Positions 1 through 64,000 of a DNA stretch of 64,000 nt are shown one piece after another. Origin of the DNA: Flavobacteriaceae bacterium (lineage in GTDB: Bacteria > Bacteroidota > Bacteroidia > Flavobacteriales > Flavobacteriaceae); contig WUAI01000010.1 of NCBI GenBank assembly GCA_009827225.1, positions 1-64,000 of the forward strand, given 5' to 3'. A program made the position numbers and the translations under genes. Position 1 is the first letter of the stretch. Each line of letters begins with the position of its first letter. The notes below the pieces were generated by a model. That model was given only the letters and a program-made list of their open reading frames with translations. It searched no databases and was not told where the DNA came from.

Positions 1-60
1 TTCTATAAAACAATCATTAATCAATTTCTCCGTACATTTAAGTAGCTAATCTCCTAAACA

Positions 61-741
61 ATGAAATACCTTATTCTATTATTCTTATCAGCATCATTTC
101 TAAGTTCCTGTAATTCTTATGAAAAAAAAGAAATCGCCGATGAGTCAACCACCGAAACTTCCATCACAGAATCTGAAACCATGGACGAATCCAATTACCA
201 GGAAATCAATACGGATGAGGCCTTACTCGCAACGGCTTTAATGGCTGCCCCGGCTGAAAGTCGGGATGACGTCACGGTCATCGGATATAATATGGCCGGT
301 GAGTTTGTCACTTTTAAGGAAGGAACTAATGAATATATATGCTTGGTCGATGATCATGAGAAAGTCGGGTTTAATGCCGCCTGTTATCACAAAAGCCTGG
401 AACCCTTTATGGCCCGTGGCCGGGAATTACGGTTACAAGGCAAAAACAGCAGTGAAATATTCGATATTCGTGAAGAAGAAGTTAAGTCAGGCGTACTAAA
501 AATGGGCGATCCGGGAGCCACTTTGCACATTTATTATGGGGCCAAATCATTATACGATCCGGAGACTTCTTTGGTAGCTGGAGCACAGTATCGTTATGTG
601 GTGTATTTACCCTGGGCTACCGCCGAAACCACCGGTCTGCCGGAAGATCCCATTGCTCCCAATCACCCATGGATCATGAACCCGGGAACTCACAGAGCGC
701 ATATCATGATCTCTCCTGTTCCGGAAATAGAAGGTCAGTAA
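61..741 (+). CDS. Predicted lipoprotein of unknown function
   Basis: The 226-residue product begins with a short hydrophobic signal ending in a lipobox (L-S-S-C, Cys about residue 17), so it should be lipidated and sit in the periplasm or outer membrane. An acidic, Ser/Thr/Glu-rich linker follows to about residue 50, then a globular domain with two cysteines (about 94 and 108) and an aromatic, Gly/Pro-rich C-terminus. I recognise no family. It is followed by a convergent methyltransferase gene 37 bases away with no clear terminator between them. The gene is credible because of the lipobox and ordinary codon use; the function is unknown. Confidence 0.75.
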   Translation: MKYLILLFLSASFLSSCNSYEKKEIADESTTETSITESETMDESNYQEINTDEALLATALMAAPAESRDDVTVIGYNMAGEFVTFKEGTNEYICLVDDHEKVGFNAACYHKSLEPFMARGRELRLQGKNSSEIFDIREEEVKSGVLKMGDPGATLHIYYGAKSLYDPETSLVAGAQYRYVVYLPWATAETTGLPEDPIAPNHPWIMNPGTHRAHIMISPVPEIEGQ

Positions 742-778
742 ACAAATCTAAACCAACAGGATATTTTATTCGTACTCC

Positions 779-1477
779 TTAGTCTTTGCCCCTAGTAAAC
801 GGCACAAATAATACAGGGATCAACTTTTTATAGTTCAGTTTGCCGTTTTTCTTCTTAACCAACATTAGATCGCGATGTAAAGCCGTTTGCCCCACCGGGA
901 TGATCATTCGACCGCCTTCGGCCAGTTGCTCCAAAAGTTTGGGTGGAATCGTTTGAACGGCTGCTGTCACAATAATGGCGTCAAACGGTGCCTGTTCCGG
1001 CCAACCGTGATAACCGTCCCCTATTCGGGTATATACGTTGTCGTAGTTCAAGTCATTCAGCACCTTGGCAGCCGTAATTCCCAATGGTTCAACGATTTCG
1101 ATGGTATACACCGAATCCACGATTTCCGCCAGTACTGCCGCCTGATAACCGGATCCCGTACCGATTTCCAAGACTTTATCATCTTTCCGGAGTCTCAAAG
1201 CTTCAGTCATATAGGCCACGATGTATGGCTGTGAGATGGTCTGCCCCTCTCCTATGGGTTGTGCACCATCCATATAAGCCCAGTTTCGTATCGCTTCTGG
1301 CATAAACAAATGCCTGGGAACCTTACCCATGGCTTTCAGGGTAGCTCGATCGGTGATACCACGAAGTTTTAGCTGGGTGTCTACCATGCGCTTTCGTTTC
1401 TTGTCGAACTTATCCTGGGCGAAACTCAGAGTACATATCAAGCATAGTAAGACTGTCATTGTTTTCATTCTGTTCAA
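779..1477 (-). CDS. pcm: Protein-L-isoaspartate O-methyltransferase (Pcm) with a signal peptide
   Basis: Pcm uses S-adenosylmethionine to methylate isoaspartyl residues so that damaged proteins can be repaired. The 232-residue product has the family block IGEGQTISQPYIVA (75-88) and the SAM-binding motif VLEIGTGSGYQ (102-112). The first 21 residues look like a classical Sec signal peptide (basic start, hydrophobic core, cleavage after an S-F-A-Q type site). That is odd for an enzyme needing cytosolic SAM. No in-frame Met shortly after the signal gives an obvious cytosolic start; the next Met is residue 31. Family assignment is firm; location is inferred from sequence only. Confidence 0.9.
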   Translation of the reverse strand: MNRMKTMTVLLCLICTLSFAQDKFDKKRKRMVDTQLKLRGITDRATLKAMGKVPRHLFMPEAIRNWAYMDGAQPIGEGQTISQPYIVAYMTEALRLRKDDKVLEIGTGSGYQAAVLAEIVDSVYTIEIVEPLGITAAKVLNDLNYDNVYTRIGDGYHGWPEQAPFDAIIVTAAVQTIPPKLLEQLAEGGRMIIPVGQTALHRDLMLVKKKNGKLNYKKLIPVLFVPFTRGKD

Positions 1478-1610
1478 ACGCTTATCCTACTGAAAGTTAG
1501 TGAATTATCTGGTTAGTTGTGAGTGGTGAGAAGTGAGCCGTGAGTGGTTGTGGATACATTTGCCTCTGCTATCGCCTCGGCGAACACTCGAACTGACATC
1601 TTGAATGGGA

Positions 1611-1661
1611 CCTCTCGACTGCCAGCCCGAAAGACTTCGTTCTGGCGGGCGCTCGAGGTGA
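1611..1661. repeat. Nested hairpin element in intergenic DNA
   Basis: Outer arms CCTCTCGA (1611-1618) and TCGAGG (1653-1658) flank a stem GCCAG (1621-1625)/CTGGC (1642-1646), which encloses a small CGAA/TTCG hairpin. It lies in the 279-base gap before the gene at 1757 and resembles the short interspersed palindromes common between flavobacterial genes. No second full copy was seen in this window. Confidence 0.5.
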
Positions 1662-1756
1662 CGGTTTTGGTCGACACAATTAAGGCATTGGTAGATTTGA
1701 TTTCTCAGCCCCTTCCATTTCGACTAGATTGTAAATTCATTTTAAAATATACTGTT

Positions 1757-2140
1757 ATGAAAAATGCAACCCTACTCGTCTTAAGTCTATTTATAACTGG
1801 TATGACAGCCATTCAGGCCCAGGACTTGGAACCAAACTCTCAAGACCCGATCATTGCTTCGTGGGACATGGAAATCGATGCTCCCGGTGGAAGAGGCTCA
1901 GGTGTTCTTAGTTTTTTTGAAGAGGAAGGACAACTCATGGTAAAAACTGAAAATGGCTCCCAAAAGGTAAAAGTGGACGGCAATAACTATAACTGGAAGA
2001 TGGCTAAAGACACTCCCATGGGTACTATGGATTTTAAAGTTAATGCGACCCTGGATGGAGATTCTCTTAATGGCACCATGGAAATGCTTTCCGGAATGGC
2101 CGCCGGCCGTGTGGTCGATTTCACGGCGTCCAGAAAGTAA
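1757..2140 (+). CDS. Small exported protein of unknown function
   Basis: The 127-residue product starts with a good Sec signal peptide (cleavage about residue 22, A-Q-A-Q). The mature part is short and probably all-beta, with repeated charged/aromatic strands of the kind seen in small lipocalin-like or stress-protein-like periplasmic domains. An open frame extends upstream to 1544, but that part covers the hairpin repeat at 1611-1661 and would bury the signal peptide, so I chose the ATG at 1757. It converges on the lipid A deacylase-like gene 40 bases downstream. Family not recognised. Confidence 0.7.
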   Translation: MKNATLLVLSLFITGMTAIQAQDLEPNSQDPIIASWDMEIDAPGGRGSGVLSFFEEEGQLMVKTENGSQKVKVDGNNYNWKMAKDTPMGTMDFKVNATLDGDSLNGTMEMLSGMAAGRVVDFTASRK

Positions 2141-2180
2141 TCCAACGACTTTACGTTGATCCGGACCATTGGCACAATGA

Positions 2181-3263
2181 CTAGTTGATGATGTATAACA
2201 CTCGGCCGTCCATATGATCGGCTACTTTTCCGTAGGCAATCATAGACCCGCCAATGGTCCAGCGCTTTTTCTTCCCTATGCTATACCAGAAGGAATATCG
2301 CTGATACGCTCCCCTGCGCTGAATATTCTTTGGTCTCGTTACATAGATACCAAACTGCTGCAAGGCATAGAAATTCCCCAACTTAAAATGATGCCCCAAT
2401 ATGGCCGCGCTCGAAAAGGCAGAATCGTCCAGCATTTCATTTTTGGCGATCTTTTCATCCGAATAGTCATACCACAACTCCACTCCACCATTTACACCAT
2501 TGATCACAGACAACGGATATAAAGCCCCTCCGGTAAGTCCCACCAACAAATGATTGGTAGCTTCTGCTTCCCGGCTCGAAGATCGCAAACTGTAGAAAGA
2601 CCCCACATAATAACGCATACTTCCGTTGGCCGATTTCAAACTATCCGGCTTTTGCCGTAAAGGCTCGTAATCCAATATACGATCTATCCCCAATGAAACG
2701 GTTGGGAAATTCATTCCCATGTTGGGCTGTTTTTGTCCGCCGTTGGAAATATGGTTGTAGTTGGCCGATAGATTGATAGCGTAGTTATCGTTCAAGTGAT
2801 AGTTCAAGTTTAAATGGAGTCCCAAAAAGAAGCTGAAATTCGAACTGAATAATAAATTTTCAGGATTGGTGTCTTCATCAAAGGTCTTGTCCAGGTAAGT
2901 GAGTCCGATAGTACCTCGTAATGAAAATTTCAACGGTCCTTTATACGTGAAATAAGGCTCTACGAAATAGTTTAGATTATAGGCACTCCCCAGCACATCC
3001 GGGTTGGCGAAGTTGAAGTAAGCCAAGGACACTCCCGTCCTTCCATAACAATAACAGGTCTTCCAGGCTTTGTCACTCACTTTCAGCCGGCTGTATTCCA
3101 ATTGAAACCCCCAGGGATTGGTTTTGGCCAACGATTTCAATTCACTAGAATGCGCTATGATGAAACCATACTGCCCCTTGAATCCCAGGAACGTAGGATT
3201 CTCCTGCCCGTAAACGAACGGGACCATAAAAAGAAACAGCCATATGGCAGGAATCGACTTCAC
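2181..3263 (-). CDS. PagL-like lipid A deacylase (acyloxyacyl hydrolase family)
   Basis: PagL-type enzymes are outer-membrane beta-barrels that remove a 3-O-acyl chain from lipid A. The 360-residue product has a signal peptide (first 19 residues), alternating aromatic/polar strands typical of a barrel, and an H-I-S-N-G-G segment followed by P-N-x-G, matching the HxSNG neighbourhood that carries the His/Ser of PagL. At 360 residues it is about twice the length of classical PagL, so it carries an extra C-terminal barrel-like half. The start is GTG at 3263. A factor-independent terminator of the upstream gene ends only about 14 bases before it, leaving unclear how this gene is transcribed. Confidence 0.72.
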   Translation of the reverse strand: MKSIPAIWLFLFMVPFVYGQENPTFLGFKGQYGFIIAHSSELKSLAKTNPWGFQLEYSRLKVSDKAWKTCYCYGRTGVSLAYFNFANPDVLGSAYNLNYFVEPYFTYKGPLKFSLRGTIGLTYLDKTFDEDTNPENLLFSSNFSFFLGLHLNLNYHLNDNYAINLSANYNHISNGGQKQPNMGMNFPTVSLGIDRILDYEPLRQKPDSLKSANGSMRYYVGSFYSLRSSSREAEATNHLLVGLTGGALYPLSVINGVNGGVELWYDYSDEKIAKNEMLDDSAFSSAAILGHHFKLGNFYALQQFGIYVTRPKNIQRRGAYQRYSFWYSIGKKKRWTIGGSMIAYGKVADHMDGRVLYIIN

Positions 3264-3277
3264 ATTCAGAAAGCTAC

Positions 3278-3309
3278 AAAAAAAAACCGCAACCCTAAGG
3301 GCCGCGGTT
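3278..3309 (-). terminator. Intrinsic terminator after the gene at 3340-3723
   Basis: Read on the minus strand, the inverted repeat AACCGC/GCGGTT with inner GGG/CCC pairs (arms 3285-3290 and 3304-3309) runs into a nine-T tract (3286-3278). It lies about 30 bases after the stop codon of the upstream gene and about 14 bases before the GTG of the PagL-like gene. Confidence 0.8.
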
Positions 3310-3339
3310 CCTTTCTTCCATAGTCAATTTTTTATAGTA

Positions 3340-3723
3340 TCAAACAGCATACTCCGTAAAGAAATCCATCATTTCTTCCTTTAGGTCGTAATGCATTTTG
3401 ATATAAGTTCTCATGTCTTCCCGTAACGGGGATTGCTCATCTCTTAACCGTCCGTCAAGATTTTCGTTGAAATCGGCCAAGTGTATGTTCCTTAATTTAT
3501 GCTTGCAACGATGTTTTAATTTGGCGATGGCCGACTTCTCAATCATAATGCGATTCTGGAAATTCTCTAACGATTTCCGGGCATCATGTCCGAATTCACG
3601 GGCGGCGATCTCCTCGAGTTTTTCCTGGAAGGTGTCCATTTCATCAAAATGAAATCGCAACTCACGTCTCCAGGTCTCTAAATTAAACTTTAGGTCACTT
3701 AAATAACGAACTTTTGTATGCAT
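3340..3723 (-). CDS. Conserved small helical cytosolic protein, function unknown
   Basis: The 127-residue product has no signal peptide or membrane segment. It is highly charged and almost certainly all-helical, with heptad-like Leu/Ile/Phe spacing suggesting a helical bundle or coiled coil, and a His/Cys/Lys-rich stretch near residues 70-76. It lies 24 bases downstream of the EF-G paralogue on the same strand and is followed by a clear terminator, so the two are probably co-transcribed. That hints at a link to translation or stress but does not prove one. Family not recognised. Confidence 0.7.
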   Translation of the reverse strand: MHTKVRYLSDLKFNLETWRRELRFHFDEMDTFQEKLEEIAAREFGHDARKSLENFQNRIMIEKSAIAKLKHRCKHKLRNIHLADFNENLDGRLRDEQSPLREDMRTYIKMHYDLKEEMMDFFTEYAV

Positions 3724-3747
3724 AGTTTGTACGGATTAATTAATATA

Positions 3748-5865
3748 TCAAGCTACTACCTCTTTGGTAGTGGTTAATTTCTTCTGAATATTTGCCGGAA
3801 CAGCCTGGTAGCTGTCGAACTTAGAGGTGAAATTGGCCCTTCCTTGCGTCAAGGAACGCAGTTGGGTACTAAAGTTCACCATTTCGGCCTTAGGCATCAA
3901 AGCCTTCAATACCTGGTTCTTGCCTTCAGTGGTGATCCCCTGGATCAAGGCGCGGCGGCTCTGCAATTCAGTCATCACATTACCCACCATGGCTTCAGGT
4001 ACTTTGATCGTCACCTCTTGCACCGGCTCTAACAATTTCGGATCGGCATTCACAAAGGCTTCTTTAAAAGCATGGGCCCCTGCAATCTTAAATGAAATAT
4101 CGTTGGAATCTACAGAGTGCATTTTTCCATCGTATACCATCACCCGAATATCGCGTGCCCGGGAACCGGTCAATGGGCCGTTCTCCATCACTTCTAATAC
4201 TCCTTTCATGACTGAAGGTAAATATCGTGCGTCGATCACCCCACCTACGATACAGTTGTAGAAGATCAGTTTTCCTCCCCATGGCAGGTCCACTTCTTCT
4301 TTTCCTCTCAAACTGAATCCTTGTGGTTCTTCCATACCTTCATAATAAGGCTCAATTTTCATATGTACTTCACCAAATTGCCCGGATCCCCCACTCTGTT
4401 TCTTATGACGATAATTCGCCGTAGCACTTCGTTGAATGGTTTCTCTGTAAGCAATCCTGGGCTGATGGAACTCCGCCTCAACATTGTAGATATTCTTCAA
4501 AGCCCAATCTACAGTGGATAAATGCAATTCTCCCTGGAACCCAACAATGGTCTCATGGGTTTCCTTATCGTAGCGTAGATCTACTGTAAGATCCTGGCTA
4601 TGGATCTTTTTCAATGCATCGTTGAGTTTTTCTTCTTCGGTTTGAGTCACCGCAGATACTGCTTTCTCAACCCGAGCCTGCGGGAATTGAATCGGCTTGA
4701 TGGTAGGCCCATCTTCCTTAGCACAAAGCGTATCGTTGGTGTGGGTCACTTTCAGCTTCGTTGTCGCTCCAATGTCCCCTACCGTCAATTTCTGAACGGG
4801 GTGTTTCACCTTTCCATCCAGAATGTATAACTGGTTGATATTCTCCACATCTCCGGTTCGCTTATTATACAGCTTATCATTTACCGTTACTTCACCGGAT
4901 TTCACTTTGAACAAACTCAACTGACCCGAATTCGCCTCGTAAATGGTTTTAAACACAAAGAGCGTGGTGTCTGCATCCACCACTCTTTTGATCTCATCCC
5001 CTTCCACACTCTGCTCTTCTCTTAAGTCGGCAGCCGAAGGTGCTACATTATCGATAAAGCCCATCAAACGGCCAGATCCCATATCATTCAATGCTGAAAC
5101 ACAGAACACAGGGAACAGATCATGATTCAACATTCCCATTTTGATTCCACGACGTAGTTCTTCTTCATTCAATGTACCCTTGTCAAAAAACAACTCCATA
5201 AGATCTTCGTCATTTTCCGCTGCTTTCTCAACGAGTTCGTTGTGCAGGTAATTGGCACGCTCTACATGCTCCTCGGGAATCGGCACTTTTTCAGGCTTTC
5301 CGCCTTCAGGACCAAATTTGTAACATTTCATCTTTAAGACATCCACGATGCACTGGGCACCATCGATCTTGATCGGAAACTGAATGAGCACCGCATTCTT
5401 TCCAACAAGATTGGAAATACTGGCTACACTGTCTTCGTAATTGGCTTTTTCAGCATCAATTTTATTGATCACAAACACCGTTGGTTTGTGATATTTGTCT
5501 ACATAATTCCAAATGATATCCGTTCCGATTTCTACACCATGCTTGGCGTTCAGAACGGTCACAATGGTATCGGCCACCCGAATGGAAGAAATGATCTCAC
5601 CGATGAAATCGTCCAAACCGGGGGTGTCCATAATGTTGATTTTGTAGTTTCTCCACTCCGTATGCAAAGGGGTAGCAAAAACAGAAGCACCTCTCTGGTG
5701 CTCTATCTCTCTGTAATCCGATACGGTGTTGTTCTGCTCTACGGCCCCTCTTCTATTGAGAAGACCAGCTTCGTAAAGCATGGTCTCGGCCAGTGTCGTT
5801 TTGCCAGAACGATGTGCTCCCACGAACACAATGTTCTTAATGTGTTTATTGTCAAATACTTTCAT
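3748..5865 (-). CDS. Elongation factor G paralogue (EF-G2 type)
   Basis: EF-G drives tRNA-mRNA translocation on the ribosome. The 705-residue product keeps the five-domain length and the GTP-binding motifs G1 (GAHRSGKTT, 16-24), G3 (DTPG, 80-83) and G4 (NKID, 134-137), then domain II, domain IV and a C-terminal domain V. It departs from canonical EF-G at diagnostic places: switch I reads HQRGASV instead of the usual ERGITI type, and the catalytic His after DTPG is Leu84 (DTPGLDDF, not DTPGHVDF). It is not in a ribosomal-protein operon, so it is a second EF-G rather than housekeeping fusA. Bacteroides EF-G2 is reported to support translocation without GTP hydrolysis; this protein has the features expected of that group. 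Confidence 0.88.
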   Translation of the reverse strand: MKVFDNKHIKNIVFVGAHRSGKTTLAETMLYEAGLLNRRGAVEQNNTVSDYREIEHQRGASVFATPLHTEWRNYKINIMDTPGLDDFIGEIISSIRVADTIVTVLNAKHGVEIGTDIIWNYVDKYHKPTVFVINKIDAEKANYEDSVASISNLVGKNAVLIQFPIKIDGAQCIVDVLKMKCYKFGPEGGKPEKVPIPEEHVERANYLHNELVEKAAENDEDLMELFFDKGTLNEEELRRGIKMGMLNHDLFPVFCVSALNDMGSGRLMGFIDNVAPSAADLREEQSVEGDEIKRVVDADTTLFVFKTIYEANSGQLSLFKVKSGEVTVNDKLYNKRTGDVENINQLYILDGKVKHPVQKLTVGDIGATTKLKVTHTNDTLCAKEDGPTIKPIQFPQARVEKAVSAVTQTEEEKLNDALKKIHSQDLTVDLRYDKETHETIVGFQGELHLSTVDWALKNIYNVEAEFHQPRIAYRETIQRSATANYRHKKQSGGSGQFGEVHMKIEPYYEGMEEPQGFSLRGKEEVDLPWGGKLIFYNCIVGGVIDARYLPSVMKGVLEVMENGPLTGSRARDIRVMVYDGKMHSVDSNDISFKIAGAHAFKEAFVNADPKLLEPVQEVTIKVPEAMVGNVMTELQSRRALIQGITTEGKNQVLKALMPKAEMVNFSTQLRSLTQGRANFTSKFDSYQAVPANIQKKLTTTKEVVA

Positions 5866-6049
5866 TGATCAAGATGTTTTAGAGTTCTTGTTGCCACCGA
5901 ACCACGAATTCGGTGAGATCCAAAGACGCCAGGTTGTATCTAAGTAAATGTGAGGCTGTAGGGTAATTCTGTATTCCTCTACAATATAAACAAAGTGAAG
6001 CTGAAAGTCAAATTATTGGGTGTTAATCTTTTAGTGAAATCACAGGATT

Positions 6050-7255
6050 ATGAACTACTTTTGCGGGGTGCAAACCCAATCTTCCCGCCAAATAGAATTC
6101 GTGGCCATGATGGCCTCCTTGATGTCTGTGGTCGCCCTGGCTATTGATGCACTCCTACCCGCCCTCGAGATCATTGGAATCGCCATAGGTACACAGCATG
6201 CCGTTGATAACCAGTTACTCATTACAACCATCTTTATAGGGCTAGGAATTGGCCCTTTGATATTCGGGCCACTATCCGATGCTATGGGCAGAAAACCGGT
6301 AGTATACATGGGATTGATTCTATTTATCCTCGCTAGTGTGATTTGTGTTTATGCCAATAACCTCGAAGTAATGATTACCGGAAGGATATTACAAGGAATT
6401 GGCTTATCTGCGCCAAGAACTATTGCCATCGCCATTATTCGTGATATGTACAGCGGCGATTATATGGCCAGGATCATGTCGTTTGTAACTGTAGTTTTCC
6501 TGTTGGTGCCCATCGTGGCCCCATTACTGGGCCAGTGGATACTGGATTACTATAACTGGAAATGGATCTTCTATATGCAGGTATTGTTTACTGTATTAGT
6601 CGCCTTATGGTTTTGGAGGCGACAACCTGAAACCCTGGCGGTTTCAAACCGCATTCCTTTTTCGCATAAAATATTCCTTGATGGATTTCGTGAGATCATA
6701 AGGCACAGGCGTACCATGGGTTATACATATATCTCTGGTTTCGTTGTAGGTTCTTTCCTTGTATATCTAAGTGGTTCCCAACATATTTTTCATGAACAAT
6801 ACGGGCTGATTGAAGAGTTCCCATATATTTTTGCCGGATTGGCAATTGCGATTGGTTCAGCCATCTTCCTGAATGGAAAGATGGTGTTAAAGTATGGTAT
6901 GGAACGGCTCATTCGAACCTCACTACTTGGGTTTTTTATCGTTTCTCTGGTTTATGTGGTCTTATTTATGAACGGAAACAATCCGCCGGTGGAAGTCTTG
7001 TTAGGATTCTTTGCAGTTCAATTTTTTTGCATCGGATTCCTTTTCGGAAATCTTCGTGCGATGGCAATGGATCCGGTGGGACACATCGCTGGAATTGCGG
7101 CAGCCCTCACCGGATTTATTTCGACTGTAATGGCGGTACCTATAAGTATTTATATAGGACGCTTTGTGGAGAATAGTGCACTTCCCTTGTTTATAGGGTT
7201 TCTCATCTGTTCGGCCATTTCAGTAGTAATTTTATTGTTTCTTCGGAAACGTTAG
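6050..7255 (+). CDS. Bcr/CflA-type multidrug efflux transporter (MFS)
   Basis: The 401-residue product has about 12 hydrophobic segments and the MFS loop 2-3 signature (G-P-L-S-D-A-M-G-R-K, about residues 76-85). The later conserved RILQGIG block and a drug:H+ antiporter-like motif C region (P-I-V-A-P-L-L-G) point to the Bcr/CflA subgroup, which exports drugs or small peptides by proton antiport across the inner membrane. The first Met at 6050 is used; Met20/Met21 could serve as later starts just before TM1. Its stop codon overlaps the stop of the convergent gene by four bases. Substrate unknown. Confidence 0.85.
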   Translation: MNYFCGVQTQSSRQIEFVAMMASLMSVVALAIDALLPALEIIGIAIGTQHAVDNQLLITTIFIGLGIGPLIFGPLSDAMGRKPVVYMGLILFILASVICVYANNLEVMITGRILQGIGLSAPRTIAIAIIRDMYSGDYMARIMSFVTVVFLLVPIVAPLLGQWILDYYNWKWIFYMQVLFTVLVALWFWRRQPETLAVSNRIPFSHKIFLDGFREIIRHRRTMGYTYISGFVVGSFLVYLSGSQHIFHEQYGLIEEFPYIFAGLAIAIGSAIFLNGKMVLKYGMERLIRTSLLGFFIVSLVYVVLFMNGNNPPVEVLLGFFAVQFFCIGFLFGNLRAMAMDPVGHIAGIAAALTGFISTVMAVPISIYIGRFVENSALPLFIGFLICSAISVVILLFLRKR

Positions 7256-8019
7256 CGGTATTTCCGAATGGCCAGCGGACCATTTTCCGTGGAAAGGTAC
7301 AGTAAAGCTCCTCCTCCATTGATGGTCGCCGAATTTCGGATGGGCGACTTAGAATAAACCGCTTGGTTAAGATTCGTGATGTTTTCGCGGGTGCCAAGTT
7401 CAAAATCACTCATCACATACCCGTTTTTTCTGGATCGAAGTTTTACATCTCGTTGTGCATTCTCAGGAAGCGAAACGGTGACTCCGCCATTCATAGTAAC
7501 CAATGAAATGGGCTTCTCTGCATCCAACTGTTTGAACGATGCCTTAATCTCTCCATTGGCTGCCGTGATCAAAGCATTACCTGAAATATCTCTCGCTTCT
7601 ACAGATCCGTTCAAACTATTTATTTCCAACCCCTGGGATAGGTTTTCGGCCAAAATATTTCCTCCGCGTAGCAGCTCCAATTCTACCTTGATATACGATG
7701 GAACCCGCAGATACATATCGATGGATTCAAATCCGACGGGATCACGAGCTTCAATAAACAGCTGTCCTCCCACTCTTCGGATGCTTACGAATTTGTCCAA
7801 ATTACTTTCTATAAAACTCGGCTTATTACTACTATCCGTATGTCGTATTTCCAGGGAAAAGTCTTCCGTTTCCAGTGCGGGCGTTCCGATCACCTCCAGG
7901 TCTCCCCAATGTGTGGTGACCTTTACTTTTTGTACATCTTTAAATTCGTTTAAGTCTTTTCCGGCATGGGCCAGTTGCACCAGGAGTGCCATTGCAATAA
8001 CTGTGATTGTTGTTTTCAT
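7252..8019 (-). CDS. Exported DUF4097-type beta-repeat protein
   Basis: The 255-residue product has a Sec signal peptide (about residues 1-19) and then repeating beta strands with turns such as N-G-S-V-E-A, N-G-E-I-K-A and N-G-G-V-T-V. This is the pattern of DUF4097/putative adhesin beta-helical domains. It is the third gene of the sigma-factor operon, 12 bases after the predicted anti-sigma gene. That placement suggests it is either a target of the regulon or part of an envelope-sensing arm. Direct function of the family is not established. Confidence 0.75.
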   Translation of the reverse strand: MKTTITVIAMALLVQLAHAGKDLNEFKDVQKVKVTTHWGDLEVIGTPALETEDFSLEIRHTDSSNKPSFIESNLDKFVSIRRVGGQLFIEARDPVGFESIDMYLRVPSYIKVELELLRGGNILAENLSQGLEINSLNGSVEARDISGNALITAANGEIKASFKQLDAEKPISLVTMNGGVTVSLPENAQRDVKLRSRKNGYVMSDFELGTRENITNLNQAVYSKSPIRNSATINGGGALLYLSTENGPLAIRKYR

Positions 8020-8031
8020 GATTGATGAATT

Positions 8032-8625
8032 TTAATTGTTGTTTATTTCTGAAATGATGGTTGCTACTTTTTCCGTAACACTGGGATCCAGGTCGGTGCG
8101 CCGTTGAAAAACGACCAGTTGATCCATAATTTCTTCGCTTTCAAATTGTCGTGCCAGATTCAGATAGGCCATCTGAACGGCCGGTACATTCTCCTCTTGC
8201 AAAGGATTTAGCAAGTCATGTGTTTCTGCCGATTCATGAATTTCGAGTAGGTCGAGAATAAACACTCGAATATTTGGGTTTTCCTCTGTTTTCAGGACAT
8301 CTCCCAACCAGGCAACGTCATTATCTTGTAATGTTTTAGCTGACAATTCATGAATTATCGCCATTTTATCTGAAGCATCTTCCATGGCGCTATAATGATC
8401 TTGGATACTTGTACCAAAAGGCCACCACAACAATAACGCTATCAGGGCAGCTATGGAAGCAGCGATTCCATACCATTTTGGAGAATTGGAAGATTTCCTG
8501 TGCGTTTCCTTATTCCATAACTCTTCCATAGCTTCAAAACGTTGGTTCACCGCTGAGCTTACTTCCTTTTTTGGAAGTTGCTTTAGTTGTTCCACCAACT
8601 CCTCATATGACTCCTGTTCCTTCAT
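8032..8625 (-). CDS. Membrane protein, likely anti-sigma factor for the adjacent ECF sigma
   Basis: The 197-residue product has a cytosolic N-terminus (about 1-48), one transmembrane segment (about 50-70, ending in a Trp-Trp-Pro-Phe stretch) and a periplasmic helical region with repeated Leu/Glu pairs like short HEAT-type repeats. Its start overlaps the sigma-factor stop (ATGA), the usual arrangement of a sigma/anti-sigma pair. I see no zinc-binding HxxxCxxC motif of classical ZAS anti-sigma factors, so the role is inferred from topology and position only. Confidence 0.65.
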   Translation of the reverse strand: MKEQESYEELVEQLKQLPKKEVSSAVNQRFEAMEELWNKETHRKSSNSPKWYGIAASIAALIALLLWWPFGTSIQDHYSAMEDASDKMAIIHELSAKTLQDNDVAWLGDVLKTEENPNIRVFILDLLEIHESAETHDLLNPLQEENVPAVQMAYLNLARQFESEEIMDQLVVFQRRTDLDPSVTEKVATIISEINNN

Positions 8626-9161
8626 ATTCCTGAATTTTTTAATAGTTTATGTAAGTTTTTCAAGCCGCGATGTACGCTTATCCTCGCAGCGTTTATCGAA
8701 ATACCTTCGGCCTCTGATATTTCAGCATAACTCATCTCCAGCAAATAATACATGGTCACGCGATTCTTTTCTGTTAGCGATAAATAGTTAAGTGCTTTAT
8801 AAAGCATTTTGTGATCCTGTTGTTTCTCTTCTGAAAAATCCCCGGAGAATTCCAGGGAGTTATTCAGCTCATAAACCTGATCCATATCTCTTTTTTGTTG
8901 CCGCCAGTAATCCTTCAACACATTGTTCCCTATCTGGAAGATCCACGATCTAACTTTTCCTTTGCCTTTAAAACTTTTTTGATACTTGTGAATCCTTTCA
9001 AAGACCGTCATTAGTAAATCTCCTGCATCCTCCTCACTGTGGGTCATCCGCAAAAAATAGTTGTAAATGATCGTCTTATATCGTTCGAATAAAGTACCCA
9101 TCACCGCGGTATCTCCCTGCTGTAATCGTCGGAATAATTGTTCGTCGGTTGGATGCTTCAT
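8622..9161 (-). CDS. ECF-family RNA polymerase sigma factor
   Basis: The 179-residue product has the two-domain ECF layout: region 2 (about 20-90, with the Y-N-Y-F-L-R-M and VRSWIFQIGNNVLKDYWR blocks) and region 4 (about 120-175, helix-turn-helix with MSYAEISEAEGIS and RISVHRGLKNL). It should direct RNA polymerase to a dedicated promoter set, and is probably held inactive by the membrane protein encoded by the overlapping next gene. Sigma, membrane protein and DUF4097 protein form one operon. Signal and regulon are not visible from this window. Confidence 0.92.
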   Translation of the reverse strand: MKHPTDEQLFRRLQQGDTAVMGTLFERYKTIIYNYFLRMTHSEEDAGDLLMTVFERIHKYQKSFKGKGKVRSWIFQIGNNVLKDYWRQQKRDMDQVYELNNSLEFSGDFSEEKQQDHKMLYKALNYLSLTEKNRVTMYYLLEMSYAEISEAEGISINAARISVHRGLKNLHKLLKNSGI

Positions 9162-9257
9162 CTATTGTATATACTTCGGAAATGGAATTTCATTTCATAA
9201 TTTCCTTAAATTTTTTCTAAAATCCTCGTGTTCCTCTCAATTGACTGCTTGAATTTT

Positions 9258-9265
9258 TAATTTTG
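9258..9265 (+). promoter_or_regulatory. Bacteroidota -7 element (TAATTTTG) for the YceI gene
   Basis: Exact match to TAnnTTTG, 45 bases before the ATG at 9311. No TTTG -33 element at the usual spacing was seen. It lies upstream of the chosen start, supporting ATG 9311 over the longer open frame from 9263. Confidence 0.5.
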
Positions 9266-9310
9266 GCATGGTTTAAGGATTGTATTTTTTATCCGACAGA
9301 AATTCCAGCT

Positions 9311-9829
9311 ATGAAAAGATTTCTCATATTATTCGCATTGCTGTGCGGTACTTTTTTGACTGCACAAGTCCAGGTAAACGAATCGGCCTCCGAATTTACA
9401 TTTCTCTTTCTCGATGATGATGTGGATGGTACCATATCCGATTTTCAGTTTACTGGAAATATTGATTCTGCCCAATTTGAAAATTCAGTTCTTAAAGGAA
9501 CTGTACTGATGGAAACATTGGATACGGAGAATTGGTTGCGCAACCGTCATTTGAGAAGTAAGAAGTATTTCAATGCCAAAGAGCACCCAAGGATGTCCTT
9601 TGAGAGCACAACCATTTCCCCCGGAGAACAATTGGGTCAATATACCGTGACGGGAAAGCTAACGATCAAAGGGATCACTCAAACCGTTGAGATGGATGTG
9701 ATGAATCGTGGCAATGTATTGGTGGGAAGCACTACAATCTTTACCTCCGATTTCGACATCAACATTCATAAGAAGAAAGAAAGGAATGAGGTTGAGATCA
9801 AATTCAGGATCCCGTATTCTTCGAATTAG
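9311..9829 (+). CDS. YceI-family periplasmic protein
   Basis: YceI proteins are small lipocalin-like beta-barrels that bind isoprenoid or lipid-like ligands in the periplasm. The 172-residue product has a signal peptide (1-19) and family landmarks: the N-W-L-R-N-R-H-L-R-S-K-K-Y-F segment (about 76-89), the H-P-R-M-S-F strand, and T-G-K-L-T-I-K-G-I-T-Q near residue 120. It is monocistronic, with a convergent small gene downstream. The start at 9311 is preferred because it begins the signal peptide and follows the promoter-like element. Confidence 0.85.
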   Translation: MKRFLILFALLCGTFLTAQVQVNESASEFTFLFLDDDVDGTISDFQFTGNIDSAQFENSVLKGTVLMETLDTENWLRNRHLRSKKYFNAKEHPRMSFESTTISPGEQLGQYTVTGKLTIKGITQTVEMDVMNRGNVLVGSTTIFTSDFDINIHKKKERNEVEIKFRIPYSSN

Positions 9830-9914
9830 TTTGATGTAAAAAGTGATGGAAAGGGCACAAAACATGCCCGGGAGACTCAAAAAGCCCTTAAATTAAATGG
9901 GGAAATAAATGTAG

Positions 9915-10103
9915 CTATTGCTTGTCATTATTCTTGACTAACACCAGCTCTCCTTTTTCGTTGAGCACTAATTTTTCGTTCTTGGCCGCACTTTTAAAAT
10001 TGGAAGATCTGCGGTATCTGGACTGAAAATCTGCGTGCTTTCTTTTGGAAGTTGTCTTCGTCATATCGCTCCAATTATATTTCGAATTTAAATAGTAATC
10101 CAT
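9915..10103 (-). CDS. Small basic protein, unknown function
   Basis: The 62-residue product is rich in Lys, Arg, Ser and Asn, with no signal or membrane segment. Its end alternates charged and hydrophobic residues around K-L-V-L-N-E-K-G-E-L. The composition would suit a nucleic-acid- or ribosome-associated protein, but that is only a guess. An internal Met (residue 14, position 10064) could be the real start. It sits in an otherwise empty convergent gap, which favours it being a real gene. Confidence 0.5.
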   Translation of the reverse strand: MDYYLNSKYNWSDMTKTTSKRKHADFQSRYRRSSNFKSAAKNEKLVLNEKGELVLVKNNDKQ

Positions 10104-10161
10104 TAATTTTAAAATCTTTTAGATAAAATTTAAGTTAATTCCTATTATTTAACACTTCCCT

Positions 10162-11154
10162 ATGCGGCCAACCATTTTTTTAATTTCAGTAATAACTATC
10201 TGTATAATAACTAGTTGCAAAAATTCTTCGGAAGAGAAAACTCCGACTGAAATTGAAAAACCAAATCCTGCCGCCCAACTAGAATTTAAAATTGCAGCTC
10301 AACTAGGCGAAGGTGCATTCTGGAATCACGAGTCCCAGGAGTTCTATTGGGTGGATATTTTAGGAAAACAATTGCACATTTACGATCCTGTCACTCAGCA
10401 AAACAGAAGTATCGAAACTCCTTCCCGAGTGGGAACTGTGGTTCCTAAAAACGACAGCACTGCCATAGTGGCTCTGGACGATGGCGCATATCTTTTGAAC
10501 ATTAACAATGGAGACATTGCGCAACTTTCCGATGTCGAAAAGGAAATGAGCATCAACAGATTTAATGATGGCAAATGTGATCCCAATGGAAATCTGTGGG
10601 TTGGTTCCATGAACCTAAAAGAAGAAATGCCTTCCGGTTCGGTGTATAAAATTTCTGAAAAAGGAGACACAACTACCATGATTGATAGCGTGACTATTTC
10701 CAATGGTATTGTATGGACAAAAGACGGCGGCACCATGTATTACATCGATACTCCAACTGCCCAGATAAGGGCGTATGACTATGATATGGATACAGCCACC
10801 ATCTCCAATATGAGGGTTGCGGTGGAAGTTCCTCCTTCCCTGGGTTTTCCCGACGGAATGGCTATCGATGAAGAAGATAAATTATGGGTCGGACTTTGGA
10901 ATGGTAATTCGGTAGCTCGTTTTGATCCTTTATCCGGAACGCTGATATCGAAGATCGAAGTTCCTGCTCATAACGTAACAGCTTGTGCTTTCGGTGGTCC
11001 CGAACTGGACAAATTATACATTACCACTGCGAGCGTAGATATGACCGAAGAAGAAAAAGAAATGTACCCGTTGGCCGGATCTATTTTTGTGGCAGATCCC
11101 GGTGTACGTGGTGTGAAATCCACCTTCTTCGGAACTAAAAACCCGACAGAATGA
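10162..11154 (+). CDS. SMP-30/gluconolactonase-family lipoprotein
   Basis: This family hydrolyses sugar lactones, here most likely gluconolactone to gluconate. The 330-residue product has a lipoprotein signal (I-T-S-C lipobox, Cys about 19) and a six-blade propeller with family motifs: G-E-G-A-F-W-N near 53 (metal Glu), R-F-N-D-G-K-C-D-P-N-G-N-L-W-V-G (about 133-148), S-N-G-I-V-W and F-P-D-G-M-A-I-D (metal Asn/Asp). It overlaps the gluconokinase gene by four bases and opens a four-gene gluconate operon, so an exported lactonase feeding a gluconate permease is a consistent picture. Confidence 0.88.
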   Translation: MRPTIFLISVITICIITSCKNSSEEKTPTEIEKPNPAAQLEFKIAAQLGEGAFWNHESQEFYWVDILGKQLHIYDPVTQQNRSIETPSRVGTVVPKNDSTAIVALDDGAYLLNINNGDIAQLSDVEKEMSINRFNDGKCDPNGNLWVGSMNLKEEMPSGSVYKISEKGDTTTMIDSVTISNGIVWTKDGGTMYYIDTPTAQIRAYDYDMDTATISNMRVAVEVPPSLGFPDGMAIDEEDKLWVGLWNGNSVARFDPLSGTLISKIEVPAHNVTACAFGGPELDKLYITTASVDMTEEEKEMYPLAGSIFVADPGVRGVKSTFFGTKNPTE

Positions 11155-11633
11155 TGATCGTAATCATGGGTGTTAGTGGTTGCGGGAAAACCACCACCGG
11201 GAGGCTTTTGGCGGATAAGCTTCACGTCCCTTTTTATGATGCGGATGATTTTCATCCTCAATCCAATATCGAAAAAATGAGATCGGGTACTCCTTTAACC
11301 GACACAGATCGCGAGCCATGGCTGAAGATGCTCGCAACCGAAATGAAGGGATGGCATGTTTCAGGTGGGGCTATCCTGGCCTGTTCCGCCTTAAAAGAAA
11401 AATATCGGGAATTACTTTCTTCGGAAACATCAGTAGAATGGGTGTATCTTCATGGCGATTTTAATACGATTTACGAAAGAATGAAAACAAGGGATCACTA
11501 CATGAAACCGGAAATGCTTCAATCGCAGTTCGATGCGCTGGAGGTTCCGGAGTATGGTATACACCTGGATATCCAGTCGGAACCGAATGATTTGGTAGAT
11601 CAAATCTTTTCAAAACTACATCGTCATGAGTAA
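11151..11633 (+). CDS. gntK: Gluconokinase (GntK type)
   Basis: It phosphorylates gluconate to 6-phosphogluconate with ATP. The 160-residue product has the usual length and shows the P-loop G-V-S-G-C-G-K-T-T (7-15), then the substrate segment Y-D-A-D-D-F-H-P, a G-T-P-L-T-D-x-D-R-x-P-W-L block, and the A-C-S-A-L-K region. It overlaps the genes on both sides (4 bases upstream, 8 downstream), which indicates translational coupling within the gluconate operon. Confidence 0.95.
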   Translation: MMIVIMGVSGCGKTTTGRLLADKLHVPFYDADDFHPQSNIEKMRSGTPLTDTDREPWLKMLATEMKGWHVSGGAILACSALKEKYRELLSSETSVEWVYLHGDFNTIYERMKTRDHYMKPEMLQSQFDALEVPEYGIHLDIQSEPNDLVDQIFSKLHRHE

Positions 11634-13017
11634 ATCGGAATTCGGAATCATTGGTTTGGGTGTCATGGGACGAAGTCTCGCTAAAAACCTTATTGGTAAG
11701 GGAGTATCGCTATCCGTCTACAATCGGCCTGAAGACGATTTGGTATCGAATTTCCTTTCTGTATCTGCGAATGATGATGTCCATGGTTTTGAAGATCTCC
11801 AGGACTTCGTTTCGAGTATTTCTCAACCTCGAAAAATCCTTCTGATGGTCACCGCAGGCCCCGTTGTAGACCTTGTATTGGATGACCTGATGGCTCTTTT
11901 AAATGCTGACGATATTATAATAGATGGCGGAAATTCTTTTTATAAGGACACTGCAAGACGGGACCAACATTTAAGTAAAAATGGAATCCACTTTATCGGA
12001 ATGGGCATTTCCGGGGGTGAGCAAGGTGCATTACTCGGACCTTCTCTAATGCCCGGAGGAAATAAAGATGCCTATCATAAAACCGAAGATGTGCTGAAAC
12101 AAATGGCAGCAAACGATGAAAATGGTACTCCTTGTGTATCTTATTTAGGTCCGGACGGATGCGGCCATTTTATCAAAATGATTCATAACGGAATCGAATA
12201 CGCTGAAATGCAATTACTCGCGGAAGCGTATGGACTCCTATCCTATTTCAAGAATCATAAAGAAATTTCAGAAATATTCTCCCAATGGAATAAAGGCATG
12301 CTCCAAAGTTACTTGCTGGGGATCACTTCGGAAATTGTCATAAAAAAAGAGGGGAATGACTATTTGATCGACAAGGTTCTCGATCAGGCAGGCAGTAAAG
12401 GCACCGGTTCCTGGTCTGTACAGGAAGCCTTGCAAATGGGGATTCCTTCAGGAATGATGCAATCGGCGGTGGAAGCGCGATATATTTCTCTATTGAAAGA
12501 ACAACGAATAGCTTTGTCCCGGCATATTTCAGCAACACAAAAAGAATTTGCATTAGACATTGATATCCTGAAACAAGCGTATAAAACTGCGAGATTGATC
12601 AACCATCAACAAGGCTTTGCCATTATTGCGGCCGCTTCAGAAAAATATAATTGGAACATCAACTTGAGTGAAGTAGCCAGGATTTGGACCGAGGGTTGTA
12701 TTATAAAATCCAGGTTGATGAAGGAACTCATCATTACACTGACAGGTGTGGACGATCTTTTGGAAGCTGAAGATTTTGTTACTGAAATCTTATCAGGTGA
12801 AGAATCGCTGCATACCGTCATAAAGCAGGGCATGGGGCAAAGGATAGCACTTCCCTCCTTCTCGGCAGCCTGGAATTATCTGGTGGCCATGAGCACAGAA
12901 AATTCCGTAGCGAATATGATCCAGGCGCAACGAGATGCCTTTGGTGCGCATACCTATAAGCGCACCGATAAACCATTCGATCAAAATTTTACCACTAACT
13001 GGACACAAAATGGATAG
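11626..13017 (+). CDS. gnd: 6-phosphogluconate dehydrogenase, decarboxylating
   Basis: It oxidises and decarboxylates 6-phosphogluconate to ribulose 5-phosphate, making NADPH. The 463-residue product has the Rossmann motif G-L-G-V-M-G-R-S-L (about 10-18) followed by an N-R at the end of strand 2 that favours NADP. It also has the substrate loop G-I-S-G-G-E-Q-G-A, the catalytic K-M-I-H-N-G-I-E-Y block (about 183-191) and the C-terminal H-T-Y-x-R tail (about 443-447). Placed between gluconokinase and the permease, it channels imported gluconate into the pentose phosphate pathway; no Entner-Doudoroff genes are next to it. Confidence 0.95.
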   Translation: MSKSEFGIIGLGVMGRSLAKNLIGKGVSLSVYNRPEDDLVSNFLSVSANDDVHGFEDLQDFVSSISQPRKILLMVTAGPVVDLVLDDLMALLNADDIIIDGGNSFYKDTARRDQHLSKNGIHFIGMGISGGEQGALLGPSLMPGGNKDAYHKTEDVLKQMAANDENGTPCVSYLGPDGCGHFIKMIHNGIEYAEMQLLAEAYGLLSYFKNHKEISEIFSQWNKGMLQSYLLGITSEIVIKKEGNDYLIDKVLDQAGSKGTGSWSVQEALQMGIPSGMMQSAVEARYISLLKEQRIALSRHISATQKEFALDIDILKQAYKTARLINHQQGFAIIAAASEKYNWNINLSEVARIWTEGCIIKSRLMKELIITLTGVDDLLEAEDFVTEILSGEESLHTVIKQGMGQRIALPSFSAAWNYLVAMSTENSVANMIQAQRDAFGAHTYKRTDKPFDQNFTTNWTQNG

Positions 13018-14347
13018 TACATTATTATTAGCCGTAGCCGCGGGGATCACCGTTTTATTGGTTCTTATCCTTAAGTTTCGCATTCAGGCGTTTATCTCGC
13101 TGTTGATTGCGAGCATTGTAGTAGGGATAATTGCAGGAATGGAACCATTTTCCATTATCACTACTATCCAAACAGGAATGGGAAATACGCTCGGATTTGT
13201 AGCCGTAGTGGTAGGTCTTGGAGCTATGTTTGGAGCTATCCTGGAACATTCGGGGGGCGCGGAATCGGTCGCAGCTTTTCTACTTAGTAAAACCAAAGAC
13301 GGAAAGACCTCCTGGGCGCTAATGCTCACAGGGTTCTTTATCGCTATTCCCGTATTTTTCGACGTAGCCTTTATCATATTAGTACCATTGATCTATTCTC
13401 TTCAGCGTAAATCCGGTAAATCATTACTCCTATATGGGATCCCTTTGCTGGCAGGATTGGCCATCACGCATGCCTTTATTCCTCCGACTCCCGGTCCGGT
13501 GGCGGTCGCTGATATATTAAAAGCCGACTTAGGATGGGTGATTGTTTTTGGATTCATTGTAGGGATTCCCACAGCTATAATCAGTGGGCCACTTTTCGGG
13601 AAGTATATTGCGAAAAAGATTCACATTAATGCTCCGGAACTCATTGATGAAGATGCGGCAGCTAAGGTCAAACCGCTGGTAGGAGTCATATTAACCATTA
13701 TCGCCTTGCCAATTGTCCTGATAGTATGCAACACACTACTTAACAGCCCTATTGGTGAGGGATGGGTATCAGAAAATTTCAAGAATTGGATGAAAATGAT
13801 CGGTCATCCATTTTCAGCTTTGATCCTTGCCAATCTCATTGCCTGGTATGTTTTAGGGGTACGCCGTGACACCTCCAAAAAGGCTTTACAGAATATTACA
13901 ACCAAATCATTAGCACCGGCCGGGGTCATAATTTTGCTAACGGGTGCCGGAGGAGTTTTCAAGGAAACACTTATTGCCACAGGTACCGGAGATATGCTGG
14001 CCAATTATTTCGCTGAAATGGGCCTGAGTACCTTGTTCTTTGCTTTTATTGTCGCTGCATTAGTTCGTATCCTACAGGGTTCTGCCACGGTAGCTATGAT
14101 CACAGCCGCCGGTGTGACAGCTCCCTTATTATTGGGAAGTACTGGTGACATGGAAAAAGCGTTGCTGGTGATTGCTATTGCCTCCGGAGCGTCTATTATG
14201 TCGCACGTAAATGACAGCGGATTCTGGTTGGTAAGTAAATATCTTGGACTCACCGAAAAGCAAACCTTTCGAAGCTGGACCGTTATGACCACTATTTTGG
14301 CACTTACCGGAATGATCACCGTGAGCTTGCTTTCTTTATTTATCTAG
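13010..14347 (+). CDS. gntP: Gluconate:H+ symporter, GntP family
   Basis: An inner-membrane permease importing gluconate. The 445-residue product has about 12-14 hydrophobic segments and GntP landmarks: P-V-F-F-D-V-A-F-I-I-L-V-P, H-A-F-I-P-P-T-P-G-P, and G-S-A-T-V-A-M-I-T-A-A-G near residue 366. The open frame reaches back to 12935, but those codons lie inside gnd. The ATG at 13010 gives the family-like N-terminus directly in TM1 and an 8-base overlap with gnd. It is the last gene of the operon. Confidence 0.93.
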   Translation: MDSTLLLAVAAGITVLLVLILKFRIQAFISLLIASIVVGIIAGMEPFSIITTIQTGMGNTLGFVAVVVGLGAMFGAILEHSGGAESVAAFLLSKTKDGKTSWALMLTGFFIAIPVFFDVAFIILVPLIYSLQRKSGKSLLLYGIPLLAGLAITHAFIPPTPGPVAVADILKADLGWVIVFGFIVGIPTAIISGPLFGKYIAKKIHINAPELIDEDAAAKVKPLVGVILTIIALPIVLIVCNTLLNSPIGEGWVSENFKNWMKMIGHPFSALILANLIAWYVLGVRRDTSKKALQNITTKSLAPAGVIILLTGAGGVFKETLIATGTGDMLANYFAEMGLSTLFFAFIVAALVRILQGSATVAMITAAGVTAPLLLGSTGDMEKALLVIAIASGASIMSHVNDSGFWLVSKYLGLTEKQTFRSWTVMTTILALTGMITVSLLSLFI

Positions 14348-14405
14348 TTTCTGAAACCAATAGTGGTTCATGATCTAACTGCGCCAATGGAAACCTTGTT
14401 TTATT

Positions 14406-15626
14406 CTAGTCTAAAGAATAGTATCCACACTTTAAATAAGCTCCCTCTTTGAAGCCCACCGGATGGTCTACATCGTGGTAGGTGAAATTCTTTATGGCAT
14501 ATTTTCTCCCGGATTCGTTTAGAACAGATTCGTTGATCTGAAAGAATTTTTCAGAAGTAATTCTGGAGGAACAAGAAGCTAATACTAGGGTTCCTCTCGT
14601 TGCTGTTAACGTTATGCCCAGAGAAGCCAGTTCACTGTATTTCTTCCGTGCACCGGGAATCTCTTTCTTGCTTTTTGCAAAACTGGGAGGATCAATTACT
14701 ACAATATCGAAAGTCTTTTTTTCTGAAATGAGCTGCGCCAATACTTCAAAGGCATCACCCTTCAGGCAAACATGCTTTCCGCTGTGTTCGTTCAGTGAAG
14801 CATTGAATTTTGCAACTTCTAATGCTTGTTCGCTAATGTCAACGCTTGTTACCTCTTTGGCACCGTTAGCCAGAGCATGGACTGAAAATCCGCCGGTATA
14901 TGAAAAGACGTCCAAAATAGACTTCCCATTCGACATGGCTCCTATTCTTCTACGGTTCTCCCGATGATCTAAAAAATAACCGGTTTTGTGTCCTTTGATC
15001 ACATTTGCAGAAAATTGAATGCCATGTTCATGAAAAACAATGGTCTCATCCTGTAAGCTTCCATAGATCACCAATCCATCGATAATATTATGGCTATCAT
15101 TCTTTTGTAAGTTGCGGCTCAAACGAATCACCGCAGTGTTCACTTTTGAAATCGAGATCAATTCGGTGAGAATTAACTGAAGGTAAGGATACCATATTTC
15201 AGAATATAACTTCAGAACCAATACATCTGCATACACATCTGCAATACAACCGGGCAAACCATCATTTTCACCAAATAAAAGACGGTAACTGTTAGTGTCG
15301 GTTTGAAGTAAGGTGTCCCGTTTGTCAAATGCAGCTTGAATCTTTAACTGAAAGAACTCTTCATCTAACCGTGTTCCACTGTCAAAATGAAGCATCTTGA
15401 TACGTATAGGAGAATTCGGATCGTACAACCCTACTCCCAGCACCTTGTTCTTCTTGTGACCGAATATTACAGCAACATCTCCGGCATTGCCTTCCTTGTT
15501 GAGTTTTAAAATACTCTCTGAAAATAACCAGGGATGGTGATTTCGAACACTTCGCTCCCCTGCCGCCGACAGCTTTACCGCCAGGGTTTTGGTTGGAATC
15601 TCGGGCAGCGAATGATTGAATTGCAT
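14406..15626 (-). CDS. RlmI-like class I rRNA methyltransferase with PUA domain
   Basis: Homologous to RlmI/RlmK-type 23S rRNA cytosine-5 methyltransferases. The 406-residue product has an N-terminal PUA domain (about 12-90; R-N-H-H-P-W-L-F-S motif), an EEHEE-like middle part, and a C-terminal SAM domain with V-F-S-Y-T-G-G-F-S and the catalytic D-P-P-S-F-A-K-S (about 319-326). A-S-C-S-S near 358 supplies the cysteine. It starts one base after TerC, so it may be transcribed with TerC and the PKS operon. Target base not provable here. Confidence 0.87.
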   Translation of the reverse strand: MQFNHSLPEIPTKTLAVKLSAAGERSVRNHHPWLFSESILKLNKEGNAGDVAVIFGHKKNKVLGVGLYDPNSPIRIKMLHFDSGTRLDEEFFQLKIQAAFDKRDTLLQTDTNSYRLLFGENDGLPGCIADVYADVLVLKLYSEIWYPYLQLILTELISISKVNTAVIRLSRNLQKNDSHNIIDGLVIYGSLQDETIVFHEHGIQFSANVIKGHKTGYFLDHRENRRRIGAMSNGKSILDVFSYTGGFSVHALANGAKEVTSVDISEQALEVAKFNASLNEHSGKHVCLKGDAFEVLAQLISEKKTFDIVVIDPPSFAKSKKEIPGARKKYSELASLGITLTATRGTLVLASCSSRITSEKFFQINESVLNESGRKYAIKNFTYHDVDHPVGFKEGAYLKCGYYSLD

Positions 15627-15627
15627 T

Positions 15628-16398
15628 TTAATGAAGTTCCTTGTTCAACTTTTTCTGATAACGTCCCTGGACAATGTCGATCAATATGAGTACTGCGATC
15701 ACAAAATAGAAAGTAGTTTTACTCATTGCGGTGACCTCATTACCAAAGATTTTAATATGTGCCAGGTGTCCTCCTTCGGACAGCAGCATGATTCCAACAA
15801 TGAGCAAGATAAATAGACCTAACACTTCATACATCCGGTTCTTCTTAAGGAATTCCGTTACCCTTCCTGCCATCCATATCATGACCAATCCACCTATAAT
15901 GATAGCTGTTGCCATCACCCAGAACACATCCGTGAGCGCGATAGCACCAAGGATCGAGTCGAAGGAAAAAACAAGATTCATTAAAATAATGGAGATAATA
16001 ATTCCTGTCACCGATTTCTTTTTCTTGGGCTCCCCATGTTTTTCTTCGATCACCATCATGTGCCATATCTCCTTCATAGCGGTGTACATAATAAAAACTC
16101 CTCCCAATAATATGATGATGCTATGTAGGTTAAACGAGCCGTCAAAGACTCCTGTCTCGTGAATTTCGAACCACGGATCCTGGAAAAGTGCTATAAGTCG
16201 CAGAAGCACAAATAACAATACGATTCTGAGAATGATCGCCAACCCGATTCCCAGTTGCCGTACCCTTTTCTGTTTTTCTAACGGGGCTCTTTTCGATTCG
16301 ATCGAAATGTACAAGAGGTTATCCAGACCCAAAACGGCCTGTAATAGTATTAATAGAAATAGGGTAACGAAATTCTCCGCAGTAAAAATGGCTTCCAT
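15628..16398 (-). CDS. TerC-family integral membrane protein
   Basis: The 256-residue product has about seven transmembrane segments with the family acidic motifs L-G-L-D-N-L-L-Y (about 23-30) and F-S-F-D-S-I-L-G-A (about 142-150). TerC-family proteins are linked to tellurite resistance and, in several bacteria, to manganese/metal efflux or metallation of exported proteins. It begins 8 bases after the ACP gene of the PKS operon, so co-transcription is likely, but nothing in its sequence ties it to that pathway. Confidence 0.88.
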   Translation of the reverse strand: MEAIFTAENFVTLFLLILLQAVLGLDNLLYISIESKRAPLEKQKRVRQLGIGLAIILRIVLLFVLLRLIALFQDPWFEIHETGVFDGSFNLHSIIILLGGVFIMYTAMKEIWHMMVIEEKHGEPKKKKSVTGIIISIILMNLVFSFDSILGAIALTDVFWVMATAIIIGGLVMIWMAGRVTEFLKKNRMYEVLGLFILLIVGIMLLSEGGHLAHIKIFGNEVTAMSKTTFYFVIAVLILIDIVQGRYQKKLNKELH

Positions 16399-16406
16399 GG
16401 GAACTA

Positions 16407-16661
16407 TTATTTATGGTTGATCTTGGTTTGAATCACATCGATAGCACTGGAAACAGTATCCATAGCTTCCAATTCTTCGTCTTTAATGGTAATATCAAAA
16501 GCATCCTCTACATCCAATACCACATCGATCAAGTGAGATGAATTGATGTTTAATTCGTTGATAAGATGGCTGTTCGAATTTATTTCTGAAACCGAAACGT
16601 CTTCGGGAAGGTATATTTTAATGATGTCTTTTAGTTGGCTGTAAATCTCTTCAGAGGTCAT
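16407..16661 (-). CDS. Acyl carrier protein of the type III PKS operon
   Basis: The 84-residue product has ACP size and acidity. Aligning with the standard block puts the phosphopantetheine serine at Ser41, but the usual D-S-L reads N-S-S (E-L-N-I-N-S-S-H-L-I-D). Helix 2 and the V-E-D-A-F-D end of the recognition helix are conserved. It probably tethers the growing acyl chain for the adjacent ketosynthase, dehydratase and reductase. It lies 3 bases after the ketosynthase gene. The unusual motif could mark a phosphopantetheinyl transferase or partner specificity; Ser42 is an alternative attachment site. Confidence 0.85.
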   Translation of the reverse strand: MTSEEIYSQLKDIIKIYLPEDVSVSEINSNSHLINELNINSSHLIDVVLDVEDAFDITIKDEELEAMDTVSSAIDVIQTKINHK

Positions 16662-16664
16662 TCA

Positions 16665-17933
16665 TTAATTTTTTCTAAAGATAACACACGCATTGACATC
16701 TCCAAAACCAAAACTGGCCTTGGCTATAGTTTTTAATTCAGTATACAAAGGCTCCCTCGGTATGCGGGATTCATCGATTACAGAAACAATATCCGGGTGC
16801 AAATCCTCGCAATTCAGATTTGGCGCTATGAACCCCTGGTGCATCTGTAAAAGTGCCGCAACGACCTCCATACTTCCACTTGCCGCCAAGCCATGACCGA
16901 TCATCGATTTTAATGAGTTTACATATGGGAAATCTACTCCGGATCGTTTCAATGCCTTGCTCCAGTTTTCGATTTCCACAGTATCCTTTGCTGTGGCCGT
17001 AAGATGTCCGTTGATATAATCTATCTCATCGGCAGAAACTCCAGCCTCTCTTAATGCCTCTTTAATACAACGCTGTACCGCCTCACTATTGGGTGCTGTC
17101 ATACTCCCGCCATTTCTTTGTCCGCCGTTATTGACATGCCCCCCTAAAATTTCAGCATAAATGGTCGCCCCTCTTTCCCTGGCACTTTCCAATGTTTCCA
17201 GAAGCAAGGCCCCTGCGCCAGCTCCCGGGACAAACCCACTGGCCGAGGCACTCATGGGTCGGCTGCCGCGCTCAGGGTCTTCATTGTGTTTAAAGGTGGT
17301 AACCTTCATAGCATCAAAGCCTCCCCAAACATACGGACCATCATCACTACAGCTTCCGCAGAGCATCTGTTTGGCCTTACCTGCAGCAAGATGTTGATAG
17401 CCCATGAGCACAGCTTCGGTTCCTGTAGCACAAGCCGAAGAGTTGGTAGTTACCTGGTTCGCGGCACCAATTTTACCGCCCAGGTAGGCACTTATTCCAC
17501 TGGCCATGGTTTGGGCAACGGTAGTGCTGCCAAGTCGTCTCACCTGCTTGTCATCCAACTTATAAATGGCCTCTCTAAACTTTTCGACGCCACTGGTCCC
17601 GGTGCCAAAGATCACTCCCAGGTCCCAAAGCGGTGATTCTTCTTTTGATGCAGGTTGTAATCCTGCGTTAGACAGCGCTTCCATACCTGCGATCACGCCA
17701 TAGAGGATGCCGCTGCTGTTGAAATTACGCAGTTCAAGATCGGTGAAATAATCCTTTTTCTTTTCTTCGGAAATGTTAGGTTTAGCCCCTATGCAGCAGG
17801 AAAAATTAAGTTCCTTTAATTCCGGGAAATAAGACACTCCCGACTCACCCTTTTGCAGCGCTTTCTGAAATTGCTGAATGCCCACACCATTTGGAGCGAC
17901 AATTCCTAACCCGGTGATGACAACTCGCTTCAT
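16665..17933 (-). CDS. Beta-ketoacyl-ACP synthase (FabF/KAS II-like) of the PKS operon
   Basis: It catalyses decarboxylative Claisen condensation of malonyl-ACP with an acyl chain. The 422-residue product has the full KAS II-type triad: Cys168 in N-S-S-A-C-A-T-G-T, His310 in I-N-G-H-L-T-A-T, and Lys342/His347 in L-K-S-M-I-G-H-G. The usual H-G-T-x-T has Leu in place of Gly after His310, a family-specific change. It overlaps the dehydratase gene by four bases. With ACP, dehydratase and reductase it forms a compact chain-extending module. A second ketosynthase or chain-length factor is not present. Confidence 0.92.
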   Translation of the reverse strand: MKRVVITGLGIVAPNGVGIQQFQKALQKGESGVSYFPELKELNFSCCIGAKPNISEEKKKDYFTDLELRNFNSSGILYGVIAGMEALSNAGLQPASKEESPLWDLGVIFGTGTSGVEKFREAIYKLDDKQVRRLGSTTVAQTMASGISAYLGGKIGAANQVTTNSSACATGTEAVLMGYQHLAAGKAKQMLCGSCSDDGPYVWGGFDAMKVTTFKHNEDPERGSRPMSASASGFVPGAGAGALLLETLESARERGATIYAEILGGHVNNGGQRNGGSMTAPNSEAVQRCIKEALREAGVSADEIDYINGHLTATAKDTVEIENWSKALKRSGVDFPYVNSLKSMIGHGLAASGSMEVVAALLQMHQGFIAPNLNCEDLHPDIVSVIDESRIPREPLYTELKTIAKASFGFGDVNACVIFRKN

Positions 17934-18382
17934 TCCGATCTTTTTGGTATCAACATTCCACTAATGGTTCCCTGGCAAACAATAGAATCTAAGCCATTCT
18001 TCATCGAGACCTTGCATTTCAGCTTTCCAAAACGAAAATATACTTTCTCTGACAGGACGGTCACAGTTTCTCCAGGATATACAGGTTGCAAATATTGCAT
18101 ATCAGATTCGGTTAGACCCACAGTCATCTCCCTGGTTGAATTCTTCTCTATTCCATTCAGATATATGCCCAGGCAAACCAATCCGATCTGGGCCATACAC
18201 TCTGTCAAAATAACTCCGGGAGTTACCGGGTGGTCCTTGAAATGCCCTTGGTAAAAATATTCGTCCGCTTTGAAAGTGTACACTCCGCTCACCCCATTTT
18301 CATTTACATCATGCAACTGGTCCACGAAAAGAAAAGGCGGTTCGTAGGGTAATTGTTCGATTATTGAAGAGTAATCCGACAT
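17930..18382 (-). CDS. FabZ-like 3-hydroxyacyl-ACP dehydratase of the PKS operon
   Basis: It dehydrates 3-hydroxyacyl-ACP to trans-2-enoyl-ACP. The 150-residue hotdog protein carries the catalytic block G-H-F-K-D-H-P-V-T-P-G with His47 and, 14 residues later, Glu61 in L-T-E-C-M-A-Q, the same spacing as the FabZ His/Glu pair. It overlaps the ketosynthase gene by four bases and lies 3 bases after the SDR gene. It should act in the operon's own acyl-extending cycle rather than in housekeeping fatty acid synthesis. Confidence 0.9.
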   Translation of the reverse strand: MSDYSSIIEQLPYEPPFLFVDQLHDVNENGVSGVYTFKADEYFYQGHFKDHPVTPGVILTECMAQIGLVCLGIYLNGIEKNSTREMTVGLTESDMQYLQPVYPGETVTVLSEKVYFRFGKLKCKVSMKNGLDSIVCQGTISGMLIPKRSE

Positions 18383-18385
18383 AGG

Positions 18386-19159
18386 CTATCTAAGGCTTTC
18401 ACCGCCATCGGCTTTTAAAATCACTCCGTTGATCCAACCGGCCTCATCCCTGGCTAATAGGTAGACGACATTGGCGATATCTTCCGGAACTGTGAGTCGG
18501 TTAAACGGATTTCGTAACTTGGAAAATTCTGCCATTTTCTTGCTTTCGGGTATTCTTCCAAAGCTGGGTGTAAGTGTGACACCAGCTTGTATGCAATTCG
18601 TTGTTATTCCATGTGGAGCAAGTTCTACGGCCATCTGGCGCATTATGGCTTCCAAAGAAACTTTAGCGATGGATACCGCTCCGTAATTTTTAATGGCCTT
18701 GGTATTCCCTTCACTGGTAAAGGCTATATTTCGGGCATTTTCAGCAAATTTATTATTCGCTAATAAGACTTTAGTCCAATCATACCATGATAATGCCATG
18801 GCTTCCCAGGTTACTCGAAGATCTTCTCGAGAAAGCCCTTCCCCTTCCGAAGTAAAAAAAGGTTTCACGCTTCCTTTTGCTATACTATGCACCAATAATT
18901 TGACGGATCGTAGAGGTAAGCTAGCAGCTATCTGATCGATCGTTTCCGATTTTAATGCATCTTTATTGTACGATCGAACTTCAACTCCCTGGGACCTCAT
19001 AAAGGAAAGTTCCGTTTCCAACTGTTCTAAATTGACCTTTCGATCGCGATGCACCAAACAAATATGCAAGCCGTGTGACGCCAGTTTTCTAGCTGTTGCT
19101 AGCCCTAGTCCGCTACTCCCACCTAATATGACTGCCCACTGGTCTTGAAATTCCTTCAT
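18386..19159 (-). CDS. SDR oxidoreductase, enoyl-ACP-reductase-like (YX6K), of the PKS operon
   Basis: The 257-residue product is a short-chain dehydrogenase with cofactor loop G-G-S-S-G-L-G-L-A (13-21), an L-V-H-S-I-A segment (89-94) and Tyr159/Lys166. The Tyr and Lys are separated by six residues, not three. YX6K plus the V-H-S-I segment are hallmarks of FabI/FabL-type enoyl reductases rather than FabG ketoreductases. It is therefore the likely enoyl reductase of the chain-building module. No separate ketoreductase is encoded here, so a housekeeping FabG may be borrowed, or this enzyme may do both steps. It abuts the PKS gene with no gap. Confidence 0.82.
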   Translation of the reverse strand: MKEFQDQWAVILGGSSGLGLATARKLASHGLHICLVHRDRKVNLEQLETELSFMRSQGVEVRSYNKDALKSETIDQIAASLPLRSVKLLVHSIAKGSVKPFFTSEGEGLSREDLRVTWEAMALSWYDWTKVLLANNKFAENARNIAFTSEGNTKAIKNYGAVSIAKVSLEAIMRQMAVELAPHGITTNCIQAGVTLTPSFGRIPESKKMAEFSKLRNPFNRLTVPEDIANVVYLLARDEAGWINGVILKADGGESLR

Positions 19160-20212
19160 TTAAAACTCTATTAGAATTCTTTGGGCCGAAAAACCGGGTC
19201 CAAAACTCAACATAAGACCTAGTTCTCCCGGTGATATATTTTTTTCGAGAAATCGCTCCAAAACATACAATACCGTAACACTGCTCATGTTTCCATACAA
19301 TTTAAGAACTTCTTTGGTATCGTCAATGTTTTTACCCAGACTTCCAAATAAGTCTTCCACGGTTTGAACAATCTTCTTGCCTCCAGGGTGAAAAACCAGG
19401 TGATCTATTTGCTCGATAGTGAGCCCGTTCTCTTCCAAAAACGGATGAATGATCTTCGGAAAGTGAGCGGCGATCTTATCTGGAACTTCCTTATCCAGGA
19501 TCATCTGTAATCCGGTATTCACCAGTTTAAAACCCATCATATCCGTGGCATCGTAGAAGTGATACATGGCTTCATCCAGGATTTTGGGTCCTTTTGCATC
19601 TTCTTCTGAACTTAATAGCACACAGGCAGCACCATCACCAAAAATGGCAGCACTTACGATATTCACCATGGAAAAGTCTTCCAATTGAAAAGTGGCAGTA
19701 GGCGACTCCAAGGCTATTACCGTCGCTTTTTTACCGGGATTGGCCTTCAAAAAATTATAAGCATAGATCATCCCTGAAATTCCGGCCGCGCAACCCATCT
19801 CCGTTACCGGCAATCTTACCACATCTTGTCTTAGTTTCAAGTCGTTGATCAAATAGGCATCTACCGATGGAATCATAATACCCGTACAACTTACCGTGAT
19901 GATAAAATCGATATCGGTGGGAAGCCATCCTGCCTTGTCCAGCGCTTTTTGAAGGCAATCGCGGCCCAGATTTTTCATGCCTTCCACATAGATATCATTT
20001 CGTTCTTCAAACGAAGAATTGAAGAACACCTCATGGGCGTCCATAATGGAATAGCGTCTGTCTACCCCGGCACCTTCAAAGATCTTGATGACTTTGCGCC
20101 TGAAGCGATCCTCCTGTCCTGTAAGCCAGGTTTCGACATAAGGAATAATCTCACTGGTCTCTCTGGTATAGGGAGGTAATTCTTTTGCAACCGTTGTAAT
20201 TTGTACGCTCAT
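19160..20212 (-). CDS. Type III polyketide synthase (chalcone/stilbene synthase superfamily)
   Basis: A homodimeric condensing enzyme that extends an acyl starter with malonyl units and cyclises the chain to a pyrone, resorcinol or phloroglucinol. The 350-residue product has the canonical triad Cys141 (T-E-M-G-C-A-A-G), His275 (F-H-P-G-G) and Asn308 (Y-G-N-M-S-S), plus the C-terminal S-F-G-P-G loop (336-340). It overlaps the methyltransferase gene by four bases and abuts the SDR gene. The adjacent type II fatty-acyl enzymes suggest an ACP-bound or CoA acyl starter and an alkyl-aromatic or pyrone product; this is inference. Confidence 0.95.
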   Translation of the reverse strand: MSVQITTVAKELPPYTRETSEIIPYVETWLTGQEDRFRRKVIKIFEGAGVDRRYSIMDAHEVFFNSSFEERNDIYVEGMKNLGRDCLQKALDKAGWLPTDIDFIITVSCTGIMIPSVDAYLINDLKLRQDVVRLPVTEMGCAAGISGMIYAYNFLKANPGKKATVIALESPTATFQLEDFSMVNIVSAAIFGDGAACVLLSSEEDAKGPKILDEAMYHFYDATDMMGFKLVNTGLQMILDKEVPDKIAAHFPKIIHPFLEENGLTIEQIDHLVFHPGGKKIVQTVEDLFGSLGKNIDDTKEVLKLYGNMSSVTVLYVLERFLEKNISPGELGLMLSFGPGFSAQRILIEF

Positions 20213-20919
20213 TTACTAATGATCCATTGATAACGAAATGCCCATCTCCATCGAATGAAATGACTCCCGCTAATGTTTTTAGAATAGTTGATCAATTCCT
20301 GTTTTTTAAACGCTCGGGCAATAGAAACAAGCCCATCGTGCTTGGCAATTTTGGTTTTGATGGCCAAACCACTAAAGATTTTGAATAATTGAAATGCCCA
20401 TTTGCTTCTATGTAAGTCGTTCACTACAACTCCAACTTTCGCTTCTTTGGTAATGATTTCCATAATCTGCACTATTTCAGCATCCTGAAAATGATGCAAA
20501 AATAAAGTGCACAAAGCAATGTCGAACTCAGGTAAACTGTCCATGGAGTTTAATACATTCAATCTTTGATAGGTAATATTGTTATAATCAGCCGATTTCA
20601 ATCTCGCCTGATCAAGAATATTCTCGTTCGCATCCACACCAATTAAATGTATCTTCCGATCTGTCATGAATCTCATGCCCGCGATTTGCCGAAGCATTTC
20701 TCCATCACCACAGCCCAGGTCTACAATGGTAAGAGTGTTATCTATTGAGGTGCTCCGTATTAGTTTTTTGATACCCTGAAGTGTTATACGATTCCCACCC
20801 AACCAGGTATTGACGACTTTCAGGTCCCTAAGCAAGCGTTCTAACTCCTTACCTCCTAGTTCGAAGTTATCCATGATCTCTTCTTCAGAAGAACGATATT
20901 TGGAAGCGTAGCTTATCAT
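20209..20919 (-). CDS. Class I SAM-dependent methyltransferase of the PKS operon
   Basis: The 236-residue product has the SAM motif V-D-L-G-C-G-D-G-E (66-74), an acidic ribose-binding residue in I-G-V-D-A-N (about 100-105) and the L-C-T-L-F-L-H-H-F motif. It looks like a small-molecule O- or C-methyltransferase. It overlaps both neighbours by four bases and sits between the PKS and the FAD enzyme, so it most likely methylates the PKS product. The N-terminal 60 residues may form a substrate cap. Regiochemistry cannot be read from the sequence. Confidence 0.87.
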   Translation of the reverse strand: MISYASKYRSSEEEIMDNFELGGKELERLLRDLKVVNTWLGGNRITLQGIKKLIRSTSIDNTLTIVDLGCGDGEMLRQIAGMRFMTDRKIHLIGVDANENILDQARLKSADYNNITYQRLNVLNSMDSLPEFDIALCTLFLHHFQDAEIVQIMEIITKEAKVGVVVNDLHRSKWAFQLFKIFSGLAIKTKIAKHDGLVSIARAFKKQELINYSKNISGSHFIRWRWAFRYQWIISK

Positions 20920-22046
20920 ACTGAAATTATATCGCCATGTGTTCTTTTGATTACACCTTGAACCAGCCCGGGGAATCGTTGGGCCACTCTAAACCCAATA
21001 TCAGAGGTGCTGGGATTAAGTAACAGGCGTTGTATTAACCTTCCCGTTCTTAAACGTTGTCCAAAAGCTCGTTTCCACGAAACCTGATATTGTCGTTCTA
21101 CTGCAGCTCTTTCTAGGGATTCGCGAAATGCGTCGATTAATAATTCAGAAACAATCTTGGCACCGTGAATCGCCATGGACATACCATTGCCACACAAAGG
21201 ATGAATCAATCCAGCGCTGTCGCCCACCATAAGGATATGATCCTCTACAGCATTCTTAGGTTCAAAGGAAATCTGACTAATTGTTAGAGGCTTTTCGAAT
21301 AGCGGCTTCGCATTATTGAAAAAATGCCTTAGGTGTTTATTCCGACTCATTACTTCTTCCTGAAATGTATTGATATCGTTGCAATCTTTGAACGAATTGT
21401 AGGTAACTAAATAGCATGCATTCACTTTTTGATCTTCCACCATGGAGAGGCCACAGTAGCCCCCTTCAAAATTATGCAGTGCTACGAGGTTGTCAGGGAA
21501 ATCATACTGATAATGTGCCTTCACGGCCAGCCAAGGTGATTTACGATCGATGAACTTTCTTCCCAATCGTTTGTCGAGTCGGGACCTCTTTCCAAAGGCA
21601 CCCAAAACATATTTTGCCAAATAGGAAGATCCTTTCTGAGTTTCTACTTCAAAATAGTCTCGGGCGTTTAAACTAATGTCGGTAGCACATTCTTGTCTCA
21701 CCTCTAACTGGTTTGAAGCTAAGTTGTGCAAACTATGATCGAGCGTGTATCGTGAAATACCAAAACCTCCTAAAGGGAGTGTGGTGCGCAGGGTTTGTCC
21801 GCTCTGGGCACTGATTTCGAATTCGGTGATTTCAACGGCACCAATGGAAAAAGGATCCAATCCAAGCCATTTCAGGTATGCTATCACTTCATTTGAGATG
21901 TATTCACCACAGACCTTATGATTCGGATATTGATTTTGCTCCAGGAGAAGTACCTTGATATCGAATTTCGATAAATGCAATGCCGCAGTAAGTCCCGCCA
22001 AACCTCCTCCTACGATCAATACATCATATACTACGTCCCTATCCAT
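20916..22046 (-). CDS. FAD-dependent oxidoreductase (geranylgeranyl reductase/monooxygenase-like) of the PKS operon
   Basis: The 376-residue product has an N-terminal FAD Rossmann motif G-G-G-L-A-G-L (13-19), an adjacent K-V-C-G-E-Y motif (44-49) typical of the geranylgeranyl-reductase-like subgroup, and the second FAD motif V-G-D-S-A-G-L-I-H-P (274-283). It could hydroxylate an aromatic ring or reduce or oxidise an alkyl chain. As first gene of the operon it starts 28 bases after the T-tract of the preceding terminator. The gene set here mirrors, by function rather than proven homology, the PKS/methyltransferase/flavoprotein trio that makes phenolic lipid quinones in Streptomyces (srsABC). 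Confidence 0.87.
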   Translation of the reverse strand: MDRDVVYDVLIVGGGLAGLTAALHLSKFDIKVLLLEQNQYPNHKVCGEYISNEVIAYLKWLGLDPFSIGAVEITEFEISAQSGQTLRTTLPLGGFGISRYTLDHSLHNLASNQLEVRQECATDISLNARDYFEVETQKGSSYLAKYVLGAFGKRSRLDKRLGRKFIDRKSPWLAVKAHYQYDFPDNLVALHNFEGGYCGLSMVEDQKVNACYLVTYNSFKDCNDINTFQEEVMSRNKHLRHFFNNAKPLFEKPLTISQISFEPKNAVEDHILMVGDSAGLIHPLCGNGMSMAIHGAKIVSELLIDAFRESLERAAVERQYQVSWKRAFGQRLRTGRLIQRLLLNPSTSDIGFRVAQRFPGLVQGVIKRTHGDIISV

Positions 22047-22073
22047 ATTTTAAAGTACGGTTGATTTTTTCAG

Positions 22074-22106
22074 AAAAAAAAATCCCAAACAATAATGTCT
22101 GGGATT
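22074..22106 (-). terminator. Intrinsic terminator between ompA-like gene and PKS operon
   Basis: On the minus strand the stem TGGGATT/AATCCCA inverted repeat (22081-22087 and 22100-22106) ends in a nine-base T tract (22082-22074). It lies about 20 bases after the OmpA-family stop codon and 27 bases before the first PKS-operon ATG. A TTTT on the plus-strand side makes it weakly bidirectional. Confidence 0.85.
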
Positions 22107-22127
22107 TTGGGAATAATTTATTAGGTA

Positions 22128-22838
22128 TTAATTACCATCCGCTTCTTTTTGTGCTTCTTCTTTCATCTTTTCATTCGGAACAAGAACAATATTCACCCGG
22201 CGGTTTTGGGCCCTTCCCTCGGCCGTTTCGTTGGTTGCCACAGGACTGGTTTCACCAAACCAGTTGGTGCTGAATCGTCCCGGGCTTAATCCTTTGACCC
22301 CTGTGAAATAATTAGTTACCGCTTCTGCGCGATTTTTGGAGAGGGTCATATTATATTCTTCGGAACCTACACTATCGGTATGTCCAACCACTAGTACGTC
22401 GGTATCCGGAAATTCTATCAATATATCCGTTAACTTATCCAGAGTAGCCCTGGAAGCCTCATTGATATTATACTTATTGGTGTCAAAATTAACTCCACTA
22501 TTCTCATCGAAGGTCACGACAATACCATCGTCAACTCGCTCTACGACTGCACCTGGAATTTCTTCCTCTATTTTCTGGGCGTTCTTATCCATCTTGTCTC
22601 CGATGATAATACCTGCAGCACCGCCTACTACTCCACCAATGACCGCTCCAATCTCACCATTTCCACCTTTCCCAACATTGTTTCCAATGATGGCTCCTAA
22701 AATAGCTCCACCAGCAGCTCCTATAACGGCTCCTTTTTGCTTATTGTTAGCATTCTTGGTGGCTTCACAGCTCGAGAATGCGAATACCAGGCTTAAACTT
22801 ACCAGGAAGATCCCCAGTCTTTTAAATATCTTTTTCAT
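22128..22838 (-). CDS. OmpA-family lipoprotein with glycine-zipper segment
   Basis: The 236-residue product has a lipoprotein signal (F-S-S-C lipobox, Cys about 24) and a Gly/Ala/Ile-rich glycine-zipper stretch (about 36-80) likely to lie in or on the membrane. The C-terminal OmpA peptidoglycan-binding domain has V-V-G-H-T-D-S-V-G, L-S-x-x-R-A-E-A-V and N-R-R-V-N-I. It should anchor the outer membrane to peptidoglycan. Its start shares one base with the stop of the upstream lipocalin-like gene (TAATG), so the two are translated together. Confidence 0.92.
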   Translation of the reverse strand: MKKIFKRLGIFLVSLSLVFAFSSCEATKNANNKQKGAVIGAAGGAILGAIIGNNVGKGGNGEIGAVIGGVVGGAAGIIIGDKMDKNAQKIEEEIPGAVVERVDDGIVVTFDENSGVNFDTNKYNINEASRATLDKLTDILIEFPDTDVLVVGHTDSVGSEEYNMTLSKNRAEAVTNYFTGVKGLSPGRFSTNWFGETSPVATNETAEGRAQNRRVNIVLVPNEKMKEEAQKEADGN

Positions 22839-23317
22839 TATTCTTCAATTTTAGAAAAGTTCATACTTATGGTAAAGGGCTTGCCTTCCAAAGAAACTGT
22901 TTGCTCCCATCGCATCGATGAACCGCTCAACTGGGCTAATCGTAGTCGGAATCCCACATTGTTCTCGGACTTCTTTTTCTCGTTCGTAGGTTTCAGAAGA
23001 AAATCATATAAACCGGTACTGGAATCCATTTCCTGGATGGCAAAAATAAAATTCCGCTCTCCTGTAGGACAGTCCGGATTGCTTATCGAATAGTTACCGG
23101 TATTGTTATTCGGTATAAATCGCCAGCTACTGCCTTCAAAACACTCTCTGGAGGTGTCACTCAACAACTGGATGGTAAAAGTTCCCTTCTCACTGTATGT
23201 TATTTCATCCAGTGACCAATAACCTTTTAATACTTTCTTGGATTCGGAAACAGTTTTTGGTGTGCCACATGATGCCAATAATATGACAAACAATGACAAA
23301 ATGGTTAGGTTTCTCAT
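22838..23317 (-). CDS. Lipocalin-like lipoprotein
   Basis: The 159-residue product has a lipobox (L-A-S-C, Cys about 17) and a beta-rich domain beginning L-K-G-Y-W-S-L-D-E-I, as in lipocalin-like Bacteroidota lipoproteins. Two further cysteines (about 59 and 83) may pair. It heads a two-gene operon with the OmpA lipoprotein; a -7 element and two palindromes lie in its leader. The ligand is unknown. Confidence 0.75.
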   Translation of the reverse strand: MRNLTILSLFVILLASCGTPKTVSESKKVLKGYWSLDEITYSEKGTFTIQLLSDTSRECFEGSSWRFIPNNNTGNYSISNPDCPTGERNFIFAIQEMDSSTGLYDFLLKPTNEKKKSENNVGFRLRLAQLSGSSMRWEQTVSLEGKPFTISMNFSKIEE

Positions 23318-23334
23318 AAGCGGGTGGTTTATTT

Positions 23335-23363
23335 ATTCGTGAACGAATAGTTAGGTAACCTAA
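23335..23363. promoter_or_regulatory. Two adjacent perfect palindromes in the leader of the lipocalin/OmpA operon
   Basis: ATTCGT-GA-ACGAAT (23335-23348) and TTAGGT-A-ACCTAA (23351-23363) are each perfect inverted repeats, two bases apart. They sit between the -7 element at 23372 and the start codon at 23317, so they would lie at or just after the transcription start. They may be operators or small RNA hairpins. Confidence 0.45.
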
Positions 23364-23371
23364 AGATACTA

Positions 23372-23379
23372 CAAAATTA
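23372..23379 (-). promoter_or_regulatory. Bacteroidota -7 element (TAATTTTG) for the lipocalin/OmpA operon
   Basis: Exact TAnnTTTG match on the minus strand, 54 bases before the ATG at 23317. No clear TTTG -33 box was seen at the usual distance. Confidence 0.5.
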
Positions 23380-23435
23380 GATACCAACGCTTTAAGAAAT
23401 TTCTGTAAAAAATCCGATTAGAATTTAAATGTCGG

Positions 23436-25442
23436 CTAATAAGCCATTAATTCGTCAAGCACTTCTGCCAATCGATTTTTGGCAAGGTATTTTTCCTCTA
23501 AATTGGGTGCAAAGGGCACCGGGGTTTCGAGACTGGCCACCCTTCTCACCGGGGCATCCAGGGATTCAAAGCAGTTCTCCATTATCATAGCGGAAATATC
23601 AGATGCGACCCCACCAAACATAGAATCTTCCGTTAAAATCAGCACCTTTCCTGTTTTACGTACTGAATTGTAAATCGCTTCCTCGTCAAGTGGCATAAGC
23701 GTCCTCAAGTCGATGAGTTCGATGGTTCCGGGATCTCTTTGTTCCAATTCTGCCATTGCCCAATGCACTCCGGCGCCATAGGTAATGATTGAGATATTGG
23801 TTCCTTCGGAAATAACCGAGGCTTTTCCAAGAGGTAAGTTGTAGTATCCGGTAGGAACATCCCCTCGAATACTGCGGTATAGCGCCTTATGTTCAAAGAA
23901 CAGTACCGGATTTGGATCTTCAATGGAAGATGCCAATAATCCTTTGGCGTCGTAAGGGAAGGCCGGATATACCACCTTCAAACCGGGAGTATGTGTGAAC
24001 CAGGCTTCGTTTGTCTGACTATGAAAAGGTCCCGCACCTACACCTGCACCACAAGGCATTCGAATCACGACATCCGCATTTTGGTTCCAGCGATAATGGG
24101 ACTTTGCCAAATAGTTGACTATTGGATTAAATCCGGAGGTCACAAAATCCGCAAATTGCATTTCCATCACAGATTTGAACCCATTGATGGACAATCCCAT
24201 GGTCGCAGAAACAATGGCCGATTCACAAATAGGTGTATTTCGGACTCTCTCCCGTCCAAACGAATCTATGAATCTATCGGTGATCTTAAATACTCCACCA
24301 TACTCAGCTATGTCCTGTCCCATAATGACAAGATCATCAAAACGTTCCATAGATTGCCTTAATCCTTCGGAAATCGCATCGACAAAACGCATTTCTTCTA
24401 CATTATCAATTTCTGTAACTTGCTGATATACATGATCTTTAAATACATCATTTAACTCTTCACTTTCACTGCTTTGTATAGCATCTTCATCAAAAGCAAT
24501 CTTCAAATTCTCGTTGATCTCATGGGCTATATCCTTTTTGATATCCACTTCCATTGCCTCGGAAAGTATGTCGTTATTCCTGAGATACTCTGCATAATTC
24601 TCAAGAGGGTCTTTCGCTGCCCAATGATCCATTAAATCCTGTGGAACATACTTGGTTCCACTCGCCTCTTCATGCCCACGCATTCTGAATGTTTTAAATT
24701 CAATCAAAACGGGGCGTGGATTTTTCCGAACGCTTTCAGCGATATCCTTCATTCGTGTATATACTTCCAGGACATTGTTCCCTTCAATGATATGAGATTC
24801 CATACCATAGCCTTTTGCACGATCTGCAAGGTGTTCGCAATTATATTGTTCGGAAGTTGGCGTTGAAAGGCCATAACCATTGTTTTCAATACAAAATAAC
24901 ACGGGAAGCTGCCAAACAGAAGCTACATTAAGTGCTTCGTGAATATCCCCTTCGCTGGTTCCTCCTTCGCCGGTAAACACAGCACATACCTGATTATTCT
25001 TTTTCAGAAGGTTTCCCAGACCTATTCCCGTGGCCACACCAAACTGGGGGCCCAAATGGGAGATCATACCTACGATCTTATATTCCTGTGTTCCGAAGTG
25101 AAAACTGCGGTCACGACCTTTTGTAAATCCGCTGGCCTTTCCCTGCCATTGAGAGAAGAGTCGGTGCAATGGTATTTCCCTGGTAGTAAAAACTCCCAGG
25201 TTTCGATGCATGGGAAGTATATATTCCTCTCGGTCCAGGACGGAGGACACACCCACGGCGATAGCCTCTTGCCCGATTCCGCTAAACCATTTTGAAATTT
25301 TTCCCTGTCTAAGCAAGATGAGCATCTTTTCCTCGATCAATCGAGGTTTGATCATCCGTTTGTATAAGGTAATCAGCGTATTGTCATCCAGATCTTTTCG
25401 ATCGTAGTCAAAGTGAATACTAGCGCTTGCCTTCGTAGCCAT
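23436..25442 (-). CDS. Branched-chain 2-oxoacid dehydrogenase E1, fused alpha and beta subunits
   Basis: Thiamine-diphosphate-dependent decarboxylation of branched-chain 2-oxoacids, feeding branched-chain acyl-CoA into fatty acid synthesis. From ATG 25442 the protein has about 668 residues. An alpha half carries the ThDP motif G-E-G-G-T-S-E-G-D-I-H-E...E-N-N-G-Y-G and a beta half carries G-Q-D-I-A-E-Y-G-G-V-F and D-L-R-T-L-M-P. The open frame continues to 25517, but a -7 element at 25463-25470 lies inside that extension and the family-like start is at 25442. E2 and E3 are not in this window. It could supply branched starters to the nearby PKS operon, but that is conjecture. Confidence 0.92.
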   Translation of the reverse strand: MATKASASIHFDYDRKDLDDNTLITLYKRMIKPRLIEEKMLILLRQGKISKWFSGIGQEAIAVGVSSVLDREEYILPMHRNLGVFTTREIPLHRLFSQWQGKASGFTKGRDRSFHFGTQEYKIVGMISHLGPQFGVATGIGLGNLLKKNNQVCAVFTGEGGTSEGDIHEALNVASVWQLPVLFCIENNGYGLSTPTSEQYNCEHLADRAKGYGMESHIIEGNNVLEVYTRMKDIAESVRKNPRPVLIEFKTFRMRGHEEASGTKYVPQDLMDHWAAKDPLENYAEYLRNNDILSEAMEVDIKKDIAHEINENLKIAFDEDAIQSSESEELNDVFKDHVYQQVTEIDNVEEMRFVDAISEGLRQSMERFDDLVIMGQDIAEYGGVFKITDRFIDSFGRERVRNTPICESAIVSATMGLSINGFKSVMEMQFADFVTSGFNPIVNYLAKSHYRWNQNADVVIRMPCGAGVGAGPFHSQTNEAWFTHTPGLKVVYPAFPYDAKGLLASSIEDPNPVLFFEHKALYRSIRGDVPTGYYNLPLGKASVISEGTNISIITYGAGVHWAMAELEQRDPGTIELIDLRTLMPLDEEAIYNSVRKTGKVLILTEDSMFGGVASDISAMIMENCFESLDAPVRRVASLETPVPFAPNLEEKYLAKNRLAEVLDELMAY

Positions 25443-25462
25443 AAACCGTTGTTGTGAAAAGT

Positions 25463-25470
25463 CAAAAGTA
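25463..25470 (-). promoter_or_regulatory. Bacteroidota -7 element (TACTTTTG) for the E1 gene
   Basis: Exact TAnnTTTG match on the minus strand, 20 bases before ATG 25442. It rules against the longer start at 25517, because transcription would begin inside that extension. Confidence 0.5.
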
Positions 25471-25538
25471 GAAAAATTCCAAGTGCTGCCATGATAAATT
25501 GTAATTTTTTTAAACAAGGAAATCCCTGCCAGATTTGG

Positions 25539-25546
25539 TATATTTG
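25539..25546 (+). promoter_or_regulatory. Bacteroidota -7 element (TATATTTG) for the oxygenase operon
   Basis: Exact TAnnTTTG match, 19 bases before ATG 25566. It also argues against the longer open frame from 25491. Confidence 0.5.
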
Positions 25547-25565
25547 TAGTACTAATTCAAGTGTT

Positions 25566-26516
25566 ATGAACAATATTCCTAGTGTGGATCTCGCCGACTT
25601 TATTTCAGGCGATCCGGTTCGAAAACAGAAATTTGTGGATGAAATAGGCAGTGCTTATGAAGACATCGGCTTTGTTTCTCTCAAGAATCATTTCCTTAGT
25701 GATGCTTTAGTGGATGAGTTATACAAGGAGGTAAAAGACTTCTTTGCACTACCGGTTGAAACCAAGTACAAATACGAAATTGAGGGCCTTGGTGGCCAAA
25801 GAGGTTATGTTTCCTTTGGGAAAGAACATGCCAAGGGCAAGAAGGAAGGTGATTTGAAAGAATTCTGGCATTTCGGACAAGAACCTTCGGAAGATGCAAA
25901 CTTACCTGATGAATATCCGCAGAATGTCACGGTGACTGAACTCCCGAATTTCAACAAAACCGGAATGGAAGCCTATAGGATGTTGGAAAAAACCGGAATC
26001 TATGTGCTCAGGGCATTAGCTCTTTACATTGGCGTAGACGAGCATTATTTTGATCATTGGGCAAATAACGGGAATAGTATTCTGCGACCCATACACTACC
26101 CTCCTATTACGGAAGAACCGAAAGGAGCCGTAAGAGCGGGAGCTCATGGCGATATCAATTTAATTACCCTCTTAATGGGAGCCTCCGCAGGTGGATTACA
26201 GGTACTTCGGAAGGACGGCGAGTGGATTGATGCCATTCCTGAAGAAGATGAACTGGTAATCAATGTAGGAGATATGCTGGAACGGCATACCAATAACAAA
26301 TTACGTTCCACCATTCACCGTGTGGTAAACCCACCACGGGATCAATGGCACACCCCCAGGTATTCCATCCCCTTTTTCATGCACCCGCGAAGTGATATGG
26401 ACTTGAGTTGTATGGAAGAGTGTATTGATCAGGATCACCCAAAAGCCTATGAAGATATTACGGCTGGTGATTTCTTGCATCAGAGATTGGTGGAAATTGG
26501 TCTTATCAAGAAATAA
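25566..26516 (+). CDS. Isopenicillin N synthase-like 2-oxoglutarate/Fe(II) oxygenase
   Basis: The 316-residue product has the non-haem iron facial triad His194-x-Asp196 (G-A-H-G-D) and His251 (S-T-I-H-R), and the co-substrate R-x-S motif Arg265/Ser267. The N-terminal DIOX_N-like half begins I-P-S-V-D-L-A-D-F. Such enzymes hydroxylate or desaturate small molecules; the substrate is unknown. It begins a tightly overlapping run with SUI1, DUF1835, phosphorylase and binding-protein genes. Start chosen after the -7 element at 25539. Confidence 0.88.
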   Translation: MNNIPSVDLADFISGDPVRKQKFVDEIGSAYEDIGFVSLKNHFLSDALVDELYKEVKDFFALPVETKYKYEIEGLGGQRGYVSFGKEHAKGKKEGDLKEFWHFGQEPSEDANLPDEYPQNVTVTELPNFNKTGMEAYRMLEKTGIYVLRALALYIGVDEHYFDHWANNGNSILRPIHYPPITEEPKGAVRAGAHGDINLITLLMGASAGGLQVLRKDGEWIDAIPEEDELVINVGDMLERHTNNKLRSTIHRVVNPPRDQWHTPRYSIPFFMHPRSDMDLSCMEECIDQDHPKAYEDITAGDFLHQRLVEIGLIKK

Positions 26517-26839
26517 TGGATTTAAGAGACCAATTACAAAACCTGTTTCCCGATCATAAGGCTTCCGAAGATCCGAAACCGGAAAAATCGACGGTCTGGC
26601 TCCAGGACGATCCCCTGATTTGCAAATATGAGAAGCGGAAAGGAAAGCCCATTACAATTATTGAAGGTTACAATGGCGCCACTTCAGATTTCAAGCAACT
26701 GGCTAAAGAACTGAAGCAATTGCTCAGTGTAGGCGGTAGTTTTAAAAATGAACAGATCATCATTCAAGGCGATTATCGGGATCGAATTATGGATTTTCTG
26801 AAAGCCAAAGGTTTTAAAGTAAAACGCGTTGGCGGATAA
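26516..26839 (+). CDS. SUI1/eIF1-like translation factor (YciH family)
   Basis: The 107-residue product has a variable N-terminus and a C-terminal SUI1 fold with G-K-P-I-T-I-I-E-G-Y, L-A-K-E-L-K-Q-L-L-S-V-G-G-S and I-I-I-Q-G-D-Y-R-D-R-I-M. Bacterial YciH-type proteins resemble eIF1 and are linked to start-codon fidelity or stress translation. Its ATG shares one base with the preceding stop codon, and its end overlaps the next gene by 11 bases. Confidence 0.9.
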   Translation: MDLRDQLQNLFPDHKASEDPKPEKSTVWLQDDPLICKYEKRKGKPITIIEGYNGATSDFKQLAKELKQLLSVGGSFKNEQIIIQGDYRDRIMDFLKAKGFKVKRVGG

Positions 26840-27755
26840 TACTTTACACATTGCGAACGGTGATGCCTTTGCCGAGCGGCTGAAGGAACTTGATTATGGG
26901 GGTACTATACTTAGCTGGCGGGAAATATTGGTAGAAGGACCTGTAAATACCCGGGTTTTCTCTGATGAATTCAATACAGTTCGAAAAAAGTTTCTCGCGC
27001 AATACTTTTCAGAATCAGGCAGCGATTGCGATTCATTTGCAGCATCCTTCACTAATTTTGACTTCGATACGGTTAACCACATAGTATTATGGTTTGAATA
27101 CGATCTCTTTTGCCATGTGAATGCCGCGGCCGTGATATATTATCTGTCTTCTATCGAATGGAGTGGACCTATTTTCTTGGTTTGCAGCGGAATTCAGAAA
27201 GATTCGGAGAAATTATTTGGACTAAATGAATTGAATAATTCGAAGCTTTATGAAGAGTACGAAAGCAAAGTGAGATTGAGTGAAACTGATATTGATCTCT
27301 GGGCAAGATTCTGGCAAATCTACTCATCTGAAAACCACAACCAACTGAAATCCCTTGATATTTCCGAAGAAACCTTTCCCTATCTTAAACCTTGCATTAA
27401 TGCGCATCTAAAGAGATTTCCTGATAAGAATACAGGGCTCAACGAGTTGGAAAAAATAGTGTTGGAATGTATTCGGGAAAATACTTTACAATCAGAATTT
27501 CAACTATTGGGATGCCTGCTGAAAGATCAGGGATACTATGGGTTTGGTGATTTACAATGGGAGAAAACGATCGAGTCGATGCGGCCATTTTTTGAATCCC
27601 AGGACGTACTGCAGCTCAATGATAAAGGCACTGCTTTGCTGAATAAAAAATATAATGCACTTCCTATCCTTAAAGACGACAGCCGATTTGGAGGAACTTC
27701 CAAATACAATTACTTTTACAACGAGGAAATCAATCAATTGGAATCCGCAACATGA
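26829..27755 (+). CDS. DUF1835-domain protein
   Basis: The 308-residue product has the DUF1835 opening L-H-I-A-N-G-D and then S-W-R-E-I-L-V-E-G-P (about 29-38). A hydrophobic/acidic middle (L-W-F-E-Y-D-L-F-C) and a winged-helix-like C-terminal part follow. The only start giving the complete family N-terminus is TTG at 26829, inside the SUI1 gene. Members of this family are uncharacterised; their place next to SUI1 is seen here only once, so no function is claimed. Confidence 0.8.
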   Translation: MADNTLHIANGDAFAERLKELDYGGTILSWREILVEGPVNTRVFSDEFNTVRKKFLAQYFSESGSDCDSFAASFTNFDFDTVNHIVLWFEYDLFCHVNAAAVIYYLSSIEWSGPIFLVCSGIQKDSEKLFGLNELNNSKLYEEYESKVRLSETDIDLWARFWQIYSSENHNQLKSLDISEETFPYLKPCINAHLKRFPDKNTGLNELEKIVLECIRENTLQSEFQLLGCLLKDQGYYGFGDLQWEKTIESMRPFFESQDVLQLNDKGTALLNKKYNALPILKDDSRFGGTSKYNYFYNEEINQLESAT

Positions 27756-28624
27756 GAATACCAGAATCCGAGCTTATTTTAAATCCAGATGGCAGCATTT
27801 ACCATCTAAACCTGAAGCCGGATGAATTGGCTCATACCATTATTACCGTTGGCGATCAGGACAGGGTCGCCCAGGTTTCCAAACATTTCGATACCATCGA
27901 AGTAAAAAAACAGCACCGAGAGTTCATTACACACACCGGAACCTATGCTGGTACCAGACTCACTGTTATTTCCACAGGTATTGGACCGGACAATATAGAT
28001 ATCGTCCTCAATGAACTCGACGCCTTGGCCAATATCGATTTTGAATCCCGAACGATTAAAAAAGAGCACACCGCCCTGAAACTGATTCGGGTGGGAACAT
28101 CAGGAGCCTTGCAGCCCGATATACACGTAGATAGTTTTGTCGCCAGCGAATTTGGAATTGGGTTCGACAATTTATTACACTTTTATGGTAATACAGAAGA
28201 GGTGTTTAATTCAGATTTTACTCAGGCATTTATTGATCAAACTAACTGGAATCCTAATAATTCAAGGCCTTACGTGATCAGTGCTGATCCGGATTTATTG
28301 GCACAGTTCACTTCGGAAGACATTATAATAGGAGTTACAACCACCAATGTTGGATTCTATGGCCCGCAGGGAAGAGTGCTTCGCCTGGCGTTGCAAGATC
28401 CTACCCTGAACGATAAAATCGCCGCCTTTTCCTATCGCAATAAGCGCATTACTAATTTGGAAATGGAGACTGCGGCCATTTATGGTATGGCAAAATTACT
28501 CGGCCACAGTGCCTTATCGCTCAATGTAATCCTGGCTAACAGGCCCAATGGTACTTTTAGTGCAGATCCTAAGGAGTCGGTGGAACGACTTATTACCAAA
28601 ACTTTAGAGATGCTTGTTCGATGA
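27752..28624 (+). CDS. Nucleoside phosphorylase (uridine phosphorylase-like)
   Basis: Phosphorolysis of nucleosides to base and ribose 1-phosphate. The 290-residue product has V-G-D-Q-D-R (phosphate-binding Gly/Asp/Arg, about 33-38), S-T-G-I-G-P-D-N, R-V-G-T-S-G-A-L, and the nucleoside-binding N-L-E-M-E-T-A-A-I-Y (about 231-240). It overlaps both neighbours by four bases. Pairing with a substrate-binding protein that lacks a signal peptide is unusual for nucleoside salvage. Confidence 0.88.
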   Translation: MRIPESELILNPDGSIYHLNLKPDELAHTIITVGDQDRVAQVSKHFDTIEVKKQHREFITHTGTYAGTRLTVISTGIGPDNIDIVLNELDALANIDFESRTIKKEHTALKLIRVGTSGALQPDIHVDSFVASEFGIGFDNLLHFYGNTEEVFNSDFTQAFIDQTNWNPNNSRPYVISADPDLLAQFTSEDIIIGVTTTNVGFYGPQGRVLRLALQDPTLNDKIAAFSYRNKRITNLEMETAAIYGMAKLLGHSALSLNVILANRPNGTFSADPKESVERLITKTLEMLVR

Positions 28625-29484
28625 AAAATTTTCTGATAGGAGGTGTCCCCGAGCATTTTAATTTACCATGGTATTTGACCATGAGGAATAAAGAATACCA
28701 TGAAGTGGGTATCAACTTGCGATGGAAGGATTTTTATGGCGGAACGGGGCAAATGTGCAAGGCATTGCGAGAGAAGGAAATCGACATGGCGGTTATCCTT
28801 ACTGAAGGAATCGTTCGGGATATAATTAACGGAAACCCATGTAAAATTGTGCAGGTCTTTGTGGAGTCTCCCTTGATTTGGGGAATACATGTTGCGAAGA
28901 ACTCAGATTATCTTAGTCTTTCCGACTTAAAAGGTAAGGCGGCTGCTATCAGCCGCTTTGGTTCCGGATCTCATCTCATGGCCTATGTGAATGCAGAAAA
29001 AATGGGCTGGGATACTGAAAAAGATATAGAATTCGAAGTGATCAAAAATCTGGATGGTGCCCTTGAGAATCTCCCGCAGGGAATTGGTGATTATTTTATG
29101 TGGGAGAAATTCACTACCAAACCGTATGTGGATGACGGTCCTTTCCGATTGGTCGGTGAATGCCCTACCCCCTGGCCTTGTTTTGTGATTGCGGTAAGGG
29201 AGGACATATTGAAGAACGACCCTGAAGCTGTGACGCAAATACTTGAGATCATCAACAATACTACTCGTGAATTTAAAGATATTCCGTCCATCGATCATAC
29301 CATTGCCAATCGATACGAACAAAAATTGGAAGACGTAAGAGAATGGCTCTCTCTTACGCGATGGAGTCAAAATAACCTGAATGTCAGCACTTTAGATGCA
29401 GTTCAAGGTGCATTATTACAACTAGATCTTATCGATTCGGCGATTCCGAATGAAAAAATTCTTCATTTTTTAGAAAAAAATTAA
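28621..29484 (+). CDS. Substrate-binding-fold protein without signal peptide (PBP2, NMT1/Ca3427-like)
   Basis: The 287-residue product has a type 2 periplasmic-binding-protein fold of the NMT1/SsuA-like kind: G-G-V-P-E-H-F-N-L-P-W-Y at the start, L-S-D-L-K-G-K-A-A-A-I-S-R-F-G-S-G-S-H near the middle, and a C-terminal helical cap. It has no signal peptide or lipobox and no ABC permease or ATPase beside it, so it is probably cytosolic. It overlaps the phosphorylase gene by four bases and may bind a thiamine-, pyrimidine- or other base-like ligand; the ligand is not identifiable here. Confidence 0.8.
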   Translation: MKNFLIGGVPEHFNLPWYLTMRNKEYHEVGINLRWKDFYGGTGQMCKALREKEIDMAVILTEGIVRDIINGNPCKIVQVFVESPLIWGIHVAKNSDYLSLSDLKGKAAAISRFGSGSHLMAYVNAEKMGWDTEKDIEFEVIKNLDGALENLPQGIGDYFMWEKFTTKPYVDDGPFRLVGECPTPWPCFVIAVREDILKNDPEAVTQILEIINNTTREFKDIPSIDHTIANRYEQKLEDVREWLSLTRWSQNNLNVSTLDAVQGALLQLDLIDSAIPNEKILHFLEKN

Positions 29485-29538
29485 CGTTTTACGCAACCTT
29501 TTGCTTTTTTTGGTGTCTTATATCCAAAACAGCTTAAT

Positions 29539-29646
29539 ATGACCACTTTTTTAATTGTATTGGGGGCCCTTTTGGTCACAAATTTCCTTCTGTTGCAGTT
29601 CAGCTGTAACGATACTACAGAGCAGGACCTTCCTGAAGAAGAATAA
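29539..29646 (+). CDS. Single-membrane-segment microprotein
   Basis: A 35-codon frame: a short start (M-T-T-F), a hydrophobic helix of about 17 residues, then Q-F-S-C-N and an acidic tail ending E-E-E. The Cys after Q-F-S could be a lipobox or simply follow a membrane anchor. It lies alone in the 180-base gap between two annotated genes. Support is compositional only. Confidence 0.5.
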   Translation: MTTFLIVLGALLVTNFLLLQFSCNDTTEQDLPEEE

Positions 29647-29666
29647 ACAACGCCATTTTCTGTTGA

Positions 29667-30332
29667 TTACCAAACAATGGGTGTCTTACCATTGTTATTT
29701 AAATATTCATTTGCTTTACTGAAATGTTGATTTCCGAACCAATAACCGCGGTTTGCGCTTAATGGTGAAGGATGACCACTACTAAGTACAAGATGTTTCT
29801 GTGTATCAATTTTACTTCCTTTTCTTTTGGCATATCCACCCCATAGCATAAAAACTAGTCCGGACCGCTGTGAGGAAAGTTGGTGGATCACCGCATCAGT
29901 GAAGACTTCCCAACCTTTGTTTTGATGACTGCCTGCGGTATGCGCTTTCACCGTTAACGTTGCATTCAACAGAAGAACACCTTGATCTGCCCAGCGTTCC
30001 AGGTTTCCACTCTCAGGCATGCCTGAGTTTAAATCTGTTTGAATTTCTGAAAAGATATTGATCAATGAAGGGGGCTTCGGCACGCCATCTGCCACAGAAA
30101 AACAAAGCCCATTGGCCTGTCCGGGTCCGTGGTATGGGTCCTGGCCCAGTATCACTACTTTCACCTTTTCAAATGGAGTGTGGTCAAAGGCGGCAAAAAT
30201 CTGGCCTCCGGGTGGATAACATACTCCCGAATTGTATTCCTGCTTTACAAAGTCTATTAAATTTTGAAAGTAAGGTTTTTGAAATTCATCCCCTACTGCC
30301 CTGGCCCAACTAGGCTCTATTTTTACGGCCAT
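29667..30332 (-). CDS. ung: Uracil-DNA glycosylase, family 1
   Basis: It removes uracil from DNA. The 221-residue product has the water-activating loop G-Q-D-P-Y-H-G (63-69, catalytic Asp65), the N-A-T-L-T-V uracil-recognition strand and the minor-groove loop H-P-S-P-L-S (near 189), all as in E. coli Ung. It is monocistronic and divergent from mutS2, sharing a 68-base intergenic region. Confidence 0.96.
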   Translation of the reverse strand: MAVKIEPSWARAVGDEFQKPYFQNLIDFVKQEYNSGVCYPPGGQIFAAFDHTPFEKVKVVILGQDPYHGPGQANGLCFSVADGVPKPPSLINIFSEIQTDLNSGMPESGNLERWADQGVLLLNATLTVKAHTAGSHQNKGWEVFTDAVIHQLSSQRSGLVFMLWGGYAKRKGSKIDTQKHLVLSSGHPSPLSANRGYWFGNQHFSKANEYLNNNGKTPIVW

Positions 30333-30338
30333 TATTCG

Positions 30339-30346
30339 TATTTTTG
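30339..30346 (+). promoter_or_regulatory. Bacteroidota -7 element (TATTTTTG) for mutS2
   Basis: Exact TAnnTTTG match, 54 bases before ATG 30401, inside the short ung-mutS2 intergenic region. Confidence 0.45.
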
Positions 30347-30400
30347 TCGGAAATAAAATTACTAATTAAGAAAGAGAATTCCTTGTGAAAGGAAAATAAG

Positions 30401-32572
30401 ATGGTTCGAATTGATAAGAAATCCTTAGCCGATTTAGAATTCCCCGCGGTACTTGAGCAAATCTCGGAATACTGTATTACCGAACCCGGCAGGGAGAAGG
30501 TATTGGAGATAGTTCCGTTGACACAGGTTTCCGACATTCTTCCAGAATTACAAAGAACCAAGGAATTTTCAGCATCATTTCAAAACGAAAATCGTATCCC
30601 AAACCATGGGTTCGAAGCCATCACCAAGGAACTACAGCTGTTTCAGATAGAAAACACAACACTTGAAATAAGTGGTTTTAGAAGAATTCTGTCCATTTCA
30701 GAAACTACTAAGGACCTACTGAAATTCTTTAAGAAATACGCAGAGTTTTATGTAGAATTATTTCGTCATTCTGAAGGAATCAGCTATGTGTCCTCTGTTT
30801 CAGAAGCTATACGCGCCGTGGTGGACCGGTTTGGCCATATAAAGAATAATGCATCTTCGGAATTGGCCACCATTCGAAAACGACTCAATGTGGTCAAAGG
30901 ACAAATCAATAGTTCTTTCGGAAGAGCTTTATCACGCTATTCGCAATCTGATTTCCTGGATGAAATTCTGGAATCGGTAGTGGATAACCGTCGAGTATTG
31001 GCTGTGAAAGCCATGCATCGCCGCAAAGTTAAAGGAGCCGTTTTGGGGCAATCCAAAACCGGGAGTATTGTATATATCGAACCTCAGGAAACCCTGGAAT
31101 ATGCAAATGAATTGAGTAACCTTCTGTATGAAGAACAGGAAGAGATTAAAAAAATCTTACGTGATCTTACGGAAGAATTACGCCCGTACCATCCGTTGTT
31201 GCAAAGCTATCAGGATTATTTGATTGAGATCGACAACCTTTATGCAAAGGCCAAATATGGAATAGACATCAACGCTGTATTGCCGTTGATTTCTGAAGAA
31301 AAACGGCTTTACTTAAAGGATGCTTATCACCCGCTACTTTGGGTTGCTAATAAACTTAGAAAGGAAAAAACATTCCCTCAAACCATTGAACTACATCCTG
31401 AAAATCGGATCATAGTCATCTCCGGACCTAATGCCGGGGGTAAGAGTATCACTTTAAAAACAGTAGGATTGTTGCAAGTGATGCTACAAAGCGGCATTTT
31501 GGTTCCTGTAGATCCTTTTAGTGAGTTTTGCCTGTTTGACAGAGTGCTAACTGATATTGGCGATAACCAATCCATAGAAAATCATCTGAGCACCTATAGT
31601 TACCGGCTTAAGAAAATGAATCAGTTTCTTAAGAAATGTAACAATAAAACCCTATTCCTCATCGACGAATTTGGTACAGGAAGTGATCCTGAATTGGGAG
31701 GCGCCTTGGCCGAGACATTTTTGGAGGTCTTTTACGAAAGAGAAGCTTTCGGTATTATCACCACGCATTATACCAATTTAAAATTACTGGCCAACGAATT
31801 ACCCCACGCCACCAATGCAAATATGCAATTCGATAGCAGAAGCTTGGAACCAGTGTATAAACTGCAACTGGGAGAAGCAGGAAGTTCCTTCACTTTTGAA
31901 GTGGCACAGAAAAACGGTATCCCGTATAGCCTGATCAATAAGTCAAAAAAGAAGATCGAGCGGGGAAAGGTAAGGTTCGACAAGACCATTGCCAATCTTC
32001 AAAAGGAACGAAGTGCATTGCGAAAAACTTCTGCTCAATTGAAGAACGAAGAGGAAAAAGCACGGGAAGAAGGCAAGCAATTAGAAGAAATAAATACAAG
32101 GACCCGTGAAAAACTAGAGCGATATCAGGAGGTGTTTGATGCCAACCAAAAACTGATAACCCTGGGGAAGAAAGTCGATTCGCTGGCAGAAAAATACCAT
32201 AACAATAAACGGAAGCGACAACTCATCGATGAGCTTATGAAGCTTATCATGATAGAGAATAGCAAACGAAAGAAACCTGAGCCAAAAACGACTAAAAAGA
32301 AGAAAGAAGAAAAAGCCAAACAGCACGAGCTGAAGCAAGAGGTTGAAAAAAAGGTAGCAGCCATTCGGCGCAAGAAGAAAAAAGAAAAAACAGAAGCAAA
32401 AAAAGCACCACCTCCAAAACCTAAAGTTGCACTAAAGGTTGGGGATAGGGTGAGAATGATCGATGGTAGATCGGTAGGTACCATCGATAGTATTGAAAAG
32501 AAAAAAGCTATCGTGAATTATGGGATGTTCACCGCCGATGTGAAATTGAGCGAACTAGAGAAAGTATCATGA
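30401..32572 (+). CDS. mutS2: MutS2-family ATPase lacking the Smr nuclease domain
   Basis: MutS2 proteins act on branched DNA or collided ribosomes, not in classical mismatch repair. The 723-residue product has the MutS core (lever/clamp about 1-320), Walker A G-P-N-A-G-G-K-S (342-349), Walker B F-L-I-D-E-F-G-T-G-S-D, and the H-box T-T-H-Y. A long charged coiled coil (about 510-680) follows, and a short KOW/SH3-like end containing V-G-D-R-V-R-M. No Smr domain (L-D-L-H / G-x-G) follows, unlike B. subtilis MutS2. It overlaps the DCC gene by four bases. Confidence 0.92.
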   Translation: MVRIDKKSLADLEFPAVLEQISEYCITEPGREKVLEIVPLTQVSDILPELQRTKEFSASFQNENRIPNHGFEAITKELQLFQIENTTLEISGFRRILSISETTKDLLKFFKKYAEFYVELFRHSEGISYVSSVSEAIRAVVDRFGHIKNNASSELATIRKRLNVVKGQINSSFGRALSRYSQSDFLDEILESVVDNRRVLAVKAMHRRKVKGAVLGQSKTGSIVYIEPQETLEYANELSNLLYEEQEEIKKILRDLTEELRPYHPLLQSYQDYLIEIDNLYAKAKYGIDINAVLPLISEEKRLYLKDAYHPLLWVANKLRKEKTFPQTIELHPENRIIVISGPNAGGKSITLKTVGLLQVMLQSGILVPVDPFSEFCLFDRVLTDIGDNQSIENHLSTYSYRLKKMNQFLKKCNNKTLFLIDEFGTGSDPELGGALAETFLEVFYEREAFGIITTHYTNLKLLANELPHATNANMQFDSRSLEPVYKLQLGEAGSSFTFEVAQKNGIPYSLINKSKKKIERGKVRFDKTIANLQKERSALRKTSAQLKNEEEKAREEGKQLEEINTRTREKLERYQEVFDANQKLITLGKKVDSLAEKYHNNKRKRQLIDELMKLIMIENSKRKKPEPKTTKKKKEEKAKQHELKQEVEKKVAAIRRKKKKEKTEAKKAPPPKPKVALKVGDRVRMIDGRSVGTIDSIEKKKAIVNYGMFTADVKLSELEKVS

Positions 32573-32976
32573 CGAATACCAAAGATCACAAGATTGTTTT
32601 ATTTGATGGCGTTTGCAACTTATGCAATGGAGCCGTCATCTTCATGATCAAACGCGACAAGAAAGATGTGCTTCGTTTTGCGGCCTTACAGGATCCAATT
32701 GGTGTTGAATTGGTAGAAAAATATGGTATCGATACAAGTAAAGTAGATTCGATTATCCTCATAGACAACGACCGTTACTACATCAAAACCACAGCTGCAC
32801 TTCGGATCTCAAGATTGTTAAGTGGTATCTATCCTCTGTTCTCTATATTTTTGATTCTTCCTGCTTTTACCAGAGACTGGACGTACAATATTATCGCTAA
32901 ATACCGATATCGCTGGTTTGGTAAAAAAGACCAGTGTATGATTCCTACCCCGGAGCTTAGGGCCAAATTCCTATAG
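32569..32976 (+). CDS. DCC-family thiol-disulfide oxidoreductase-like protein (DUF393)
   Basis: The 135-residue product opens with the family motif F-D-G-V-C-N-L-C-N (about 13-21), giving the D-x-x-C-x-x-C arrangement, then F-A-A-L-Q and a C-terminal R-Y-R-W-F-G-K segment. Redox activity is presumed from the CxxC. It is coupled to mutS2 by a four-base overlap and its stop codon abuts that of the convergent gene. Confidence 0.9.
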   Translation: MTNTKDHKIVLFDGVCNLCNGAVIFMIKRDKKDVLRFAALQDPIGVELVEKYGIDTSKVDSIILIDNDRYYIKTTAALRISRLLSGIYPLFSIFLILPAFTRDWTYNIIAKYRYRWFGKKDQCMIPTPELRAKFL

Positions 32977-34140
32977 TTATTTTAAATTCTGAAGAATAAA
33001 TTCCAGCTTGTCGCTTTCATTGGAGACACTATCAAAGGCGTGGTTCTTATGAATGATTTCGGAAGCCAGTCCTTCTTTCTGCCACTTGGAGATGATAGGC
33101 AGATTTTCAATCGAGACTTTTCCGGCTAACAGATTATCAAGGTTTTTGTCCTTTTGATAATGATTATAGATCTTCTTCAATCCGGTGAGATACAAATGAT
33201 CTTTGGTGAGTCCGCCACCACGATGTGCCCTCAGTGAAATGGCATAGGCCTCTTCCCTATTTAGTTTGTACCTGGTGTGAAGCAGGTCGAAAGTGGCACA
33301 GAAATCATAACCCTTCCTTAAGCTGTCGGCGGCAAGTACTCTGTACGAAAGTTCTTTAAGGCGGTATAACGTAAGACATCCACTCATATACTCACTGAAA
33401 ACGGCCAGGCCTTCCTGTGTTTCCAGATTCTTTGGAAAACCGTTTCTGAAAATTTTGAGGGATTGGTCGGCTCCATTGAAGGTAGTCACCATATGCACCC
33501 CGATCTCATGGTTGGCCAATACCTTTAACTGATTCGCACTAAAGCGATGGTTTTTCTTCAGTACCAGGGTCTTTGTATTATTCTGAACCATGGCAGCGGC
33601 AGAGATCTTGGTAGAAAACTTCAGATTAAAACTGAAATCAAATTTCTTGGTAAACTCTGCGAAATACTCCGCAGCTTCAGTGGCATTGAACACCGGAAAC
33701 ATTTCCTGATCGTACTCTTCATCTTCAAAATGCAAGATGAATTTTGCATTATCCACATCTTTTTGAGTAGGCGTACCAAATGACTTTAAGGAATTAAAGT
33801 AAAACTTTGGCCCCATTCCAATGGTTTCGATGCATTCTATCAATCCGGAATAATCGTAAATTACATCACGGTAAAAAGCCCGTGTCTCTTCATCTTTAAT
33901 GCTGTCTATATCCTGTGAAAAAAGCTCCTGGTGTAATTTGTGAGCATTGAAATCGATCTTCCGATACTTGAAATTCGGATTGACATTGTATTTCGAGGAG
34001 AAAAAATTCCGCTTTTCCTGCTCAATATTTATCGGGTTGATATAATTGAGTAGCTCTATGCGTTTCACCAATTTGTTCAGATTGGAGTCAATTCTGAATA
34101 AATTAGGATGCGTGTTTACAATGGTTTCGGGATACGTCAT
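32977..34140 (-). CDS. DUF1704/QEGLA-motif metallopeptidase (MATCAP-like)
   Basis: From ATG 34140 the protein has 387 residues. It carries an H-E-I-G-V-H zinc-peptidase motif (about 211-216) and Q-E-G-L-A (about 242-246), whose Glu is placed to complete the zinc site. The family includes the eukaryotic tubulin detyrosinase MATCAP, while bacterial members are often called flavohemoglobin expression-modulating QEGLA proteins. A frame reaches 34176, but the ATG at 34140 lies one base after the upstream stop codon and is preferred. It closes a three-gene cassette with an amidohydrolase-like and an ATP-grasp gene. Confidence 0.88.
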   Translation of the reverse strand: MTYPETIVNTHPNLFRIDSNLNKLVKRIELLNYINPINIEQEKRNFFSSKYNVNPNFKYRKIDFNAHKLHQELFSQDIDSIKDEETRAFYRDVIYDYSGLIECIETIGMGPKFYFNSLKSFGTPTQKDVDNAKFILHFEDEEYDQEMFPVFNATEAAEYFAEFTKKFDFSFNLKFSTKISAAAMVQNNTKTLVLKKNHRFSANQLKVLANHEIGVHMVTTFNGADQSLKIFRNGFPKNLETQEGLAVFSEYMSGCLTLYRLKELSYRVLAADSLRKGYDFCATFDLLHTRYKLNREEAYAISLRAHRGGGLTKDHLYLTGLKKIYNHYQKDKNLDNLLAGKVSIENLPIISKWQKEGLASEIIHKNHAFDSVSNESDKLEFILQNLK

Positions 34141-34141
34141 A

Positions 34142-34972
34142 CTACATTTTGTGGGCACTGTAAAAGGCATCCGCATGCTCTTTTACTTTGTACTGAAGTT
34201 GCCGCTCAATAGCCGCTACCACTTCAGGATAAATTACCTGCCCCATCTCGTCACAGTATATTTTTTTGAATTCAGTAGCCAAAACTAAGGTATTTTGGAA
34301 GTTTTTGGTAATAAATTTCAGGAAATATCCATTTCCGAAGAAGGTATCATTGATTTTAGAAGTGGCCTCAATTTCATGTGGAAGTGAAAGTTCGCTCAAT
34401 GATTGCCGCCAGGATTCCACGGATTCACCAAACCGATCGTTATCAATATTTGAGGTTCCAAGATTGATCACCGGAACTTCACGATCCCAGCGTTGCCAGT
34501 TATAACTGTGCATATCGTACACCACAGAAACACCAAACATCTCTTCTATTTTGGATATCAGTGCACGGGTAACATTATAAAAATTGTTGTGTTTACTGAG
34601 GCTCTTTGCATGTTGTTCTGCGGAAAGTTTCTCCCGCCATAGCTTCTTTCCCCATGCGTCTTCATAAATAGCGTTATCCGGATCGCGATTGAGGTCGTAT
34701 TCAAAGCGACTATCACAACCGGCGATTACAATCGGATGGGTTTTCACCATTTCCTTGGTACAGGGATCTTCCTCAAACCAACGGTCGTATTCCGAATGCA
34801 AACAATTATCCCACAACTCCTTGCGAAACTGGTGCCCGTCATGCACAGCACCGCACACATAAGGCACATAATCATCGATTTTTAAGGTAAATGAATAATC
34901 TTCTGCCACTGCCTCAAAAGTGGCTTCCTTCTCAATAAGAGATATGATTTCTGAAATAGGAAGTCTTTGCAT
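34142..34972 (-). CDS. N-formylglutamate amidohydrolase-family protein
   Basis: The 276-residue product has FGase-family landmarks: C-G-A-V-H-D-G-H-Q-F near residue 40, I-A-G-C-D-S-R-F-E-Y-D-L-N-R, and V-V-Y-D-M-H-S-Y-N-W. The conserved His/Asp/Glu/Arg resemble the zinc amidase site. It is not beside histidine-degradation genes, so a HutG role is unlikely. It lies between an ATP-grasp ligase (12 bases upstream) and the DUF1704 peptidase (1 base downstream), pointing to cleavage of an amide made by that ligase. Confidence 0.85.
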   Translation of the reverse strand: MQRLPISEIISLIEKEATFEAVAEDYSFTLKIDDYVPYVCGAVHDGHQFRKELWDNCLHSEYDRWFEEDPCTKEMVKTHPIVIAGCDSRFEYDLNRDPDNAIYEDAWGKKLWREKLSAEQHAKSLSKHNNFYNVTRALISKIEEMFGVSVVYDMHSYNWQRWDREVPVINLGTSNIDNDRFGESVESWRQSLSELSLPHEIEATSKINDTFFGNGYFLKFITKNFQNTLVLATEFKKIYCDEMGQVIYPEVVAAIERQLQYKVKEHADAFYSAHKM

Positions 34973-34984
34973 GAATCGATTAAC

Positions 34985-36013
34985 TTAAGCGTCGCTAACG
35001 TGCTTACGTAATTTCTGGCGTCGTTCAAATGCAGTTACCCGTTCTTCAACCTTGTCTTCTACAAAATCGATGACCTTTTCCTGGACACGGGTCTTATAAA
35101 CTTTGTTCATATAAGTGATTCCTCCCGGAGACATTACATTAACTTCAACAAGCATACCGCCGATGACATCGATCCCTACAAAATAGAGTCCGTCTTTAAC
35201 CAGTTTAAGCCCAATACGGCGACACAATTCTTTCTCTGCCTTGGTTAAATGATGCTTTTGAACAGTTCCTCCTGCCGTGACGTTAGAACGGTGATCTTCC
35301 TCTCCGGGCACACGGCGCATGGCGCCAATTGGCATTCCGTTTAGCATTAGAATTCTTACATCTCCCTGATCCGCACCTTCTATATAATCCTGTAGGATCA
35401 CATAATTTGAGGTTCCGTCTTTATTGTCGATATAAAAATCCAACAAAGAATTGATACTCTTCATCGCACTTTTCTCGATGAGGATCACCCCAGAGCCACC
35501 GAAACCGTTCAAGGGTTTCAGGATCATTCTTTCCGGTCCTTCTTTGATGGTTTTCTTTAGATAATCCTTGTTCTTGGTGACATGAGTGCGTGGAATGATC
35601 TCATTGCGCTCATCTTCAAACACCGCAGTATACAGTTTGTTATTCGCCCGGCGAATGCCGTCAAGGTCATTCATAATAAAGACATCGTCCTTTACACTAT
35701 CCAGGAAATTGAGCATGATCATATCCAATGGCGGATTGCTCCTGAGAATGATCACATCAAAACCTGCCAGGGGTAACATTTCATCGTAGAATTCCGATTT
35801 GGAGTGAAAAGACTTCAGGTTGTTAGAGATTTTCTCGGCGCGTTTCAAACATCTGCAAAAAGCATAGGCAACACTGTCCCTTATGGTTAAATTGGCCGGT
35901 GTGGTGATGGCAATACCGTGTTTTCTCTTCGCAAATTCCTGGATCATTGCTAGTGTGGAATCATTTTCAGCATCCATCTCCTCCCAGGGATACATTATAA
36001 AGCAAACATTCAT
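34985..36013 (-). CDS. Glutathione synthetase-like ATP-grasp ligase
   Basis: The 342-residue product has the GshB-type ATP-grasp layout: L-R-S-N-P-P-L-D in the N-terminal part, P-L-N-G-F-G-G-S-G-V (ATP-binding small loop, about 170-179), R-x-x-x-x-G-E-x-D, and V-E-V-N-V-M-S-P-G-G (metal-binding, about 288-297). It joins a carboxylate to an amine with ATP. The window encodes bacillithiol synthesis (bshA) and shows no gshA, so the product is probably not glutathione. It is first gene of the cassette, with a -7 element upstream. Substrate unknown. Confidence 0.88.
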   Translation of the reverse strand: MNVCFIMYPWEEMDAENDSTLAMIQEFAKRKHGIAITTPANLTIRDSVAYAFCRCLKRAEKISNNLKSFHSKSEFYDEMLPLAGFDVIILRSNPPLDMIMLNFLDSVKDDVFIMNDLDGIRRANNKLYTAVFEDERNEIIPRTHVTKNKDYLKKTIKEGPERMILKPLNGFGGSGVILIEKSAMKSINSLLDFYIDNKDGTSNYVILQDYIEGADQGDVRILMLNGMPIGAMRRVPGEEDHRSNVTAGGTVQKHHLTKAEKELCRRIGLKLVKDGLYFVGIDVIGGMLVEVNVMSPGGITYMNKVYKTRVQEKVIDFVEDKVEERVTAFERRQKLRKHVSDA

Positions 36014-36058
36014 AGCTGGTTGGTTTATTGAAAATAAATATAGTAAAATTTGGCCTCC

Positions 36059-36066
36059 AAATGTAA
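36059..36066 (-). promoter_or_regulatory. Bacteroidota -7 element (TACATTTG) for the ATP-grasp cassette
   Basis: Exact TAnnTTTG match on the minus strand, 45 bases before ATG 36013, in the 228-base divergent gap to the MscS gene. Confidence 0.5.
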
Positions 36067-36241
36067 TTTTTTGGCGAAGGTATTAATTACATCTAACAAC
36101 TGTCATGTTGATCGACATCTATTCTAAACTCGGACAAGCAGTTTATCGATAACACAGCTGATTTTGGTCGAAAATAACGCGAACTTAAATTATAATCAGT
36201 TGGGATTTACTAATTTCAATTTTTCGATAAAAACACAAACT

Positions 36242-37054
36242 ATGGACTATCAAAAATGGATTGACAAAGGGATCGAATTGGGATCCGAATATGGTATAAA
36301 AGTGCTTGCGGCCATTGTAATATGGATCGTGGGTTCCTGGATTATTGGTAAGATCACGAAGATCGCAGGCAAAGGAATGGACAAAGCCAATTATGAAATA
36401 AGCCTTCAAAAATTCTTGAAGAATCTCATCAGTTGGACGTTGAAAGTGCTTCTTATCCTGGCCATTTTGAGTAAACTTGGGGTTGAAACCACCTCTTTTG
36501 CCGCCATTCTGGCCGCTGCTGGTTTAGCCGTGGGTCTGGCATTGCAGGGATCTCTGTCAAATTTTGCAGGTGGCGTACTTCTTATGATCTTCAAACCTTA
36601 TAAGATAGGAGATTTGATTGAGGCCCAGGGAGAATTAGGTAACGTTAAAGAAATTGAGATCTTCACCACCAAGCTTGTCACACCGGAGAATAAGCTGGTT
36701 ATTATTCCGAATGGTGCTATTTCTAATGGAAATATTACCAATTATACTGCGGAAGGGATCATCAAAGTGTTCCACACCATTGGTGTTTCATACGATGCCA
36801 ATATTAAGCAAACCAAGGATGTATTGATGAATGTCCTTACTTCCCAGGAGAAAGTATTACAAGACCCGCCTCCTATGGTTGAAGTGGCTGCCCTTGGGGA
36901 GAGTTCCGTGGATTTTGCCGTTCGACCGGCGGTAAAACCGGAACATTACTGGGATGTATACTTCGATACGCTAGAAAAGGCTAAAAATGCATTAGACGAT
37001 GCCGGTATCGAGATTCCATACCCACACAGCGTGGAAATTCAAAAGCAAGGATAA
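36242..37054 (+). CDS. Small-conductance mechanosensitive channel (MscS)
   Basis: The 270-residue product is of MscS size with three N-terminal transmembrane segments. TM3 has the Gly/Ala-rich packing motif A-A-A-G-L-A-V-G-L-A-L-Q-G-S-L-S-N-F-A-G. The beta domain (D-L-I-E-A-Q-G-E-L-G-x-V-K-E-I) and the alpha/beta cage follow. It releases solutes on hypo-osmotic shock. The frame opens at 36164, but ATG 36242 gives the expected short N-terminus. A bidirectional terminator follows the stop. Confidence 0.92.
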   Translation: MDYQKWIDKGIELGSEYGIKVLAAIVIWIVGSWIIGKITKIAGKGMDKANYEISLQKFLKNLISWTLKVLLILAILSKLGVETTSFAAILAAAGLAVGLALQGSLSNFAGGVLLMIFKPYKIGDLIEAQGELGNVKEIEIFTTKLVTPENKLVIIPNGAISNGNITNYTAEGIIKVFHTIGVSYDANIKQTKDVLMNVLTSQEKVLQDPPPMVEVAALGESSVDFAVRPAVKPEHYWDVYFDTLEKAKNALDDAGIEIPYPHSVEIQKQG

Positions 37055-37075
37055 AACCAAATGAATGTTAATTAA

Positions 37076-37099
37076 AAAAGCCGCTTCTCAGCGGCTTTT
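37076..37099. terminator. Bidirectional intrinsic terminator
   Basis: Perfect inverted repeat AAAAGCCGCT/AGCGGCTTTT with a TCTC loop, A-rich on the left and T-rich on the right. It lies between the convergent mscS and symporter genes and should stop transcription from both sides. Confidence 0.9.
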
Positions 37100-37102
37100 C
37101 TT

Positions 37103-38428
37103 TTATTTTACTTCCTCGTAATGATCGTCCCAATCTTCCACTCGTGGAGGTCCGATCTTTCCAACCGATTTCGCCACCAACATCGAAACAGTAGCATCAC
37201 CGGTTACGTTGATCACCGTTCTGCACATATCCAATGGCCGGTCCACAGCGAAAATAAGTGCCAGTCCTATCGCCAGTTTATCGGATGGGAACCCGATAGA
37301 TTCCAAAACGATCACCAGCATAACCATTCCGGCTCCTGGTACAGCTGCAGAGCCAATCGACGCCAATAAAGCCGTTAGTACAATCGTTAGTTGATCGGAA
37401 AAACTCAAGTCGAAGCCTAACGCCTGCGAAATAAAGACGGCCGCAACCCCCTGGTACAAACTGGTACCATCCATATTGATGGTCGCTCCTACAGGAAGTA
37501 CGAAACTCGATACTTCCTTATCAACTCCGATATGCTCTTCTACCCTTTCCATGGTTACAGGTAAGGTCGCTGCACTCGAACTGGTAGAGAATGCCAATAG
37601 TTGCGCCGGACTTATTTGCTTCAGAAACCAAAACGGATTCTTCTTCACATAGCTTCCAACGATCAATAGATAGAATACCACCATAATTGCCAGGCCTAAA
37701 ACAACTACCCCAGAATATTTCAGCAATGCCAATAACAGATCAGGATCACCTGAGCTAACTACGACATTCGCAAGCAGTGCGAATACGGCGTACGGCGCTA
37801 TCAACATAATAAGGTCCACCATCTTGAGTACGACAAAATTGAGGGAATCAAAAAATCGTTTTAGTGGTTTGGCCCGTTCTTCTCCAATTAGCAGCATAGC
37901 GATGGCAAATAGAATGGTGAAAAATATCACTTGTAACATCAAGCCATTATTACTGAACGCATTGAAGGCATTATCCGGAACCATGTCCACCAGGAACTGA
38001 AGGGGGCCACTGCTTTTCTGCCTACCAGCTTCTACTATTTTGGACTGTACCCCACTGTCCTGTGAATAAGTTTCAGTGAGTGTCGCTATGGTTTCTTCGG
38101 AAATCCCATCTCCCGGCTGTAAAGCGTTCACCAACATTAACCCAATGCTAATCGCAACCACGGTGGTTCCGATATAGGTGACCATCGTACGCAGACCGAT
38201 ATCCCTGAATTTTGAAATATCTTTTAGATCAGAAATACCTTTGATCAATGATGCGAGGATAAGCGGAATCGCAATCAATTTCAGCATTTTAACGAAAATG
38301 GTACCCACAGGATTGATCCAGTCGCCCACAAATTTTTGGCCGCCATCAACTCCGGTCATAATAAAACCGAAAACAATACCCAGCACCATTCCAATAAGAA
38401 TTTGCCAATGTAGTTCTAGTTTCCTCAT
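37103..38428 (-). CDS. Dicarboxylate/amino acid:cation symporter (GltP/GltT type)
   Basis: The 441-residue inner-membrane protein has about eight transmembrane helices and the re-entrant serine-rich loop A-F-S-T-S-S-S-A-A-T-L-P (near 276-287). It also has N-M-D-G-T-S-L-Y (cation/substrate site) and the P-G-A-G loop, with substrate-binding D-R-x-x-D-M-C-R-T-x-x-N-V-T-G-D near the end. It imports glutamate/aspartate or C4-dicarboxylates with Na+ or H+. It lies 15 bases downstream of aroC on the same strand. Confidence 0.93.
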   Translation of the reverse strand: MRKLELHWQILIGMVLGIVFGFIMTGVDGGQKFVGDWINPVGTIFVKMLKLIAIPLILASLIKGISDLKDISKFRDIGLRTMVTYIGTTVVAISIGLMLVNALQPGDGISEETIATLTETYSQDSGVQSKIVEAGRQKSSGPLQFLVDMVPDNAFNAFSNNGLMLQVIFFTILFAIAMLLIGEERAKPLKRFFDSLNFVVLKMVDLIMLIAPYAVFALLANVVVSSGDPDLLLALLKYSGVVVLGLAIMVVFYLLIVGSYVKKNPFWFLKQISPAQLLAFSTSSSAATLPVTMERVEEHIGVDKEVSSFVLPVGATINMDGTSLYQGVAAVFISQALGFDLSFSDQLTIVLTALLASIGSAAVPGAGMVMLVIVLESIGFPSDKLAIGLALIFAVDRPLDMCRTVINVTGDATVSMLVAKSVGKIGPPRVEDWDDHYEEVK

Positions 38429-38443
38429 ATAGTTAGTTGTGAA

Positions 38444-39508
38444 TTACAGTTTTGATACTTTGTTCAATAGCCAGAAGTCGGCCAACACCAGGGCTGCCAT
38501 TGCCTCCACGATCGGTACGGCTCTAGGAACCACACAGGGATCGTGTCTTCCTTTACCCTGCATTTCGGTAGTTTCACCTTCTTTGGTGATGGTCTCCTGC
38601 TTTTGCATGATAGTCGCTACCGGCTTGAAAGCCACATTAAAATAAATGTCCTGGCCATTGGAGATTCCACCCTGAACACCACCGCTATGATTGGTTTGAG
38701 TGGTTCCGTCTGCATTAAAGATGTCGTTATGTTCACTTCCCTTCAACCGCGTTCCGTCAAATCCGCTGCCGTATTCAAATCCTTTCACCGCATTAATCGA
38801 TAGCATCGCCTTGCCTAATTCGGCGTGCAGCTTATCAAATACGGGCTCTCCGAGTCCGATAGGAACGTTCTCAACCACACAGGTGATCACACCTCCGATG
38901 GTATCTCCTTGCTTGCGGATTTCTTTTATATAAGCTTCCATTTTGTGGGCCATATCAGAATCGGCAGTTCGAACAGGATTACGTTCAATTTCAGAAAAAT
39001 CAAGTTCCTTATAATGCGTTGTGAGTTCCATATCACCTACCGCCGATACATACGCTGTAATCTTAATATCTCCCAGAAGTTGTTTTGCCAAAGCTCCAGC
39101 CACCACTCTACAAGCGGTCTCTCTTGCGGAGGAACGGCCTCCTCCACGGTAATCCCGAATACCATATTTCTTATCATAGGTGTAATCCGCGTGAGATGGT
39201 CGGTAAGTATCTTTGATGTGCGAATAGTCTTTGGACTTCTGATTGGTATTCTGAATCACAAAGCCAATCGGAGTTCCAGTGGTTTTCCCTTCGAATATGC
39301 CTGACAGAAATGTAACCGAATCCGGTTCTTTCCTTTGAGTAACAATCGCAGACTGGCCCGGTTTACGTCGTTGCATCTCCAAATCGATGGCTTCCATATC
39401 TACTTCCAATCCTGCCGGACAACCGTCTATGATACCGCCAATAGCTTCTCCATGTGACTCACCAAATGTGGTTAGATTATAAATTTTTCCGAAGCTATTA
39501 CCTGCCAT
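38444..39508 (-). CDS. aroC: Chorismate synthase
   Basis: The last shikimate-pathway step: EPSP to chorismate, using reduced FMN. The 354-residue product has the signatures G-E-S-H-G-x-A-I-G (12-20), G-x-x-S-A-R-E-T (Ser/Arg active-site block near 130-137) and [10 protein letters not shown] (near 279-288). Length and motifs match bacterial AroC. A -7 element lies 15-22 bases before the ATG. The following symporter gene may be co-transcribed. Confidence 0.97.
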
Positions 39509-39522
39509 ACGCTGCTTTTCAA

Positions 39523-39530
39523 CAAATGTA
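39523..39530 (-). promoter_or_regulatory. Bacteroidota -7 element (TACATTTG) for aroC
   Basis: Exact TAnnTTTG match on the minus strand, 14 bases before ATG 39508; the transcript leader would be very short. Confidence 0.4.
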
Positions 39531-39625
39531 ATCGATAGTATCGAATTAAAAAATATTCGCCAAATTAAACTTTCATTAACACAAAAGTTACTGCTCTAAC
39601 ATTATGATTAATAATCGATAACTCC

Positions 39626-40513
39626 ATGTTAACATCTGCACCTACCTTTTTTAGGTTCTTTGTATCATATACTAAGGCTTTGAAACGAAAACTGGAAATT
39701 GTCGTGCTTTCAGACATCCATCTTGGTACTTACGGGTGCCACGCAAAGGAGGTGCTGCAGTACCTGAATTCCGTGAGGCCAGAGAAGCTTATCCTGAATG
39801 GGGATATATTCGACATATGGCAATTCCGAAAACGATATTTTCCAAAATCTCATCTATTGGTCATTAAAAAAATCATTTCCCTGGCCGCTAAAGGCACGAA
39901 AGTGTATTATCTCACTGGGAATCATGATGAGAAACTCCGTAAGTTCAGTGATACCAAAATGGGCAACATCTATATTCTGGACAAGTTGGTGCTAAACATC
40001 GACGGTAAAAAAGCCTGGTTCTTCCATGGAGATGTGTTCGACGCTTCTATTCAACATGCAAAATGGCTTGCCAAATTGGGAGGATGGGGATATGATTTAC
40101 TTATTTTATTCAATCGCCTGGTAAATCTGGTGCTTACCAAAATGGGGCGGGAAAAATACTCTCTTTCGAAGCGGATTAAGAATAGTGTAAAAAGTGCGGT
40201 AAAATTCATCGATAATTTCGAACAGACAGCTATTGAATTGGCCATAGAAAATGAGTTTGATTATGTTGGTTGTGGACATATCCACCAGCCCGTAATCAAG
40301 AAAGTTGCCAACGAACACGGGGAATGCCTTTATCTTAACAGCGGTGACTGGATCGAAAATCTAACCGCGTTGGAATATCAGAATGAAAAATGGTCCTTAT
40401 ATCGTCATCCTTCACACAACAATGTAAAATCACCCGTAAAAACGATTATGGACGAAGAAGACGGATTCCCGGAAATGTTATCGGCTTTCCAATCTCTTAA
40501 AGGATTTAACTAG
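39626..40513 (+). CDS. LpxH-like UDP-2,3-diacylglucosamine hydrolase
   Basis: A calcineurin-type phosphoesterase that would make lipid X in lipid A synthesis. The 295-residue product has the metal motifs D-I-H-L-G (about 30-34), G-D-I-F-D (about 59-63), G-N-H-D (near 98) and C-G-H-I-H-Q near 218-222. It is longer than E. coli LpxH (240), like other Bacteroidota members, and could also be an LpxH-like phosphoesterase with another substrate. The stop codon lies one base from that of the convergent gene. Confidence 0.83.
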   Translation: MLTSAPTFFRFFVSYTKALKRKLEIVVLSDIHLGTYGCHAKEVLQYLNSVRPEKLILNGDIFDIWQFRKRYFPKSHLLVIKKIISLAAKGTKVYYLTGNHDEKLRKFSDTKMGNIYILDKLVLNIDGKKAWFFHGDVFDASIQHAKWLAKLGGWGYDLLILFNRLVNLVLTKMGREKYSLSKRIKNSVKSAVKFIDNFEQTAIELAIENEFDYVGCGHIHQPVIKKVANEHGECLYLNSGDWIENLTALEYQNEKWSLYRHPSHNNVKSPVKTIMDEEDGFPEMLSAFQSLKGFN

Positions 40514-40514
40514 A

Positions 40515-43424
40515 TTAATCTGCCAGAGCATTCACCAGAATGGTAACTGGGTGATAGGATTGCCTTCCCGTTCCGTCTTTGATCTGTTCCCTGCAACTAT
40601 AACCGTTAGCCGCTATTATGGTCTCAGGATCACTCTTTCTAACGGCTGGGAATAAACGTAATTCACCTATTTTCATACTAACATCGTAATGCTCCTTCTC
40701 GTAACCAAAGCTTCCCGCCATACCGCAGCAACCGGTATTTAAGATGGTGGGATGATAATTTTCCGGCAGATTGAGAATGTCAAAAGTATGCTTTTGATGA
40801 CTCAGGGCCTTTTGATGGCAATGTGCATGGATTTTAATCTGTTTCGACTCTGTAACGAATTGTGACGAGGTAATTCGACCCTTTTCGGCTTCAGCGGCCA
40901 AAAACTCTTCGATCAGAAACGTATGCTCTGCGATTTTCTTCGCTGATGGCAGATCGCTTGCCAGACGTAAGTACTCATCCCTGAATCCGAGAATCGCAGA
41001 AGGTTCAATCCCAACCAAAGGGGTTTGTGCATCCACTTTCTCCTTCAAATATGCGGTGTTCTCGTCCACCTGAGCTTTTGCCTCCTCCAAAAAACCCTTG
41101 CTTAACAAGGCTCGTGCACTATCCAAATGATGAACTACGCCTACTTTGTAGCCTAGTCCATGAAGTAAATTCAAGGCATCCCATGCCAGATTCAAATCCA
41201 GGTAATTACTGAATTCGTCTATATATAGGAATAAATCATTTTTTCTATCTATCTGATTTATAGTTTTTTGATAACTATTACCGAATGTAATAGTTGAATA
41301 TAATGGAAGTGATCTTTTTTGAGCAATACCACTATATTTTTTTATCCAGCTTGAAAGTATAGGCAGCTTGAACATCCAGTTGGTAAGTTTGGGAAAATTT
41401 GATGCTTTCTTATGATATCTACTGCTTTTGCCAAAGAGGTTATCGGCGCGAGTCCTGCTATTTGACTTATAATACTGGTATTGAAATTCCGCTTTAGCGG
41501 TGGAAATATCCACATTACTGGGGCATTCGCTTCCACAGGCCTTGCAACTGAGGCACAGGTCCAGTGCCTGTTTCAATTCGGAAGAATCAAAACTGCCCTC
41601 CAGGGAACGGTTGTTTAAAACTTCCCTCAATACATTCGCCCTACCACGAGTGCTGTCTTTCTCATTTTTGGTAGCCTGATAACTGGGACACATGGTTCCG
41701 CCTGATACAGCCGTTTTACGACAATCTCCGCTCCCATTACATTTTTCCGCCAGGCGAACAATTCCTTCGGAATCACTGAAATCCATTAGAGTCTCTATTT
41801 CCGGTGTTGGCAGATCTTGTTCATTTCTGAAAGACTTGTCCATGGGCCATGCATCGGTAATCTTCCCCGGATTAAATATGTTATTAGGATCAAAAAGAGC
41901 TTTTATCCTCTTTAATAATTCAAAATTCTTCGCTCCTATTTGTTGTTCAAGGAATTCAGCTCTAACGATTCCGTCCCCGTGTTCCCCGGAAAATGAACCT
42001 TTGTATTTCTTACATAATGTGGCCACTTCAGTCGTAATTTTTCTGAAATAATCCACACCTACTGAAGTCTTTAAGTTCAAAATAGGACGTAAATGCAACT
42101 CTCCGGCACCTGCGTGAGCATAGTAAACGCTTCTTTGATCGTAGCGTTCCATTATTTTTGTGAACTCTCTTATATAGTCCGGTAGATCTTCCAAAGCCAC
42201 AGCAGTATCCTCTATGCAGGCCACTGCTTTGTGATCTCCTACCATATTACCCAGCAGCCCGAGACCGGCTTTCCGAAGCTCCAGGGCCTTCTCTATTTCT
42301 TCATCGTACAATACTGGCCGAGCATAAGAATTACCCGAGCTTTTTAAGGACCCCACCAGTTCTTCCACAGCGGATTCAAGTTTCTGTGGATCATTCTCCT
42401 TGAGTTCAAGCATCAATATCGCCTTGGGTGATCCTTCGATGAAGAACCTGTAAGAATCATACATTTTATTCTGGCTTGTACATTCCAGTATGATATCATC
42501 CATCATTTCACAGGTGTACAACCCATGACTCATGGCAACGTTCACGTCATTCAGACAGGATTCCAGGGTGTTATATTGTGCGATGACCATGGCAGACAGC
42601 GAAGGAGGTAACGGATCGAGCTGCAATGTGATTTGGGTCGTAAAAACCAAAGTGCCTTCACTACCACATAACAGCTTGCTTAAATTAAAAGTGGGGTGAT
42701 CTCCTCCAAAGTGCTCAAAATTGAGCAAGGCATCAACGGCATACCCTGTATTTCTTCTGTGGATCTCTTGCTTCGGAAATTCCTTAATTATTTCGGTTCG
42801 AGTTTCTTCGAGCGATAAATCTTTAGCCAAAGAACGATAGATATCCCCTTCAAGGCTTTGCAATTGGGTTTTGTCTGAAAATTCCTGGTTTGAAAGCTCA
42901 TGGGTCTCTATTACTTCCCCATTCGTCAGAACACCTCGCAGCGAACTCACTTTATCCCTCGTAACGCCATATTGTATCGAGGTGGTTCCGCTGCTGTTGT
43001 TGCCCACCATTCCACCTATCATACATCTGTTGGACGTAGAGGTATTCGGGCCAAAAAATAGTCCGTAAGGTTTTAAATAAGCATTCAACTCATCCCTAAT
43101 CACGCCGGGTTCTACAGTAACGGTCCGATTTTCCTTATCCACTTCCAATATGCGACAGAAATGACGTGAGATGTCAACAATGATACCTTCTCCCACGCAT
43201 TGACCCGCCAGGGAAGTTCCTGCACTTCGAGGAACCAATGATGTATCATTATTACTGGCAAAACGTATTAGTTTTTGAATATCCGATTCCGATTTGGGAA
43301 AAGCGACAGCTAAAGGTATTTTTCTGTAAACAGAGGCATCGGTGGCATACATCATCTGGTGCAGCTGGTCTGTTTCCAGCTCACCATCCAAGGAGTCCTT
43401 TAATTTTTGTAATGCCGACTGCAT
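40515..43424 (-). CDS. FAD- and Fe-S-containing D-2-hydroxyacid dehydrogenase (GlcD-GlcF fusion type)
   Basis: The 969-residue product joins a VAO-type FAD domain (about 1-450: V-P-R-S-A-G-T-S-L-A-G-Q, and G-M-V-G-N-N-S-S-G near 126-134), a FAD-oxidase C-terminal domain with S-G-E-H-G-D-G, a 4Fe-4S ferredoxin part (C-L-S-C-K-A-C-G-S-E-C-P) and CCG-type cysteine-rich modules (N-T-G-C-C-G-M-A-G). This layout is that of membrane-linked D-lactate or D-2-hydroxyglutarate (YdiJ-like) dehydrogenases passing electrons to quinone. The exact hydroxyacid is not decidable by eye. Confidence 0.9.
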   Translation of the reverse strand: MQSALQKLKDSLDGELETDQLHQMMYATDASVYRKIPLAVAFPKSESDIQKLIRFASNNDTSLVPRSAGTSLAGQCVGEGIIVDISRHFCRILEVDKENRTVTVEPGVIRDELNAYLKPYGLFFGPNTSTSNRCMIGGMVGNNSSGTTSIQYGVTRDKVSSLRGVLTNGEVIETHELSNQEFSDKTQLQSLEGDIYRSLAKDLSLEETRTEIIKEFPKQEIHRRNTGYAVDALLNFEHFGGDHPTFNLSKLLCGSEGTLVFTTQITLQLDPLPPSLSAMVIAQYNTLESCLNDVNVAMSHGLYTCEMMDDIILECTSQNKMYDSYRFFIEGSPKAILMLELKENDPQKLESAVEELVGSLKSSGNSYARPVLYDEEIEKALELRKAGLGLLGNMVGDHKAVACIEDTAVALEDLPDYIREFTKIMERYDQRSVYYAHAGAGELHLRPILNLKTSVGVDYFRKITTEVATLCKKYKGSFSGEHGDGIVRAEFLEQQIGAKNFELLKRIKALFDPNNIFNPGKITDAWPMDKSFRNEQDLPTPEIETLMDFSDSEGIVRLAEKCNGSGDCRKTAVSGGTMCPSYQATKNEKDSTRGRANVLREVLNNRSLEGSFDSSELKQALDLCLSCKACGSECPSNVDISTAKAEFQYQYYKSNSRTRADNLFGKSSRYHKKASNFPKLTNWMFKLPILSSWIKKYSGIAQKRSLPLYSTITFGNSYQKTINQIDRKNDLFLYIDEFSNYLDLNLAWDALNLLHGLGYKVGVVHHLDSARALLSKGFLEEAKAQVDENTAYLKEKVDAQTPLVGIEPSAILGFRDEYLRLASDLPSAKKIAEHTFLIEEFLAAEAEKGRITSSQFVTESKQIKIHAHCHQKALSHQKHTFDILNLPENYHPTILNTGCCGMAGSFGYEKEHYDVSMKIGELRLFPAVRKSDPETIIAANGYSCREQIKDGTGRQSYHPVTILVNALAD

Positions 43425-43559
43425 GTTTCAGTAAAGGTAATAAACCCCAAAATGAAACGTAGAACTGCTTGTGAAAAATTATGTGATAATTCATCCAATG
43501 AATGGTATCAACAAATAATATTTCGTTATAAATTCGTTTTAAATACAAACCTGATTATT

Positions 43560-44045
43560 ATGAAAAGACTCCTTTTGATCCCTTTATTCATTATCGCTTT
43601 TACCACTGTTTCTAATGCCCAACGAATATCCAAACACGCTTTGGGGCTTCGGCTGGGCGACAATGACGGTTTTGGAACCGAGGTTAATTATCAACTTGGC
43701 ACTTCTGAAAACAACCGTCTGGAATTTGGGCTCGGATGGCGCAGTAATAACGATTTCAATGCTTTTAAAGCCACCGCGTTGTACCAATGGGTATTTGTTC
43801 TGGATGGAAATCTACAATGGTACGCAGGAGCCGGAGGTGGTGTAGGCAGTATTAATTATGATTCCAGGCTTCCTACCGACCCCGATGATGAAACATTTGC
43901 TTTCGCCGCGGGGAACATTGGAATCGAATACAATTTCGAGATACCATTGCTGTTATCATTGGATTTCAGGCCGGAAATAGGCTTCGGTGATGTGAATGAT
44001 GACTTGGAGTTCGACATTGCACTGGGAATCCGATATCAGTTTTAA
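43560..44045 (+). CDS. Small outer-membrane beta-barrel protein
   Basis: The 161-residue product has a signal peptide (1-20) and then about eight alternating amphipathic strands, ending in R-Y-Q-F with the C-terminal Phe typical of Bam-inserted barrels. The frame opens at 43452, but that extension is cytosolic in character and not conserved-looking, so ATG 43560 is chosen. A terminator follows. It resembles small porin-family/OmpW-like barrels; ligand unknown. Confidence 0.8.
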   Translation: MKRLLLIPLFIIAFTTVSNAQRISKHALGLRLGDNDGFGTEVNYQLGTSENNRLEFGLGWRSNNDFNAFKATALYQWVFVLDGNLQWYAGAGGGVGSINYDSRLPTDPDDETFAFAAGNIGIEYNFEIPLLLSLDFRPEIGFGDVNDDLEFDIALGIRYQF

Positions 44046-44070
44046 GAATTATACTCCAAGTATTATCAAG

Positions 44071-44092
44071 CCCTTCCATTGGAAGGGTTTTT
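44071..44092 (+). terminator. Intrinsic terminator after the beta-barrel gene
   Basis: Stem CCCTTCC/GGAAGGG with an ATT loop followed by TTTTT, 26 bases after the stop codon at 44045. Confidence 0.85.
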
Positions 44093-44173
44093 CAGTTTAA
44101 AAAATAGGTAAAACCCCCTTTTAATTGTCCCTTTAATATCGCAACTTTATGGTTTACAACGAAATAGATTCGT

Positions 44174-44533
44174 ATGAAAACCAAAAGTCTTTTTGCAATT
44201 GTTATGGTCTTACTGATGCTCAGCTCCTGTTATTCAGTAAGAGTGAAAGTAACCAATGGCCCCGGTGGAGAGCCGGCAGAAACCGAAACTGAAGAGGTTA
44301 CGGCAGGAGAATTGATTAGAACACTCGATACCGTGGCTAAGGTGGGTATCGCTACCAAAGAAAACCCGATCAACCTGCCCGACTGTGAGTCCGGCGGACT
44401 ACACGCCGTTGAATACAGAACCACCTTTGGTGGAATATTGAAATATTTGATCACCTTCGGAAGAAAACGCACAGTCAAGGTGAAATATGTATGCAATAAA
44501 AAAACAAATACCGGAGTAATTGATTTAGATTAG
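44174..44533 (+). CDS. Bor-like lipoprotein
   Basis: The 119-residue product has a lipobox (L-S-S-C, Cys about 19) and a domain whose spacing resembles Bor: C-x-x-G-G, then T-F-G-G-I-L-K-Y-L-I-T-F-G and V-K-Y-V-C near the end. The two later cysteines could form a disulfide. It sits 2 bases before the flavoprotein gene and is probably co-transcribed. The Bor link rests on a short pattern and is tentative. Confidence 0.6.
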   Translation: MKTKSLFAIVMVLLMLSSCYSVRVKVTNGPGGEPAETETEEVTAGELIRTLDTVAKVGIATKENPINLPDCESGGLHAVEYRTTFGGILKYLITFGRKRTVKVKYVCNKKTNTGVIDLD

Positions 44534-44535
44534 TT

Positions 44536-46170
44536 ATGGCTACAACGACAACAGAACCCAGGGTTTGGTGGGATACGCTACACAAGAACGGACGATTTGA
44601 CCTTAAATTCTTTCTTCGTACAAAACTTGAGAAAGAAAGTAATATGCCTTCTCTTTTAGATCGCTATAACGACGCAGCTGATGAAATGCGCAGGCTCATA
44701 AAAGAAGCCGACGATAATGATGAAGGATTCCGGTCCATTGGATCCAAATGGTCGATGTCTTCAATAGCACATCATCCGGATCGGATGCATTTTACGTCGA
44801 ATATGAATATTGGTTTTGGTATTCCTGGCAATGGGGTCCATGCTAATTCTACCTATAAAAGTGAGAATCTGTTTTTCTTTCAATGCGGAAATGAGATCAA
44901 GGAAATTTCACACTTTCTAGAAAGCAAGGGGAAGTCGTTAAAAGCTTCGGGTGCCAGTAACGGACAAACTATCGCCGGTTGCATTTCCACAGGGGTGCAT
45001 GGCTCGGGATTGGATATTGGGTCGGTACAGGACTATGTAGTCGGTCTTAATTTGATCATTGGTCCGAATCCTGAGGATGTTGTCTATCTCGAACGGCATA
45101 CTAAACCAGCGCTCAATGAAAAGCTTCCACAACGAATCAAAGCCAGGATCATACGCAACGACGACCTCTTTAATGCGGCACTCGTCGGGCTAGGATCTTT
45201 TGGATTCATTCACGGAGTCCTTATTGAAGCTGAAGACCGATTTCTACTGAAACGCTATGTTCGGAAGATCAAAAAACAAAAGGCGATTCAAATTTCGAAT
45301 ACCATGGATTTTCAACCTCTTGCCAATGAGATTACAGAAGAGGTGGATGCACAAGGAAATGCAAATCGGCCCTATCATTATAAAGTCTTTATAAACCAGT
45401 ATAGCAATGACGACGATTATGTGATCGAATCTATCTATAAGAAACCCTTCGATCCCAATTACAAGCAAATTCACGGAGATCCTATCCCCTTTATGAAGCA
45501 ATTTATCTACCGGGACCTGATTTACCTGTTGATTAAAATTTCAGAGAAATTTCAGAAGGCAATTCCATTATTCATTCAAGCGCTTAGCGGGACTATATTA
45601 CCAAAGGAAAAAGATGAAAACGGGCAGGAAAAGAATATTGTAGGGCAATTATCCGAAATATTCTGGGATGCGGGATACCAGGGTAAGGCATTCGCATGTT
45701 CCTTTGGAGTAGACCATAAGAATTCAGGTAAAGCATTGGAAGTGCTCACTAAACTTACCAAAGACGATGGGCCTATTCCCGGCATATTTGCCATGCGTTT
45801 TGTGAAACAGTCAGATGCCACGCTCGCTTTCACCAAGTTTCCGGTAACTTGTATGATCGAGATCGATGGTATTCAATGGAATCACAAAGAGGATGGTATA
45901 ATTAGCCTGCATGAATACGGCAAAAGAATGATCGAAGTCCTTAAAGCCAACAATCTCCCATTTACTATTCACTGGGGGAAAAACGCGGCCTGGGATTTTC
46001 CTGGATTAGCACAAGATATGTTCGGAGGTGACGTACAGAAATGGATGGACATTCGGTCGGCATTATTGAGCCCACGTATGGCGAAACTATTTTCAAATCC
46101 GTTTCTGGACACATTGGGTCTCTCGCAATTGAGTTCCCCTGTTGATCCGGGACTGATAGTTTCTCTATAA
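44536..46170 (+). CDS. VAO-family FAD-binding oxidoreductase
   Basis: The 544-residue product has a PCMH-type FAD domain: S-I-G-S-K-W-S-M-S near 66-74, then G-A-S-N-G-Q-T-I-A-G-C-I-S-T-G-V-H-G-S-G (near 138-157). G-V-H-G resembles the His-containing motif of sugar-lactone and alditol oxidases. The C-terminal half fits the substrate domain of that superfamily but has no specific signature I can name. No signal peptide, so likely cytosolic despite its lipoprotein neighbour. Its stop abuts the convergent bshA stop. Confidence 0.8.
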   Translation: MATTTTEPRVWWDTLHKNGRFDLKFFLRTKLEKESNMPSLLDRYNDAADEMRRLIKEADDNDEGFRSIGSKWSMSSIAHHPDRMHFTSNMNIGFGIPGNGVHANSTYKSENLFFFQCGNEIKEISHFLESKGKSLKASGASNGQTIAGCISTGVHGSGLDIGSVQDYVVGLNLIIGPNPEDVVYLERHTKPALNEKLPQRIKARIIRNDDLFNAALVGLGSFGFIHGVLIEAEDRFLLKRYVRKIKKQKAIQISNTMDFQPLANEITEEVDAQGNANRPYHYKVFINQYSNDDDYVIESIYKKPFDPNYKQIHGDPIPFMKQFIYRDLIYLLIKISEKFQKAIPLFIQALSGTILPKEKDENGQEKNIVGQLSEIFWDAGYQGKAFACSFGVDHKNSGKALEVLTKLTKDDGPIPGIFAMRFVKQSDATLAFTKFPVTCMIEIDGIQWNHKEDGIISLHEYGKRMIEVLKANNLPFTIHWGKNAAWDFPGLAQDMFGGDVQKWMDIRSALLSPRMAKLFSNPFLDTLGLSQLSSPVDPGLIVSL

Positions 46171-47304
46171 TTAACTGGGAATCTTATCCAATGCCTTTTC
46201 GTAGATCTCTTCGTAGATAGGCACAATGTTTTCCGTATCGAATTTACGGGCAGATTCTTTTGCTTGCTTTTTGAATCTCATCAAAGTATCCGGATCCTTG
46301 AGAATCGCAAGTGCATTTTTCGCCATGTCATCCACATCACCAATTGGCGACAAGAATCCACTCACACCGTGAACATTAACTTCTGCAAGTCCGCCTGCAT
46401 TACTTGAAATTACAGGAACTCCCGTAGCCATGGCCTCAAGTGCAGCCAGTCCAAAACTTTCTTTTTCAGAAGGCAATAAGAACAGATCACTGAAGCACAA
46501 AATCTTATCGACTTCTCCACTGTTCCCAAGGAAGACTACTTGCTCTTCAATACCCAGTTCATAGCTCATACGTTCAGCTGTAGCTTTTTCGGGCCCCTCA
46601 CCCACTATCATAAGCTTTGAAGGAACCTCCTTTTGCACTTTGTAAAATATCTGGATCACATCTTCGATACGTTTTACAGGTCTCAAATTACTGACATGAG
46701 TAATTATTCTCTCATGTTCTTCAGCCATAAGGTCTCGCTGGCAATCGGTATAGGTGTTGGTATGTTTAGCCATATCGATAAAATTAGGAACCACATGAAT
46801 TTCCTTTTTGATATCGAATAGTCGGAGCGTGTCGTCCTTTAGACTTTTGGATACCGAAGTAACCACATCACTATTATTAATGCTGAAGGTAACGGCAGGT
46901 TTATAAAACGGATGGTTCCCCACGAGGGTAATGTCTGTTCCGTGTAAAGTGGTCACAAAAGGAATGTGAATTCCTTCCTCAGCGAGCATTTTCTTGGCCA
47001 TATAAGCCGCATAGGCATGAGGAATTGCATAATGAACATGAAGTAGTTCAATTTTGAAAAGCTTTACCATATCCACCAATTTGCTGGAGAGGGCCAGCTC
47101 ATACGGCTGAAAATGAAACAAGGGGTATTGAGGTACAGTTACTTCATGAAAATGAATATTCCATGACAACAATTCAAGTTTCACCGGTTGCTTGTAGGTA
47201 ATAAAATGAACCTCATGTCCACGTTCCGCCAGGGCAATACCTAACTCCGTTGCCACTACTCCACTTCCACCAAAGGTGGGATAACAAACTATACCTATTT
47301 TCAT
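46171..47304 (-). CDS. bshA: N-acetyl-alpha-D-glucosaminyl L-malate synthase (bacillithiol)
   Basis: A GT4 glycosyltransferase joining UDP-GlcNAc and L-malate, the first step of bacillithiol synthesis. The 377-residue product shows the BshA start G-I-V-C-Y-P-T-F-G-G-S-G-V-V-A-T-E-L, H-V-H-Y-A-I-P-H-A near 97-105, and E-K-E-S-F-G-L-A-A-L-E-A-M-A (UDP-sugar site). Its ATG shares one base with the stop of the GH3 gene (TAATG). It identifies bacillithiol as the likely thiol of this organism. Confidence 0.92.
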   Translation of the reverse strand: MKIGIVCYPTFGGSGVVATELGIALAERGHEVHFITYKQPVKLELLSWNIHFHEVTVPQYPLFHFQPYELALSSKLVDMVKLFKIELLHVHYAIPHAYAAYMAKKMLAEEGIHIPFVTTLHGTDITLVGNHPFYKPAVTFSINNSDVVTSVSKSLKDDTLRLFDIKKEIHVVPNFIDMAKHTNTYTDCQRDLMAEEHERIITHVSNLRPVKRIEDVIQIFYKVQKEVPSKLMIVGEGPEKATAERMSYELGIEEQVVFLGNSGEVDKILCFSDLFLLPSEKESFGLAALEAMATGVPVISSNAGGLAEVNVHGVSGFLSPIGDVDDMAKNALAILKDPDTLMRFKKQAKESARKFDTENIVPIYEEIYEKALDKIPS

Positions 47305-50255
47305 TATTCTACGTCGGTTAAAACATTATCACTTTCTTCCCGAATGATCGCTTCGTATATAGCTTCCTGTATATTGCTTCGCAGGTTACTACCGATTATG
47401 GATCGATTGTCTGCCGTTGGATACGTTCGATTCGAAAGAAACACATACACGATCTCTTCGTCGGGATCGGCCCATGTAAAGGTACCTGTAAATCCGCTAT
47501 GTCCAAAACTGGTCATAGAAACACATCCACAAGTTGGACCAACATCCCCTAATTGAGGTTTGTCGAATCCCACGCCTCTCCTTACATCATCTTCACAAAA
47601 ATAACAGGTATTGAACGCATCGACAACTTCAGGTTTAAAATACCGCTTTCCACCATAAAACCCTTTCCATAGGTACATTTGCATGATCTTAGCGACGTCA
47701 TTAGCATTACTGAATAGCCCGGCATGGCCGCTCACTCCTCCCATCATTGCCGCTCCCTGGTCGTGAACATATCCATGAACCTTCTGCATTCGGAAATAAG
47801 AATCGTCTTCAGTAGGCGGGATCATTTTCTTATCAAATTTTTTCAGCGGGTTATACGTGGTGTAATTCGCTCCCAAAGGACGATACAAATTGCGCTGTGC
47901 GAGATTATCGAGGGGCGTTCCGTAGAAATCACCCAAATATTTGTTCAAAATATAATATGGAAGGTCGCTATACTTATAACCTGTTCTGGTTCTTAGATCA
48001 CTTTCCTTGATCATGTCATAGATTGAATCCTTATAGTCTTCTCTCATATAAAGATCATTGGCCACTTTTATACTGAAATCGTCGTCCTTAGTCTTAGAAT
48101 AATATTCCTTGGAAGGAAGACCGGTCACAGTATCTATGGTCTTCATATAAAACGGGATCCAGGCTTTCAATCGGGCATAGTGGGATAGCATTCGCTTCAG
48201 TGTAATGTTCCTTTTGTTACTTCTTTTATACTCCGGAAGCATTTCTGAAAGCTTGGTCTCCATATTGATCACCCTCCGGTCCATTAATTCCATGGTCATG
48301 GGCAATGTTGCGAGGATCTTCGTGAGTGATGCAACGTCATAAATATGATCACTACGCACCCTGGTTTTCTTTTCGGGGGTATGGTATCCAAAGTTCTTGT
48401 CGTAGACAATTTTTCCTTTGCGAGCGACGATAATCTGCGCTCCGGGCATCATTCCTGCCCAAAGGCCAATTTGAGCCAGCGAATCTATCTTTTTCAATTT
48501 CGTAGCATCAAGGCCCACGCTGGAAGGGCTACCGTACTGCAATCTTGAAATCGGTTTGATTTCAACAGAGGTACCTGCTGGAAAGTCAGGGCCTACAGAA
48601 ACCGGTAGTCGTCCGTTGGCTCCACGAGCACCAAAAATTAATTGTGCAGAAAGAGATTGTGAAACATCGCTGTTCTGGTACGAAACCACGATGGCTTCTA
48701 TATTTTTTGTTTCAGAAATATCAAGTAAGGAATATGGACGGGTAAATACATCGAGGACTACTTTATTCTGCTCAGCTATCTTTTGAATCCATTCCACCTC
48801 CTTTTCTGAAAATTTATAGGATTTCCAGGGGTTGTCGTTGGATCGGTGAAAACCAATTACCACGTAATCAAAAGACTTTAATCGTTTCAGGTATCCGGAA
48901 AGTTTGCTGTCTTTGATCCAATCTACCTTGGTATACTTTCTAAGGTAATTCAAAAATGGTTTCCCAGAATCATCACCAAAGTTCACATAAGCGATCTTTG
49001 CATTGTCCAAATCCTGAATAGGAAGTACTTCTGATTCATTCTTTATAACCGTAATGGCACTCTCCATGGCCTCTTCATAAAGCGCATCATCTATAGGACT
49101 GTTAAGCTCGTCCACTATATTTTCTTCCGCAACCGGTTGATAATTATTCAATCCTACTTTATACTTGGCATATAAAATCTTTTTAACGGATTTCTCCAGG
49201 CGAGTTTCCAATATGACCCCTTCACGATAGGCCCGTACCAAAATCGCATGCGCCTTAGGTACATTTTCTGAAATGAGCAACACATCATTACCGGCAAGAA
49301 AAGCCGCAAGATCAATTTCTCCGGGTTCCTGGAAATCGGCGGCACCCTTCATATTCAAAGCATCTGTGAAGATAAGTCCGTTGAATCCTAATTCCCTTTG
49401 AAGAATTTGCGTCACCACATTTTTGGAAATTGAAGAAGGATATCCATTTTCAGGCACGATGGACGGAATATTCAAATGAGCCACCATGACGCTGCTTAAG
49501 CCTTCAGAGATGATATTTTTATAAGGAAACAGCTCCAATGAATCGAGGCGTTCTTTTTCAAATAAAAGTGTGGGTAAGGTTTCGTGAGAGTCCTTATCGG
49601 TATCTCCATGTCCGGGAAAGTGTTTGGCATTTGCCATCACCCCGGCATTTTGCATCCCTCTCATGAACGACAAGGCCTTAGCAGTTACATTCTCACGATT
49701 TTCACCAAACGAACGGTTCCCGATAATGGGATTCTTGGGATTCGTATTGATATCTACCACGGGAGCAAAATTAAAGTGCACCCCCATTCTTTTCGAGTGG
49801 TCTCCTATCCGGCGCCCCACCCTTTCAACGATATCATTGTCCTTAATAGCCCCCAGGGTCATGTTCCAAGGGTAGGCATAGGTGGAATCAAGCCGCATGG
49901 CAAGTCCCCATTCAGCATCCATTCCAATGAGTAAAGGAACCCTGGAACGGTTTTGATACTCATTATTTAACCTGACTTGTCGAACCGGGCCTCCTTTTGA
50001 AAAGATAATACCACCGATATAGTAGTTATCGATAAGCCCATTGATTAGATCGGTTTTCTTTTTAGGATCACTGGAGAACACATCCACCATGAACAGCTGG
50101 CCAATTTTCTCCTGAAGTGACATATTTCCATAAATACTGTCCACCCATCGTTTCTGATTTTCGAGATCATCGACAACCAGCAACGGGTTAATTTGTTGAG
50201 AAAATACCAGGTATGAAGAAAGTATGAGAAATGAGGTTACCGCTAATCGCTTCAT
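47304..50255 (-). CDS. GH3 (NagZ-like) and serine-hydrolase fusion protein, exported
   Basis: The 983-residue product has a signal peptide (1-19), then a GH3 domain with K-H-F-P-G-H-G-D-T (211-219), the D-S-H dyad (222-224) and nucleophile Asp298 in F-T-D-A-L-N-M. A GH3 C-terminal-like part follows. The last domain is beta-lactamase/penicillin-binding-type with S643-L-T-K646, Y762-S-D and H919-S-G. It probably trims peptidoglycan: N-acetylhexosaminidase plus a D,D-peptidase or esterase. The YSD in place of the usual YxN is a visible change. Translation is coupled to bshA. Confidence 0.9.
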   Translation of the reverse strand: MKRLAVTSFLILSSYLVFSQQINPLLVVDDLENQKRWVDSIYGNMSLQEKIGQLFMVDVFSSDPKKKTDLINGLIDNYYIGGIIFSKGGPVRQVRLNNEYQNRSRVPLLIGMDAEWGLAMRLDSTYAYPWNMTLGAIKDNDIVERVGRRIGDHSKRMGVHFNFAPVVDINTNPKNPIIGNRSFGENRENVTAKALSFMRGMQNAGVMANAKHFPGHGDTDKDSHETLPTLLFEKERLDSLELFPYKNIISEGLSSVMVAHLNIPSIVPENGYPSSISKNVVTQILQRELGFNGLIFTDALNMKGAADFQEPGEIDLAAFLAGNDVLLISENVPKAHAILVRAYREGVILETRLEKSVKKILYAKYKVGLNNYQPVAEENIVDELNSPIDDALYEEAMESAITVIKNESEVLPIQDLDNAKIAYVNFGDDSGKPFLNYLRKYTKVDWIKDSKLSGYLKRLKSFDYVVIGFHRSNDNPWKSYKFSEKEVEWIQKIAEQNKVVLDVFTRPYSLLDISETKNIEAIVVSYQNSDVSQSLSAQLIFGARGANGRLPVSVGPDFPAGTSVEIKPISRLQYGSPSSVGLDATKLKKIDSLAQIGLWAGMMPGAQIIVARKGKIVYDKNFGYHTPEKKTRVRSDHIYDVASLTKILATLPMTMELMDRRVINMETKLSEMLPEYKRSNKRNITLKRMLSHYARLKAWIPFYMKTIDTVTGLPSKEYYSKTKDDDFSIKVANDLYMREDYKDSIYDMIKESDLRTRTGYKYSDLPYYILNKYLGDFYGTPLDNLAQRNLYRPLGANYTTYNPLKKFDKKMIPPTEDDSYFRMQKVHGYVHDQGAAMMGGVSGHAGLFSNANDVAKIMQMYLWKGFYGGKRYFKPEVVDAFNTCYFCEDDVRRGVGFDKPQLGDVGPTCGCVSMTSFGHSGFTGTFTWADPDEEIVYVFLSNRTYPTADNRSIIGSNLRSNIQEAIYEAIIREESDNVLTDVE

Positions 50256-50274
50256 GTAACTAATGTAACAAAAA

Positions 50275-50760
50275 CTATGCTAAAAATCGGCTGTGCCAAC
50301 TATCTTTTGCTGGCACTTCCCAGTGCTCCAGATACTCGGCTTTGGTGTTTACCAAATTATTAAATACTACAGTATTAGGCGAAACGGAACGGTTCTTGGC
50401 CATTTTCTTAAATTCTGATAGGCTTTTATGAGCGATAAAATCGCCTGTATAGAACGTCACGTTCATTTTATCAAGCAAATCGACACCGATCTTTTGTTCC
50501 AGGGATTGTATGAAATGTACCGAAGCGTCGATACTACAACCGGACGCAGAGGCATTGGCCTGATTGAGACCGATAATTAGAAACCTATTATATCGAATCT
50601 CAAACCCTGCTTCAAGATTGGCGCCATGAGCGGTCCATTCGTTCAAAAAATACCGGGCTTTGGCATCGATGTATTCTACTTCTTCTTTGCTAAGTTTTCG
50701 ATTGGATTGGTAAATCCAAATTCGGGATTCATTGGGTAATGCACTAAAATTGACTAACAT
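50275..50760 (-). CDS. Conserved Bacteroidota protein of unknown function
   Basis: The 161-residue product has no signal peptide. It opens V-N-F-S-A-L-P-N-E-S-R-I-W-I-Y-Q and has C-S-I-D-A-S-V-H-F near 95-103. Homologues are often labelled ABC transporter ATPase, but I see no Walker A, Walker B or signature motif, so that label is not supported. It lies between the two-domain hydrolase and an Fe-S protein on the same strand, probably in one transcription unit. Confidence 0.75.
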   Translation of the reverse strand: MLVNFSALPNESRIWIYQSNRKLSKEEVEYIDAKARYFLNEWTAHGANLEAGFEIRYNRFLIIGLNQANASASGCSIDASVHFIQSLEQKIGVDLLDKMNVTFYTGDFIAHKSLSEFKKMAKNRSVSPNTVVFNNLVNTKAEYLEHWEVPAKDSWHSRFLA

Positions 50761-50790
50761 ACTTCCTTCTGCTAATAGTTGGGTAAACTG

Positions 50791-51582
50791 CTACAAATCG
50801 GCAGCATTGGCGATCATCTCTGCGACATCCATCACTTCGATCTCGTCTTCTTTTTCTTTGTTCTTTACTCCGTCGGTCATCATGGTATTACAGAACGGGC
50901 AACCGGCCGCGATAATTTTAGGTTGGGTTTCCAGGGCTTCTTCTGTCCGTTCAATATTAATATCCTTATCTCCCGGTTCCGGTTCTTTGAACATCTGGGC
51001 TCCACCGGCACCGCAACAAAGGCCTCTGGACTTACAGCGTTTCATTTCCACTAGTTCCACTTCCAATTTCCCAAGTAACTCTCGTGGTGCTTCATATTCG
51101 TTATTGGCGCGTCCTAAATAACAAGGATCGTGGAAAGTAATTCTTTTCCCTTTGAATTTTCCACCTTCCACTTTCAGCTTGCCCTCATTCAGCAAGGACT
51201 TTAAAAACTGAGTATGATGCATCACTTCGTAGGAACCTCCCAGTTGGGGATACTCGTTCTTAAGGGTATTGAAACAATGTGGGCAGGTGGTTACTATTTT
51301 CTTGATTTCATAACCATTCAAAACCTGAATATTCATCATGGCCTGCATTTGAAACAAGAACTCGTTACCCGCTCTTTTAGCCGGATCACCGGTGCAACCT
51401 TCTTCTGTTCCCAGCACTGCAAATTCCACTCCGGCATTGTTCAACAATTTGGCAAATGCTTTTGTAATTTTCTTCGCCCGATCGTCAAAACTTCCTGCAC
51501 AACCTACCCAAAACAACACCTCCGGTTGTTTTCCTTGGGCCATGAACTGCGCCATGGTAGGTACATTTATCTGCTCACTCAT
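50791..51582 (-). CDS. CCG-domain Fe-S protein (heterodisulfide-reductase-like)
   Basis: The 263-residue product has two cysteine-rich CCG domains: C-A-G-S-F near residue 29, with T-T-C-P-H-C-F-N (about 98-105), and C-K-S-R-G-L-C-C-G-A-G-G with G-C-P-F-C-N. These domains bind an Fe-S cluster or zinc and pass electrons in Hdr-, GlpC- and LldE-type complexes. The membrane 4Fe-4S protein encoded at 52458 is its likely partner, although two small genes separate them. Confidence 0.88.
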   Translation of the reverse strand: MSEQINVPTMAQFMAQGKQPEVLFWVGCAGSFDDRAKKITKAFAKLLNNAGVEFAVLGTEEGCTGDPAKRAGNEFLFQMQAMMNIQVLNGYEIKKIVTTCPHCFNTLKNEYPQLGGSYEVMHHTQFLKSLLNEGKLKVEGGKFKGKRITFHDPCYLGRANNEYEAPRELLGKLEVELVEMKRCKSRGLCCGAGGAQMFKEPEPGDKDINIERTEEALETQPKIIAAGCPFCNTMMTDGVKNKEKEDEIEVMDVAEMIANAADL

Positions 51583-51585
51583 GTT

Positions 51586-51996
51586 CTATTTTTTTGGTTT
51601 GAAGTGTATTTCAACCGAGGGCAACCCCTGAGGATCGTTACCTCCTTTCACAAGCTTTAAAACAAGCTTCTCTGAAGAAACCGATCGAACCCGGCTCGTA
51701 TTGGTTCCATTTACTGAAATATCTACCCAATCGTTGGAAGCGTCATATTCCCAGGTTCCTCTTTCTGTCTTGGTATCGGATATCATATCACAGGAACCAT
51801 CTGCATTGAACTTCAAATCGAAGTCCTTCGCACCGGGTGCTTGCCCAATTTTCATGCTTCCCATCATGGCATATTCGATATCCCACTGCTTGCATAGCAC
51901 TAAGGACAGTTCTGCAGAAGTCATATCGATATCCTGAGCAAACATTCCCGAGGACATGCCGATACACACTGCAATTATGCCGATGATTTTCTTCAT
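51586..51996 (-). CDS. Small exported lipocalin-like protein
   Basis: The 136-residue product has a signal peptide (about 1-20) and a beta-rich domain (K-Q-W-D-I-E-Y, then F-N-A-D-G-S-C-D and G-T-W-E-Y-D), typical of lipocalin-like or DUF-type periplasmic proteins in Bacteroidota. It ends 3 bases before the CCG-protein gene, within the same run of minus-strand genes. No specific function is recognisable. Confidence 0.75.
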   Translation of the reverse strand: MKKIIGIIAVCIGMSSGMFAQDIDMTSAELSLVLCKQWDIEYAMMGSMKIGQAPGAKDFDLKFNADGSCDMISDTKTERGTWEYDASNDWVDISVNGTNTSRVRSVSSEKLVLKLVKGGNDPQGLPSVEIHFKPKK

Positions 51997-52002
51997 GCAA
52001 AT

Positions 52003-52437
52003 TTAATCTTCAAACACCTGTATGGTTACTTCCTTTTCTACGAGGTCTGTAAACTTTCCTTTGTAACGGGTCGCCTTCACCAGGTGATTATCGATCCAGT
52101 GATAATTCCCTCCTCTGGGTTTTCCCATAAGTAATGAATGATATTTAAATCCGTGCTTGTTCAGCCAGAATTCTGTTACTTCCCTGTGATCTTCGGTTCT
52201 TGAGGTGAAGAAACAAATGATATGTCCTTCGTCAAACCATTTGTTCAGTGTTTTCAAAGCATCCGGATACAAGGCCGCAGTGGCCATACGCTCAGGTTCT
52301 TCATTGGGAATATCATCACATATCGTTCCGTCGATATCGATTAAATAATTTTTGATTCCTTTTGGCAACACCGGACTCACATGCTCACCCTGTTCTACCT
52401 TATCGTGCAATAATTTTTCTACTTCTTCTTTGTCCAT
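52003..52437 (-). CDS. HAD-superfamily phosphatase-like protein
   Basis: The 144-residue product has the HAD motif I D-I-D-G-T-I-C-D (about 34-41), motif II F-F-T-S-R-T-E (about 76-82) and a later H-W-I-D-N segment giving the acidic metal site. No cap domain fits in this length. Homologues are often named phosphoheptose isomerase, but the HAD motifs favour a phosphatase. It lies between the two Fe-S protein genes. Confidence 0.8.
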   Translation of the reverse strand: MDKEEVEKLLHDKVEQGEHVSPVLPKGIKNYLIDIDGTICDDIPNEEPERMATAALYPDALKTLNKWFDEGHIICFFTSRTEDHREVTEFWLNKHGFKYHSLLMGKPRGGNYHWIDNHLVKATRYKGKFTDLVEKEVTIQVFED

Positions 52438-52457
52438 TCTAAACTTCGATTGATTGT

Positions 52458-53783
52458 TTAATTTTCATTTATCCAATTTGCCCGGTCCATTTGATTAAAT
52501 GGCCACGGGGCTGCATTATTTTCAATATTCGTCATGGTGACATTTAGTTCTGAAGGAGCTGCTGATTGCTCCATGACCAAAAACTGACGCATGTCCATGA
52601 TTATAGATAATGGGTCAATACTCACCGGGCAAGCCTCCACACAGGCATTGCAGGTGGTACAAGCCCATAGTTCTTCCCTGCTGATATAATCATCCAATAG
52701 CTGTTTGCCATCAGGTTTGAATTCTCCTTTGTTGGCATCCAGGTTTTTCCCTACTTCCTGCAATCTGTCCCTGGTATCCATCATGATCTTTCGAGGGGAA
52801 AGTTTCTTACCTGTTTGGTTCGCAGGGCATTCACTTGTGCATCTTCCGCACTCGGTACAAGTATATGCATTAAGCAATTGTGTACGACTAAGATCCATCA
52901 CGTCGCTCGCACCAAACTTGGCTGGTGTTTCTGCCCCTTCCGGTGGTGCGGCATAAGGATCAGCAGAAGGATCCATCATCAGTTTAACTTCGTTGGTCAC
53001 CGATTCCAGGTTCTTTAATTGCCCTTTAGGTGTGAGCTTTCCGAAGTAAACATTAGGGAATGCTAAGAGAATGTGCAGGTGTTTACTGAAGTAGAGATAA
53101 TTCAGGAACACCAGGATCCCAATGATATGCATCCACCAGGCAATTCTTTCTATCATTACTAAAGTGCCTTCTGTTAGTCCACTGAATAGCGGCAGTAAAT
53201 GATTGCTCACAGGAAACATGCCCGCTTCACTGTAATGCGCGGCACCCATATCTTGTAATGAATGATCTGCTGCGTTCATCGTAAGGAACAACAACATTAG
53301 AACTACCTCAAAATATAAGATGATATTTCCATCGTTTTGAGGCCAGCCCTTCATTTCAGGGCTCATGAATCTTTTTAGTCTTTGGATATTTCGACGAATC
53401 CAAAATACCGCCACAGCAACTAATACGAGCAATGCCAGGACCTCGAAAGAGGCGATCAGGTAATCATAAGCGGGCCCTATCACAGCGAAAATGCGATGCG
53501 TACCGAACAAACCGTCGATGATGATCTCAAGCACTTCAATATTGATGATGACAAAACCGACATAAACAATAATATGCATTAGTCCAGAAACCGGGCGAAC
53601 CACCATTTTCGACTGACCCAAAGCGATGCGAAGTACATTGCTCCAGCGTTTTCCTTTTTGGTCAACTTCACCGATCTCCTGCCCTATTTTAATATTGCGA
53701 ATCACTTTTCGAATATTCTTTGTGAAATATCCGATACCAGCAATAAGCAGCAATAAAAACAATATGTTGGGTAAATATTGCAT
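52458..53783 (-). CDS. Membrane 4Fe-4S protein (HdrC/NarI-like electron carrier)
   Basis: The 441-residue product has about five to six transmembrane segments in the first two thirds with His residues suited to haem. A dicluster ferredoxin domain follows with C-T-E-C-G-R-C-T-S-E-C-P (about 314-325) and C-T-T-C-N-A-C-V-E-A-C-P (about 374-385). It likely moves electrons between a cytosolic CCG protein and the quinone pool. It begins directly at the stop of the MlaD-like gene. Confidence 0.87.
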   Translation of the reverse strand: MQYLPNILFLLLLIAGIGYFTKNIRKVIRNIKIGQEIGEVDQKGKRWSNVLRIALGQSKMVVRPVSGLMHIIVYVGFVIINIEVLEIIIDGLFGTHRIFAVIGPAYDYLIASFEVLALLVLVAVAVFWIRRNIQRLKRFMSPEMKGWPQNDGNIILYFEVVLMLLFLTMNAADHSLQDMGAAHYSEAGMFPVSNHLLPLFSGLTEGTLVMIERIAWWMHIIGILVFLNYLYFSKHLHILLAFPNVYFGKLTPKGQLKNLESVTNEVKLMMDPSADPYAAPPEGAETPAKFGASDVMDLSRTQLLNAYTCTECGRCTSECPANQTGKKLSPRKIMMDTRDRLQEVGKNLDANKGEFKPDGKQLLDDYISREELWACTTCNACVEACPVSIDPLSIIMDMRQFLVMEQSAAPSELNVTMTNIENNAAPWPFNQMDRANWINEN

Positions 53784-54734
53784 CTAGTTTATGGTATCAT
53801 TTTGAGCTTCATAGGGCTTAGGTCTCTTTCCGAAGAGAGAAAAATGAACATATCGCTTCGGATTGAGCTTCATATCTTCCAGCAACTGCTCCAACTGCTT
53901 GGAGGCACCGGTTAGATTATCATATAATTTTTCGTCTTTCAATAATTTGCCAACACTGCCTTCTCCGCTCTCAATATCACTCGCAATATTGTTGAACTTA
54001 TCCAAAACACCCTGTAAATCTTTAATCATCTTCCCGGTCTCCAATTGTGCCAGTGAATCGGATAATCGTGCGAAGTTCTCAGAAGTAACATCCAGATTGG
54101 CAAATGTATTATTGAGTTTATCCTTATTGTCACGTAAGAGGCTGCTCATATCCCTGGACGCCCCACTAAAAGAAGCCATGGTAGAATTTAGATTCGAGAT
54201 ACTGGACTTGAGGTTCTCTTTCGTTTCTTCGTCCATCACGTCATTCAAATTACCTAGAACAGTATCTAATTTGGAGAGTGTAGATTTTAGGCTCGTCTCA
54301 AGAGGTCCGAACTTATCCAGTATTCCATCGATCATTCCTCTCTGAATTTCACCTCGCAACGTATCTTTGGATTTGGCCATTTCCTTTGAAGTATAATCCG
54401 GAATTATCCCAAGATTGTTGCCTCCAATAAATCCGCTGCTATAGATTTGAACCATGCTGTTCTTCGAGAATTCAAAGTCTTTTTCTACTGAAAATTTCAC
54501 CAACAATCCGCCATTTTCTCCAATAAAATCGATACTCTCAACTTTTCCTACCTGCAATCCATTAACAGTAACGGGAGCAGAAATAGCCAGGCCCGCCACA
54601 TTCTTATATTTCACATAGAAAACTCTTCCGTCTTGAAAAAGACTGGAATTTTTAAGAAAATTATACCCAAAAATAAATAGCAGAATTCCTGCTATCACTA
54701 ATACTCCGGTTTTTACTTCTCTGGAAAGTTTCAA
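53784..54734 (-). CDS. MlaD/MCE-family lipid-transport protein
   Basis: The 316-residue product has one N-terminal transmembrane helix and an MCE domain (about 30-110; V-T-V-N-G-L-Q-V-G-K-V). A long helical, coiled-coil tail (about 130-300) follows, like proteins that bridge the periplasm to carry lipids. The first in-frame start is a TTG at 54755, but it lies almost on the -7 element at 54757-54764. TTG 54734 gives the family-like N-terminus K-L-S-R-E-V-K-T-G and is preferred. No Mla ATPase or permease is adjacent. Confidence 0.82.
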   Translation of the reverse strand: MKLSREVKTGVLVIAGILLFIFGYNFLKNSSLFQDGRVFYVKYKNVAGLAISAPVTVNGLQVGKVESIDFIGENGGLLVKFSVEKDFEFSKNSMVQIYSSGFIGGNNLGIIPDYTSKEMAKSKDTLRGEIQRGMIDGILDKFGPLETSLKSTLSKLDTVLGNLNDVMDEETKENLKSSISNLNSTMASFSGASRDMSSLLRDNKDKLNNTFANLDVTSENFARLSDSLAQLETGKMIKDLQGVLDKFNNIASDIESGEGSVGKLLKDEKLYDNLTGASKQLEQLLEDMKLNPKRYVHFSLFGKRPKPYEAQNDTIN

Positions 54735-54756
54735 GGGCACGGTGTTTACTACCAAA

Positions 54757-54764
54757 CAAATTTA
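54757..54764 (-). promoter_or_regulatory. Bacteroidota -7 element (TAAATTTG) for the MlaD gene
   Basis: Exact TAnnTTTG match on the minus strand, 22 bases before TTG 54734. It helps decide between the two possible starts of the MlaD gene. Confidence 0.45.
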
Positions 54765-54835
54765 GAAATAATTATGGACTGAGATGAATTAAATAAGAAG
54801 TTTATGAATATTTAATCAACAATGTTTAAAGGGGT

Positions 54836-55957
54836 TTAGCGGTCTTCTGCCTTCAATATTTCCGAGAGGCGAACTTTTTTACCATCGATGAATGCCACCA
54901 CATAACTTCCCGAATATCCTTTTTCACGTGCGTAGGTCTTCATCAGTTGGATTTTGTTGTAATCCGACGTCTCTCCATAATAGTATTTATACAACCCATC
55001 TTCTTCATTTCGACTGATTTCAGAAAGCCCTTTAAAATTATAAGCTTTTGTCGCTAATTTCTTGCTGCTTGCCGCCAATTGAACCTTAAAGGTCACACCA
55101 TCGTATATCTTCTCTTCTGCCTCAACAATAGCTTCTTCGATCTCTTCTTCGGTAATTACCGGATTCTGGAAATCGGAAGTGGCGAGGGCAATGTTCTTTT
55201 TATACGCTATGATGCCATTCGCAATCTCCTTGGCCATCTCTTTTCGACCTTTCTTGGAATTTACGTATTTGCCTTCTGAATTATGGGTCAAAAAACCTAA
55301 TTCCACCAAAACACTGGGCATATAGGAGTGGTGAAGCACCCAAAATGGAGCCGATTTCACACTTCTGTCCTTTCGTTTGAGGTTATTTACCATGTTATTC
55401 TGAATCAATCCTGCCAGCATGATACTCTGGTCGAGGTATTCCTCCTGCATCAATGTAAGCCCGATAAGTGATTCCGGGGAGTTGGGATCAAATCCTGCAT
55501 ATCGTTCCTCGTAATTATCTTCCAGAAAAATTACTTCGTTCTCCCGTTTTGCCGTTTCGAGGTTTTTTCCCGATTTGTCCACACCCATTACGAAAGTCTC
55601 CGCTCCATAGGCTTGGGTGTGATGTGAATTACAGTGTATAGAGACAAATATGTCGGCATCGGCTTCATTTGCGATGGGTCCGCGCTCGTCCAATTCAATA
55701 AAAACGTCGGTCTTTCGAGTATAGATCACTTTAATGCCCGGTTCTTTCTCCAAAAGCTTACCCACCTGTAGGGTGACATCCAGAACTATGTCCTTCTCTT
55801 TAAATCCATTACCAGTATTGCCGGGATCTCTTCCCCCATGGCCTGCATCCAGCACCACCACAAATGGCTTTTGGATCTCTTCCTGTTCGCTGGTAAACGC
55901 GTATATGATTCCGACGCATGCAACAAGCAAAAGAAATGGCAATAGTTTCGTTTTCAT
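54836..55957 (-). CDS. N-acetylmuramoyl-L-alanine amidase (AmiC-type, Amidase_3)
   Basis: A zinc amidase that cuts the stem peptide from peptidoglycan. The 373-residue product has an N-terminal signal/anchor (about 1-21), V-L-D-A-G-H-G-G-R-D-P-G (zinc His, 35-46), I-H-C-N-S-H-H (second zinc His), V-L-V-E-L-G-F-L (catalytic Glu), and a C-terminal SPOR-like domain (about 270-365) for binding denuded glycan. It probably works in cell separation. Divergent from the LptD-like gene. Confidence 0.92.
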   Translation of the reverse strand: MKTKLLPFLLLVACVGIIYAFTSEQEEIQKPFVVVLDAGHGGRDPGNTGNGFKEKDIVLDVTLQVGKLLEKEPGIKVIYTRKTDVFIELDERGPIANEADADIFVSIHCNSHHTQAYGAETFVMGVDKSGKNLETAKRENEVIFLEDNYEERYAGFDPNSPESLIGLTLMQEEYLDQSIMLAGLIQNNMVNNLKRKDRSVKSAPFWVLHHSYMPSVLVELGFLTHNSEGKYVNSKKGRKEMAKEIANGIIAYKKNIALATSDFQNPVITEEEIEEAIVEAEEKIYDGVTFKVQLAASSKKLATKAYNFKGLSEISRNEEDGLYKYYYGETSDYNKIQLMKTYAREKGYSGSYVVAFIDGKKVRLSEILKAEDR

Positions 55958-56030
55958 AGTGATGTAACGCTTTATAAAAGCGGTTATTTTAAAATTTTGT
56001 TATCTGAAATTGCAGCCCAAAAAATATGTT

Positions 56031-56038
56031 TAATTTTG
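56031..56038 (+). promoter_or_regulatory. Bacteroidota -7 element (TAATTTTG) for the LptD-like gene
   Basis: Exact TAnnTTTG match, 50 bases before GTG 56089. A TTTG lies upstream at 55996-55999, but the 31-base spacer is longer than usual. Confidence 0.45.
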
Positions 56039-56088
56039 AGCATCCAAAAACTAAGCCAATATATATATTGCGATTGTAGATTTCGGAT

Positions 56089-58857
56089 GTGACATACATA
56101 ACTTATCACAAAAGATATTTACAATTTTATAGGATCATAGCATTGCGTAAACCAAGGCATACTTCACTTCTATTGCTCTTCCTACTGCTCGTTGGCGGTG
56201 CGAATTTATATGCACAGGACCCACCTTTAAAAGGCACGGTGAATTTACCTGCGGCTATCGACACTACAACACTTTCCAGAACAGATACGCTGGTGACTAA
56301 ACAAATAAGCTTGAATGCAGTGATTGATACCGTGAAAACAGACACTGTCAAGCCCGAGAAAGAGCCCATTCTAACGGATGTTGTGGAATACTATGGAGAA
56401 GATTATGTATTTATCGATCGAAAGAATGGAAAGATCTATATGTACAATGAGGCATTCGTTATCTACGAGGACCTTAGAATAGATGCAGGGCTCATTATAC
56501 TGGACTACAATAAAAATGAAGTGTATGCCAAGGGAATCGACAGTACGGGTGGGGTTTACAGCCAGGCACCGGTATTTGTTCAGGGGCCCAATAAGGTGGA
56601 ACCGGACTCCCTTCGGTTTAACTTTGACACCGAAAAAGCAATTGTATATAATTCCAAGACCAAGGATCAGGATATCTGGACCCTGGCTGAGGTGACCAAA
56701 AAAGAAAACGACTCTGTATATTACCTGCGGAATGTGAAGTTCACAACCTCTGAAAATATCGATGATCCTGAATATTATTTCTACACTAGGAAAGCCAAAT
56801 TCGTTCCCGGAAAAAAAGTAGTGACGGGCCTCACCAATATGTACATCGCAGATGTACCCACCCCTCTAGGACTACCATTTGCATTTTTCCCACTTACAGA
56901 AGATCGTACTTCAGGTTTTATTTTTCCGAATATTGGAGAAGACAATAACCGGGGTTTCTTTTTTCAAAATGGAGGATATTATTTCGCGATCAATGATTAT
57001 TTCGATCTCACTTTAGTAGGTGACTATTATACGAACGGGAGTTATGCATTACGAGCCGATACCGATTATGCGCTGAGATATAAATTCCGGGGAAACATCA
57101 GTGTACGTTACGAAAACCTGATCAATAGTGAACGGGGGTTCCCGGACTTTAGCCAAAGCACCCTGTACAACATTCGATGGAGTCATAGCCAGGACCAAAA
57201 AGCAAATCCAAGTTCTCGATTCAGTGCCTCTGTGAACTTAGGTAGTAGCCGATACCTTCAGCAATCGATCAATCAAACCAATAATGCGAGTCAGTTGGTA
57301 AACACCTTGAGCTCCTCGGTCTCCTATTCCAAAAGCTTCGAAACGGAACCGCAGGTAGACTTTACCATCGCAGCAACCCATTCTCAGAATACCAATACAG
57401 AGGAAATCACCATGTCGCTTCCGAATTTTAACGGAAGTGTATCACGTATTTTTCCTTTTGCGCCAAAGACGGGAAGTAAAAAAGGAATCATCGAGAATAT
57501 CAACCTGCAATACAATGTGGTTGGAGAAAACCGTATTCGAACTACAGATTCTCTCTTTTTTAAAAGTGAAATGTTTGATGATGCTCAAATCGGTGCCCGT
57601 CATTCCATCCCAATCGGCACCAATTTTAAATTGCTGAACTACTTGAGTGTAAGTGCTGGAGCAAGCTACGAGGAAGTATGGGTGGGCAAGACCATCCGAA
57701 GATCGTATGATACCATGCTGAATAACGGACAAGGAGGTGTCGTTCAGGATACGATTTCCGGTTTTGACGCCTATCGAACCTATGGTTTCTCTACAGGAAT
57801 TGGAACTACCGTTTATGGTATGTTTACCTTCGGAAATGATAAGAAGATTCAAGCCATTAGGCATGTCCTGCGACCGAACATCAGTTATTCTATAAGTCCG
57901 GCGTTCGATCAGTTTTATGATGACTATATCATCCCATCTGCCGATCCACAGATCAATGATGAAGTGGTCGAATATTCCAGGTTCGAAAATACACTGTATG
58001 GAGCTCCCAGCAATCAATTTGCCAGTAGTGTCGCTTTCAGTTTGAGCAATAGTATCGAAGCAAAGGTCAGGGATCGGGATACCACGGCCACGGAACCCAG
58101 AAAGATCATACTTATCAATAACCTGAATTTCAGCAGTGGATACAGTTTTTCCAGGGATTCCCTTAAACTTGATCCTATCAACTTCACAGGAGGGATTCCT
58201 ATCGTGGAGAAACTTGACCTAAACATCAACGGATCACTGGATCCCTATGCATTGGATAATAACAACAACCGTATCGACAAATTCAATATCGACAATGGTG
58301 GCAGTTTGTTCAGGCTCACTCGGGCAAATCTGAGTTTTAACTATTCCTTCAGCAGTAAAGACTTTGAAGGTACTGAAGAAGAAGATGAACAGTTTGACAG
58401 TGATACCTTCCGTAATGGTGGTAGACCCGACGATTTATTTGGGGACACAGCCGCAATTGGAGAACAACTGGACGTAAAACGCGATAAATCCGATAACCGG
58501 GAAAGATCCTGGTATAATTACGATGTTCCCTGGAATGTTCGCCTGGCATATACCATTACCTATAACAATTCCGCTCGGCAGAATGAAATTTCGTCCCACT
58601 CACTTATGTTTAGCTCCGGTATCGAACTTTCACCTCGATGGAGTATGACAGTGTCTTCCGGATATGATTTTAAAAGCAAAGGAGTCACACTCACACAGCT
58701 GCGCTTTGAACGGGACCTGGAAAGCTGGTATACCTGGTTTAGCTGGACTCCTATTGGCGCGAGAAATACCAATTGGAACTTCTTTATCGGGATACGAGGA
58801 AATATCCTGAGCGACATCAAATACGACAAACGAAGAAATGCTGACAGGCGTTTATAA
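56089..58857 (+). CDS. LptD-like LPS-assembly outer-membrane protein
   Basis: LptD inserts LPS into the outer leaflet. The 922-residue product has an N-terminal signal (hydrophobic core about 27-38, cleavage A-Q about 43) and an OstA-like jellyroll (about 100-260). A large beta-barrel follows, starting with P-L-G-L-P-F-A-F-F-P-L-T (near 261-272) and F-I-F-P-N-I-G. No ATG opens the frame: the start is GTG 56089, or TTG 56143, which would give a shorter signal. Twelve bases separate it from ridA. Confidence 0.85.
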   Translation: MTYITYHKRYLQFYRIIALRKPRHTSLLLLFLLLVGGANLYAQDPPLKGTVNLPAAIDTTTLSRTDTLVTKQISLNAVIDTVKTDTVKPEKEPILTDVVEYYGEDYVFIDRKNGKIYMYNEAFVIYEDLRIDAGLIILDYNKNEVYAKGIDSTGGVYSQAPVFVQGPNKVEPDSLRFNFDTEKAIVYNSKTKDQDIWTLAEVTKKENDSVYYLRNVKFTTSENIDDPEYYFYTRKAKFVPGKKVVTGLTNMYIADVPTPLGLPFAFFPLTEDRTSGFIFPNIGEDNNRGFFFQNGGYYFAINDYFDLTLVGDYYTNGSYALRADTDYALRYKFRGNISVRYENLINSERGFPDFSQSTLYNIRWSHSQDQKANPSSRFSASVNLGSSRYLQQSINQTNNASQLVNTLSSSVSYSKSFETEPQVDFTIAATHSQNTNTEEITMSLPNFNGSVSRIFPFAPKTGSKKGIIENINLQYNVVGENRIRTTDSLFFKSEMFDDAQIGARHSIPIGTNFKLLNYLSVSAGASYEEVWVGKTIRRSYDTMLNNGQGGVVQDTISGFDAYRTYGFSTGIGTTVYGMFTFGNDKKIQAIRHVLRPNISYSISPAFDQFYDDYIIPSADPQINDEVVEYSRFENTLYGAPSNQFASSVAFSLSNSIEAKVRDRDTTATEPRKIILINNLNFSSGYSFSRDSLKLDPINFTGGIPIVEKLDLNINGSLDPYALDNNNNRIDKFNIDNGGSLFRLTRANLSFNYSFSSKDFEGTEEEDEQFDSDTFRNGGRPDDLFGDTAAIGEQLDVKRDKSDNRERSWYNYDVPWNVRLAYTITYNNSARQNEISSHSLMFSSGIELSPRWSMTVSSGYDFKSKGVTLTQLRFERDLESWYTWFSWTPIGARNTNWNFFIGIRGNILSDIKYDKRRNADRRL

Positions 58858-58868
58858 ATTTCTTACAC

Positions 58869-59249
58869 ATGAAACAAATAATCAACACCTCGAAAGCCCC
58901 ATCCCCGATTGGCCCATATAACCAGGCTGTCTTAAAAGGTGATATGTTATATACTTCAGGCCAGGTGGCGATCGATCCTGAAACAGGAGAATTGGTAATG
59001 GACGATATTCAGACCGAAACCAGGCAGGTTATGGAAAACATGAGGGCGGTACTTAAGGCTGCCGACATGGATTTTTCCAATGTGCTGAAAACTTCAATTT
59101 TTATAAGTGATATGGGAAATTTTGCTCAAATCAATGAGGTGTATGCTTCTTACTTTGATGAAGCAACTGCTCCCGCCAGGGAAACTGTGGAAGTTGCTAA
59201 TCTCCCGAAATACGTGAATGTGGAAATCTCGATGATCGCCTCCCGTTAA
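58869..59249 (+). CDS. ridA: RidA-family enamine/imine deaminase
   Basis: RidA hydrolyses reactive 2-aminoacrylate and related enamines. The 126-residue product has the family blocks P-S-P-I-G-P-Y-N-Q-A near 12-21, L-Y-T-S-G-Q-V-A-I-D and A-R-E-T-V-E-V-A-N-L-P with the conserved Arg near 105. It is of normal length and lies close behind the LptD-like gene; its stop abuts the tamB stop. Confidence 0.95.
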   Translation: MKQIINTSKAPSPIGPYNQAVLKGDMLYTSGQVAIDPETGELVMDDIQTETRQVMENMRAVLKAADMDFSNVLKTSIFISDMGNFAQINEVYASYFDEATAPARETVEVANLPKYVNVEISMIASR

Positions 59250-62200
59250 TTAATTCTCTTGATTCTGAGATGGTGGCGGTTTAAAGTTCACCGGAAAATT
59301 GCTGTCATCGGGAACTATAGGTGTTTCAAATTCTGATTCCAGAGTAAGCTTCTTGTTGAATAGTTTTTGCATCAGCTCATTGAACGTGTCGAAATCTACG
59401 GAATAGGATACTCCCGCACCCTGCTCGAATATTTGGTCCTCCCCAATGAATTGCAGATCGGCCTGGCGGTTGAAGAAATTGATCCTGAGGCTTCCATCTT
59501 CGTTCACCAGCCATTGTACTTCAATATCTCCTGCCACTGTCGATTCATTCGCCCCCCCTACAGGAACACCTACTCTTCCATTGATCAGAATTCGTTCTGT
59601 GATTTGGGTGGATAGTTGTACCCCAAACTGATCTTCAGTTTGTTGATCGATCGAACGTGATCCCGGCCTGAAATATGGTAATACATTAAATTTGGAATCA
59701 CTATCCGAGAATATGTCCGCCACGAGTTTATTCACCCTTTCAGCTAGAGTGCTGGCAATGGCGTTCTGTCCGGCGGCGGCGTCACTTTGAAAAGCTCCGG
59801 TGGAAACTAGGAATAATGCCTGCGTTTGCCGCTGTTCCTTGTCCTGAAGTTTGTATTCCAACTCACTCCGAACCGAAGAACTTGTATTAGGGAATTGAAT
59901 TCTGAAATCAAGCTCCGGTTGTAATATTTCACCTGTAAGATCTACAAGCACCTCAACCGGGATCGAACGGTTAAATGAAGGATTATCCAGCAATACAGCC
60001 GGGTTCGCATTGGTTTCATATTTGGCGGTTAAATCCAGTATGGCCTTTGTAGGATTCCCATTCCAGGTAATACTACCCCCTCCTAATACATCGATAGTCT
60101 TGTCTACCAATCCACCATATCTGAAATCATACTTTCCTTCGATGACCAGGAAGTCACCCCACATCTTAAATTTACCTAAAGTATTGATCTCTAGAAGTAG
60201 TGTTCCTACCCCACGACCTTTCAATCGGGAATCGTTGGCTTTGTCCACCACCACCTCTACTTCGGCTTTGTCGTTGATATCGAGTTCAAAATTGAGTGAA
60301 AGACCTTTTACTTCTTCAGAAACTATAGTCTCACCGCTTATCCTCGCTTTCTTTTCTTCCGGGGAAATAAAGTGTATAAAGGAATCATCGCTAATGCTGG
60401 CGGCATCGCTAATAGGAATCTTAAAAGTCGTCCCTTCTTCGGTGGTGGCCACCACATCGATTACCAATTCGTCCACTGGTCCCCGGATGGTAGACTCCCC
60501 ACTAATAAAGGCTGTACCATAATACAATGCTTCATCGTCAGGAGGTGTGTCCAGTACCAACATTCGAGCTGTGTTGAGGTCAAAATCCAGTTCCCATTCC
60601 GAAAAGTTCTGATGTGTTATATTTCCGTAGAGCGCACCTTCAGTATTGTATTTGGTATCCGTGATTTGTGTGCTCGCAATATTGAAACGGTCCTTGGTGA
60701 TAAACACAGCGGAATTATCCTTCAGGTCGTAATCCGTATTTAGATAAGGGAAGGTAAAACCTGCTTCATTCAGAAAAAGTCTTCCATTGATATCGGGTGT
60801 TTTATAATAACCGCTTAGTTTGGCCTCTCCATTCACCATCCCTCTGATATTGGTCATAACTTCTCCTCCAAACGGACTAAAAGCTTCGAGGTTGAACTGA
60901 TTTAAATTCACATCGAGATCGATCTGGGAGTTGGTTTCGGCTACGGCAATGCTTCCCTGGGCCGTAAAGGATCTTACATCTTCATTGACGAGGCTCGAAT
61001 TTATCGTATACTTTGTGAGGTCGCTATTACCTGATATATCCAGATTTAAATCACCAAAATGGACCTTATTTAATTTCACATTGTCGATCACCAACTGTGA
61101 ATTTGGATAGAAGGATCCTTTCTTTTTTAGAAAATTCAATCGGCCGTTTATATTTCCTTCCAGATCCAGGCTATCGATATCCGGAACCAATTTTCCTATG
61201 TCCACGTCTTTAAAATTCAGCTTGACATCGGTGTACAATGAATCTCTCACTACACCAGCCATTTGAATCAATTCATTCTCATGTCTTAAAGTGAGTGAAT
61301 CCAGCTTGATATCCCGGAAGTTATTATCGAACGTGATCTTGTTCAGTCGGTTGTTATTACGGTTCAGGAACCACTCATTATCCTTGTAAGTGATTTTTGA
61401 CCGCTTGATCCCAACCACCGATTTTCCATTGGGATTGATCGTGTGGTACAGTGCCATATTGAACAGGTCTTGCTGTGCCTTCCCACCTTTAAAATTGGAT
61501 TGAATGTAAAGGGTGTCGTTCAGTGTTTTGTTGATGATGTTCACGTCGGAAAGATTATACACCCCGGTGTAGACTGAATCCACTGCCACGTAGGCATTGA
61601 ATAATGGATTATCATTATCCAGCTGAATATTCACCTTGCCCAGATAATTATCCAGTAGTAATAATTCCGGCGAACGAAAATCGAGTTTAAACTTAGACTC
61701 ATCGGAATACACCGAACCTCTCACCCGCGTATTTTCCCCAAGCTGAAGCTCTGGAACAAATACATCCACAATCTTATTATAAATTTCGAATTCATAATCG
61801 ATATACTGATCTGTGGTTACCTCATTAGGGATATAATTGGCATAAATACTCCCAATGGAATTATGAAATAGGTTAGGAATATCTTCTACCAGGAACTTAC
61901 CGCTGATCTTTCCATTGATGATGTCCGGAGATTTGATTTCAATGGTCCGAATATCTTCAGTAAAGAACGAGGAGATCAAGAAATCATCAAAGAAGAAGTC
62001 ATCGTTTTCTGTTTGATAAAAAGTCTGTAAAAACTCAATATTCCCGACCGCATCATTTACGGTGGTTCCTTCCATATCCATTATGATTCGTCCGGCGAAT
62101 ACCGAAACGCTATCCCGCTTAAACAAGTTGAGTTTGTTCAATTCGGCAAACTCGATATCGGCTTCAAAATCGTACTGATTGAACGCCTTGGAAATATCGA

Positions 62201-63644
62201 CCAATCCGCTGAACTCCATTTGAAGATTGGGATCATTAATTTGCAGTTCTCCGTTAAATATGGGGTCTTTCAGATTTCCTGAAACGGCAATATTCTTATA
62301 ACTATAACCCTCAAAATTAAAGGTGCTGATATTTCCATTGATCCTGGTATTTACGGTTTCACGGGTAAAACCTCGTCCATCAATGGCCAGATCCGCGTTT
62401 ATCACACCCAATGAACTGGTCCCCGAAATCTTGCCTAAGTCAAAATCGGCAAGCATGACATTTCCCTGGTAAAAGGCATCACTGAAATTATGAATATTCC
62501 CAAGTTCCATCTGAAGACGGGCATCCCCGATCGCGCTGGTGATCATGCTATCCGTATTCAGTAGGTCCCCATTGAGTTGTGAGTTTCCACTCACTGCAAA
62601 ATTCCCAAAATAATTCAGCTCTTTCGGTAGTTCGGAGCCTATCATATTCGGCATGAGTCGCCGCAGATCGTAATAATTTGTGGCAATCGCATGATTTCCG
62701 GCGGTTATGATATAGGTCTCATCGTTTAAAAGATTCTTAAAGGAATAATTCCCTACAAGCCGTGTTTTATTAAATGCCACTCGTGCATCCTTAAAAGTGA
62801 AGTTGTTCAATGTACCTTCTATATCTCCCTTAAGATTGATGTTGATATTCGGCCCAAATTCATTAAAGAAGGCGTTGAGATCATTAGTGGAGATCATGGA
62901 ATCCTCCAATTGAGCCGTTATGAATACATTGTCATTGAAATTTGACATGCCCGTCTCTCCATAACTCATTTGCACATTACCATTAAGTATAGAGCCCTCC
63001 GTTTCAAGCAAGAGATTATCCAATGTTAAATCGGAATTTGTGTATTTGAAATCTGCCCTAAGATTATTGATACGCACTCCGCGTTCTTCGAGGAGCGCTA
63101 GTTCATTGATTTCGGCCGTGATCACAGGTCCGTCAATGCGAAAATCATCCGCTTCCAGTGTGATCTCCTTCAAATACAAGGCCTGCGGTGTTTCAAAATT
63201 ATAATCCCTGATCCGTACCTGGGTGTCGTAAAGATTTACTGAATTACTAAAAAGTTGAAAAGGTTTGGTTGAAGTGGTATCTCCGGTGTTGAACTTTTCT
63301 GTAAAAATGTACAGGTTGTCGTCCTGTTCGCCTTTATAGGTAGTGACATATAACTTGGCACTTTGCATATCTACGAATCCGAAATCCAAATCCCCATCAA
63401 TCAGGCGTTTGATGCTCAGAATGCTGGTTTGTATTTCTTCTGAAAAAATCAGGGTATCCTTATAATGATCTTTGATCAAAACTCCTCGCATATCGACCTC
63501 GCCTTTCCAATTAAGCCCCAAACGATCCAGGTAGATATTGGTCCCATAGGTCGCATTCAGGTTTTCCGTGACCCGCTTGGCGATTTGAGTCTGAACTGCA
63601 GGAATAGAAAGCACGATGACCAGCAATAGGATCAACAGCACCAA
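59250..63644 (-). CDS. tamB: TamB-family envelope lipid-transport/assembly protein
   Basis: TamB-type proteins form a long beta-groove that carries phospholipid across the periplasm. The 1464-residue product has an N-terminal membrane anchor, then repeated beta motifs, and a C-terminal DUF490 domain with the typical G-V-G-T-L-L-L and G-S-I-T-W-N-G-N-P blocks. No ATG is available: TTG 63644 is used, and a basic stretch (K-R-I-R-K-L-W-K-I-F-K-R) lies just upstream in frame but is preceded by a stop and lacks a normal start. tsaD diverges 93 bases away. Confidence 0.9.
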   Translation of the reverse strand: MVLLILLLVIVLSIPAVQTQIAKRVTENLNATYGTNIYLDRLGLNWKGEVDMRGVLIKDHYKDTLIFSEEIQTSILSIKRLIDGDLDFGFVDMQSAKLYVTTYKGEQDDNLYIFTEKFNTGDTTSTKPFQLFSNSVNLYDTQVRIRDYNFETPQALYLKEITLEADDFRIDGPVITAEINELALLEERGVRINNLRADFKYTNSDLTLDNLLLETEGSILNGNVQMSYGETGMSNFNDNVFITAQLEDSMISTNDLNAFFNEFGPNININLKGDIEGTLNNFTFKDARVAFNKTRLVGNYSFKNLLNDETYIITAGNHAIATNYYDLRRLMPNMIGSELPKELNYFGNFAVSGNSQLNGDLLNTDSMITSAIGDARLQMELGNIHNFSDAFYQGNVMLADFDLGKISGTSSLGVINADLAIDGRGFTRETVNTRINGNISTFNFEGYSYKNIAVSGNLKDPIFNGELQINDPNLQMEFSGLVDISKAFNQYDFEADIEFAELNKLNLFKRDSVSVFAGRIIMDMEGTTVNDAVGNIEFLQTFYQTENDDFFFDDFLISSFFTEDIRTIEIKSPDIINGKISGKFLVEDIPNLFHNSIGSIYANYIPNEVTTDQYIDYEFEIYNKIVDVFVPELQLGENTRVRGSVYSDESKFKLDFRSPELLLLDNYLGKVNIQLDNDNPLFNAYVAVDSVYTGVYNLSDVNIINKTLNDTLYIQSNFKGGKAQQDLFNMALYHTINPNGKSVVGIKRSKITYKDNEWFLNRNNNRLNKITFDNNFRDIKLDSLTLRHENELIQMAGVVRDSLYTDVKLNFKDVDIGKLVPDIDSLDLEGNINGRLNFLKKKGSFYPNSQLVIDNVKLNKVHFGDLNLDISGNSDLTKYTINSSLVNEDVRSFTAQGSIAVAETNSQIDLDVNLNQFNLEAFSPFGGEVMTNIRGMVNGEAKLSGYYKTPDINGRLFLNEAGFTFPYLNTDYDLKDNSAVFITKDRFNIASTQITDTKYNTEGALYGNITHQNFSEWELDFDLNTARMLVLDTPPDDEALYYGTAFISGESTIRGPVDELVIDVVATTEEGTTFKIPISDAASISDDSFIHFISPEEKKARISGETIVSEEVKGLSLNFELDINDKAEVEVVVDKANDSRLKGRGVGTLLLEINTLGKFKMWGDFLVIEGKYDFRYGGLVDKTIDVLGGGSITWNGNPTKAILDLTAKYETNANPAVLLDNPSFNRSIPVEVLVDLTGEILQPELDFRIQFPNTSSSVRSELEYKLQDKEQRQTQALFLVSTGAFQSDAAAGQNAIASTLAERVNKLVADIFSDSDSKFNVLPYFRPGSRSIDQQTEDQFGVQLSTQITERILINGRVGVPVGGANESTVAGDIEVQWLVNEDGSLRINFFNRQADLQFIGEDQIFEQGAGVSYSVDFDTFNELMQKLFNKKLTLESEFETPIVPDDSNFPVNFKPPPSQNQEN

Positions 63645-63737
63645 AATGGTGACTGTTCTTTTAAATATTTTCCAGAGTTTTCTGATACGCTTTTAAAGTT
63701 TTAATTTTACACCCAACAAACGTGCCTAAATTTATCC

Positions 63738-64000
63738 ATGCAAAACTGTTATATACTGGGTATTGAATCTTCCTGTGACGACACCGCCGCTGCTGTAATA
63801 AACAACGGACATATTTTATCCAATGTTGTGGCAACCCAAAAGATTCACGAGGAATATGGTGGAGTGGTTCCGGAACTGGCGTCCAGGGCCCATCAGCAAA
63901 ATATCGTTCCCGTTGTAACTCAAGCTTTACGCAAAGCAAATATCGATAAAAAAGACTTAAAAGCCATTGCTTTTACCCGCGGTCCGGGATTAATGGGTTC
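63738..64000 (+). CDS. tsaD: tRNA threonylcarbamoyladenosine synthase TsaD (5' end)
   Basis: TsaD forms N6-threonylcarbamoyladenosine at position 37 of tRNAs that read ANN codons. The first 87 codons are present: [15 protein letters not shown] (6-20), [13 protein letters not shown] (about 44-56) and [10 protein letters not shown], all typical of the family. The gene runs off the right edge, so the HxxxH metal site is not visible. The start is ATG 63738. Confidence 0.95.

Follow-up and report, generated by a model that had tools for sequence, protein, structure and literature searches.

A conserved bacterial cassette of an ATP-grasp ligase, an FGase-like amidohydrolase and a MATCAP-type peptidase as a candidate amide-bond cycle

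In the RimK-RimB and RloC-RloA systems, the gene of an ATP-grasp protein lies beside that of a glutamate-cutting, retropepsin-like peptidase. Deletion of rloC from the RloC ATP-grasp/RloA protease operon rescues the growth of a triple protease mutant in hypoosmotic medium, according to the accessible part of PMC12239564. In eukaryotes, MATCAP enzymes trim protein tails (PMC10499314, accessible part), and the tubulin tyrosination cycle combines TTL with MATCAP/VASH. The cassette described here also has an ATP-grasp protein gene beside a peptidase gene, but its hydrolases are members of PF05013 and PF08014 with matching folds. Its likeness to the tubulin cycle lies in the enzyme classes, not in the substrate. 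To our knowledge, tubulin is not expected in these bacteria. PMC4431377 makes no mention of FGase, GshB or DUF1704. A search of the open-licence literature found no paper on the ligase/FGase/MATCAP trio. The work of Iyer et al. (2009) on amidoligases reportedly described ATP-grasp/FGase-type neighbourhoods and may already contain part of this finding.

The cassette lies on the minus strand of a 64,000-nt window (the whole stretch of DNA analysed) from a marine bacterium, and all three of its genes were confirmed. It is led by a PRK12458-type (GshB-like) ATP-grasp ligase of 342 aa (34985..36013), followed by an FGase-like amidohydrolase of 276 aa with an M14-like fold (34142..34972) and a MATCAP/QEGLA-type metallopeptidase, probably of 387 aa (32977..34140). 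Coordinates and Pfam matches agree with the earlier note on this DNA, which had described close-packed genes for a GshB-like ligase, an FGase-like enzyme and a DUF1704/MATCAP-type peptidase. The longest open reading frame of the peptidase begins at 34176 and would encode 399 aa. Because the first residues of this longer reading have low confidence in the structure model, the start is probably at 34140, 1 nt past the FGase stop. A search of the window against Rfam at gathering scores gave 0 matches and no RNA element.

The ligase contains the Pfam domains GSH-S_N (84.9 bits) and GSH-S_ATP (179.4 bits), and the ATP-grasp residues are invariant in an alignment of 14 cassette ligases. Its best PDB match is E. 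coli GshB (1gsa), with which it shares domains and catalytic loops. Cassette ligases are annotated as glutathione synthase/synthetase, and the ligase could be an ordinary glutathione synthetase, with the FGase and MATCAP degrading glutathione or gamma-glutamyl peptides. The PDB match favors this role, as does the NCBIfam glutathione-synthase equivalog PRK05246 (cut-off 272), which was passed by the window ligase (280.4 bits) and the Photobacterium ligase (284.6 bits). Four of the 13 cassette genomes also had PF04107 matches, two with scores of 221-223 bits, and Rhizobiales, in which the cassette occurs too, make glutathione. However, the window ligase failed the second equivalog, TIGR01380 (233.4 bits, cut-off 299.05), and one ligase of lineage B (see below) failed PRK05246 at 218.3 bits. 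Searches of the window genome (G000; 99.28% complete, 80 contigs) did not find gshA, with 0 matches to PF04262 and to PF04107; E. coli, the positive control, gave a signal with both. PF04262 was absent from all 13 cassette genomes and PF04107 from nine, the window genome included in each case. BshC was present in all 13, again including the window genome, and in 16 of 16 genomes searched overall. The bshA gene that the earlier note placed in the window is there (46171-47304; TIGR03999 563.8 bits, cut-off 273.7). With both bshA and bshC present and gshA not found in the window genome, glutathione is, judged from gene content, an unlikely product of the ligase, as the earlier note had argued. 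Unlike GshB, the cassette ligase falls in a subfamily model of its own, PRK12458 (442.1 bits, cut-off 408), and is accompanied by MATCAP in each of the 14 genomes that carry it; no ligase of comparable strength was found away from MATCAP in 247 Bacteroidota genomes. We therefore regard glutathione metabolism as an improbable role of the cassette, whose ligases warn against inferring glutathione in bacillithiol users.

The FGase-like protein scored 46.7 bits against PF05013 (cut-off 28.9). Sequence searches for PDB relatives, with the window protein and with a profile of cassette FGases, returned none that was credible, and the kinship is visible by fold only. The AlphaFold2 model (pLDDT 92.2) has its best structural match in the FGase 2q7s (Z 24.6, rmsd 2.3, 237 aligned, about 19% identity) and also matches 2odf (Z 21.8, rmsd 2.7, 229 aligned). 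Residues H44, E67, E68, D69, N95, R96, D153, H155 and E234 are invariant in an alignment of 12 cassette FGases. The fold and the PF05013 motifs are shared with N-formylglutamate deformylase HutG (PF05013; 2q7s, 2odf), but the score against the HutG equivalog TIGR02017 was far below the cut-off (17.5 vs. 278.75 bits). Cytosolic carboxypeptidases (CCP/AGBL) were absent among the matches listed for the model, a comparison (VIA-align) that covers Foldseek candidates only and excludes nothing.

The third protein scored 318.8 bits against PF08014 (cut-off 27). The earlier note had given its motif as HExxH; the metal site is HEIGVH...QEG, an HExxxH motif with a distal Glu as expected of a PF08014 member. 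H223, E224, H228 and E255 (399-aa numbering) are invariant in 14 sequences, and the site aligns with HEIGTH and EEGLA of the human protein. The kinship with MATCAP proposed earlier is borne out by the structure model (pLDDT 88.6), whose best match is human MATCAP 7z5g (Z 25.0, rmsd 2.9, 292 aligned). Human MATCAP/TMCP1 (KIAA0895L), a tubulin tyrosine carboxypeptidase, shares with the window protein its fold, the HExxxH motif with the distal Glu, and an N-terminal segment, P-x-N-x3-E-x3-F-F-x-S-x-Y-x2-N-P-x-F-x-Y. In contrast to the human enzyme, the window protein, about 20% identical to it, is encoded beside a ligase and an FGase, and its peptidase activity is predicted. The same family includes TIGR02421, "flavohemoglobin expression-modulating QEGLA motif protein", against which the window protein scored 297.9 bits (cut-off 338.65) and a Photobacterium fusion protein passed at 448. 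Most inspected annotated plasmid records carry this name, and one MATCAP record is annotated with a tyrosine/phenylalanine carboxypeptidase domain. We found no tested activity behind the usual name, which says nothing of chemistry; the cassette gives all three proteins a testable joint function.

The 247 Bacteroidota genomes gave 16 strong PRK12458 hits, with scores of at least 396 bits, and every one was at most 2.5 kb from MATCAP. They came from 14 genomes, all among the 15 that have MATCAP, and 13 of the 14 have a cassette-type FGase; genome G053 has kept a lineage-B ligase and MATCAP without the FGase. The ligase and FGase genes are directly upstream of MATCAP in 73 of 80 close relatives, with median gaps of -1 and -4 bp (longest ORFs). 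At 14 loci an FGase of another type is found near an ATP-grasp frame of 481-541 aa, which fits the FGase as the ligase's counterpart.

Outside Bacteroidota, our figures come from 21 plasmid records, chosen for variety and not at random from at least 127, and from one phage record. Of the 14 Rhizobiales plasmid loci inspected, 13 have all three genes (12 uninterrupted, one split by group II intron genes), as do both Photobacterium loci. MATCAP lacks the other two beside it in 5 of the 22 plasmid and phage loci, indicating that it also occurs outside the cassette. As phage cargo it was found once, standing alone, when 50,697 phage records were queried with the window MATCAP, and the cassette is not read as cargo of phages. 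This survey of gene neighbourhoods, which the earlier note had proposed, found the trio conserved; its grouping is more than chance, and it is a conserved unit. In flavobacteria the trio is also commonly flanked by the pair aroC-SDF on one side and by DCC-MutS2 on the other, as would be expected if unrelated genes were kept together by local synteny. We give this explanation almost no weight, because the trio lies away from both pairs in Aquimarina, has another gene order in lineage B, has FGase and MATCAP fused in some members, and is carried on plasmids of another phylum.

Gene order separates two lineages, A (ligase-FGase-MATCAP) and B (FGase-MATCAP-ligase), each with members in Bacteroidota and Pseudomonadota. 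The same split, with two phyla on each side, appears in the MATCAP and ligase trees, with weak support for lineage A in the former (61/45). FGase-MATCAP fusions were found in both Photobacterium, in Vibrio sp. HDW18 and in one Bacteroidota genome (G045). In lineage-B MATCAP, an N-terminal domain of 240 aa is unlike FGase in alignment, and a Pfam scan of it in two proteins gave no match. In all 88 lineage-A rows the ligase and an intact FGase are either both present or both absent, with five changes on the MATCAP tree while MATCAP stays; here the FGase domain of Vibrio HDW18 was scored as lost, because its motif is DMYAYN where others have DxHSYN, and the ligase search for this strain covered the inspected record only. 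Joint gain and loss of ligase and FGase around a constant MATCAP suggests that ligase and hydrolase form a pair, with the peptidase as an added trimming enzyme.

The reading that we favor, with a probability of roughly 0.55, is that the cassette encodes an osmotically regulated cytosolic amide-bond cycle acting on the C-terminus of a peptide or protein. At the expense of ATP, the ATP-grasp ligase would couple the amino group of an amino acid to the acceptor's carboxyl end. The FGase-like enzyme would take off the residue that the ligase adds; glutamate is our first guess for this residue because the FGase namesake cuts formyl-glutamate. The MATCAP-type peptidase may trim C-terminal residues from the same acceptor or from the product of the cycle, and may also work without the other two. 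Since the set is common to very different bacteria, a small cycle of making and trimming may operate in bacteria. Counting against this reading are the PRK05246 score, genome G053 without the FGase, the MATCAP genes outside the cassette and the rhodanese genes described below. The earlier note had seen a maker and two breakers of amide bonds and likened them to tubulin tyrosine ligation and removal; the conserved trio of likely enzymes, predicted from sequence, stands, while the link to protein tails and tyrosine is an analogy of enzyme classes only.

The osmotic part of this reading comes from Photobacterium damselae RM-71, in which RNA-seq at 1% vs. 3% NaCl found GshB RS17020 up 38.4-fold and QEGLA RS17025 up 27.5-fold (PMC10308900, accessible part). 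These two genes probably belong to the present cassette, judged from their adjacent locus tags and from the two other Photobacterium records, and a fall in external salt probably induces the cassette. A hypoosmotic link is shared by the Rlo system, according to the accessible part of PMC12239564. Low-salt induction would also suit a small-molecule role, in which the cassette builds ordinary amino acids into a free peptide, an osmolyte or storage compound, and breaks it down again, with no protein acceptor. The osmolyte NAGGN is the model for such a compound. We consider this version a serious possibility at somewhat below even odds, and it overlaps with the favored cycle if the acceptor is a free peptide. 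It agrees with the distant hosts of the cassette and with its place behind an SDF glutamate/dicarboxylate-type symporter in many flavobacteria. It also agrees with the 700-bp flanks of 12 Rhizobiales loci, in which no small ORF (18-90 aa) recurs; on the same ground a RiPP precursor was rejected. On the other hand, the eukaryotic MATCAP enzymes act on protein tails (accessible part of PMC10499314), and induction of ligase and hydrolases together at low salt would be odd for an osmolyte due for breakdown.

A bolder form of the cycle is a mobile bacterial C-terminal tail code, in which the ligase would write on a conserved cytosolic protein and FGase and MATCAP would erase, much as TTL/TTLL, CCP and MATCAP do on tubulin, the eukaryotic detyrosinase having been recruited from lineage A. 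Lineage A scores best against human MATCAP among the bacterial branches compared: the window protein gave 29.2 bits and Photobacterium 27.5, two lineage-B proteins reached 16.3 and 15.6, and two standalone bacterial MATCAPs gave no match to the human protein among the matches listed. We consider the tail code as a whole unlikely; even so, the cassette would allow the origins of tubulin-tail editing to be studied in bacteria. MaoP/DUF413 was considered as a tail acceptor, for in all three Vibrionaceae loci inspected it lies upstream and has an acidic C-terminus. It was not adopted because only one of the three ends in Tyr and maoP has long been paired with hdfR.

The symporter lies outside the core of the cassette (SDF family, GltP/DctA-like; 37103..38428, minus strand; PF00375 418.1 bits). 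SDF-ligase pairs within 3 kb numbered 56 in the 80 loci, with a median gap of 61 bp, and the symporter is not upstream in the seven Aquimarina loci. In 73 flavobacterial loci, the small ORFs that recur seem, from their positions, to overlap the upstream symporter or the downstream DCC gene in other frames. A defence role was not adopted, as a PADLOC search with the three proteins and a lineage-B MATCAP gave no match.

At least 17 of the 80 loci have a rhodanese gene inside the operon, and one such protein scored 215.9 bits against the 3-mercaptopyruvate sulfurtransferase model (cut-off 250). Together with the BshC found throughout the genomes searched, this would suit thiol salvage, in which a conjugate containing cysteine would be the substrate of the ligase and hydrolases. 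In most of the 80 loci, however, the operon has no rhodanese, and Rhizobiales and Photobacterium, whose thiol is glutathione and not bacillithiol, carry the same cassette. Thiol salvage is therefore a doubtful explanation that we rate low, and the rhodanese genes are a hint of sulfur chemistry outside the amide-bond cycle. An mscS gene adjoins the ligase in the window. With one mscS query, it was found between symporter and ligase in seven of the 80 relatives (immediately beside the ligase in five) and downstream in two more, and it was read as local synteny rather than as a partner of the cassette.

The GshB-like ATP-grasp ligase (36013-34985), the FGase-like protein (34972-34142) and the MATCAP/QEGLA-type protein (likelier start 34140, end 32977) are encoded by three nearly gapless genes, in this order on the minus strand of the window; the earlier note had described the three as close-packed. 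One nucleotide separates the FGase stop (34142) from the MATCAP ATG (34140). We favor this ATG over a start at 34176 because the residues added by the longer reading (segments 1-4 and 6-14) are modelled with low confidence. The ligase passed the cut-off of PRK12458 (442.1 bits, cut-off 408), and its TIGR01380 score was below the cut-off (233.4 bits, cut-off 299.05). The FGase scored far below the cut-off of the HutG (N-formylglutamate deformylase) equivalog (17.5 bits, cut-off 278.75). For the third protein, membership of PF08014 is clear (318.8 bits), whereas its TIGR02421 score was below the cut-off (297.9 bits, cut-off 338.65). The sequence TACATTTG upstream of the ligase (window 36065-36058) matches TAnnTTTG, the promoter motif of Bacteroidota at -7; inspection by eye showed no convincing -33 motif.

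We examined the conservation of this cassette by profile searches of 247 Bacteroidota genomes. PF08014 was found in 15 genomes, and 14 of these, and no others, contained strong PRK12458 matches (at least 396 bits; 16 matches, one of them, in genome G002, slightly below the curated cut-off). Each of the 16 lies within 2.5 kb of a MATCAP gene, and the top PRK12458 score elsewhere was 214.8 bits. The cassette-type FGase is present in 13 of the 14; the lone exception, G053, has MATCAP and ligase without FGase. In the fifteenth MATCAP genome, G186, the gene is solitary and divergent. A scan of relatives, with one genome per species, gave at least 561 loci, and the best 80, all from Flavobacteriaceae or Bacteroidia, were used. 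Ligase and FGase lie upstream of MATCAP in 73 of these best 80, so the trio that the earlier note proposed to survey is widely kept among them. The median gaps were -1 and -4 bp (74 pairs each), with overlaps overstated by the use of longest ORFs. At least 17 of the 80 loci carry a mercaptopyruvate-sulfurtransferase-like rhodanese (for example, locus L025, 5770-6938), which in Winogradskyella, Psychroserpens and relatives sits between ligase and FGase, often with a 108-aa-like protein.

In the remaining seven loci (four Arenibacter, Flagellimonas hadalis, Maribacter flavus and Croceivirga radicis), MATCAP follows the SDF symporter gene without ligase and FGase. Genome-wide searches of these seven found no FGase (0/7) and only weak GSH-S_ATP matches (at most 73.1 bits, 7/7). 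We mapped the ligase and FGase states onto a MATCAP tree with 88 rows from lineage A (the 80 loci, the window, four other Bacteroidota and three Vibrionaceae), with lineage B outside the count. The two states were concordant in 88 of 88 rows, with five changes, or four if Vibrio HDW18 is omitted. We read these changes as losses of ligase and FGase because the rows lacking the pair are nested among rows having it, although the tree itself does not separate gain from loss. Vibrio HDW18 was scored FGase-negative because its fused FGase domain has altered motifs (DMYAYN instead of DxHSYN, EEAP instead of EEDP) and no ligase was found within the 17 kb examined. L041 (Patiriisocius marinistellae) was scored FGase-positive despite an FGase split into two ORFs (8122-8954), representing early decay or a sequencing error; its ligase and MATCAP are intact. 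Lineage B contains one discordant case, G053. This joint presence and absence suggests that ligase and FGase form one functional pair, with MATCAP as a separable partner.

The ligase also passed the glutathione synthase equivalog PRK05246 (280.4 bits, cut-off 272), which raises the possibility that it makes glutathione. However, neither gshA-type profile, PF04262 or PF04107, matched in the window genome, while an E. coli control matched both; no gshA was found in this genome. Moreover, bshA is located inside the window, as noted earlier, and BshC was found in all 16 genomes searched, 13 of which have the cassette. The earlier view that glutathione is an unlikely product therefore stands for the window. 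It may not extend to all cassette hosts, because PRK05246 was passed and PF04107 matched in 4 of 13 cassette genomes (two at 221-223 bits, two at 71-77).

The active sites are conserved. In MATCAP the HExxxH motif and the QEG glutamate, and in the ligase many ATP-grasp residues, are invariant across 14 cassette sequences each. H44, E67, E68, D69, N95, R96, D153, H155 and E234 of FGase are invariant in 12 cassette sequences and kept in 48 sequences from the window and flavobacterial relatives. The N-R pair and late Glu are reminiscent of the site of M14 carboxypeptidases. The FGase model (pLDDT 92.2) matched FGase 2q7s best (Z 24.6, rmsd 2.3, 237 aligned), followed by M14 carboxypeptidases (2c1c: Z 12.3, rmsd 3.9, 209 aligned); phage poly-gamma-glutamate hydrolase 3a9l (Z 10.8, rmsd 3.8, 171 aligned) was level with many of the latter. 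The MATCAP model (pLDDT 88.6) matched human MATCAP 7z5g best (Z 25.0, rmsd 2.9, 292 aligned). Shewanella lipoprotein 3u24 came next at a clearly lower score (Z 14.2, rmsd 5.1, 295 aligned), then M32 carboxypeptidases (3hq2: Z 12.0, rmsd 4.3, 307 aligned).

The cassette is a real unit spanning phyla. Lineage A has the order ligase-FGase-MATCAP and lineage B the order FGase-(240-aa domain)MATCAP-ligase, with ligases only 27-30% identical to that of the window. Lineage B is a single group (support 100/100 in the MATCAP tree, 99/99 in the ligase tree); lineage A has supports of 61/45 and 99/99, respectively, the ligase tree having one Legionella GshB as its only outgroup. Two genomes (L022 and L023) each combine lineage-A ligase and FGase with lineage-B MATCAP and ligase. 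Plasmid records place both lineages beyond Bacteroidota. Two Photobacterium loci carry a lineage-A ligase, which shares 61 and 60% identity with that of the window, and fused FGase and MATCAP. FGase-MATCAP fusion, which G045 and Vibrio show too, adds to the evidence for joint function. The lineage-B trio is uninterrupted in 12 of 14 Rhizobiales loci examined; in Sinorhizobium medicae pMl3 (L165, 2302-7014) two reverse transcriptase genes of group II introns are flanked by two FGase-matching pieces within the trio, and in Phyllobacterium zundukense the cassette is decayed. MATCAP without the cassette occurs in Legionella, two Pseudoalteromonas, Aeromonas and one phage. The Legionella gene has a gshA-gshB pair at a distance of about 8 kb. 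In Legionella adelaidensis (L160) this standalone QEGLA gene is flanked by dapA, with a 70-aa gene, on one side and by murI on the other; dapA and murI both serve the supply of cell-wall precursors. In the unverified Pseudomonas phage Y1 record (L174) the standalone MATCAP-family frame is about 435 aa long. All three Vibrionaceae loci inspected (L153, L154, L155: Vibrio, Photobacterium) have, upstream of the cassette, a MaoP/DUF413-like gene whose product has an acidic C-terminus.

Used as queries in sequence searches, the window protein and the Photobacterium protein matched human MATCAP at 29.2 and 27.5 bits, and two lineage-B proteins did so at 16.3 and 15.6 bits; for two standalone proteins, human MATCAP was absent among the matches listed. 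With as few as six queries, and with scores in place of a tree, the ranking of lineage A, then B, then standalone is consistent. TMCP1/MATCAP is reported to remove tubulin C-terminal residues, and its family to remove glutamates too (PMC10499314).

The cassette is best read as a putative amide-bond cycle, in which a ligase/hydrolase pair acts with a C-terminal trimmer; as its target, a protein tail and a small free peptide have similar odds. The rlo operon of Pseudomonas aeruginosa offers the nearest worked-out logic. In it, glutamate-cutting proteases required in hypoosmotic medium are encoded together with an ATP-grasp protein, and deletion of the ATP-grasp gene rescues growth of the protease mutant (PMC12239564). 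A Photobacterium damselae RM-71 study lists GshB (RS17020) as 38.4-fold and QEGLA (RS17025) as 27.5-fold higher at 1% than at 3% NaCl, with adjacent locus tags, and rimK likewise in the top 20 (PMC10308900). We infer that RS17020 and RS17025 belong to this cassette; we found no other expression data on it.

At 14 Bacteroidota loci (G211:C5, G171:C42 and 12 more), an FGase of a second kind and an ATP-grasp frame of 481-541 aa are some 2 kb apart, likely another ligase/hydrolase pair; a GCS2-family protein lies between them in the two of these genomes that were searched for it. In the window, three plus-strand genes with mutual 4-nt overlaps (26829-29484) were compared with NCBIfam: one had no match, another is weakly uridine phosphorylase-like, and the last is weakly SsuA/TAXI substrate-binding-like, apparently without a signal peptide. 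A minus-strand run of genes (16665-22838) includes a DpgA-like polyketide synthase (19160-20212, score below the model cut-off) and, at 20916-22046, an FAD enzyme resembling geranylgeranyl reductase; this run may be a small biosynthetic cluster.
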